A stretch of 40,406 nucleotides of DNA from Chrysophaeum taylorii (lineage: Eukaryota; Sar; Pelagophyceae; Pelagomonadales; Pelagomonadaceae): positions 1 to 40,406 of the forward strand of contig JAQMWT010000409.1 in the NCBI GenBank assembly GCA_029834535.1, given 5' to 3'. The notes under the pieces are model-generated. The model ran no database searches and had not been told where the DNA came from. It was given only the letters and a program-made list of their open reading frames with translations. Of the stretch, positions 1 through 40,406 are shown one piece after another; position 1 is the first letter of the stretch, and every line of letters begins with the position of its first letter. Position numbers and translations under genes: made by a program.

Positions 1-298
1 GCAGAGCATTAGCAAGCAGTGGTAAGTCACCTGGGAAACCATCCCGTCTCATCATGAACGTCTGGAAGTATTTAATTCGGGGAATGAAAAGGTATGTTCC
101 CTATATCCTCAGAACACGACAGGCGGCATCTAGAACTACACGAGAAAGGTAAAGTGTATAGTGCTACATACCTCGGGACGCGCTAGACCATGATGATGAG
201 CGTAGGCACAAATCAGAGGACTATTTGATTGTGTAGAAAGGAAGAAGAAGGGTAAGGAAGAGATCACGTTCTCAACGGACGGATAAGGGTAAGAGGCA
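1..298 (-). repeat. 3' LTR of the minus-strand Copia element (partial)
   Basis: This stretch matches 9520-9819 base for base apart from a GT indel near 157 and scattered substitutions. On the minus strand the LTR opens with TGCCTCTTACC, the canonical TG. The window edge cuts it, so total LTR length is unknown. A polypurine tract lies directly before it on the minus strand. Confidence 0.85.
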
Positions 299-313
299 TT
301 TCTGCACCCCCTC
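299..313 (-). other. Polypurine tract before the 3' LTR
   Basis: The minus strand reads GAGGGGGTGCAGAAA immediately before the LTR's TG, the expected place for plus-strand priming. The plus-strand element carries a similar tract at 13147-13162 (GAGGGGGTCCAGAGAG), which supports both calls. Confidence 0.6.
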
Positions 314-1081
314 GAGATCTTAAGCGCAAGGTGCGACTGTAGAGCATCTCTTGAGAAAGATGATGATGAAGAAAGAAATACAGTCTTGATGGTCACAGGG
401 TCACATACGGAGCATCAGGAGTATAGAAGGGTCTTAGGACTTGGACTTGGACTTGGTGGAGCTGAGAGTCGATTTGACCCTTTTGAACAGAACATTAAGA
501 AACACAGATACAACAGACAGTGTGTTAGGATTATTAATCATCGTCAGCTTCTGCTGTAAGGTGGTGAACACCAATAGCTGAATGATGTGGTGCCAAGAGA
601 AGGGTGAGTGCAAGTAGAGCATTCAGTATGGATGGCGACAGAGAATCTAGTTGAAAGGTGTCCAGTTGGTTTTCCAAAAAGGCTGGACTTGGCGAACGAA
701 GATAGAAGAGTCTTCAGATTCACATGAGAGCGGACGGAATGCTCTGAAGCATGAGAGCAACTTGTCACGTAGATGAAGGAGGTGATCGTCCGGGGAGGAG
801 TGGTTGGTAGCATGTTGATCATGAGCGGTGAGTGTTAAGCGAGACAACAGCTCTGTGATCTTGTACAGTGTATAAGTAACACGTGGGTGTTGGCTGTAGG
901 AGGAAGAGCCGGTTCTCCAGGGAGGTGATTGAAGCAATGGCAGCCTCGGTAATATAGATTCGAAGGGTTTCCTGGAGTTGGTCGACTTGTTGGCACAAGG
1001 CGTCGAAATCAGCAGGCGAAGCAGAAGACGTAGTAACGATGGCGAAGATATCTCCAGAGTAGCGTCTAGCGTGGAGTGTGT
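314..1081 (-). pseudogene. Last structural segment of the minus-strand Copia element
   Basis: After the motif copy at 1082-1102 (peptide TETSIKY) the minus strand stays mostly open for about 150 codons in one frame to 647, then breaks up. The peptide is Ser/Thr/Leu-rich with helical stretches such as TLYKITELLSRLTLTAHD and has no domain I recognise. It lies downstream of RNase H, an uncommon place for coding sequence in Copia elements. The plus-strand relative also has coding sequence after RNase H (10746-13019). Below about 640 only short frames remain up to the polypurine tract. Confidence 0.4.
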
Positions 1082-1102
1082 GTACTTTATTGACGTTTCG
1101 GT
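1082..1102 (-). repeat. Segment-border motif copy, peptide TETSIKY
   Basis: Divergent member of the seven-codon family, consensus T-E/A-x-S-L-N-Y. On the minus strand it encodes TETSIKY and lies within an open frame continuing into the last segment. Confidence 0.6.
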
Positions 1103-2271
1103 CAACGTTAAAAAAGGGTGCAGGAAGCCTTAATGTTCTGCCTGAACATAAGTGTGTGGAACATTACATCCAGGTGATAGCGGTTCTATCATCAGAGGAT
1201 GATGTACACGCGATCGACAACAGTAGTAATCAAATGCTGAATGGATGGCTATTTATAGCCTGAGTTTTACGACTCTGTGTTCGAACACGAGTTACAAGAA
1301 AGTTAAGATGCTCAGGTGCATCTGAGTAATAAGCCGAAGATCCATGCGAATGGCAGTTGAGTGGTGGAGTCTGTGGCTGCATCGATTACTGATAAGACTA
1401 AATGAGCAAGTGACAGATGTTGCGTTAGACTGCTAGTCAAGAGGTATGTAGCTCCTTTGGCAAATGATACGTGCGTATGATGGTTGCGCGTATATGACCA
1501 GAAGGGGTTGGAAGGAAGTAGCATTACGTGCACATACGATAGGTTGTATGGGCACCTGATCGGTGTTGTGACAAGCACAACAAATGTTGGTGATAGTTGA
1601 GATGGGAATGTGACCATTCTTCTTGTGGTCATCTGTGTTGAGTGACTCAGCACTTCAGTGGGGAGGTCACTAGGTGCTTGTGACTTCGAATTATATGTGG
1701 TGGAGGCAAGAAATGTAGGTTGCCCAAATCGTTGAGGCATTGCGTACAGTGGGATGACAGAATGAAACGTTCACGTTTGGGGCCTCTGTAGCAGCCAATA
1801 GAAGCAATAGCAGGAGCAGCTTCCCAAAGTATAGTAATGGGTAAGCGCATGGACATGAATGTGGTCAGGTCTACAAACAATGAAAAGTCAGTAGACTCAT
1901 AGGTCAGTGTGAGTTCCACTCGCATAAAAGAAATGAAATGGGGTGACAGGGACACGGAAGTTCTCAAGGAGAGAGATCCTCGCTTGTAAGCAGCATAGTC
2001 AATACTGAGGCCGTCCTAGAACGTCGTCAGCGAATGAGGTGAGATATGCACGGCTGGTGTCGGTGCAAACGCAGCAGCCAGTGTGGTAGCAGTTGTAGCA
2101 GTCATGGTTCGTTGTTTTTTTTGCGACAACCTGGGGAAGGTTCGGCCGTGGAGAGCGAGAAGGACTGTCCTTCAACCGACTAGTGAGATGCCGCGGCCAC
2201 GGGAGTGTCAAGAAAGACATGAACAACACTCGCCCGTGTACAAAAATTGTGGCAAGAAGGTAAGGCCAGGG
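1103..2271 (-). pseudogene. Post-RNase H structural segment of the minus-strand Copia element
   Basis: Fragments of minus-strand coding sequence lie in different frames (about 1312-1740, 1647-1967 and 1999-2229). A cysteine-bearing stretch near 1560-1590 (CCACHNTD) resembles the CTRCYN stretch at about 11300 in the plus-strand element, followed in both by hydrophobic VCAR/VICT-type sequence. I take the two regions as remnants of the same unrecognised protein. No catalytic motif is visible and at least two frameshifts are needed for continuity. Confidence 0.4.
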
Positions 2272-2292
2272 CTAGTTTAACGACGTTGCGGT
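2272..2292 (-). repeat. Segment-border motif copy, TATSLN plus stop
   Basis: It lies just after the RNase H domain. In the motif frame it reads T-A-T-S-L-N then TAG where other copies have a tyrosine codon. The RNase H frame itself runs through it one base off, as DRNVVKL, so a small indel lies between RNase H and the motif. Confidence 0.65.
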
Positions 2293-4170
2293 CACTAGAG
2301 TTAGGCATCTTCAATCCTGTAAAGCTTGTCGTCAGAGCATGATGCATACCGAGTAGAGAACGAAAAGTGGAGAACTCAGCAGCAAGTGGCTTTGTAAAAC
2401 CATCCGCCACGTTCAGCTTGCCGGGAACATGATGGACTCGTATTTTCTGTAGCGAGATGTACTCACGGATTTTAAACCATCTGGTCGACAGTGCCTTGGA
2501 TCGAGAGGACCCATCTGGGTTATTAGAGGTGTGAACAGCGGCAGCATTGTCAGACAAGAGAGGTAGGCTTCTGATGAAGCGCATATCTTCAGCAATTGGG
2601 TTGTCATTGTCATCGAAGTCAACAGGGTCAGCGGTGTTCTCACCATTAGCATTGTTGACGTAGAAGGTGGGGTTGACGACAAAGGAGAGTTCCAACAGCA
2701 GCTTGCGTAGCCAAACAGCTTCATCAGCACAAATACTGGGGACAATCAACTCAGCTTCGTGAGTTGAGCAGGAGACAATCGGTTGAAGTTTGCTTTTCCA
2801 ACCAATAAGGCAGTTGAAAAGATAGAAGACAAACCCGGTGGTAGATTTCCTATCTTCCTGTGCTAAGGAAGGGGCATTGTCAGCGTCAACCATGGCAACT
2901 AAGGGTCAAACTGTCCAGTATATACATCCTGCGGTTGGTAGTCGACCACAGTGGATAGATCAATTCGATTAGCGGAGACAGTGCGAAGGTGAGCTTCAAT
3001 GGCATTACCTTTAGGATGAAACCAGAGGCGAAGTGAGCGGTTTTCCGACTTCTTGAGGTAGCGAAGCAAATGCTCTAGCATTTGGACGTGAACATACGTG
3101 GGTGCATGCATACCACGCGAACATCTGCCCAAGGCTTGCGAGAAGTCAGGTCTGCAGGCAACTTGCATGAACACCAGCTTGCCAAGGAGGGTGGCAAAGT
3201 GCGAATTGATGTACAACTCTGTTTCAGAGCTGGGAGTGCCATCTTTATACTTGAAGGACGATGACATAGGATATTTAAGCGGGGTCAGTTGCTGCAAGAC
3301 TGGGTGATCAGCGTAGAGTTCATCCAGCTTGGCTTGCATCCAGAGAAATGGAACCGTCAGATGTGCGACACACGCATGCCTAGGAGGGTATGGACAGGTT
3401 CAAACTGCTCTACAGCATACCGTTTGTGGAGGGCATCCTGTAATTCAGTACGAAGAGGGTCGTCATTGGACACAATAACAATGTCGTCTACAGACAGACT
3501 GCATACGACGAACTTAGCATGTGCGGATACTCGAGCATATAGGCAAGAGTCCGAATGCAGGCGTTTGTAGCCAAGGCTACGGAAGAAGCCGTCTATCTCT
3601 TTGTTCCAAAGGGATGGTGATTGCCGAAGTCCATAAAGTGACTTCCGCAGTTTCGGTGTGCGTCGGCCCTTGTACTTAGCGTCATCGGGGTCGATAAGCT
3701 TGATGCCGTCTGGTAACTGAACATAGACATTGGCATCGATGTCAGACTGAACGAAGGCGTTCGGGACGTCTGCATGGTAGACAGGCAATTGCTTGTATGC
3801 TGCAATAGCTAGTAGTACCCGGATTGCGGTCATGGTGGCCATGGGGCTGAAGGTACCAAAGAAATCGGCGCCAAGAGATGCTAGGAAGCCACGTAGTACG
3901 AGGCGAGCCTTGTACTGCGTATTTGCCTGCAGAGTCTGTTTTAATCTTCAGCACCATCTTGCTGTCAATAGGACGAGAGACACCGTCGGGTAAGGAAAGT
4001 TTGAAGCAGCCAAAGCGGATAATGTCGTGGAGTTCCTTGGCGATGGCCTTGAGGTAGGCGTGCCTGTTTTCAGGCGACAAACCGTGGAGGCACTTAAGTT
4101 TATATTCGTCAATGGAAACGTCCGCTTCTTGGACCTTATATTCGTCAGGACCAACAATGGCTGGTGAATT
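2275..4170 (-). pseudogene. Copia-type reverse transcriptase and RNase H (broken)
   Basis: This is the RVT_2 polymerase plus RNase H that copies element RNA into cDNA. Landmarks on the minus strand in order: YLKAIAKELHDI and SKMVLKIKTD (RT N-terminus), YKARLVLRGF, DVPNAFVQSDID with YVQLPDG, KSLYGLRQSPSLWN, the catalytic box as SVDDIVIVS near 3500 (usual form YVDD), then RNase H with VDADNAPS, DRKSTTGF, THEAELI, LSDNAAAV and the C-terminal HHVPGKLNVADGFTK. Frame breaks lie near 3925 (after GKYAVQ), near 3350, at about 2898 (after GQFDP, restored by one extra base) and just before the 2272 motif. It is therefore a pseudogene, closely related to the RNase H remnant at 9820-10678. The protein starts directly after a border motif, with no integrase upstream. 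Confidence 0.9.
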
Positions 4171-4191
4171 ATAGTTTAGCGACGTTGCGGT
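4171..4191 (-). repeat. Segment-border motif copy, peptide TATSLNY
   Basis: Minus-strand codons give TATSLNY, immediately followed by NSPAIVGPDEY and the RT N-terminus. It marks the border between the upstream structural segment and RT. Confidence 0.65.
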
Positions 4192-5923
4192 CGAGGCAGT
4201 GTGCGCAACTTCGGGATAAGCGGAAACAGCGTCAGTAGTAGTAGGGCAGATTCCAGTTGGATATGGATAGTAGGGTCGGTACGTAAGACCTGGGTGATAA
4301 ACTCTGTAGAGACCAGAAGGTATTCCTCCAAGTCAGCCAGAGATGCAGAAGTAGCGCCAAACTCGGATGAGTTGTGATCAATAAAGCTGGTCGGCGCCAG
4401 GTACGTAAGTGCATATTGTAAGGAAGAAGTGCCGAAGGCAGCAGCGTGTTCAGTGAACGCAGATAAAAGGGCTGAGGAATAGGGCACGTAGGTGAACCAT
4501 CAGCAGTTAAAAGGTTGCAGCTGGGATGCTGGATGCGCAGTTGGCGTGGGCGAAGTAACCATCGACGTGCGGGTAGCGGGGGCAAGTAAGTCAGTGCGCA
4601 ACGGGAGAAGACGAGCTAACAACGCATGTTCCCCCTCTGAGCAGATAGCAGACCAGAGGATACCACCACGGAGATGAAGGGCGGAGAGGGCGGGAGACTT
4701 GAACGTAAGAAAGTGGTGGCGAAGATCCCAGCGGAAATCGGCGAGCTTGCCACCAGCGGCTTTGTAAGCACCAATAGTAGACGCTTAACCGGGCTCGGAT
4801 AGTTTTCATAGAAGTGGCCTTGCAGGTTAGGCTGTTTGGAACCTGGGACAAGAATGAGGTCATCTTGTGCAAAAGGTCTTTGTAAGAAGGAAGCAAGGGC
4901 GGCGGTGACATAGAGCCAGATTCGTCGGCGGTAGCGTCAGAAGGAGAGAGGCAGGAGTAGGGGACGAAGAAGGAGCTGAAGGAGGTGGGGAGTGGGGGTG
5001 TGAGCGAGAAAGGCGCGGGGGGGGGCGTGAGGCGGAGGAGCTAGTTCAGGATCAGGAGTAGGATGCTGCAACATGTAGAGGAATTGCAGCTTGGACGAAA
5101 CACGAATTTGTCCGTTTTCAGGGTTGAGGACGACGTCAGCGAGATGGTCGACGCGTGGGGAGACGAGCGGGTTTTGCGTTGGCGCAACAGAGATATGAAT
5201 ATTTGCGGCGGCTCGGTTCCCACTTTGGTGTTCATGGGGCTCCAATAGGAGGTAACATTCAGCGCCAAATCTTGAGCATATCGTGTTGGGGAGTGCTGAG
5301 TTGGTTGTAGAGTAGCTGTTGCGGACTCAGAATAGCATGATGAATGCGCTCGAGCGTGGCGTTCGGGAGAAGGTTGTAGCTTTGAACGGTGTGTATCACC
5401 GCCCATGGGAACATGATAGCGGGTTCCACGATCTTGGCGCCACGATAGTGAGCATTAAGGAGAGAACGAAGGCGAGTTGAGGAGGCGGAGGCGATGAAAC
5501 CGATGGCAGACTCAACTTCAAAGTTAAAGTGGTGCATGTACGGCGGGAAGGCAATGAGTTGAATGCCCTTATCGACGCGGTACGGTAGGTAATGTGCTGG
5601 CTAAAGTAAGGCTTGAATGCATAAAGCAGAGAATCCAGGGCGAGCAAGTACGTTGGGGGCCTTGGCAGCGACGTTGTCGGGGCAGTGATGCACCGGTGAA
5701 AGCGATTGGCACGTTCTTTGGCATTGAGATATTCGGTGGATCCGTGTGCGAGGACTTACGAGGAATGGGATGAGCGGGAATGTGCCGTTTGCGCCGAACA
5801 TCGAACTTGAGTTCGGTGTCTAAGGCAGGGAAGGCGGTGCGTCGTCATCCTGGTGCGCAGCAGGGTCACTTGGAGGTGCATCCTCATCATCACGAGTAAC
5901 GAGTATCTTCGTAGGACGAAGAT
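4192..5923 (-). pseudogene. Unrecognised structural segment upstream of RT (broken)
   Basis: Coherent protein-like stretches occur on the minus strand in changing frames: about 5780-5590, 5585-5259 (with FNFEVESAIGFIASASST and LRSLLNAHYRGAKIVEPAI), 5245-5050 (VDHLADVVLNPENGQIRVSS), 4850-4510 (GGKLADFRWDLRHHF, LRGGILWSAICSEGEHALLA) and 4487-4192. They look like one roughly 550-residue protein with several frameshifts. This is the place where Copia elements normally encode integrase, but I see neither the HHCC zinc motif nor the DDE triad. A Pro-rich linker sits near 5040-4940. Function unknown; it may be a second capsid-like protein. Confidence 0.45.
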
Positions 5924-5944
5924 ATAGTTTAACGACATTTCGGT
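5924..5944 (-). repeat. Segment-border motif copy, peptide TEMSLNY
   Basis: In one minus-strand frame it reads TEMSLNY. The long open frame 8471-5820 crosses it in another frame as DRNVVKL, so a frameshift separates that frame from the motif. Confidence 0.65.
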
Positions 5945-7271
5945 CAAGCAGTTGCTGGAAATAGACATCATAAGCTTGTGCCAAAGACAAGGTATCTGTG
6001 CTGCACGTGGTGGAAGCTTGATCAATGGTCATGAAATTGGATACATAGGATTTCTTCGTCACTGGCAGCATGTTGGAAGGTAGGGTCCAACATAGGGATT
6101 TAATATCGGCAACGAGGAGCGAAAGGTGCTTGTACAGAGTGCTGTACGTACCGGCAGGCAGAGCATTGCTGAGCATGTCACAGCAAAGGTCATGGCGTAG
6201 AGACAAGAGGAAGGATTCCTGTTGTTTGGTGTGGTTGTTAGCACGAATCAACTCCGGTCGAGTGGGGTAGCGTAATTTTCCGTTGTGAGGGTCGAGTAAA
6301 ATAATACTGGCATACCCTCGGACGGTTGGGAATGGAGCAAGCATTGAGTGGATTTTAGAGCCGAATATGCGGTCACTTCCACGAAGATACCCTATATAGC
6401 GACTATGAGATAAGTGGTGGTCTTCCAGAGCAAAATAAGAGTCCTTGTAGTCGAAAGAGTTGGCGATGGCCTTGTAGGTAAGGCAGCCAGGCATCACAAG
6501 AGAGCATATGGACAAGAGTTTTTGTATGGCGGTGCCATAGGTGGCAGCGAAGCCAACTTGGGGAAGGGCTTGGAGTATCCACAAGTAACCCATAAACGGC
6601 TCCAAATATATGGAACTGTCCCGGTCGCGGGGGACGTCGGAAGCAGTGAACGTATACGTGCTTCCAAAAGCGTTGATGGGGGCTTGCTGTTTGGTGGTGG
6701 CGTTCTCTATGGTGAGGTTGCCGTCGGAATGGTGGCCGCCAGTTAAGAAGTAGGAGTTGTGTGATGTTGATGAGGTTGTAAGTAATAACCTGTGTGACGG
6801 TTGGTTAGTTTCAAAAACGGTTATGTAATAGGACACAGGAGTGGGTGAGTTAGTGTGTAAGCTGGCAAACAAGTTATAGAGGATTGTAAAAACCTTGACG
6901 TGTATAGGATGTGTTGCATTGGGTAATGGCTCCATAGAGGAGCGTTCAAAGCACATCTGATGATAAGTACACTCGGATTGAACAGAGTGAGTACGTTGCT
7001 CGTGAGCCTCATCAGCCATGCCGCGCTTTTTATCAAATGACGATAGCGAAGTATGATCGGCATCCCTTTTGGTTTCGACTTGTGATGGTAGGTTGAGGGC
7101 AGATTGGACCTGTGAAGATAGCGAGGACAATAATGCTGGTGGTAAAGCCGAGATGGCGGAAGCGGTAAAGAGGTTAGACACAGTATTGGAAGGATTACCC
7201 TGTGTGTTTGTAGTAGGAGGAGTTGCCGTTGGGGTGGGAGCAGTAACAACAGTATGGTGTTGTGGCTCCAC
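5945..7271 (-). pseudogene. Unrecognised second segment of the minus-strand element
   Basis: This is the C-terminal half of an 883-codon minus-strand open frame (8471-5820). It begins with a Pro/Thr linker after TEKSLNY, followed by Ser/Leu-rich and charged stretches (QVETKRDADH), then about 330 residues of globular-looking sequence, for example EPFMGYLWILQALPQVGF and YASIILLDPHNGKLRYP. I recognise no integrase, protease or nuclease motif. Cysteines are scattered without a clear zinc pattern. Fusion to the upstream gag-like half is through the border motif, consistent with a polyprotein. The frame is open, but the 3' end runs past the next motif out of register. Confidence 0.5.
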
Positions 7272-7292
7272 GTAGTTTAACGACTTTTCGGT
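7272..7292 (-). repeat. Segment-border motif copy, peptide TEKSLNY
   Basis: It is in frame within the 883-codon open frame and reads TEKSLNY, joining the gag-like part to the next segment. Confidence 0.65.
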
Positions 7293-8997
7293 CGAGAATA
7301 GATGAACGTCTACATCATATATGATGTCTTCTGCAAACATGAGCTGTTCGTTTAGACGAAGTAAACTACTGTTGTCCTCAGTAGATGTCGTTGACAGAAT
7401 GTCAGCAGATTGTAATAGAGTCTCAAATAACTTGTCGATATTCTGTTGTAGCTGAGCCGTGGTATCATTATCTGTCACATGCTTCATAAGTTCACTACAC
7501 TGTTCTCGCAGGGTGTTTAAGGTGTGGTTTGTTCGATCTAATAATTTCATGTTAGACCGAGAGGACCTGTCAAAAGTGCGGGGGTAAATTGGACGGTCAT
7601 GGGACTGTCCGGCAGTTTTCTTGGTGACGTAAGAATCACCAGGACGATAATACGATAAATCGCTGCGAGAGAAAGGCTGGCGAGCATCATTAGAGTTACG
7701 CCAGCGTCTAGCATTAAACGTGGAAGGTGTACCAGGTTGGGACGAAGTGATGAAGGCGAGTGTGTTAGCAGTTTGAGTCAGACTTTTGTCTGCTGAGTCC
7801 AGAGTTTTTGTAAGTAGTAACTTTGGCTTTGGTTGAGATGATGAACCTTCGACATAGGGTTGCCAAGAAACAGGGCGTTCTAAGCGTCTTTTGTTCGACC
7901 CATTTGATACTACATTGTATAGGTCTAATGCGTATTCTAAAATGTAGCTAGGGTTGGTAGGGTGACACAATCGTTCAGCTTCTGGCACAGGCAGAGATGA
8001 AGATCGGGTTTCATACATATAACACCAATCTACCCAACCACGATCGTAACGATTGTTGCTGGTATTATCGGCATAATGCCGATGTATCTCTTCATAGATT
8101 TTTCTACAAAGAGTGCCAAAGTCGAATTGAAGGTCAGTCTCTTCCTGGTTAAGTTGGTAAGAGAGTTGCCTAAATGCTAGGACAGCTTCGATAAATACAT
8201 GGACATACCAGTTAGGATTATAAACAACAGAGTTAAATTGCTGTTTCAAATAGGACACATCAGTAGTCGTAACAGACTCGTAGTGACCAAAGGCGATGAG
8301 CATAATAGCTCGAGCCTTATTGGGTAAATAACTTTTGTTGTATACCTCATTGATGGCGGGCCAGGCCGCAAGTGCCGGTTTTCCAACACTTTCAATATTG
8401 AAGTAGGTATGCAAGAATGTAGCATACGTGTTCTGATAAGTGTGCCAGTCAGCAGCAGTTAACGAAAACATGGTAACAGGGGCACGAACACGGATGTCGA
8501 AAGCTAGTGCCTTCGGGCGCGCGCGATTTAAGATTCGTTCCTCTTCAAGAAACGAGCATTGATTTCAGGACGTAATGCCTTGACTTCATAGTCGTAACAG
8601 ACAGTAGCTAGCTGAGCTACTTCTGCATCAGGTAAGTGGGGGAAAGCTTCGTTGGTGAAATACCATTCCTGATACTCAGGGGGCAATTCAGCTAAACGGA
8701 GATCAGCAGCCCTATCGGTCTCCCATTCCAGGAAAACGCGATCGAGAACTTGATTCCGGAGGATCTCGTAGTCCTTGCATGACCGAGTATATGCTTCGTA
8801 CGAGTCGTACTCGAGGAAAGCATCGGCATGACTGGACTGTAATAGTTGCTTAATGTGTTGATTTGCAAGGATACCTTGCGAGTCTGAAGCTGAAATCGAT
8901 TTCCATTGTTAAGAAACTCAACTACAGGAGCTTCGAGCTTCAGTATATCCGCACCTGTGATCGCCTTGGGTGCGGCTCGTGCTGCGTGTTCTGCCAT
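7293..8997 (-). pseudogene. Gag-like protein of the minus-strand Copia element
   Basis: This is the first coding segment after the 5' LTR and leader. The probable start is the ATG at 8997 (MAEHAARAAPKAITGADIL). Frame changes near 8890 and 8540 separate it from the long open frame starting at the ATG at 8471. The continuous part is helix-rich (DWHTYQNTYATFLHTYFNIE, LSYQLNQEETDLQFDFGTLC), followed by a basic, Ser/Thr-rich, probably nucleic-acid-binding tail near 7860-7560. A final helical region, LLDRTNHTLNTLREQC, ends at the TEKSLNY motif. There is no zinc knuckle. Gag is inferred from position and composition; the family was not recognised. Confidence 0.5.
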
Positions 8998-9519
8998 AGC
9001 AGTTGACGGGGAACCTGTGGGTTCAGTCACGCAGTTGACACTGTCTAGACATTCTAAGGGGGTCTGTCTATCGGTGTCTATGTACACTCATCGTTTTCGA
9101 TGGAAAGATGTCTATTTGACGACTGTGCAAGCTGTGAGTCCAGAGTAGTGTCGCTAAGCGTAGTCACTCAGGCAGCTGGTTATTTTTGGTGCTCGCAAGG
9201 AGCTTGTTAAGTGCATTGCCATGGAATGTACGAGTGGACGTACCCAAAATATTCCATAACATGTGTGCAAGAGTACAGGTTAGCCAACTACACACACATC
9301 AACGTTGACATGACAATACGATGCTATGAACAGGTGCACACAAGGTTACACGATCACGTGTGCAAAAAAGTATTATATACAGCCCAATGGTAATGGCGTT
9401 GTATTTACAAGTGTGTTTTCGTGGCGAGGCTGTGTCGGCGCGGTAACGACCCAATACCCATAGGTTACGTGCACGTTTTAACTCATGGTTTCTCAGGGAC
9501 CCGCCTGGGCCCATAACCT
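8998..9519 (-). other. Untranslated leader / LTR interior of the minus-strand element
   Basis: No convincing coding sequence. On the minus strand this lies between the visible 5' LTR part and the gag ATG, so it must hold the rest of the LTR and the primer-binding site. I could not place the inner LTR boundary because the matching part of the left LTR lies outside the window. Confidence 0.4.
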
Positions 9520-9819
9520 GCAGAGCATTAGCAAGCAGTGGTAAGTCACCTGGGAAACCATCCCGTCTCATCATGAACGTCTGGAAGTATTTAATTCGGG
9601 GAATGAAAAGGTATGTTCCCTATATCCTCAGAACACGACAGGCGGCATCTAGAACTACACGAGAAAGGTAAAGTGTGTATAGTGCTACATACCTCGGGAC
9701 GCGCTAGACCATGATGATGAGCGTAGGCACAAATCAGAGGACTATTTGATAGTGTAGAAAGGAAGAAGAAAGGCAAGGAAGAGATCACGCTCTCAACGGA
9801 CGGATAAGGGTAAGAGGCA
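9520..9819 (-). repeat. 5' LTR of the minus-strand Copia element (right copy)
   Basis: Direct repeat of 1-298 with a 2-bp GT insertion near 9676. It ends abruptly at 9819, where the sequence becomes the interior of a plus-strand RNase H gene. The outer end on the minus strand is TGCCTCTTACC. The repeat may extend left of 9520. Confidence 0.85.
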
Positions 9820-10678
9820 GCAGATTTCTCTGCAGTTGTTCCCGAGGAATGCATAATCCAGCATTTCTACATGTTCAAGTACTATCTGAGACTCTCCGCT
9901 ATTTGCGCATGCCCGAAAATCGCAATCTTCGACTCTGGTACTACTCTGGCTCTTCCGCACTAATGGACCATCTTAGACTTCTCATCGGCAATCGCACTGA
10001 TATGGCAACCATGTTGGATTACACTAAAGAACAAGTCAATTCAGGTAACTTTGATCCATTGGTCGCGTTCGTTGATGCCGATAACGCACCCTCGCATGAA
10101 CAAGACCGCAAATCTACAACCGGTTACGCCATTTTTTGTCCGGTTCTCTCATCACTTGGAAGTCTAAACTACAGCCTATCACAGCTACTTCTACGCATGA
10201 GAGTGAACTCGTCGCCTTTAATACGTGTGCCGATGATGTGGTCTGGTTACGCAAATTGTTAACGGAAATGGCATTCGCTATAAACCCACGATACTATCTT
10301 CGTCAACCTTCAGGGAAAGATTTGTTACTAGACTATGATGCTCATGACAGCCCTCTCCCATCGGACACGTCGTTGATACGTAACAGTCCTATACTTGGGG
10401 ATTCTGCTTCTGCTATCCATCTATCAAATAATCCCGACAGTGCGACTAAGGCCAAAGCTATCAGCACACGCTGGTTCCGTATTCGCGACTACGTACAGTT
10501 AAAACGTATACGTCTACATCATGTTTCCGGTACTCAAAACATCGCTGACGGATTTACTAAGTCCTTCGGAGCTCCGCTCTTCAGCAGATTCCGCACGTTA
10601 CTTGGCTTACAACAACCCATAGCTCAACAAGATGGTTGGCCCTTACCCTTCACTATGTCCGAAATGACGTTAAACTAA
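9820..10678 (+). pseudogene. Copia RNase H region, C-terminal part (truncated, frameshifted)
   Basis: The plus strand reads CSCSRGMHNPAFLHVQVL, then VDADNAPSHEQDRKSTTG, which parallels the minus-strand copy. A one-base shift in the T-run at 10132-10137 moves the frame. The rest is intact: ITWKSKLQPI, THESELVA, VVWLRKLL, LGDSASAIHLSNNPDS, RLHHVSGTQNIADGFTKSF, ending at SEMTLN-TAA (10676-10678). The acidic residues of the Copia RNase H signature are kept. It differs in many residues from the copy at 2275-2893, so the two elements belong to related but distinct families. Confidence 0.88.
10658..10678 (+). repeat. Segment-border motif copy, SEMTLN plus TAA stop
   Basis: Plus-strand member of the motif family, in frame with RNase H, giving S-E-M-T-L-N then TAA. 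The stop occupies the position where other copies encode tyrosine, as also seen at 2272-2274. Confidence 0.65.
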
Positions 10679-10745
10679 CCCTCATGTACAACGGAACCGT
10701 GGCTCGCTAAAATGTGAAATGAAATGAAATGAAATACACAATAAG

Positions 10746-13019
10746 ATGAACCCAACAAAGAACAAGGATGCTGCGAGCCGACGTTATTCTGTACTGAACC
10801 GTGGCCGCGGTGGCGTGTCATCATTATCTCCCCCTTTCAATGCTTTAAATCCAGGCGTTGCTCCAACTAGTTCGCCTAATCGGAGACATCAGACATACCT
10901 TTCAGTTGCTCAAGGAGATCAGTCCACGCCCGTGACTCCTAAGTCAACTGTCCAACAACAAACTAAACCGCAAGCAGCAAAGTCCGAGTACTTCCTGCTC
11001 AAGCACTGTAAATTCGATGCATTGGCGATGATGTCTGGGAATGTCCTCGCACTTGGCACTCAGCCACCAAACTTTCTACTACCACCACCTAAAGATCCTC
11101 AATGTTGGCATCAGTCCATTCAACAGCTGCTTACGGAAGCACAACAAACAAATTTTTTGGACAACATCCTGTTCTTGAGTTGATTGCTATGTGTAAAGGC
11201 CAAACGCATCCGGAACGCCCCTAATATATCGCCTAATGAAGGTATCGCTTTCATCGATACCCACCCATTAAAGGGGTTGTCAAAGTACATGTGGCGTGTA
11301 CCAGGTGCTATAATAAAACCAATACACCGGGTACACCCCTTGTACTCGTTATATGCACTGAAGATGAGCTTAAAACGGACAAAATAACGAAAATCATCGA
11401 AGATCATCTCGCGTCTGAACAACACGCTTCGCATTGTTTTGACGTACCGCGTCCCTTCTTTCTGTTGATTTGTGTCATGTGCAACTTATCACAACATGGG
11501 ACCGCAATAATCAACAATCTTTTCATCTTTCATGTTATAACGATCCAGCTCCACACATGAGAGCTATCATTCTCCGCCTTGGAAAGTCCATTGCTATTAA
11601 CAAGCTGCTCAAAGAGGCGCTCATGAATTATATGGCGAGTCACAACGTTGATGCGTCAAAAATCATCATAGACCCTGACGACAATGCTCCTCTCTTGTTA
11701 CAGCTGCCTTATATCTCGAATATCGATCTTGAGATTCTTGTAGCGGCTTGGTCATTACTACAGTCAGTTGAGGATAAAACATGTGTAGTGACCAATCCTG
11801 ATGAGCTACTTAATAACTAACTAACTAACTTCAGACCTCTCCCGAGCATGGGAGCCAGGCCGGACCGACAGGTGCCAGTCCGGAATCACGGGCCTGTAGA
11901 CGAGGAGCGCCGAAAGGTCGGTCGGCGGAGAGTGACCATCAAGCTTGTCGCCATGCGACGAGGAGACCGCGATGTGACTGACAACCAACTCGTCGATAAC
12001 CTTCCGTCTTCGCCCCCCGGCCATACCCCGTCCCACTGCGAACGTTCCGGCTGCCAACCGGCCCGCCCGGGAGGCGAATAGGTGCCAACCTACGCCGGGA
12101 GCTACTTAATGTGCTCATTGAACGCTGCGTTAATGATGTTTCCCTCCAACTTAACGCGACTTCTTCCGAGACGGTACCGCCAATGCTTAATTACTTTCGT
12201 CAACTTTCACCTGAGCACCAATCGTCTTTTAAAAACGTGCTAGTCCAGGTTGGCTATCCCTCTGCTATAATTGATGCCTTTTCAGATAATACATTATCTG
12301 AAGGTGTAACACCAGCACCAGTCGAAACTCCATCCGCCGAGTCCACGCCAGATATATCTAATGACAATGTGGTTGAATCTTTACGTCAGTTAAAAGGAGA
12401 GATTCAATCTTTATCCTCACGTATCACTAACAGTGAACAGCAATTGATGGCAAAAGATCAACAGCTATCGGTTGCGCTAAAGAACTTAACCCAGGTACAA
12501 GAAGCTTACGACAATTTACACACTCAAGTAACCGAGAACATTAAGCACGTCGCGCTCTTGGATAACATACTATCAAGCCTCCAGATGCATCAAGATAGCG
12601 TAATACCTACCTTAGCTGTCTTTGTCCACATAATTTCACGATCGCTTATTTCGTCTATTGGACAGTTTCCTCCAAATACATATAATGAGTCACAGCAAGC
12701 TCTAATCGACGATGCAGCTCATAATTTACATGCAGCTATGTCTGATGCACAGGATCATGTTATCCCGGCATTGGACCTGCATACTTTAACACCGGATGCA
12801 GCTATGTCCTTCCTCTCGTCTGTTATGGCACCCCTGGTCACCTTAAGTGATGCTATGACTACGAACCACACTGCTAACGACCAATCCTCCGAAGATCATG
12901 ATTCTTCCTCTCCAGAGTTAAAGGAACTGGAAGATAATAGCGAGGATGAATTGGACCACACATCTGATGTTGTGGATACCGCTTCTTTGCGCAATATTAC
13001 GACACGCCCGGCCTCTTAA
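10746..13019 (+). pseudogene. Unrecognised post-RNase H gene of the plus-strand element
   Basis: An ATG at 10746, 68 bp after the RNase H stop, opens a protein starting MNPTKNKDAASRRYSVLNRG with a basic, Pro-rich N-terminus. The frame breaks near 11150, 11210, 11280 and 11530, passing a cysteine pair (CTRCYN, about 11297) and helical sequence (ILRLGKSIAINKLLKEALMN). At 11815 a SINE-like insertion adds a stop after DELLN. After it the frame resumes exactly (VLIERCVNDVSLQ) to 13019. The last 300 residues are a helical rod with heptad-like stretches (ESLRQLKGEIQSLSSRI) and an acidic tail. It may be a gag-like or coat protein placed after pol. No enzymatic motif was seen. Confidence 0.55.
11815..12098 (-). 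mobile_element. SINE-like insertion with 12-bp target duplication
   Basis: A 284-bp GC-rich segment interrupts the coding frame. The 12 bases GAGCTACTTAAT occur on both sides, at 11803-11814 and 12099-12110. Removing the insert and one copy rejoins the reading frame without a lesion. Its left end is (AACT)n, i.e. a GTTA-repeat tail at the 3' end of the minus strand. The 5' end on the minus strand begins CCCGGCGTAGGTTGG. No long coding frame. A short simple-repeat tail and variable-length target duplication are typical of SINEs or truncated LINE products. I could not confirm pol III A and B boxes. Confidence 0.8.
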
Positions 13020-13146
13020 ATTAATCTGTCATGTTAACTTCCCATGTCTTGTTGTTGTTTGTTCACCTGTTCGCTGCTCCTATGTACATTACCCAAGTTC
13101 CGCCCTCAAGAACGTCTGAAATGCATACACCATTCTTTCACACGTT

Positions 13147-13162
13147 GAGGGGGTCCAGAGAG
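13147..13162 (+). other. Polypurine tract of the plus-strand Copia element
   Basis: GAGGGGGTCCAGAGAG, closely similar to the tract before the LTR of the minus-strand element and about 130 bp after the end of the last coding segment. Confidence 0.55.
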
Positions 13163-13690
13163 CTACACTATTATGTGTACGACACTGGAACTTCTCACTC
13201 CTTTCACACCTATCTCCACAAGAGGGTTTTCTCTCCGTCAGACGGCTTTCCCTCTTTCCTTCCTTACCCTTCCGCCCTTATATCTCAGATTATGAAGAAT
13301 TAGATCTGCAGTTCACTTCCAACAAGGAGTAGACCTCCAGGTGCGTACCGTCAGGTATGGGGTTGTCTGTTTAATTAATGGAGGCTTCATTCCTCATTGT
13401 CAGTGTGAACGCTTCTATGGGACGTAATGTCCTCAAGGAGTTAGGGCTTAAATCCCTACCTTGTGTAGTAGCACGTGACAAGCGGAATGGTCTGTACACG
13501 CCTAAGACTGCACGCAGTCTCCACCATGTACCCGGAGAGGGTCAAATCTCGCCAGGAGTGTGTGCAGCGCTGCGGATGTACCTCCCTCCTCACATTTTGA
13601 GCACAAGTTCGAGAATGTATATGATCAATTAATCGCTTGTCCAAGTAGTCACGATCGAGGAACGACGGTTTCATCGCACTCCCTGGTCAC
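13163..13690 (+). repeat. Probable 3' LTR of the plus-strand Copia element
   Basis: Position after the polypurine tract, absence of sustained coding sequence, and a pyrimidine-rich block near 13240-13275 resembling one in the other element's LTR (shared CTTCCTTACCCTTC). The right boundary is uncertain; repeats begin near 13690. No second copy is in the window to prove it. Confidence 0.4.
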
Positions 13691-14935
13691 CTTCCAAAAC
13701 GACAACCCGCGAGAAATATACCGTGGAAAATCCACCCGTCGCGCTGGCGGTGCTTCCTGGACCGCCGCACCGCGTCGAAAGAGTCGACCATCGGTGGTTC
13801 CTCGGCGAGGAAGGCGCGCGTCGGAAATGGGTGGGGCGCGATGCTCGATGATGGCCGTGGCGTCGGAGGTCGCGTCATGCATGCATCCTTGCACCAAACG
13901 AGCAAACTTGATTAGGGAGTAGACATGAGAGTAGAATTTTGTTTACCGTGGAAAATCCACCCGTAGCTTAGAGAGTAGACATGAGAGTAGAATTTTGTTA
14001 CAGTGGAAAATACACCTGTCGCTTAGGGAGTAGACATGAGAGTAGAATTTTCTTTACAGTGGAAAATACACCCGTCGCGCTGGCAGTGCTTCCTGGACCG
14101 CCGCACCGCGTCGAAAGAGTCGACCATCGGTGGTTCCTCGGCGTGGAAGGCGCGCGTCGGAACTGGGTGGGGCGCGATGCTCGATGATGGCCGCGGCGTC
14201 GGAGGTCGCGTCATGCATGCATGCATCCTTGCTCCAAACGAGCAAACTTAACTAGGGAGTAGACATGAGAGTAGAATTTTGTTTACAGTGGAAAATATAC
14301 CCGTCGCTTAGGGAGTAAACATGAGAGTAGAATTTTGTTTACAGTGGGAAATACACCCGTCGCTTAGGGAGTAGACATGAGAGTAGTGTTTTGTTTACAG
14401 TGGAAAATACACCCGTCGCTTAGGGAGTAGACATGAGAGTAGAATTTTCTTTACAGTGGAAAATCCACCCGTCGCGCTGGCGGTGCTTCCTGGACCGCCG
14501 CACCACGTCGAAAGAGTCGACCATCGGTGGTTCCTCGGCGTGGAAGGCGCGCGTCGGAACTGGGTGGGGCGCGATGCTCGATGATGGCCGCGGCGTCGGA
14601 GGTCGCGTCATGCATGCGTCCTTGCACCAAACGAGCAAACTCGATTAGGGAGTAGACATGAGAGTAGAATTTTGTTTACAGTGGAAAATACACCCGTCGC
14701 TTAGGGAGTAGACATGAGAGTAGAATTTTGTTTACAGTGGAAAATACACCCGTCGCGCTGGCGGTGCTTCTTGGACCGCCGCGCCGCGTCGAAAGAGTCG
14801 ACCATCGGTGGTTCCTCGGCGTGGAAGGCGCGCGTCGGAACTGGGTGGGGCGCGATGCTCGATGATGGCCGCGGCGTCGGAGGTCGCGTCATGCATGCAT
14901 CCTTGCACCAAACGAGCAAACGTGATTAGGGTGTA
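13690..14935. repeat. Minisatellite with long and short units
   Basis: Two unit types alternate. A short unit of about 55 bp (GGGAGTAGACATGAGAGTAG through ACCCGTCGCTTA) occurs near 13915, 13970, 14026, 14253, 14308, 14364, 14420, 14645 and 14700. A long GC-rich unit of about 175 bp starts at CGCGCTGGC near 13740, 14076, 14473 and 14754, each copy running to ACGAGCAAAC. Short units come in runs of 3, 4 and 2 between long units. Copies are over 90 percent alike by eye. Open frames on both strands are by-products of the repeat. Confidence 0.9.
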
Positions 14936-14947
14936 GACAAGTGCAGG

Positions 14948-15285
14948 CCAGTAAGTTCACCTAGTCCCAATCTCTAACCCCAGTAAGTTCACCTGGTCCC
15001 AGTAAGTTCACCTGGTCAGTAAGTTCACCTAGTCCAAATCTCCAACCCCAGTAAGTTCGGCGTAAGCCCACTCGTGCTCACGCACACTCCTTCGAGCTCG
15101 TCGCTCTCGCCTCCGCCAATCTAAGATGCTTTGATCCGCACACGCCGCTAATCTTTGAGTTTACTCTAAAACCCTCAGTAAGTTCACCTGGTCCCAGTAA
15201 GTTCACCTGGTCACTATATTCACCTAGTCCCAATCTCAAACCCTAGTAAGCTCACGTGGTCCCAGTAAGTTCACCTACAGTGCGC
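14948..15285. repeat. Short dispersed repeats, core AGTAAGTTCACCTGGTC
   Basis: The core AGTAAGTTCACCTGGTCC or variants occurs about nine times in two clusters (14948-15057 and 15178-15280). They are separated by about 120 bp that includes a diverged CAGTAAGTTCGGCG copy and unrelated sequence. Several cores are followed by CCAATCTCTAACCC. The right cluster abuts the 3' end of the Helitron helicase relic, so the repeats may belong to that element's 3' region. Confidence 0.75.
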
Positions 15286-15289
15286 GTGT

Positions 15290-15890
15290 AGACGCCGGGA
15301 GGGGGCTTATCGGTATTGCGCAGCACGTGTGGGGTAGGGTGGAGTCGTCGACCCAGAAGAGGATATCCTCGGGGTTGCCGATCGACAGAGAGCCACGTAG
15401 AGCTGGACGTGACAGAAGACGGGCTTGGGCAAGAGGACACCGACCTCGCGGGGCGTCTGGCCCTGGCTATTGTTGATCGTTTGGCGTAGGCGGGCCTTAA
15501 GGGATACAGGTTGGAGGAGCCTCGGTGACAACGACACGATCGATCATGTATCTGGTACCGTTGCAGTGGCCGTGCGACGGGTCAAGGTTACGAAGACCTT
15601 AAGCTCGCGCTCAAAGTCAGCATCCCGTTGGTTGTCAGGGAGTTGAAAACTCGACTGTAAAGAGCGAGGCGTCGTCTTCCGACCCAACCTAGTCGGCCGA
15701 AAAGAACTCCGACGCCTCGTCTCCGGGAAAAAAAGGCCGCGGTCATGCGCGCGTTGTCAGCATCGACAACATCGTTTCGACGGGGCGTGAGAATGGCGCG
15801 CCGAAAGAGCCGCCGCGGGTCGTGGAAATAGTCTGCGAGGTCGCCGTAGACGGCTTGGAGGATCACTGTCTGGCTCGCGTGCCTACCTGA
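15290..15890 (-). pseudogene. Helitron/PIF1-type helicase, C-terminal relic
   Basis: Minus-strand peptides in order match the end of Helitron/PIF1 helicases: RAILTPRRNDVVDADNARM (about 15830-15760), PGDEASEFFSAD (15700s), NLDPSHGHCNGTRYMIDRVV (15590-15535), TINNSQGQTPREVGVLLPKP (15480-15430), HVQLYVALCR (15415-15385) and GNPEDILFWVDD (15385-15345). In the family the first is followed by NE/IN-type sequence, NLD...NGTR is a conserved block, and QGQT...HGQLYVALSR is the motif V-VI region. At least three frame changes and in-frame stops show decay. No Rep domain or N-terminal helicase motifs are present. Confidence 0.85.
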
Positions 15891-16257
15891 TCCTTACCCT
15901 AAATCGGTGGACAAACAACAAACAAACAAACAAACAGACAGACAAACATCTGTCGATTAGTAGTAAGGACAGGGGAGTAGTGTTTTGTTAAAAAACCCAC
16001 AAAAAAAATGGTGGTTAGCCTTGGAACGGCGTTCGCCATCGTGCTTATCGCTCACTGCTTTTGTTTCCGGCAAAAAAACGTACATGACGAGTTGACCTTT
16101 TTTTGTGGGCGTACAGTACCAGTATTGTAGACTGCATAAAACTGTGTACTGTACCACTCTTCACACGCTACCATTCTTCCTCAACCCTCATGTTAAAGAT
16201 TTTGCTGTCGTTGATATTCCATAACGTTCGTTGATTAGTGATGATGAGTCGTGGAGG
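15891..16257. other. Non-coding spacer with (CAAA)n and two inverted repeats
   Basis: No gene. It holds an ACAAACAAACAAACAAAC run at 15911-15947. A perfect 12-bp inverted repeat (CCCACAAAAAAA at 15996-16007, its complement at 16098-16109) is followed by an 8-bp one (GTACAGTA at 16111-16118, complement at 16147-16154). It precedes the large plus-strand coding block and could hold its promoter or an element end. Confidence 0.55.
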
Positions 16258-17460
16258 ATGAGCGAGATCATCGAGGTAGTGTTGCGCGAGCCCGACACAT
16301 ACGACTTCTGCGGCCACCGCGGCGTCGTCCGGGAGCTCACGGCTCACGAGGCCTGGGGCTACCTGACGACGTTCTCGGTGGTTTTTGGCCGTAGGGAGGC
16401 CAGCCCTCCCGATGAAAGCGGGACGGAAAATCGCCGCCGCAAGTCGCGGTGCCCAAAACGAAGTCGCCGCCGTCTTCGCCGGCGCATAGCCGCCGCGCGA
16501 GAGGCCACGGCAGCCGCCGCCACCGCGGCTGCCGCCTCAGCCAGCACCGCGGCTACCGTCGCCGCTATTGTGGCGCGCGCCTACGTCGACGCCGCTGCTG
16601 AGGCTATGCGCGAGTACGAGCAGGCGCGACGTGAGGCAGCCCGGCGCGAGCTGCGGGCGGCGCGGCGGAGGCAGAAGCAAAAGAGGAAGAAGGCGTTGCG
16701 AAAGCAACGAAAACAAGCGGCGAGAAGTCCCCCCTTCGAGCAACCCACTGCTGATGACGACGCGGGTTTGGGGTCGGTCATGGAGGTGGTAGGGGTGGCG
16801 TCGTCAACATCATCGAGCTGCGACCTGACTCCCCAAGAACACTGCGCTGTAGCAACAGAAACCGAGACGCGCGTCGGGTCGTTGGAGTGCGGCGGCGTCG
16901 TCGAGGACCCACGTCATCGCGCACACCTTTCTCGCCATCGGCATGTGACCGATGTGGTCGCTCGCCTCGAGGCCATCGTGGTCTCGTTTCATGAAGGGGT
17001 AAAAGCACCCCTGTTTCTGGTGCGCGACGCGCTGGCGCAAGCTGACGGTGTTTTAGCTTGGCTCGCTATCAGTGCGGTTGCCCCACAATTGTGGGCAGCC
17101 GCGTACCACGTCGTGCGCAAGGACATCGAGGTGGAGCACGAGGACGAGCTTCTAGGACTATATGCTGTGATGGCGGATGCTGCGGTATCTGCTATCGAAG
17201 CATCCAATTGTCCAAGAGTAGCAGGGAAGGGCTTGTCCAAGGCGGCGCTAAAGCGGTGCCGACGCGACATCTCGGCAGCTGCGAAACGCTCGAGACGCGA
17301 GTTCGAGATGATGATGTCGACGATGGGGTTCGAGGTGGAGCGGCTCGACGTCACCCTCGCGCCGATTATCGCGCTCATACGGAGCGCGTCGAAGCCAAGC
17401 TTCTCCACCAATATGGACCGCAAGTGGAGTTCGCCCATGCTGACCGCTGTCCTGGGTTGA
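16258..17460 (+). CDS. N-terminal part: basic/Ala-rich then helical protein
   Basis: The first in-frame ATG is 16258 (MSEIIEVVLREPDTYDF). Residues about 55-80 are Arg-rich (RRRKSRCPKRSRRRLRRR) and may be a nuclear signal. An Ala/Thr stretch of about 40 residues and a charged helix (YEQARREAARRELRAARRR) follow. Residues about 210-390 look globular and helical (VTDVVARLEAIVVSFHEGV, AAAYHVVRKDIEVEHEDEL). The frame ends at TGA 17458-17460, but the next frame already carries sensible sequence from about 17380, so a one-base shift there is likely. Family not recognised. Confidence 0.5.
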   Translation: MSEIIEVVLREPDTYDFCGHRGVVRELTAHEAWGYLTTFSVVFGRREASPPDESGTENRRRKSRCPKRSRRRLRRRIAAAREATAAAATAAAASASTAATVAAIVARAYVDAAAEAMREYEQARREAARRELRAARRRQKQKRKKALRKQRKQAARSPPFEQPTADDDAGLGSVMEVVGVASSTSSSCDLTPQEHCAVATETETRVGSLECGGVVEDPRHRAHLSRHRHVTDVVARLEAIVVSFHEGVKAPLFLVRDALAQADGVLAWLAISAVAPQLWAAAYHVVRKDIEVEHEDELLGLYAVMADAAVSAIEASNCPRVAGKGLSKAALKRCRRDISAAAKRSRREFEMMMSTMGFEVERLDVTLAPIIALIRSASKPSFSTNMDRKWSSPMLTAVLG

Positions 17461-19214
17461 CGTCCTCGTCGCGTGCTGAAAAGAAGGATGTGTCGAGCGA
17501 CGACGACGTCCAAAGAGATCGTGATCTTGCTAACATGGGCGAGGTTGGCGATAAGAAGGACGGAGCTGCTTGCCGCCGTGGCGACGAAGACATCGCGTCG
17601 TACGACTCACGCACTTCGGTGTCACTATCAATCGTCGCCGATGACGACGCCGCCGCCTCTGACTCCGCCGACTCCAACGGCGACAACTGCGCAGCCGGCG
17701 GCGGCGGCGGCGGCGTTGTCGGCAACGGCGTTGGTGGCGGCGGCGTCGGCGGCGGCGGCGCAATCGGTGTCGTCGGCAGCGGCGTTGGTGGCGGCGGCGT
17801 GGGCGGCGTCGGCGCCGACAACGACAGCGGCGTTGTCGGCGCCCACAACGTGGGCGCCGACGCCGAGGCCGACGCCGACGCCACCAACGCCGCTGCCGAC
17901 GTCGCCGATTGCGCCGCCGACGTCGTCGGCGTCGTCCTCGGGGTCGTGCACAAAGAAGAGGCCGACGCGGACAAGGAGGACGGAGAAGACGAGGAAGAAG
18001 ACGCTGCTCGTGATGAGGCTCATGCCGAGACGCTGTCTGATGCCACGCGCCTTTTTGAAGAAAAGCAAGCGGCGCTCAGGGCCAAGCACGAAACGGCATT
18101 GGAGTCGGCAACGCGGAAGCTCTGGCTCGAAAAGGACAGGGGTCACAATTCAGACCTGGTCGCAGCCCTTCGTGCGAGAGATGCTGAGCACGTGAGAGCA
18201 ATCGAAGCTCATGAAGAGCGAATGGCCGCTCTCGAAGGTCATGAAGAGCAAATTGGGGAACAGCACGCTCAAGTCGTGGCGGATGCAAAACTCAAGCATG
18301 AGTCAGACGTAGCAGCTGCTGTGGCTTCGGCAGTAGAAGCTGCTTCCATCGAGCGCGATCGCCTGCACGCGGTGAAGGTGGCGCAGGCTCTGCGAGATCG
18401 TGACGCGGCTCACTCTGTTGATTTTGAAGAATCTGTTCGAAGGTATGAGGAGCATCTCGATTTGTTGCGATTGCGTCACGAAGCCGCATTGGCGTCTGCC
18501 ACGGCATCTGCTAGTGCATCTGCTCGCGCCGAGAACGATATGCAGCGAAGGTCGCTCGAGTCAGGGCACGCGACCAAGCTCCGCGAGGCGTTGGCAGCTC
18601 AAGAAGCAGAGCTTCGTGCACGGCACGCCGCCGAGCTCGAAGAACGCGAGTCGGCCCATCGTCGCGCGCTGAACTCGGTTGAAGAGTCACGTCTCGAATA
18701 CGAGGCGGTGCACGTGGCGTCGGCGCGGGACTTCGAAGCGGAGCTGCAGAGGAAGAGCAATGAGCACCGTGCGACGCTGGCCGAACAGGCGGCGCAGCAC
18801 GAGGTGCTCCTATGTTTGGCGCTGGTAGAAAAGGAGGCTGCGAATCGGGACTCGCTCGCGGAGACGGAGACAAAGCCGCTTTCGCTGGTCGAGTCTCAGA
18901 GAAACGAGGCGCGCTCCGAATTGGATTCTGTGCGGATTGGCGAGGGGATCGTGATGGCACACGGAGTGCTGTCACAGATGGCTCGTGGGCGAATGAGACG
19001 CAGCTTCCTGAGGTGGATTCTGTTTGCAAACGCTCGTAAGAACGTCTCGGAATGGGAAGTTGATTACGAACTCGCACTGCGTGCGGCCGTATCCAACACA
19101 AGACGGGCCATAAGCAAGGCTGCTGGGTCGAGTAGCTTGGCGCATACCGTCATCGGGATGCTGTCAGGGTGCTTGAGTGGATGTTGGCATCTGTTGGTAT
19201 CATTTCTGCGGTAG
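17380..19214 (+). CDS. Acidic/Gly-rich linker and long coiled coil, first part
   Basis: The continuing frame starts around ERVEAKLLHQYGPQ. An Asp/Ser stretch is followed by a Gly/Val-rich low-complexity region (17698-17850, GGC-type codon repeats), an Ala/Asp region and an acidic block (KEDGEDEEEDAARDEA). From about 18000 it is a continuous charged coiled coil, with repeats such as LRAKHETALESATRKL and LEKDRGHNSDLVAALRARD. Near 18970-19040 comes MARGRMRRSFLRWILFANAR, a Trp-containing basic helix of the sort found in centrosomal/SFI1-like repeats (weak resemblance). The frame meets TAG at 19212-19214. Coiled-coil sequence resumes in the same frame, so the stop looks like a nonsense mutation or a recoding site. 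Confidence 0.5.
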
Positions 19215-20573
19215 ACCCGACAAGCGGACGTCGAGGCCAAAACAAAGCGCGAGGTGTTGGCTGCTCACGCGGCAAACGTCGAGCGGCACAAAGAACAGCG
19301 TGGTCTGGAGGTTGAGCGGTTGTCGGCCGAGCATGCAGTAAAAGTTGCGTCGGTCGAGCTCGAGAAGGAACGAGAAGCCACGAAGCTACTTCGGTCGTCG
19401 CTGGATGAACGCGATCGAGAGCATGCTGCAGCTCTGGAGGTGGCACTTACGAGGGCAGCAGGTGACAAGGCAGCGGTGCTGGCATCCCACAAGCTTGAGC
19501 TGGAGGAGCTCGAAGCTGCGCCTGCGCGGCAGCAGCGGACTCTGGCGAAGACGCTAAAAGGCGAGATGGCATCGGCGACCCAGCTGTTGGATCTCGAGAT
19601 GGATCGTGCGCACGGCGCAGAGCTGGTTTCAGCTTTGATTGCGAGGGATGAGGAGCACGCCAAGGCTGTGGAGACTCGCGAACAACAATGGAAGGCGCGC
19701 GAGGCTTCAGCCCTGGACGAGCAAAGAGGCCAGCACGAGAATGCCCACTCGGAGGGGTCCGAACGTCATCGCGAGCACCAGACGGCACTGAAACGCAAGG
19801 ACGAGGCGGAAATAGCGGCTGCGCAGGAGAGCGTCGAAAACGAGAAGGATCGTTTGCTGGGCGAGACCAATCGGCAACGCGAGGAGGCTTGCTCGCAGGA
19901 GCGGCGTCGGCTCGAAGAAGATCTTAATGGAAACCATCGCTTCGAACTCTCGGAAAGCCTGGAAACAGCGGCAACTTCAGCAGATGAGAAGTTACGGGAG
20001 AAAGAATCTACCCTTCGCGCCAAGCATAACGCCGAGCTCGAGTCAACGAAGGAAATGCTCATGCTCGAAAAAGACCGGAGTCACAACTCGGAGCTGGTCG
20101 CGACTCACCGGGCGAGAGACGACGAGCACGCGAAGTTACTTGACGCTCTGGAAAAGGAGCATGCAGAACGGCACGCTAGGGGGGGGCTCGAAGAACAGCG
20201 AGCGGCTTCGAAAGCACAACACGACGCCGAGCTTGCAGACGCGACAGCGGCTCATGAAGAACAATTGCAAGCCCTTCAGCGCAAGCTCCAAGCTGAACTC
20301 GCGCTCGCGACCGACACGGTAAAGAGGGAGAAGGACCTGCACCACTTTGAGCGTTTGGCCGAGGCAGGCCGAGTTCACTCGGAGCGTTTGGCCGATGTCG
20401 TTCGTGGAAAAATTGTCGCACGTGATCTAGAGCGCCAAGGGGTCATCCACCAGCATCAGTCCGAGGTGGGAGAGGAGAAAGAGGACGACGACGATGGGCA
20501 AGCTGAAGAGGGGCAGGAAGAAGAGGGGGACGAAGATGAAGACGAGGAATTACTTGGAGGAAGAGGAGGATGA
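19215..20573 (+). CDS. Long coiled coil, second part
   Basis: It continues in the frame of the preceding piece, directly after TAG. About 430 residues of heptad-rich charged helix (VERLSAEHAVKVASVELEKE, LEEDLNGNHRFELSESLE). Two further copies of the roughly 50-residue repeat lie here (ATQLLDLEMDRAHGAELVSA near 19570; LRAKHNAELESTKEMLMLEK near 20010). It ends in an acidic tract (EEKEDDDDGQAEEGQEEE), after which the reading moves by one base into the frame with EEEEDEEDDDGSDV. There is no upstream ATG close to 19215, so an independent gene starting here is unlikely. Confidence 0.5.
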   Translation, partial: TRQADVEAKTKREVLAAHAANVERHKEQRGLEVERLSAEHAVKVASVELEKEREATKLLRSSLDERDREHAAALEVALTRAAGDKAAVLASHKLELEELEAAPARQQRTLAKTLKGEMASATQLLDLEMDRAHGAELVSALIARDEEHAKAVETREQQWKAREASALDEQRGQHENAHSEGSERHREHQTALKRKDEAEIAAAQESVENEKDRLLGETNRQREEACSQERRRLEEDLNGNHRFELSESLETAATSADEKLREKESTLRAKHNAELESTKEMLMLEKDRSHNSELVATHRARDDEHAKLLDALEKEHAERHARGGLEEQRAASKAQHDAELADATAAHEEQLQALQRKLQAELALATDTVKREKDLHHFERLAEAGRVHSERLADVVRGKIVARDLERQGVIHQHQSEVGEEKEDDDDGQAEEGQEEEGDEDEDEELLGGRGG

Positions 20574-22191
20574 GGAGGACGACGACGGTTCCGACGTCGC
20601 ACCCTCGCTCATAGACGACGACGACGACGACGGCGGGCAGTCTCGTGCGTCCGCTGGTGTATTCCCGGTAATTTTGCCGAGCCGGAGTAATGTTTCTCCG
20701 TCCAAGATGGTCGAGCCTGCCGACAAGGGGATCCCCAACGCCGCGCAGAAAGACGCGGACCACGACTACGAGGCTTTCATGCACCAGCAACCTCCACACG
20801 GCGATCAATCGTGGACGGATGCGGACGGCGTGGCTGACGACGTCATCATCTCGTCGCCCTCGTTGACGTCCTGGAAGCTGCGCGCCGATGATGTCCGAAC
20901 CGACTCCCGCGCAGGAGAGGAGGACGCGCCTGGGCCTCGCAAAAAGAGGCTCGCCGACACCGAGGCTCACGTCGTCCGGGCGCCGGGCAACGACGCGTCG
21001 CTTTTCGGAGCGCTGTGTGTTGCCCAAGGGATATTCATGTCGGGTGACAGCGCAATTCGCGTCGTCACGTCCACGCGCAGCCTTCGCTGCAAGTTAGCGG
21101 CGTGGTTGACCGAGCACCAGAACGACGCCGCCCCCTCGGGCGTCGCGTCGTGGGCTCGTTGGATTTGGAATGCTGTCGGCTGCGATATTGGCGACTATGC
21201 CAACTTGATGTGCGGCGGCGAAGAATTATAAGGCGACGTCGACATCTACGTGTGGGCGGCTTGGTCCGGCTGCCACGTCGACGTATATGCTTCAGCCCAA
21301 GGCGGAGGCTACGTGTACCGTCGCACGATCACTTCGTCGACGTTTGGACGGGCGCGTGAAGACGAAAAGCGCGTCGCTCTACTCGCGCCTGCGCGGGGAC
21401 GATACGATGTCCTCATCATCGACGAGGACGAGGACGAGGACGAGGAGGACGACGACGACGACGGAGAGGGGGGATTCGACTTGACGCGCGCCGGGGGGGC
21501 GCGGACGCAGTCTGTGGAAAGCGGTGCGCTTTCCGGCGAACTCGTCTTCGTTGACGATGAGGGGGCCGAGAGCTGGACGTACAGAGTCGATGTCCAAGAC
21601 TTGGACAACCTCAACGCCGGCGGCGACTACCGTAGGCTAACGCCGCGCATGCTCTTCATCGCGCTCCTCATCATCGTCTACAACGACAACGACCTCCGCG
21701 AAACGACGGCCATCCAAGTCGAGGGATGGCACGAGCAGTACGCCCCATCAAACTTCTCGCGCCGTTTGCACGCGAGCGAAGGTGATCAAGACACCCCATG
21801 GCAAATCGAGGTCGTAGTCGGGGAAAGAGCTACCCGAATCATGCTTCGTGAATTCCGTGCTGAGCACGCGAGCGACGACGATGGCGATGGCGATCGCGTC
21901 ATCATTTCGTTGTGGAAGAACACCACGCGCGAAATGCTGACGTTGCAAGCTGCGCGACTCCTCTTGAAGCGGCTGGCCGGCGATCTTGAGGCGATGCGCT
22001 CGAGCGAGTCGGCGCGTACGATGGTCGAAGACCTTCTCGGGGAGCAGGAAACGCACCGCGTGCTCACCCAAAGAGCGGTGGAATCGAAGAGCCACCTGAG
22101 GGTTTACATTCGAAACGCAGCGGGTCTCCGGGGGTTCGGTGCAGACCGAGTACCAGAACAACTGGGGCTACGAACGTGCGACCTTCGATAA
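20494..22191 (+). CDS. OTU-like region, catalytic Cys absent, with in-frame TAA
   Basis: Acidic low-complexity sequence leads to APGNDASLFGALCVAQG, which resembles the OTU cysteine-protease active-site segment (DGNCLFRAL type) with Ser in place of Cys. Then come a helical region with Trp residues, YANLMCGGEEL, an in-frame TAA (21229-21231), GDVDIYVWAAWSGCHVDVYA and ALLAPARGRYDVL. In OTU proteases the last element usually carries the catalytic His (HYD); here it is RYD. The fold is therefore only suggested, and the enzyme would be dead. A long acidic run (DEDEDEDEEDDDDDGEG) and about 220 unrecognised residues follow. The frame changes near 22150. The ATG at 20494 is probably internal. Confidence 0.4.
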
Positions 22192-23848
22192 GCGCGTCGT
22201 GCGTTCGTGGCTTTCGGCGCGCCTGGGGATAGGCAGCAAAAAAACGGGGGCCGTGTACGAGCCGGTTTGGATGACGGGCACGCAGCACGACGCGGCCGCG
22301 CACAAATACGACGAGGACGCCGGAGCAGTCGTCCGTTTCGACTTACGGCGTGTTTTTAGGAAGAGCCTCAGGATTCTGGTCATGGCGTGCGATTTGAAAT
22401 GGCGCACGGCCAAGTACGCTTGGCTGAGTGCGTTGCGCATGTGCGCCGACAAGAAGGATGTCGAAGCGGCGACGGGCCTTTACAAGCCCGACTCTATACT
22501 CGGGATCATGGTGCAGATTCAGAACTTCGAGAATCGCGAGCTGCAGAAGCATGCGAAGCGATGCAGACTCGGCCGCCCGCACCCGAACAAGATCATCCAA
22601 GAGGCCATCCAGGCGGTAGTTGGCCAGCTCGAGGACTACATGGACTCCCACGCAGACGAAGTCTTCGCAAAACTGTACAGGGACGTGCGTAGCGCGCTTC
22701 CTTGGAAGCCGAGCGGTGCCCGCCTGCTGTTTGCGCCGCTGTGCGATTCGTTCGATGCCACAGTGCGCCTGACGAACACGCAGCACCTCCCTGAGGACAT
22801 CAAGCGCGCCATGCGGGTGCTGACGCGGCCTTGCGTCATTCCATTCCTCGATAAGCTCGAGCTTAGGGTCGGCATCCAGCAAAACGAAAATCCCTCCACA
22901 TCCCCGGGGGAGCGCTTCGACACGGCGCCCTTCGCGCGCGAAAAGGCGCCCTTCGCGCGCGAAAACGCGCCTCGCTCGGCGCAGGACACTACGTGCATGC
23001 TGTACGACCTCATGGGGGGAAAGTGGTTCGACGGGACATCATACGGTCCCCCGAGGCTCCGGCCACTCGATGCTAGGGTCGTGAGGGTTATACGCGCGTT
23101 GTGTCCGAGGATTGTCCAGCGCCTCCGCGAGGGCGTCCGGGACTTCCGGGGAAAAAAGGGTGCCGAGTATGTGGAGGGTGCGGAGATCCTCCTCGAGCGG
23201 GTCGAGTTAAACGAGCTCCTCGTGGCGCTGCGCAATCAGGAAGTTGGGAAGCTCAAGAAGGACGATGACGACGACGACGACGAGGCGGGGAGCGACGAAG
23301 ATGGAAAAAAGGAAAAAGAACAAGTGCGATGTGAAAGCGCAGTCGCGCTTCACATGATGCGCCCTCTGAAGCTCCTCCCGCTAAGGGAGAAAGGAGCGGC
23401 CTTTTTCTTTTCGTGGACGCGGGAAACCTTCCCGGTCGTGTTGCGGACGCTGTGCGGCATCGTGGGGTTGACGGTCGACGAGGAGGCCCTCAAAAACGTC
23501 GACCCCGATATTTTTTTCGGGATAAACATTACGGGAAAACACTTGAGGCCGCTCAGCCAAAACTTCTCGACTGATGGCACTGCGTTCAGGCACAAGGTGA
23601 ATGTTTTCAAGGACAGGGCGTTCGCTGCGCGCACGGACACGGGTTTCCCTGAAATCGAGCCACGCGTGCGTGGTGGCGATGACTGGGACGACGCATTAGG
23701 TGTTGTACGCGACAACGCGGAACGTTCAGCGTACGTGGTGGGTCGCTACGGGATGGGTCGCGGTGGGGGAGGAGGTGGGGGAACTGGGCCGCCGAGCCAC
23801 GGCTACTCCACAAGGAGGAAGGCGAGGCTCGAGAAAGAAAAGGCGTAG
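22139..23848 (+). CDS. Possible Fanzor N-terminal (pre-RuvC) region
   Basis: About 560 residues in one frame. A helical part (FRKSLRILVMACDLKW, KHAKRCRLGRPHPNKII) is followed by an acidic linker at 23262-23300. Then come LKLLPLREKGAAFFFSWTRE and, some 60 residues on, NFSTDGTAFRHKVNVF (TDG near 23569-23577). Fanzor proteins commonly show an LP-type block followed by a TDG motif before their RuvC part, so this may be the missing N-terminal half of the nuclease whose RuvC part lies at 29.5-30.5 kb. The tail is Gly-rich and basic (STRRKARLEKEKA), ending at TAG 23846-23848. The same frame stays open beyond it for about 900 bp. An 18-bp tandem duplication lies near 22926-22970 (APFARE twice). Family similarity is by eye only. 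Confidence 0.4.
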   Translation: MQTEYQNNWGYERATFDKRVVRSWLSARLGIGSKKTGAVYEPVWMTGTQHDAAAHKYDEDAGAVVRFDLRRVFRKSLRILVMACDLKWRTAKYAWLSALRMCADKKDVEAATGLYKPDSILGIMVQIQNFENRELQKHAKRCRLGRPHPNKIIQEAIQAVVGQLEDYMDSHADEVFAKLYRDVRSALPWKPSGARLLFAPLCDSFDATVRLTNTQHLPEDIKRAMRVLTRPCVIPFLDKLELRVGIQQNENPSTSPGERFDTAPFAREKAPFARENAPRSAQDTTCMLYDLMGGKWFDGTSYGPPRLRPLDARVVRVIRALCPRIVQRLREGVRDFRGKKGAEYVEGAEILLERVELNELLVALRNQEVGKLKKDDDDDDDEAGSDEDGKKEKEQVRCESAVALHMMRPLKLLPLREKGAAFFFSWTRETFPVVLRTLCGIVGLTVDEEALKNVDPDIFFGINITGKHLRPLSQNFSTDGTAFRHKVNVFKDRAFAARTDTGFPEIEPRVRGGDDWDDALGVVRDNAERSAYVVGRYGMGRGGGGGGGTGPPSHGYSTRRKARLEKEKA

Positions 23849-25605
23849 GACGGGAAAAGCCCCAAAAGACAAAAAGTTGAGTCAAAAACCGCAGAAGAAG
23901 ACGACAATCAGCACGAGGAAAAAAAGGGCTTAAATGCCCTCGCGACCGCCGCATCAAATGCCGAAAACGATGATGACGATGACGGTGGCACACCAACCGA
24001 AACGTCGTCGGACCGACCAAAGGCCAGCAAAACGAAGCGTCGTCGGGTCCAGGCGGCGGGTGAGGGAGGAAAAAAAGGCCCGGCCGCGAATCGGTCCAAA
24101 CCGACCACGAGACGCGCGGCGGCGGCAACGGCGGCGGCGACGTCGATGGAAGCGGGGTCTGCGTGGGTGTCTTTCTGGCAACCAGATGTCCGCGACGCCG
24201 CACCCCACAACAACGCCGCTCACGACGACAACGACGACTCCGATTGGCGCCTTCGGCGGGCGACCAACGTCCCGAAGCCAATCGTGGACGCCCTTGGCGA
24301 CGGGTTCGTTACGTACGACGCCCCGCCCTCCCTTTACGACGCGGCCCGGTTCGTCGTTTACGGCAATGGCCCACCGGATGACTACGACGGCACGTACGAT
24401 TTTGCGCGTGGTCGGCAGCACGTAGCTTCCTACGTGGAAGAGAACCACGGCGACGCGGTGTTGGGGTGGCTGGTAGCACGGACGCTTTATGCGAAGGGTG
24501 TTCCGAGTGGCTGCGTTTGTCGGACACAGGCGCTCGAGTGGGCGCTGCGGTGCCGCGAGGGAAAACTGAAGCCCCGGCCCGAGGACTGCCAGATCCTCGC
24601 GATCGCCACCAAGACGCGCCTCGTGCGTCTTTCAAGCAACCACGGCGTGGTTGGCTACGTGGCTGTCTCCGAAACGGACGCCATCGAGACGAGGGCAACG
24701 CCAAGCGACCTGGGGCCGGTGGTAATCCACGAGCGCGCTAGACGACGCGGGCAACGCCTCGTGGTACGTCGCGTTGCGTGCTGCGGAGGGGGAGACGCGG
24801 GTTCAAGACGTCGTCACCTACATGGACTTTGACGTCGGCACCGTGGATTGGGTCGAACAGTCCGCCCTCGCCGCTCTTCCAAATGTTCAGAACATTCTGA
24901 ACATGCCTCGTCACCATGGGGACGCAGGCGGCCGAGATTCGGAAGATGGTGCTGAGACGCTGTACTCGAAGCTTCGGGTCATCGAGCGGCTAGGACGCAA
25001 GTCTCAACCACAAACCCGGGGAGCGACTCACTCGCTCTCGTCGCCCGCCAAAGAACGGCGCGCGGAAACCATATTTGAAGCCCCCCTCAACGCCGAGGGG
25101 CTTCTGGTCGTCGAGCGCGCCGCCGTGTTGGCGTCCTTGTTTGTACGGGACTTCCAATGGAACCGTCGTGTGATTCGTAATGCGGCGAGAGGTGCCAGGT
25201 CAAGAGTCTCGTGCGTCGCCGACGTCATCGCGACGCTCCTGGGTTGCAGTGTTCCGTGTGCACGAGGGAGTCTCGAGACGTTGATAGGCGAAGATTTTGA
25301 AGCTGGGGATGCGGCAGCGAAGTTGGAAGACCATTTTTTGGAAAGCCCGATTGCAATGGGTTTATTGGAAAAATACGACAAAAAACACCAATTTCAGGTG
25401 TTGTTCAAGCGAGACATTAATCTCACCAATGACGAAAGAATCGCGGTGAGAATTATGGTCGACCTCGGTTTCGAAATCAGCTACCAGAGCTGATTCTGGA
25501 CGAGCAGCCGGATGGTACTTTTCTTGTGGGGAGGATTGCCTTGCCTGACCAGCCGAGGGTCCATGCGACCATCGGACTACCGAAGAAGAGTCGCAATGAC
25601 GGGAG
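23849..25605 (+). CDS. Basic/acidic linker and weak second OTU-like region
   Basis: Directly after TAG 23846 the frame continues through a charged linker (DGKSPKRQKVESKTAEEDD, KTKRRRVQAAGEGGKK) with probable nuclear signals. From about 24150 it becomes globular: YDAARFVVYGNGPPDDYDG, YVEENHGDAVLGWLVARTL, PEDCQILAIATKTRLVRL. The frame moves near 24740 into DDAGNASWYVALRAAEG. The order of these blocks resembles an OTU fold, without a clear Cys. Helical, unrecognised sequence follows to 25493. Between about 25485 and 25605 the best sense is in yet another frame (LPELILDEQPDGTFLVGRIA). There is no confident start codon for a separate gene. Function unassigned. Confidence 0.35.
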
Positions 25606-27623
25606 GCGAGATGTCGGTCGCTTTGGACCCTATCGCAGCTAAGCTCGAATTGCGACACGCTGACGTGGCGTGCCTCCTCCCCGGACGACAGCTCAACGGT
25701 TTCGTCATTAAGGCGTACTGCCGCGTGTTGCACGAAGGACAGCTTCGCGACGAGCGTCGCGCGCGGCTTTGTCGGTTTCGTGGGCCCCAGGACACGGCAG
25801 TCGCGTTGTTCGATTCCGTCGCGCTCAACGGTACTCCAAACCACGAGGTCGTCGACGACCTCGACACGAATCTCCGCAACAGCACCGCATTTTCCGCGTC
25901 TCCGTTCACTTTCCGCCTGTTGTGGTTCCCCGTCCTCGTCACAGCATGCGCCGACCCAAGCCGCGGCGTCCACTGGGTCGTTACATGCGTGGACATCGCA
26001 AATTGCGCCGTGCGGTACTTCGACTCAATGAACGACACGGGGAACCCCGACCTCCAAAATCGGAATTTGCGCTTGTGGACGATCGGTCGCAAGGTACTTG
26101 CGTACCTCGCGGCAGAGGCGGAGCGGTGGGTCGTGGTCTTCGACCCGGCCAATTGGCGAATCGTAGACATGGATGCTGCGGGTAAACCGCAGCGCCAGGT
26201 GCAGCGGGACGACCACTCGTGCGGCATCTTTGTGCTCACCACGATGAACCAGTACTCGCTGTTGGGAAGGCGGTACGGCGAGTACGCCGAGCACGCCGAC
26301 GTCGGGCTTCGACGGCGCGTGATTGGCGACCTCGTCGAATACGCGCGTGGCGACGAGGGGTCGGGTGCCGCGCCGTATTTTGCGAAAGCAAAATCCTCTC
26401 CGGGGGGGGAAGGCGGGTTGGTGGAGTGCGAGGGGCCGGCCCCCAGCGTGGCGTTGGTCGTCGAGGCCACTGGCACCGACTCGGTTCCTCGCGGCGAAGT
26501 GACGGTGGGACACCGGCGCTACGTGCTCGCGTCTGTCGTGCTTGACGACAAAACAGTAGCCGTTACCCACGGGGAACTCGGGGTGTTCGTTCAGACGGAA
26601 GCCGGGAATCAACGACACTTCTTGTCGTGGCAAGAGGCGTGGCGTGAAAGGATGACGCGGGATAGTGCGCGGGGGGCCTACACCTGCCTGTACAGGCCAA
26701 TATACCCGACAGTCGACCCGACCTCGATCGGCATCCACGAGGCTCCCAACTTCGTGGGCTCTGGTGGTCGGGACGAGGCGAGCATGGGAATCGCGTCACC
26801 GGAGCGAGCGTCGCAACGGCCCACTGCAAGGGGGAGAGTCCAAGAGTGGACATATCGGAAGCCCAAACACCCCCCCCCCAAAAAAAAAATCAGTGAGTTG
26901 CTCGTCACCGCAAGCGGCAACTATAGCGCCGCCGTCGCGGTGTGCCACCTCCTTTCGAAGATTCCGCTCCTCGCGCACTACGCGAGACAGCGGATCGTGT
27001 ATGCGAATCTCGCCCTGGGCGATCGCGAGGGGCACCTCCACATCGCGGGTGCGATTTTGCTCCTCTTGCAGTCAATCGAACTTCCAAACTTGACATTTCC
27101 AAAAGAACGTGGCGACGCCGTCAGCGCCCTGGCGGAGATGAAGGACAACTTTGTGGGTCATTCCAGACCCCCTGGGAGCTTCATCCGCCACATATTCGGC
27201 GGGATGCGCATAGAGCTGGGAACCTCGCCTGGCCAGCCGCGGCCCATGAACGTGATTTGCGGCGTTGATGGTGGCGACGACGAGGAAGACTGGCTTCAAA
27301 AGGTCGTCATGCCCGTCTTGTTGGGCGGGGGCTTTGTTAATTCCCGAGGCAACGCGAGTAGAGTGCACGTGGATCAGTGTATGAAGAGCGCGGCGGCGTC
27401 GTCGGCGCAGCACCGTCCGAGCGTTAGGGCCAGCTTCATAATTTTCGAGTTCGAGAACGCGGATGGCAAGTGTGCGTTGCCAACAACGCTGGCTCTGCCT
27501 TGCAGAGATGGTACCTCGACGTTCAAGGCTTGCGCCATTGTGAGGTCGATGAAAGCCGCGGGTGGGGAACCAAGTTCCGACAAAGTTCGGAGTGAACCAA
27601 CCCGGCGGCGACGGCGAAGATGA
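25512..27623 (+). CDS. Ulp1-type (C48) cysteine protease plus Cys-less USP-like domain
   Basis: Ulp1-family enzymes remove SUMO or related modifiers. The N-terminal LELRHADVACLLPGRQLNGF fits the family's opening (a pg-x-LN-type element). The triad is intact, numbering from the ATG at 25512: His154 in GVHWVV, Asp171 in YFDSM and Cys237 in DDHSCGIFV, with a Gln in the oxyanion-hole position upstream of the Cys. After a linker with C and A homopolymers (26869-26890) comes ASGNYSAAVAVCHLLSKIPL, which resembles a USP/UCH cysteine box but has Tyr-Ser for Thr-Cys. PSVRASFIIFEFENADGKC and ALPTTLALPC further on also fit a USP core. The USP-like part runs past this frame's stop into the next frame (VVLVLYILDD near 27780). 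Real starts are uncertain; the ATG may be internal to a larger product. Confidence 0.7.
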   Translation: MVLFLWGGLPCLTSRGSMRPSDYRRRVAMTGGEMSVALDPIAAKLELRHADVACLLPGRQLNGFVIKAYCRVLHEGQLRDERRARLCRFRGPQDTAVALFDSVALNGTPNHEVVDDLDTNLRNSTAFSASPFTFRLLWFPVLVTACADPSRGVHWVVTCVDIANCAVRYFDSMNDTGNPDLQNRNLRLWTIGRKVLAYLAAEAERWVVVFDPANWRIVDMDAAGKPQRQVQRDDHSCGIFVLTTMNQYSLLGRRYGEYAEHADVGLRRRVIGDLVEYARGDEGSGAAPYFAKAKSSPGGEGGLVECEGPAPSVALVVEATGTDSVPRGEVTVGHRRYVLASVVLDDKTVAVTHGELGVFVQTEAGNQRHFLSWQEAWRERMTRDSARGAYTCLYRPIYPTVDPTSIGIHEAPNFVGSGGRDEASMGIASPERASQRPTARGRVQEWTYRKPKHPPPKKKISELLVTASGNYSAAVAVCHLLSKIPLLAHYARQRIVYANLALGDREGHLHIAGAILLLLQSIELPNLTFPKERGDAVSALAEMKDNFVGHSRPPGSFIRHIFGGMRIELGTSPGQPRPMNVICGVDGGDDEEDWLQKVVMPVLLGGGFVNSRGNASRVHVDQCMKSAAASSAQHRPSVRASFIIFEFENADGKCALPTTLALPCRDGTSTFKACAIVRSMKAAGGEPSSDKVRSEPTRRRRRR

Positions 27624-29340
27624 TCCTGCTAGGACGTACGAGGCGCTCTCGCTCTTTCAAACTCAAAGAGGAGAGGAATGGCGAGCGCACGGGTATGAAG
27701 GCAAGTGCGCAAGCGCGGTGACGCGGGACGCTCCGGGGTTTCGTTCTGGTCGGCACGAAATCGCATGTGGCGACGTGGTCCTCGTGCTCTATATCCTCGA
27801 CGATGCTCTACAAGTCGAGCAAAAAAAGAAAAGTATGATGACGATACTGAAACCTCAGGGACTACACGACCGTAGAACACAGGATCTCAGCACGATCTGG
27901 AAATCGCCCCTGCGATTCTGGAAGGAAAGGAAACGAAAAGAAAGCGACGGCGGCTCCAAACGGCAGAGGGCAGTGATCGCGGAGCGGAAGAAGATTCAGA
28001 TCGAACTCGCCAAAAACCGCACGCGCGTCGAGGCGAACGTCAGCGTGTGCCTTCAAGCAGGTCTTGCCAATGTTGCAAAGACGTGCGCCATTCAGAGCGC
28101 GATCAAGGTGTTAGCGGCGGTCGAGTCGTGGGCCCTCTTCCTTTTGACGGGAGACGTGTTCTACAACATCGACAGCGGGTTGGTGCCGTCAAACGGCAAC
28201 ATACCACCGCACACCAAAAATAATGCTGCCAAACAGGGGATGGTGGCCTTTGCCTGGCAGGCTTACATGCAGAAGATGCACAACCTGGGGCAGTCCGCAG
28301 CTGCTGATGAGCGCACAGTTGCGAACGACGACGAGCTCAAGGTTCTGCTCTACGAGCTTTCGAGGCGACCCACGGGCGACGATGGTCTTAAAGCGACGAC
28401 GACGTTCGACTACGGTAGTCGCCATGTGGTCGGCGAGATCCTCGACCATCTTCTCCATGCTTTCTACAGGGACATGATCCCGCCCGACCGAAAAAGCGAG
28501 AACAAGACCATTCAGAGAGTGTTTGACTCCCAAATGGAGATCACCTTCTCGTGTTGCAAGTGCGACTCAGAAGCGCGATCGACCGAGAGAGGTCCCGTCG
28601 TGCCGGTAGCGGTGAAAAGCGGAAATACGAAGCCGCTGGGGAAAATCCTCAATTCGGGCAACTATCTCGGTGGCGACGAGGATTCGGTTCGCGTTCCGTG
28701 TCCGAGGAGCCACCGCGACAAGTGCTCCAACGTGGGATGCTGCGGGCGACGCCAGGTTTCAGGGTGTCGTATCGACGCATGGTCGGAAAATGCCGTCGTG
28801 GTTCGGCTTTTCCGTGAACACGGCGGGAACTACGAGGTCGAAGAGCGGTTTGTTTTGGACGATGTGAAAACGATGGGTGCTAGCCAAGACCAAGGAAATC
28901 GTAGTCCGGTGTCGTTGAAGCTACGAAGCGGTGTTGCCATAGAAGAGGGGGGAAAACACGCCGTCGTGTTCACGTTCGTGTACAATAACGATACGGTGCG
29001 ATGCACCAGACACGACGACGAAAATGTCGTGGATTTTGATGCCGCTGAAGCGAATAATACACTTTCGTCATCGGCGGAGATCCGGGTGTACGAGCGGGAG
29101 GAAGACGGACGTATTTGCGGGCCAAACGCAATGTCACTTCCCGCGAGAATTAGACTAACGATGTCCCGCTGGAGGAGCATCCTGAAAAAAATGAGCACGG
29201 GGCCTGAGCGGGTGCGCGACTCGGAGAGGGTTGTAATGGCCCGTCTGCAAGAGGTGGTGCAATTGGCTTTTTCGAGGGAAAGTGCGCAGGAGACCGATGT
29301 TAGTGAAGACGACAACGATATCGACCTGGAGGGGGGGGCA
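27562..29340 (+). CDS. USP-like (C19) deubiquitinase domain with cysteine
   Basis: The first part (to about 27810) completes the preceding USP-like domain (EEWRAHGYEGKC, VVLVLYILDD). After a basic linker (FWKERKRKESDGGSKRQRA) comes GLANVAKTCAIQSAIKVLAA, a good USP cysteine box with Cys encoded at 28084-28086. RHVVGEILDHLLHAFYRDM follows at the place of the family's QDAHEFL segment. FDSQMEITFSCCKCD resembles the zinc-knuckle start, then CPRSHRDKCSNVGCCGRR. Near 28960-29090, VVFTFVYNNDTVRC and AEIRVYEREE stand where the His box (GHY) and terminal strand belong; a clear catalytic His was not seen, so activity is doubtful. The frame continues to 29577 as a shadow, but sense shifts at the eight-G run 29331-29338 into the Fanzor part. 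Confidence 0.6.
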
Positions 29341-30533
29341 CCTTTATCGAGAGGCAGGTCGGTGCGAGGAGCAACGCAACGCGCGGTTCCGCGAGCGGTG
29401 GTGAGGGGGCGTCGACTTCGGGGCCATCGGATGCACAATTATCTCGGGAAGCGGCCAAGCGGAAGAAGGCTCTCATCGCCGAGGCTAAGCGCGAGGAGAA
29501 GCGGAGGAGGGAGGTTAATCGGAAGAAAGTCGAGGGGAAGGAATTCGACTTCATCATCGCGAACGACCCCGGAATAACAACGCAGGGGTACCTTCGGCTT
29601 CGGACTGGCGACTGTTCCCTCATAAAGGAACAGGGCCGCATAAATCGACTCAGGGCACTTCGAGACGCTCGAGCCTACGAGGCTGCCGGCGGATATGAAT
29701 CGCGGGTCAAGCGACATCGGAATTTGAGGGACGGCGCCAAAAGCCCCGTATTTTGCACGGTGTCCGGCAGGTCATATAATCAGTTCGTCAAGGACCACCA
29801 GAAGCGGACCAATCTCCGGCACAAACGCCGGGGGAAAGGGCGTGACGACGAAGAAGACGACGACGACTACAAAAAGGACGTGTCGTTGCACGATACCGTC
29901 AAGCTCAACCGTTGGATGCTGGAGGGCTGGTACTCGTTGTACAAGATCGAAAATTCCGGAAAGGCGCAGACGCGCCGCGAGAGATTGAAGGACTGGGAGG
30001 ATCGGTGGGTGATTCGAACCCACCGCGGGCTCGTGCCGTGGGGTGTCCGGATGCTCGTCTTCCGCGGTGACTATTTCGATCGCTACCTTGGCCCGAAAAA
30101 GGAGAGACTATCCATCAGCCGGCGCGCGCCTATGCGCCGGCTAGGTCACGCCATGGATAGAGATCCACAAACGACGGTGCTCTCGACGGGAGAGTTCCGG
30201 TCCTCGATGACGTGCCCGAACTGCGGCGGGGCATGTCTTCACGTCCTCAAGGAGGGCGGAGAACGAACAATCTGGGGGACTCTGAGGTGTACGTCATGCT
30301 CAATGTGCTGGGGACGTGAATGCACCGCCACCCTCAATATCTACGCAGTGGGCATGGGTAGCGTCTTCTACCCCGAGGAGCAAGTGCACGACCGGCTTCG
30401 CAATTCTGCCGAGGCGAACACGTTCCTGTACACGGACGTCGCCAAGGCCAAGAACGACGTCGAGAAGAAGGCCTTCAACTGGAACAAGGTCAAGAAGTAC
30501 AACCGCTGGCGCAAGGTCAAGGTTGCGACCTGA
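29341..30533 (+). CDS. Fanzor-type (eukaryotic TnpB-like) nuclease, RuvC and zinc-ribbon part
   Basis: Fanzors are RNA-guided DNA nucleases related to TnpB. A basic bridge (LIAEAKREEKRRREVNRKK) leads to RuvC-I as DFIIANDPGITTQG (Asp at 29565). A long helical and acidic insert follows, then LVFRGDYFDRYLGPKKERLS and RuvC-II as STGEFRSSMTCPNCGG (Glu at 30192). The zinc ribbon is CPNC plus CTSC/CSMC, and RuvC-III is WGRECTATLNI (Glu at 30318). The family normally has Asp at this last site (RDxN-type), so the catalytic set here is D-E-E, possibly weakened. The C-terminal tail is basic (NKVKKYNRWRKVKV). TGA is at 30531-30533. No ATG starts this frame upstream of the RuvC, so it is either fused to the USP part or needs the N-terminal region at 22.1-23.8 kb. 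Confidence 0.82.
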
Positions 30534-31029
30534 ACGTCCTCTCTCCCTTACTACCTTGGCGCGCCGCGCAAGTGAGATCATATTATTGATGCGATTGTGA
30601 CTAAGTTGCGCGTGTTTCTTGCACAGGAGGTGCGGATACACCTACTCGACGGCGACGCAAGCCGGGCCCCATTTACTATTCCTGGGCCCGGTGATTGTTC
30701 TTAATTGGACAACCCGTGAGTATCATGATTTTCTGTTGTTGATTGTTCGTTATGGTTCGTCTCGTTAGTATTTTATTGTCCGAGTCCGAAATCATGGTGC
30801 TGTGTAACAACGGATTTTTTAATAACTTCCAATACCCCCCAAATCACCCCCCCCCAAAAAAAGAAAATCCTCGATTCGCAAACCCGCATATTCGACAAAA
30901 TTTTCCCCTTATGCTTCTAGAGACACGAGTGATTTTATGAACATAAGGTCTAGGGTTTAGGAGTAGTAGGGTTAGTTCGTCTTTAAAGGTCGACTGCTAA
31001 GAGGGGGGTGTTGGTGTTAGTTCGTCTTA
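30534..31029. other. Spacer between the Fanzor block and the host-gene island
   Basis: No gene. Notable content: a GC-rich hairpin (30662-30691), C/A homopolymer tracts near 30835-30870, a telomere-like stretch (CTAGGGTTTAGG near 30950, TAGGGTTAG near 30967) and a 13-bp direct repeat GTTAGTTCGTCTT at 30971-30983 and 31016-31028. It must hold the right end of the Fanzor block and the promoter of the PRP22-like gene. Confidence 0.5.
30662..30691. other. Perfect 8-bp GC hairpin downstream of the Fanzor stop
   Basis: CCGGGCCC at 30662-30669 pairs exactly with GGGCCCGG at 30684-30691 around a 14-nt loop. It lies about 130 bp after the nuclease stop codon, where a guide-RNA scaffold or a transposon end might be. 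It could equally be an incidental palindrome. Confidence 0.45.
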
Positions 31030-31151
31030 CTTGGGGTGGTAGAAACATGATCGAGGAGTTGGACAAGCTGCGAACGATTTCGCAGGTGTGCTTGGGGTGG
31101 TAGAAACATGATCGAGGAGTTGGACAAGCTGCGAACGATTTCGCAGGTGTG
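31030..31151 (+). repeat. Exact 61-bp tandem duplication over the PRP22 start
   Basis: The 61 bases at 31030-31090 recur without change at 31091-31151. Each copy holds the same ATG and the following 42 bp. As 61 is not a multiple of three, the first ATG is out of frame with the gene. Confidence 0.95.
31047..31103 (+). CDS. Upstream ORF (18 codons) created by the duplication
   Basis: The upstream ATG reads [18 protein letters not shown] then TAG (31101-31103), four bases before the main ATG at 31108. Its first 15 residues copy the true N-terminus. If transcription starts upstream of 31047, this uORF would lower PRP22 translation or require reinitiation. If it starts between 31050 and 31107, it is irrelevant. 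Confidence 0.6.
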
Positions 31152-34053
31152 CGGCGAGCTGGACGCGGAGTTGGGTCTGAGCGACCGGACGCTCGCGGAG
31201 TTTTTGATCCACCTGGCCAGCACGCACCCGACGGCGCGGGGATTCGCCGCGGCGTGTGCTGAGAACGGTGCCGACTTTTCGCTGAGTTTTTGCGAGCGCG
31301 TGCTGGAGGTCGTGACGAAGAAGAAGAAGAAGAAGAAGAAGGAAATGGAGTCTTCCCCGCCGCAGGAAGGGCGCGGGCGCGTGGTGCGGGCGACGAGGGA
31401 TGGCGGGGTGGTGATGCTCGAGGACGGGCGGGAGGGCACGGTGCGCGAGCGCGTCGCGGAGGGCGAAGACGTGGTGGTGCGCGTGGTGCGCGAGAGCGCG
31501 CCGGTGTCTTTCGCGATCGTGTCGAGGGTACCGAAGCGGCGACGCGAAGAGGAGGATGGGAGGACGCGGCGGCGGCGGGGGGCGCGGCTGTCGTCGCCCG
31601 AGCGGTGGGAACGTCGGCAGCTCGTGGCTTCGGGCGTGCTGCCGCCCGAGGCATACCCCGAGGAGGAGGAAGAGGAGGAGGATGTGGAGGAGGTGGAGGT
31701 GGAGGTGAACGAGTGCGCCCCGCCGTTTTTGCAGGGTCGCACGAAGGAGGCCGCCGCCGAGCCGGCGAAGATCGTGCTGAATCCCGACGGGTCGATGCAG
31801 CGCGCGGCGCTGACGCAGTCGAGCCTGGCCAAGGAGCGGCGCGAGCTCAAGCAGGCGCAGGCGAACGCTTTGATGGAGGGAATTCCGAAGGACCTGAACA
31901 GGCCCTGGGAGGATCCGATGCCGGCGTTGGGCGAGCGGCACTTCGCGCAGGAGCTGAGGTCGGCGAACTTGAGCGGGGCGTTGGCGGAAATGGACCCGTC
32001 GCGCAAGCCGCGAGCGACGCTCGGCGCGCTCTCTTTCGGAAGAAGGGATGGAAACAAGTCGATCAAGGAGCAGCGAGAGTCTTTGCCTATTTTTGGGCTC
32101 AAGGATGAGCTCGTAAAGGCCGTGCGCGAGAACCAGGTCCTGGTGGTGATCGGCGAGACGGGGAGCGGGAAGACGACGCAGATGACGCAGTACATGGCGG
32201 AGATGGGGCTGACGTCGCTGGGGATGATCGGGTGCACGCAGCCGAGGCGCGTGGCCGCCATGAGCGTCGCGAAGCGCGTGGCCGAGGAGTTCGGGTGTCC
32301 GTTGGGGCAGGAAGTGGGGTACACGATTCGGTTCGAGGACTGCACGTCGGCGTCGACACTCATCAAGTACATGACGGACGGGATGCTGATGAGAGAGTAC
32401 CTCGCCGACACGGAGCTGTCGAGGTACTGTGCCTTGATCCTCGACGAAGCGCACGAGCGCACGATTCACACCGACGTCCTGTTTGGGCTCCTGAAGGGCC
32501 TCGCGAGGCGTCGCGACGATCTCAAGTTGATCGTGACGTCGGCGACGCTCGACGCGGAGAAGTTTTCTGGATACTTTTTCGATTGCCCCATCTTCACGAT
32601 CCCGGGGCGGCTGTTTCCCGTGGAGGTGATGTATACGAAGGAACCCGAGCCCGACTATCTGGACGCCGCGCTCATAACCGTGATGCAGATCCACCTGAGC
32701 GAGCCGGCGGGCGACGTCCTCGTCTTTCTGACGGGGCAGGAGGAGATCGACGCGTGTTGCGAGATATTGCGCGCGCGAATGGAAAATCTCGGGGAGCTCG
32801 CCCCCGAGCTCGTGGTGCTCCCCGTATATTCGGCCCTGCCCGCCGAAATGCAGTCCCGGATCTTCGATCCCGCTCCGAAAGGAGCGCGGAAGTGCGTCGT
32901 CGCGACGAACATCGCCGAGGCTTCGCTCACGATCGACGGCATATACTACGTCGTCGACCCCGGATTTTGCAAGCAAAAGGCGTACAATCCAAGGTTGTCG
33001 ATGGATTCGCTCGTGGTCACCCCCATTTCCCAGGCCTCGGCCCGCCAGAGAAGCGGCCGCGCGGGCCGCACGGGACCGGGCAAGTGTTACCGCCTCTACA
33101 CGGAGGCCGCGTTCCGAACGGAGATGCTGCCGACGTCGATCCCCGAGATCCAGCGGGCCAACCTCGGGAACGTCGTGCTCCAGATGAAGGCCATGAGCAT
33201 CGACGTCCTGCGCTTCGACTTCATGGACGCCCCCAACCCCGCGACGTTGCTGGGCGCGATGCGAGCCCTCTACGCTCTGGGCGCTCTGGACGACGAGGGC
33301 CTGCTGACGCGGTTCGGCCGAAAAATGGCCGACTTTCCCCTCGAGCCCCAGTTGTCCAAGATGCTCATCACGGCCGCGGACCTCGGGTGCGCCCAGGAGA
33401 TCGTGACCGTCGTCGCGATGCTCTCGGTCGAGTCACCCTTCTACCGCCCCAAGGAAAAGCAGGCGCAGGCCGACCTCAAGCGATCAAAATTTTTTCAGCC
33501 CGAGGGCGATCACCTCGTCCTCCTCGCCGTCTACGAGGCCTGGCGCGGCACAAACTACTCGACCCCCTGGTGCTACGAAAATTTTCTCCAGGCCAGAGCG
33601 ATGCGCCGCGCCCAGGACGTCCGGAAGCAGCTCGTCGCCATTCTCGACAGATACGAGATGCCCCTCCTCTCGGCCGGCCGGGCCTTGGACCGCGTCCAGA
33701 AGGCCATCGTCTCGGGCTACTTCACCAACGCGGCCAAAAAAGACCACCACGACGGCGCCACGGCCTACAAGACCATGATCGACGCGACGCCCGTCCACGT
33801 TCACCCGAGCTCGGCCCTCTTCAACAAAAATCCGCCCTGGGTTATTTACCACGAACTCGTCCTCACCACCAAGGAGTACATGCGCCAGATCATGGCGATC
33901 GATCCCAGGTGGCTCCTTCAGCTCGCCCCCCGCTTCTACAAGACTGCCGACCTCGGCAAGCTCTCCAAGGCCAAGCGCGCCGAGAAAATCGAGCCCCTAT
34001 ACGACCGCTTCAACCCCCCGGGCTCCTGGCGCCTCTCGAAACGACGGGGCTAA
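31108..34053 (+). CDS. PRP22: DEAH-box pre-mRNA splicing helicase, PRP22/DHX8 type
   Basis: PRP22/DHX8 is the spliceosomal RNA helicase that proofreads the second splicing step and releases mRNA. The 981-residue product is intronless and intact. The N-terminal helix ([20 protein letters not shown]) matches the DHX8 N-terminus. A Lys run (71-78) precedes an S1 RNA-binding domain (about 88-141), the feature separating PRP22 from PRP2 and PRP16. The conserved linker follows: [44 protein letters not shown]. Helicase motifs: GETGSGKT (349), DEAH (446), SAT, TNIAEAS (600), [12 protein letters not shown] (647). The winged-helix/ratchet and OB-fold parts end with [15 protein letters not shown] and [15 protein letters not shown]. 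It is shorter than animal or yeast orthologues (about 1150-1220), mainly at the N-terminus. The ATG at 31108 was chosen because the upstream copy is out of frame. Confidence 0.96.
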
Positions 34054-34074
34054 GAGGAGGCCGCTCATAACTAA

Positions 34075-34683
34075 CTATATCTCGCCGTAAATCGGGTGGT
34101 ACCTCTTTCTTCGTTGTTGTTCTTCTGCTTCTTTTTTTTGGCGTTTCTTCCGCGCCGCCGGCGCCGCAGCCGCGCTAAACACCTTCTCCTTCGACGTCGT
34201 TCTCTTCCCGTTGCTACGGACCGTCCGCGTCACCGTCCTTCCGTCGACCGTGGTGGTCGTCGTGTGTACAAACGAGGACGCGCTCCCTCCGAAGGCTCCT
34301 CCCCCAAAAAAATCCTCGAAGTGAGAGCCAAACGGATTCGTCGATCCAAAAAATTCTTTGAATACGTCGTCCGCGCTCCGGAAGTCCGCAGGTCTTGCCG
34401 TCCTCCTCTGCCCACGGCCCCCGGCGTCGTACTCGCGCCGCCGCTTCTCGTCGCTCAGCACTTCGTACGCTTCGGCGACCTTCCGGAACTCATCGGCGGC
34501 ATCTGGATTCTCCGGATTCTTGTCGGGGTGCCACTTGAGCGCGAGCCGTCGGTATGCGCTCTTTATCTCCTTCGAACTCGCGCTCTTCGGGATCTCCAAT
34601 ATTTCGTAGTACGTTTTCGCTTTCTTCCTGCCCGACACCAACGCCGCCAGGCCAGCAACCAAAAGAACTCTCCGCAACGACAT
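34075..34683 (-). CDS. DnaJ-domain (HSP40) protein, probably secretory pathway
   Basis: J-proteins stimulate HSP70 ATPase. The 202-residue product starts with a basic-hydrophobic segment ([18 protein letters not shown]) that looks like a signal peptide or anchor, suggesting an ER location. The J-domain spans about 24-88 with [20 protein letters not shown] and the HPD motif at 52-54 (KWHPDKNP). A Gly/Phe region follows ([18 protein letters not shown], about 113-137), with a Thr-rich strand ([18 protein letters not shown]) resembling DNAJB6-like proteins and a Lys/Arg-rich tail. There is no zinc-finger domain. It is intronless and convergent with the PRP22 gene, 21 bp from stop to stop, so the two 3' UTRs must overlap. 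The upstream side on the minus strand is the (CTTT)n microsatellite, which would fall in its promoter or 5' UTR. Confidence 0.93.
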
Positions 34684-34745
34684 GCTTCGGATAATATTAT
34701 GTTATTACCCCCTTGAATCTTACCCCTCCTTCGACACGCTTCTTA

Positions 34746-34921
<176 letters not shown>

Positions 34922-34946
34922 AAGTCCCCCTCCCTTCTCCTAACTA

Positions 34947-37900
34947 CTAATCGACAGATGTTTCGGTAACTCCTTTCCCAACATCTCTGGAGGTCAAGTT
35001 GCACAGAGCGGAGTGTACGCAGGGTGGCGACGCGACACACATCGACGACGACCATTCCGCGTAGGGTAAATAAGATTCGATCAACCGTAAGGTTGTAACA
35101 TAGCGACCACACAATGTGTGCTGCACCACAGGAATATTCGGAAAGTTCTTGTGGTGGATCTGGTTGGCGGTGTCCGACGCATCGAGTGCTAGCACGACTC
35201 GAAACGACGTCCCACACGTTTCGTTGGCTCGTTGGAGACCTAAAGTACTGCCTCCGGCTCCACTGAACAGCATCACCACCTTGCGATAAGTGATTGGAAG
35301 CCATTGAACCTTTTCATATCGGCGGCGGATCTCCGCTTCGGTGATCGCGCGGCATTTCTTTTCATCTTCTTCCGACCTTCGAGCGAAATCGTCGCTGCCT
35401 TCAGGTCGTTTGAGGGTGGACTTGTTCGTCATAGCGGTCGTAGCGTCCTTTTGCACCGTGCTCAGCAGCATCGGCGGGGGAGATTCGTCGCATCGCGTCA
35501 AGTGACTAATGACAGAAACGGTGAAAGAAAGGTTCCCCTTGTCGTATCCTTCTTCAGATTCTTTCGTAAGTTCGTTGATCGTAGAGACGTTCAACTCATC
35601 TTCGTACCTAACGATATCACCAATCGCAAGGATTTCGCCTTGAGTGACGACCGTCGGCACTTCTTCCGTGGCAGTAACCGCCACCCGAGCAGCGGACCGG
35701 TTGCGCTCTTCGCAAGAAGAACACATTCCTTCGACAACTCCCAACTGCTCGTTCTCAGCAAACGTAGCGACGAAAACCTGTCCTCTTTCCATAGGTTTCG
35801 ACAAAATAACCGGTAGATTGTACGTTCGACCGGGCTCGATTTGAAGCGTGCGCGCAGCATAAGCGATTACTTCTCGCGCGTCTTCTCCCGGAGCTGGGGA
35901 GAATTTGGTCGTAGCATGTCCCCGCGTAGCCAAGGCTACCTTACGTTCCGGCGGCGGGCTTCGGAGATCTTTAATCGTGCTCAAACGAGCGTAAACTCGA
36001 GTCTTGACCAGGTCGAGACTCTGCCGAAAGGCATCGTGTTGATGATTGTAAATCGGTACGGTTATCGGATTTCGATCGTAAATAGACCGAAAGGTCACGA
36101 TTGGTGCATCGACCCGTTCATCCTTAACTTTAATCTTTTTGCGCCCGTAGACGACTTGGGTTCGACAAAAACAGATCCGATCATGGGGAAAATCCACGAT
36201 GGCTCCTAAAACTCGTATATCGCGCCCTCCCAACAGGAACAGATAATTCGTATCGGCTACAATAGCAACAATGGGGGCAGCGAAGTCGTCGGCGAAAGCG
36301 ACCCGAAGGGTGATCCAACGATGGATCGTCGTCGTATTCAACCCTGATCCGTACAGCTTGCGCTTAATCGGAAGTTCGCCTTCATCGAAAATCAACTGAT
36401 CTTTGGTCAACCTTTTGACCATTTCTCGGCAAATATAAGAAACATCTGCCATTCCATCGACACCAATGGTCGTCGAGAATTTCGGTCCGTCACGATTCCT
36501 GTAGATGTGACAGGCTATAAACGTTAAAGTACCCGTATCTAAACAACTGAGGGTAATCAAATCATCTTCGATCGTCTTGCCATCTCGCGGCGTCAACGAA
36601 GTGTGAGCACATCGGGCTCTGAATCGCTCATCTCCGGGGTTGGGCATCGATACCGCGGCTTGAGCTTTCGTATTATCTGTTGTTGGCGTCTTCGCCATAA
36701 TGCTCGCGGAAGCCTCTTTATCTGGCGGCTTCCGCTCTTCCTCCAATACAATCTCCGAGGGAATAAACGCTGGTAGGGGATCCTGATCTTCGTAATCCTT
36801 GGAAGCAAACAACCCCTCCCATAAATCATTCATTTCGTCGTTCCAGAATGCATCTGTAAATTCATTCGTCGCCTGCTGATCCTCATCAGCATCGGCGATC
36901 GGTTCCGTGTCAGCTGCGGCTTTGAGTCTGCAGCTGCGCGGTTGTTCTGGTGGCTTCTTCAGCAAGAAATTCTGAGCTTTCGTCCACCAATCCTGCAGGT
37001 TCCACGTCTGCTCGTCTTTGTCACACTTGAGAACGCTGCTATTCTTCTTCATAAATCTATCCTTTTCTTCCGGCGGCGCATCCGTGTCTCGATCCGTAGT
37101 AATCGAAACCGTTTCGGGGGGGTCCGCAGGAAAAGATGGCGTCGTCCCCGACGTCAACTCTGTCGTAAAATCGTCGTCTGCAATACTCGCGCTTGTCATC
37201 GTCTCGTCAGTCGAATGCGCGCACGAGCTATCACTGCAGAAATTCATATCTGGCTCACAGCCAGTTCGGTCGCCAGCGGTCGTCTCTGGAGGGTCCAAAG
37301 ATAAGCCGATGGCATCGAGGGCTTCCTCGTCAAAAATAAACGGTGGGTCGTCCGTGGACGACTTGTCAAATAACGTTAACGCGGACACTGGTTCAAAAAG
37401 TGTAGCTTCTTCATCTTCCGAATCTGAATCGCCTTCCCAGTATCGTGTAGCTTCAAGTTCCTCGCTCGAATCTTCGAGCTCATCGCTCGACATCTGCTCA
37501 TAAATCTGTGCCAAAGACCGACGATTGGTCAGCACGTCGTTGGGTGGCTCGTCCATCGGTGGGCGAGCAAGATCTTCGAATGCGGCCGCGGCAAGGGCGT
37601 CGGCTGCGTCGTCGGTGCGGGTGTCCATGTTCGGGTACACCGTCACTCCTAATGGTAACTGTTGACCGCAAGGGGTCGTAAATGCGAACGTTGCAGACGA
37701 CTGTCCCGAGTCTTCTCGGTAACGACCATCGTCCGAATCTCGATCGCGAGATCTTCGTCGCCGGCGGCGGCGTGAATGTCTGCTAGAGCTCCTGCTATCT
37801 TTCCGTCGGCGCTGGCACGAACTGCTACGGCTCTTGTCGTGGCGTCGGGGGCTCCGGCTATCTCGACGGCCCGTTCGTGTCGAAGACGATCGGCCGTGTC

Positions 37901-38246
37901 CATCTGTTAAGTGCTGCACGGTATCCATAACCGTGGTTAGCTGCGTGCCCATATCATTGAGTCTGCTCTGAATATCGTAAGCAGCGCTCGAACCGAGGGT
38001 GGCATTAGAACTGCCGCCGTCACGCGAGTGATTATCTTTCCTTTGTCGGCTCTCCCATCGTCCTCGCGAAATGGGCTTTCTGCCGTCGCTGATGTATTTG
38101 TACATCGCTACATAATAGTCGTCGGGCTCGCGGTTGCAAATGACGCGGTTCCCGTGTTCATCCTTGTCGTGGGTCGCTAAGAAAAACCCACAGTCCTTGC
38201 ACGTCTTCTCAAACCACTTTTCGGATTTTCTTCGAGGCGTAAGGCG
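34947..38246 (-). CDS. Pol N-terminal part: retropepsin and truncated C5-cytosine methyltransferase
   Basis: The frame opens after a TGA at 38249-38247 and overlaps the end of gag by about 70 nt in the -1 frame. Order on the minus strand: a Cys/His cluster (CKDCGFFLATHD...HGNRVIC, about 38210-38145); an RS-rich basic region (about 37860-37740) resembling SR-protein tails; a long acidic region; a retropepsin-like domain with VDGMADVSYI (36470-36435, in place of DTGA) and LLGGRDIRVLGAIVDF near 36210; an unrecognised linker; then methyltransferase motif I MLFSGAGGSTLGLQRA (35279-35226), VVLALDAS, and motif IV VASPPC with the catalytic Pro-Cys (about 35035-35019). The frame ends soon after, at 34947, so motifs VI-X and the target-recognition domain are missing and the enzyme should be inactive. 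Confidence 0.85.
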   Translation of the reverse strand, partial: RLTPRRKSEKWFEKTCKDCGFFLATHDKDEHGNRVICNREPDDYYVAMYKYISDGRKPISRGRWESRQRKDNHSRDGGSSNATLGSSAAYDIQSRLNDMGTQLTTVMDTVQHLTDGHGRSSSTRTGRRDSRSPRRHDKSRSSSCQRRRKDSRSSSRHSRRRRRRRSRDRDSDDGRYREDSGQSSATFAFTTPCGQQLPLGVTVYPNMDTRTDDAADALAAAAFEDLARPPMDEPPNDVLTNRRSLAQIYEQMSSDELEDSSEELEATRYWEGDSDSEDEEATLFEPVSALTLFDKSSTDDPPFIFDEEALDAIGLSLDPPETTAGDRTGCEPDMNFCSDSSCAHSTDETMTSASIADDDFTTELTSGTTPSFPADPPETVSITTDRDTDAPPEEKDRFMKKNSSVLKCDKDEQTWNLQDWWTKAQNFLLKKPPEQPRSCRLKAAADTEPIADADEDQQATNEFTDAFWNDEMNDLWEGLFASKDYEDQDPLPAFIPSEIVLEEERKPPDKEASASIMAKTPTTDNTKAQAAVSMPNPGDERFRARCAHTSLTPRDGKTIEDDLITLSCLDTGTLTFIACHIYRNRDGPKFSTTIGVDGMADVSYICREMVKRLTKDQLIFDEGELPIKRKLYGSGLNTTTIHRWITLRVAFADDFAAPIVAIVADTNYLFLLGGRDIRVLGAIVDFPHDRICFCRTQVVYGRKKIKVKDERVDAPIVTFRSIYDRNPITVPIYNHQHDAFRQSLDLVKTRVYARLSTIKDLRSPPPERKVALATRGHATTKFSPAPGEDAREVIAYAARTLQIEPGRTYNLPVILSKPMERGQVFVATFAENEQLGVVEGMCSSCEERNRSAARVAVTATEEVPTVVTQGEILAIGDIVRYEDELNVSTINELTKESEEGYDKGNLSFTVSVISHLTRCDESPPPMLLSTVQKDATTAMTNKSTLKRPEGSDDFARRSEEDEKKCRAITEAEIRRRYEKVQWLPITYRKVVMLFSGAGGSTLGLQRANETCGTSFRVVLALDASDTANQIHHKNFPNIPVVQHTLCGRYVTTLRLIESYLPYAEWSSSMCVASPPCVHSALCNLTSRDVGKGVTETSVD

Positions 38247-39721
38247 TCATATTTCGTCGTTTTATCTTTCATTCCCGAGACGAGAGCTCGTCCTCCGCGT
38301 CCAGGCGGCGGCTTCTGCGGCTTCCCGCTCGAGGGGTTCATCGAGTTTCGGCTGTTCTTCTCCGCCATGGCTGTTGCGAAGTCGTTTTCGAGCCGCGTAA
38401 TCAGCGACAACGTAGACGTAAACGTCTCATACGTCGTCGGGTGTCCGCTGCGCATCGTTCGCACGCGGGATTTCAATTCGCTGGACTCCAGTCCACGTAT
38501 CAAGTAAGAGATGATCTCCACGTCGTTGAGATCTCGGTTGGCCACGGAACAGTATGCCATGGCTTCTTTCTGAAATTTAGTGCAATACGTACGCACGTGA
38601 CGTTCTCCAGAACGTTTCGGAACGGTCGCCTGGGTCGTGCATTGTAACTTTCGTAATGATTCCTCTGCCGTCACCGGCAGCGGACAACTTTCTCGGAAAT
38701 ATTTCAAAATCTTGAGGCAATACTTCTCGTTCAATCGTCGTATCCGTCGTACAACGGAACCGTACTCCTCATCGTCGATATCCCGACGTAAATAAAAAGA
38801 CGCTGGGTGATTGAGGTCTTTACACAGGTCTTCATACTTCTTTAAGTGTTCTCGAAAAATCGGTGCGACCGTGTCGCGTAGGGTCGCGGGAAGCAGATAT
38901 CGTAGTTTCTCCATGCTGAAATGGTCTTCGGCTAACGTAGTCATCACCGCGCCCGCATCTAAATCGAACTGGTCCTGGTCACGTCCATCGAGAACCAGTT
39001 TAAAAGTTTCGGTTTTTAATCCAGAGGTTGATCGCCGCTCCTTGTAGCGATCGTGTTTAGCTAACGCGCCCGCGAGTCGATCCGTAAAACCCATCAAGAA
39101 CTCCTGGGTGTCGATCTTTCCGGCGCCACGCGTCTCCTCCTTTTCTTCTTCATCATCGTCTTCATAGCGCGGCTTCCTAGCTTTCGCGCGTGATCGTGTA
39201 GTCGGCGGCTCTTCCTCAGCTCGGGACTCCGGACTGCTCGCTCGCCTTGATCGACTCGGCGTACGTAACTCGTTTCTTTCACGGGTCAACGAGCTTACTT
39301 GCTCTTGGAAGGCGTCTGCTCGAGCGTTGGCCTGACGCAGTTGCTCTATTAGTTCTTCTTTCTCCTTCCGTTGTAGCCGTTCTTTTCGTTCGTTATCTTC
39401 CCCTAATAGTTTTAAAAGTTGTTCTTGCTCGCGTTCGTTCTCTACGCGTAATTCCTGCAAGAGAGCCTCATAGAACTCTTTCATTATCGTTGGGTCCTGG
39501 GGTACTGCACGCGTTGACGGAGCTGTCGATCGTCCTCCCGTCGGTCTCTCCGTGGGCTTGCCGTCGTTGTAGTCTAGCTCTTCTTCCTCGTCAACTTCTG
39601 TATCGTGCTCTTCTTCATCATCATCATTATCATCATCGTCATTCCGCTCGTTCGTCTCATCCTGACGGCTTGGCGGTTCTTCATATCGTAGCTGCTCGGC
39701 GGCAGCATCATCGTCTTCCAT
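38177..39721 (-). CDS. Gag-like protein of the methyltransferase retroelement
   Basis: A 514-residue product from the ATG at 39721. The N-terminus is very acidic (DDDDNDDDEEEHD). A coiled coil follows (ENEREQEQLLKLLGEDNERK, EELIEQLRQANARADAFQEQ), then an RS/basic stretch and a globular helical region of about 230 residues (FKLVLDGRDQDQFDLD, LPATLRDTVAPIFREHLKKY, YCTKFQKEAMAYC, LIRGLESSELKSRV), which has the look of a Ty3-type retrotransposon capsid. The end is Pro/Lys-rich. The following frame overlaps it in -1, so pol is probably made by frameshifting. Confidence 0.75.
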   Translation of the reverse strand: MEDDDAAAEQLRYEEPPSRQDETNERNDDDDNDDDEEEHDTEVDEEEELDYNDGKPTERPTGGRSTAPSTRAVPQDPTIMKEFYEALLQELRVENEREQEQLLKLLGEDNERKERLQRKEKEELIEQLRQANARADAFQEQVSSLTRERNELRTPSRSRRASSPESRAEEEPPTTRSRAKARKPRYEDDDEEEKEETRGAGKIDTQEFLMGFTDRLAGALAKHDRYKERRSTSGLKTETFKLVLDGRDQDQFDLDAGAVMTTLAEDHFSMEKLRYLLPATLRDTVAPIFREHLKKYEDLCKDLNHPASFYLRRDIDDEEYGSVVRRIRRLNEKYCLKILKYFRESCPLPVTAEESLRKLQCTTQATVPKRSGERHVRTYCTKFQKEAMAYCSVANRDLNDVEIISYLIRGLESSELKSRVRTMRSGHPTTYETFTSTLSLITRLENDFATAMAEKNSRNSMNPSSGKPQKPPPGRGGRALVSGMKDKTTKYDALRLEENPKSGLRRRARTVGFS

Positions 39722-40406
39722 ATCGGCTCTGGCTCGTTCTAGTCGGCCGAGATCAGAGCGGGTCCAAATGGTTGAGTCGTCGTCGTTCTCGTGCTCCTTC
39801 GGCTCCGGAACTTCTAATCGTCCACGACACGCGTAATATCGTCGTTGCGTGCGTCTTCCACCGACAAATCTATCCGTACGGTGGGCGGCAGAACTCGTCT
39901 CTGCCCGGCAAACAATGCCTTATCCGTGAGTTGCGATCTCCGCCTGCCTGCGGCAGCGGTACCCGGGTTGCGCGTCGGTTAGCACCAAATCGCGCGTCGT
40001 CACTTCCGACGACTAACGTATCCGGCCGGGGAACTTTCCCACGGCAATGGTCCTTCTGGAATTCCTTGTCGGCGCGCTTGATCAGGCGCGCACGGCTTGT
40101 CCGGACCGTGTAGAGAATGCAAGATGCACTAGTTCGTTGCGACCGATATAGTCGCTCGAATTCATTCCTCCACCACCTGTGGCGTAAGGAGTTAGGGGCT
40201 ACCTGGCGTGCCTTCGAATCCTGGCTCGCCGATCGCGTCCGTGCCCTGGTGATCACTGGACGAGGATGGCCGTTCTCCGCCACGCGACCACAAACAACTC
40301 CTGCGCCTGGTCCTCTCAACTTGAGGATCGGCTGTTGCTTTATGATCAAGGATATATCGAAAATAGAAATCAGGGTGACGTGCGTCACGAAAAGGAAGAT
40401 GATGTC
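39722..40406 (-). other. 5' leader of the methyltransferase retroelement (possible LTR edge)
   Basis: Nearly 700 bp upstream of the gag ATG. A minus-strand open frame (40388-39870) is present but reads like low-complexity basic sequence with no domain; I do not call it a gene. A tRNA-like 18-mer lies at 40213-40230. The LTR, if present, continues beyond the window. Confidence 0.4.
40213..40230 (-). other. Possible primer-binding site
   Basis: The plus strand reads TTCGAATCCTGGCTCGCC, the form of a tRNA T-loop, T-stem and acceptor 3' strand. The minus strand, which is the element's sense, is therefore complementary to a tRNA 3' end, as expected for reverse-transcription priming. The terminal TGG is not preserved in phase, so the call is tentative. 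No full tRNA folds here. Confidence 0.3.

Follow-up and report, generated by a model that had tools for sequence, protein, structure and literature searches.

A decayed repeat element of Chrysophaeum taylorii that joins predicted SUMO/ubiquitin proteases to a Fanzor-type RuvC/zinc-ribbon half

The window, a 40,406-nucleotide stretch of the Chrysophaeum taylorii contig JAQMWT010000409.1, carries a decayed, frame-broken copy of a repeat family whose parts follow one another on the same strand in the order coiled coil, OTU-like region, the stretch 22139-23845, Ulp1 (C48) protease, two USP-like domains, and a Fanzor-type RuvC/zinc-ribbon half (Table 1). The explanation we favor, to which as a whole we give a probability of about 60%, is that the element was mobile in type, repeated, and equipped with one long gene, in which an Ulp1 domain, at least one USP-type domain, and degenerate USP- and OTU-like domains were joined to a Fanzor-type RuvC/TNB half. 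The original prediction, made from the window, had seen an RNA-guided nuclease gene that was fused with, or had taken in, a modifier-protease module, and had known of no described Fanzor of such make-up. In line with the latter, no Fanzor-protease fusion is described in the accessible portions of the literature searched, which held few subscription papers and took in PMC3627910, PMC10711439, PMC10432273, PMC11423790, PMC2836005, PMC6338049, PMC13236599, and PMC13153721. What we rate as new here is what appears to be a transposon-type RuvC protein with tethered, predicted deSUMOylating and deubiquitinating enzymes.

Copies of the family have varying 5' starts and a common 3' end, with CTTCTAG closing all 12 copies in which that end was read (at 30920 in the window). 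The block had been predicted to start at 22139; its same-strand order stands, but the element reaches upstream to at least 19639, and 15990-19638 matched no copy of the Fanzor family. The window copy is dead, and no expression evidence for the element was found. A related compact Fanzor free of proteases, which the prediction had named as a refutation, did not turn up in the family: copy C350 lacks the proteases through an internal deletion, and C242, like the short 3' pieces, is a fragment.

Table 1. Positions of the element and its parts in the window
Feature	Position	Strand	Basis
Coiled-coil region, start of shared gene, named by eye	19215..20570	+	ORF; in frame with next piece in C40
Minimum element copy, shared with longest other copy (C40)	19639..30920	+	blastn 94-95%, down to common 3' end
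OTU-like region, NDASLF, Ser where OTU has Cys	20960..21340 (approximate)	+	motif by eye, no Pfam match
Possible Fanzor N-half: LLPLREKG, STDG at 23567	22139..23845	+	motif only
Linker with weak second OTU-like stretch (~24300-24700, by eye)	23849..25490	+	ORFs; no Pfam match
Ulp1/C48 SUMO-protease domain; His, Asp, Gln, Cys all present in window	25965..26255	+	PF02902, residues
First USP-like domain, Cys box GNYS	26892..27800 (approximate)	+	motif by eye, alignment A7
Second USP/C19 domain, with AKTC as Cys box and GGKH toward its end	28057..29100	+	PF00443, alignment A6
G-run parting USP frame from RuvC frame	29331..29338	+	5-copy alignment, junction test
Fanzor-type RuvC/TNB half	29454..30530	+	regular expression, 0/20000 shuffles; residues in copies
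RuvC-half landmarks	DPG 29565; Glu (displaced) 30192; start of C4 ribbon 30213; third Asp position, occupied by Glu, 30318	+	
Conserved 3' non-coding region with CCGGGCCC/GGGCCCGG hairpin	30534..30920	+	6 copies aligned
Common 3' terminus CTTCTAG	30914..30920	+	12/12 copies read

The RuvC half carries several Fanzor features. As predicted, the DPG, at 29565-29573, and GEFRSSMTCPNC, with its G at 30189 and its E at 30192, both fall in the ORF 29307-30533. DPG in RuvC1 is given as a Fanzor feature in the accessible text of Yoon et al. 2023 (PMC10711439), as is the [TS][TS]xx-C4 zinc ribbon in that of Bao and Jurka 2013 (PMC3627910). The displaced glutamate stands six residues ahead of the first CxxC, an arrangement matched by the window and C314 ORFs and by 0 of 20,000 shuffles; the combined pattern of DPG, displaced Glu, and C4 ribbon arose in 0/25,000 ORF shuffles and 0/20,000 shuffles of the half itself. 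These residues persist among the copies: DPG in the window, C314, and C548 ORFs and in C9, the RuvC Asp in all five mappable near copies, the displaced Glu in 7/7 near copies and in C9, and the [TS][TS]xx-C4 ribbon in the window, C314, and C29 ORFs (Glu being allowed at its end), with Ser replacing the second Cys in C671. The third catalytic Asp, in the Arg-Asp after the ribbon, is Glu in 7/7 near copies and in C548, for which reason the half is not filed as a canonical Fanzor; the same position is Asn in GtFz1, going by the accessible description of that protein. A separate compact Fanzor-like family in this genome (L036-L039) shares ~24-28% identity with the RuvC half, and a Smith-Waterman comparison with a compact Fanzor-like ORF scored 139 against 74 for the best of 1,000 shuffles; phmmer with the RuvC half gave 6.9e-10 to 1e-8 for three copies. 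The TNB profile PF07282 scored 20.3 bits in the window, below its cut-off of 26.3, and its eight matches in a genome scan, two of them ankyrin ORFs, likewise stayed under it (best 24.5). Against the PDB, the RuvC profile gave two matches below significance, mitoribosomal mS66 (E 0.025) and the TnpB-like L79 (E 0.033), and mS66 was also the top match of L036 (E 0.0037), whose first 330 residues matched nothing there. Single-sequence structure prediction of 29307-30530 reached a mean pLDDT of 36.5, too low for a fold search.

The predicted Ulp1 protease between the Fanzor-like parts proved sound: PF02902 scored 25.5 bits in the window, over a cut-off of 20.7, and 25.8 in C40, and in the near copies mapped the His, Asp, and Cys are kept in 4/4 and the Gln in 3/4. 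An OTU-like region and two USP-like domains had also been called. The second USP exceeds the UCH cut-off in the window (PF00443, 24.6 bits against 23.9, at 28057-28848), with two other matching copies below it (22.8 and 19.2 bits), and in the near copies mapped its Cys is kept in 5/5 and its His candidate, the GGKH chosen by eye, in 6/6. The OTU-like region and the first USP, however, were recognized by eye and matched nothing in Pfam; the former has Ser at what by eye is the catalytic Cys position, and no copy of the latter has the Cys. Since the Ulp1 Gln is missing in one of four copies, the USP of C9 has no His, and the first USP no Cys, some of these domains may be inactive.

That these parts belonged to one gene is supported by junctions open across copies and by collinearity in two diverged families. 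In a junction test that counted only copies covering each junction and excluded the window, the frame was open from the coiled coil to piece A in 1/1 copies, at A-B and B-C in 2/2 each, at C-D in 1/2, and further downstream at D-E in 2/3, E-F in 2/2, F-G in 4/4, and G-H in 2/4; the linker junction is open in C40 and C350 and holds a stop in C586. For every junction of the window's broken frame, some other copy reads through, but none of the copies found, whose comparison had been proposed for rebuilding an intact version, is itself intact. In the window the USP-like ORF (27553-29577) precedes the RuvC ORF in another frame, and the two had been taken to be in frame after a single G-run shift. 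The G-run differs in length among five aligned copies, the window included, and the frames are joined across it in C40 and C671 but apart in C314 and C586. The RuvC half was present at all seven places found with the USP ORF (the window, C314, C586, C40, C29, C671, and C9). In C9 and C548, the diverged families, only the USP and RuvC of the element's parts were found, arranged as in the window. Counted by codon position (1, 2, and 3), the longest C9 USP alignment has 66, 55, and 100 differences and the longest C9 RuvC alignment 37, 40, and 76. The retained order and the third-position excess, seen in the longer alignments, indicate that the USP-RuvC fusion is old, and the second USP and RuvC parts are shown to have been under old protein-level constraint.

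The fusion as predicted is supported; the idea that a Fanzor gene took in the protease module is less certain, as it requires 22139-23845 to be a Fanzor N-half. LKLLPLREKG and STDG (23567) do lie where they were placed, and LLPL followed by STDG upstream of RuvC is what we take to be the order expected of a Fanzor, so that on these motifs the region is a possible REC/WED half. A loose pattern, LP[LVIQ]...[ST][TSN][DN]G, modeled on Fanzors after the region had been seen, occurs in 3 of 1,775 ORFs, each of them a copy of the region, and arises in 16 of 20,000 shuffles of the region's sequence. Homology was not confirmed: 22139-23845 gave no significant match in Pfam, NCBIfam, PHROGs, or the PDB, and its score of 55 against the compact Fanzor-like ORF, equaled by 13 of 2,000 shuffles, compares with 56 for the element's own ORF 21232-22188 and 54 for two retroelement ORFs. 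Residues 400-520 of the ORF at 22100 had no match in the compact family's ORFs, its first 270 residues scored no better against the ORF upstream of L036 than 986 of 1,000 shuffles, and the structure predicted from the single sequence 22100-23845 had a mean pLDDT of 33.2, too low for a fold search.

Only tentatively, then, may the element be read as a complete RNA-guided Fanzor of several thousand residues, in which REC/WED (22139-23845) and RuvC would be split by ~2,000 residues, with OTU, Ulp1, and USP in the WED-RuvC linker; such a guided nuclease would arrive where it cuts with a deSUMOylase and a deubiquitinase built in. An unlikely alternative is that the RuvC/TNB part was a mere DNA-binding or relic tail of a large deSUMOylating/deubiquitinating protein, with no REC/WED, no guide RNA, and no RNA-guided nuclease activity. 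It would suit the replaced third Asp, the want of a significant match between 22139-23845 and any Fanzor or other family, and the finding of only USP and RuvC parts in C9 and C548. However, across a large divergence both C9 and C548 retain DPG and C9 retains the displaced Glu as well, and LLPL and STDG lie upstream in the order expected of a Fanzor. Rather improbable is a host gene family whose segmental or retro-copied pseudogenes were spread passively and truncated at the 5' end. The ORFs scanned by Pfam contain no transposase or reverse transcriptase domain, near copies differ in a close to neutral manner (third-position share 0.30-0.48), and 5' truncation with a single 3' end is as such copying would leave it; yet the terminus is exact and free of poly(A) in 12/12 copies read, 3'-only pieces among them, and Fanzors are widespread in eukaryotic elements, according to the accessible text of PMC3627910. 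Nested insertion of unrelated elements that share strand and order by chance, as a repeat-rich region might favor, is hardly credible and already contradicted by the copies, in which order and spacing recur independently and across diverged families, with frames joined.

The layout of the element is real; we infer a function in which the RuvC half would have acted on DNA, by cleavage or by binding, as the element spread, probably guided, as in known Fanzors, by RNA from the conserved 3' region. At that DNA site the tethered proteases would have freed host proteins of SUMO or ubiquitin, which may have favored repair or evasion of silencing; action on host repair or chromatin factors, a speculation of the original prediction, is conjecture. 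To our knowledge, the job of Fanzors in eukaryotic elements is not yet settled. A Fanzor-type RuvC half kept beside SUMO/ubiquitin proteases through large divergence would implicate host repair or silencing proteins in the remainder of that job, and the pairing might show how mobile DNA handles its host. It ties together two observations made separately, that transposon proteins can contain proteases and that transposons can carry Fanzors; the family also supplies defined domains open to assay.

Among known systems, Fanzor1 proteins, the eukaryotic homologues of TnpB (SpuFz1, GtFz1, PpFz1), resemble the window element in the RuvC1 DPG, the glutamate six residues before the ribbon, the C4 ribbon, the repeat-borne setting, and a conserved 3' non-coding region, but the window element differs in having proteases before its RuvC half. 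Most described Fz1 proteins have 600-700 aa, PpFz1 with its ~100-aa insertion being a notable exception, as the accessible part of PMC11423790 has it. Ginger1, Mutator-like, and other transposons, in the accessible account of PMC2836005, likewise carry SUMO/ubiquitin proteases within their proteins, with Ulp1, OTU, and C19 domains for which a DNA-repair role has been suggested; those proteases are paired with a transposase or a Helitron protein, whereas in the window element their partner is a RuvC/TNB half of Fanzor type. Searches of a protein database with the RuvC ORF, alignment A3, and the Ulp1 ORF, two of the three scoring only the ~8,000 candidates that shared most words, found no relative at the thresholds used, nor did protein scans of IMG/VR, where an STDGVSV pattern hit 118 stretches (102 + 16) with one loose four-cysteine ORF and zero Fanzor patterns. 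The Fanzor1-carrying CRe-1, 2, and 3 of Chlamydomonas resemble the window family in their many 5'-truncated copies but are tied to Helitrons through their target sites, on the accessible evidence of PMC3627910, whereas no Helitron link was found for the window family.

The 387-nt 3' region is by its position a candidate guide-RNA region; its fold has a z of -1.48, with 8 of 100 shuffles as good. Helitrons are marked by a 3' CTRR end, a 3' hairpin, insertion before T, and Rep/Hel. Here a CTAG end occurs in 12/12 copies, yet T follows in 1/12, no 3' hairpin exceeds chance (z -0.36), and the ORFs scanned contain no Rep domain, which departs from the Helitron pattern. A 12-base repeat flanking C29 was discarded as a target duplication, lying ~60 bases off the element's 5' start. 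The region around the element is rich in other repeats.

The element occupies a plus-strand chain of stop-to-stop ORFs whose frame changes along its length (ORF scan). The window is contig C409 of a 70.8-Mb assembly in 697 contigs, and we read its genes as eukaryotic. The element joins SUMO/ubiquitin proteases to a Fanzor-type RuvC half, and this fusion is real, repeated, and once selected, in copies that have decayed; the fusion protein is a candidate guided nuclease with an inferred mechanism. The portions of the literature searched describe no fusion between a Fanzor and proteases of this kind. Fz1 proteins are there described as mostly 600-700 aa, a notable exception being PpFz1 with an insertion of ~100 residues (PMC11423790).

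Features of the window, junctions between pieces of the broken frame, and near copies of the element
Feature	Window position	Strand	Observation
Copia-/Gypsy-type retroelement ORFs	1-9834; 34950-39919	-	on both sides; named by eye from translations
~1-kb repeat unit	14937-15970		dozens of genomic places, often tandem
Coiled-coil stretch	18002-20500		similar (81-88%) to units repeated on C436 and C262
Candidate N-half ORF	22100-23845	+	Pfam: chance-level match only, E 0.06
ORF between candidate N-half and Ulp1	23849-24829	+	Pfam: no match
Ulp1 (C48) domain	in ORF 25494-27620	+	Pfam 25.5 bits, cut-off 20.7
USP (UCH) domain	in ORF 27553-29574	+	Pfam 24.6 bits, cut-off 23.9
TNB ribbon	in ORF 29307-30530	+	Pfam 20.3 bits, sub-threshold, cut-off 26.3
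Tandem duplication, 61 bases, exact	31030-31151		at start of helicase-like ORF (named by eye)
Junction	coiled coil to 20431 piece		open 1/1 (C40)
Junction	20431 to 21232		open 2/2 (C40, C350)
Junction	21232 to 22100		open 2/2 (C40, C350)
Junction	22100 to 23849		open 1/2 (C40 yes, C350 no)
Junction	23849 to 24726		open 2/3 (stop in C586)
Junction	24726 to 25494		open 2/2 (C40, C586)
Junction	25494 to 27553		open 4/4 (C314, C40, C586, C29)
Junction, G-run	27553 to 29307		open 2/4 (C40, C671 yes; C314, C586 no)
Copy on C40	19639-30923		blastn 94-95%; longest other copy; stops at Copia-type element (by eye)
Copy on C586	23109-30769		blastn; begins at its contig edge
Copy on C350	20624-25588; 29694-30920		blastn
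Copy on C29	25899-30871		blastn, gapped
Copy on C314	26895-30924		blastn
Copy on C671	28463-30891		blastn

Each break of the window's frame was mapped onto the copies covering it, with the window itself left out. Because the junctions are open in other copies, the stops and frameshifts of the window are the decay of one long frame. None of the copies mapped is open over the whole length, and the near copies are dead, since the differences among them are nearly neutral, with a third-position share of 0.30 to 0.48 by region. The fusion of a nuclease part with a protease module, as originally predicted, is supported, given that every junction is open in at least one other copy and that the USP-RuvC order recurs in two diverged families, on contigs C9 and C548. 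The G-run is where the USP frame and the RuvC frame part in the window; across it the two are joined in C40 and C671 and separate in C314 and C586. Across the genome, the RuvC ORF yields 29 match rows (several at 91-95% identity), the Ulp1 ORF 12, and the USP ORF 17 at 7 places, all of the element's own family.

Both diverged families (31-59% and 33-47% amino acid identity by segment for C9 and C548, respectively) place the second USP before the RuvC half as in the window, and the spacing of about 2.9 kb is alike in C9 and the window. Differences in the longer C9 and C548 alignments are most numerous at third codon positions (C9, positions 1, 2, and 3: USP 66, 55, 100; RuvC 37, 40, 76); one short C548 USP piece has no such excess (21, 19, 19). 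The excess in the longer alignments shows that selection for protein function acted on both the second USP and the RuvC half. Neither the Ulp1 ORF nor 22100-23845 has a match within the C9 and C548 stretches searched. Upstream of the C548 copy lies a 1462-aa coiled-coil ORF, recognized by eye (locus L021, 304-4689); tblastn matched no part of it to the coiled coil of the window.

Among the proteases, the predicted Ulp1 is confirmed by its Pfam score and by the presence of His, Asp, and Cys in 4/4 near copies mapped (Gln in 3/4, with Arg in C586). Of the two predicted USP-like domains, the second scores just above the Pfam cut-off in the window and below it in two other copies, with Cys in 5/5 and a candidate His in 6/6 near copies (C9 retains the Cys and has Arg at the His place); the first lacks the Cys in all four copies mapped. 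The OTU-like stretches were recognized by eye alone. Ulp1, OTU, and C19 domains are noted elsewhere in transposon proteins, for which a connection to DNA repair has been proposed (PMC2836005).

Published Fanzor marks comprise a DPG, a Glu that precedes CxxC by six residues, and an Asp that follows the ribbon by four to eight (PMC10711439), or the pattern D-x(125,275)-[TS][TS]xx-C4-x(5,50)-RD (PMC3627910). The former, with Glu permitted in the last place, was matched by the window and C314 ORFs out of 1775 ORFs and by none of the shuffles (0/25,000 and 0/20,000); with Asp obligatory, it was matched by 0/1775. Glu occupies the third catalytic place in 7/7 near copies mapped and in C548. GtFz1, with Asn there, is active (PMC11423790), and hence the change from Asp to Glu need not kill the enzyme.

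The same genome holds a second, compact Fanzor-like family (L036-L039), of which L037, L038, and L039 are broken into pieces. The L036 ORF has every mark of the PMC10711439 pattern, Asp included, without the [TS][TS] pair of the PMC3627910 pattern, and aligns with the window's RuvC half at a score of 139 (best of 1000 shuffles, 74; phmmer 1e-8). Two weak PF07282 matches of the genome scan, L044 (577-1605) and L046 (667-1605), are ankyrin-repeat ORFs (by eye) ending in Fanzor-like ribbon starts (EWRTSRTCRGCG and ERRTTKKCPHC).

For the predicted Fanzor-like pre-RuvC region, the motifs stand, and the identity of 22100-23845 as a Fanzor N-half is that of a candidate based on them. It carries LLPLREKG and then STDG (69 residues from the start of the first to the end of the second), and Fanzor1 proteins bear an LLPL/STDG-like motif before RuvC1. 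The L036 protein has LFPL then FTDG in the same order, followed by a low-complexity linker of ~100 residues and DPG; if the likeness is true, the proteases occupy the place of this linker. The motif pattern, set post hoc, was matched by 3/1775 ORFs, all copies of 22100-23845, and by 16/20,000 shuffles. Against the compact Fanzor-like ORF, 24/1000 and 13/2000 shuffles scored as high as 22100-23845, and comparable scores came from another ORF of the element and from retroelement ORFs; hhalign on shallow profiles gave P 0.24. With the first 330 residues of L036 as the phmmer query against the 1775 ORFs, two copies of 22100-23845 ranked second and fourth (E 0.25 and 0.83), and with a shorter query tenth or lower; the reverse phmmer search of the compact family's ORFs found nothing.

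Between the stop codon and the element end sits a well-conserved 387-nt region that folds just slightly better than shuffles; a search of the window against Rfam gave no family at its gathering score. The position of the 387-nt region is like that of the region from stop codon to element end from which the Spizellomyces punctatus guide RNA is stated to derive (PMC10432273). CTTCTAG forms the 3' end in 12/12 copies read, window included (the C322 and C9 places, which also match the 3' region, are left out of this count), and sequences diverge beyond it. Short pieces of the 3' end are also present on C5, C334, C443, and C388, with a second one on C314. The common 3' end and varied 5' starts fit one-ended transposition or 5'-truncating retroposition. 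The element is not clearly a Helitron, because only 1/12 ends is followed by T (G 9/12, A 2/12) and no 3' hairpin exceeds chance level; Helitron Rep domains are common in the genome (41 match rows).

Several minor observations concern the surrounding repeats. RuvC-half fragments of ~330 bases on C242 (L022, L023) lie among ~1-kb repeats like that of the window, and the C436 units resembling the coiled-coil stretch are spaced ~2.4-2.9 kb apart. An ORF near the C350 element (L016/L017) encodes a protein whose start resembles a plastid-targeting leader and contains LAFVGP; this may point to an alga whose secondary plastid is of the red type.
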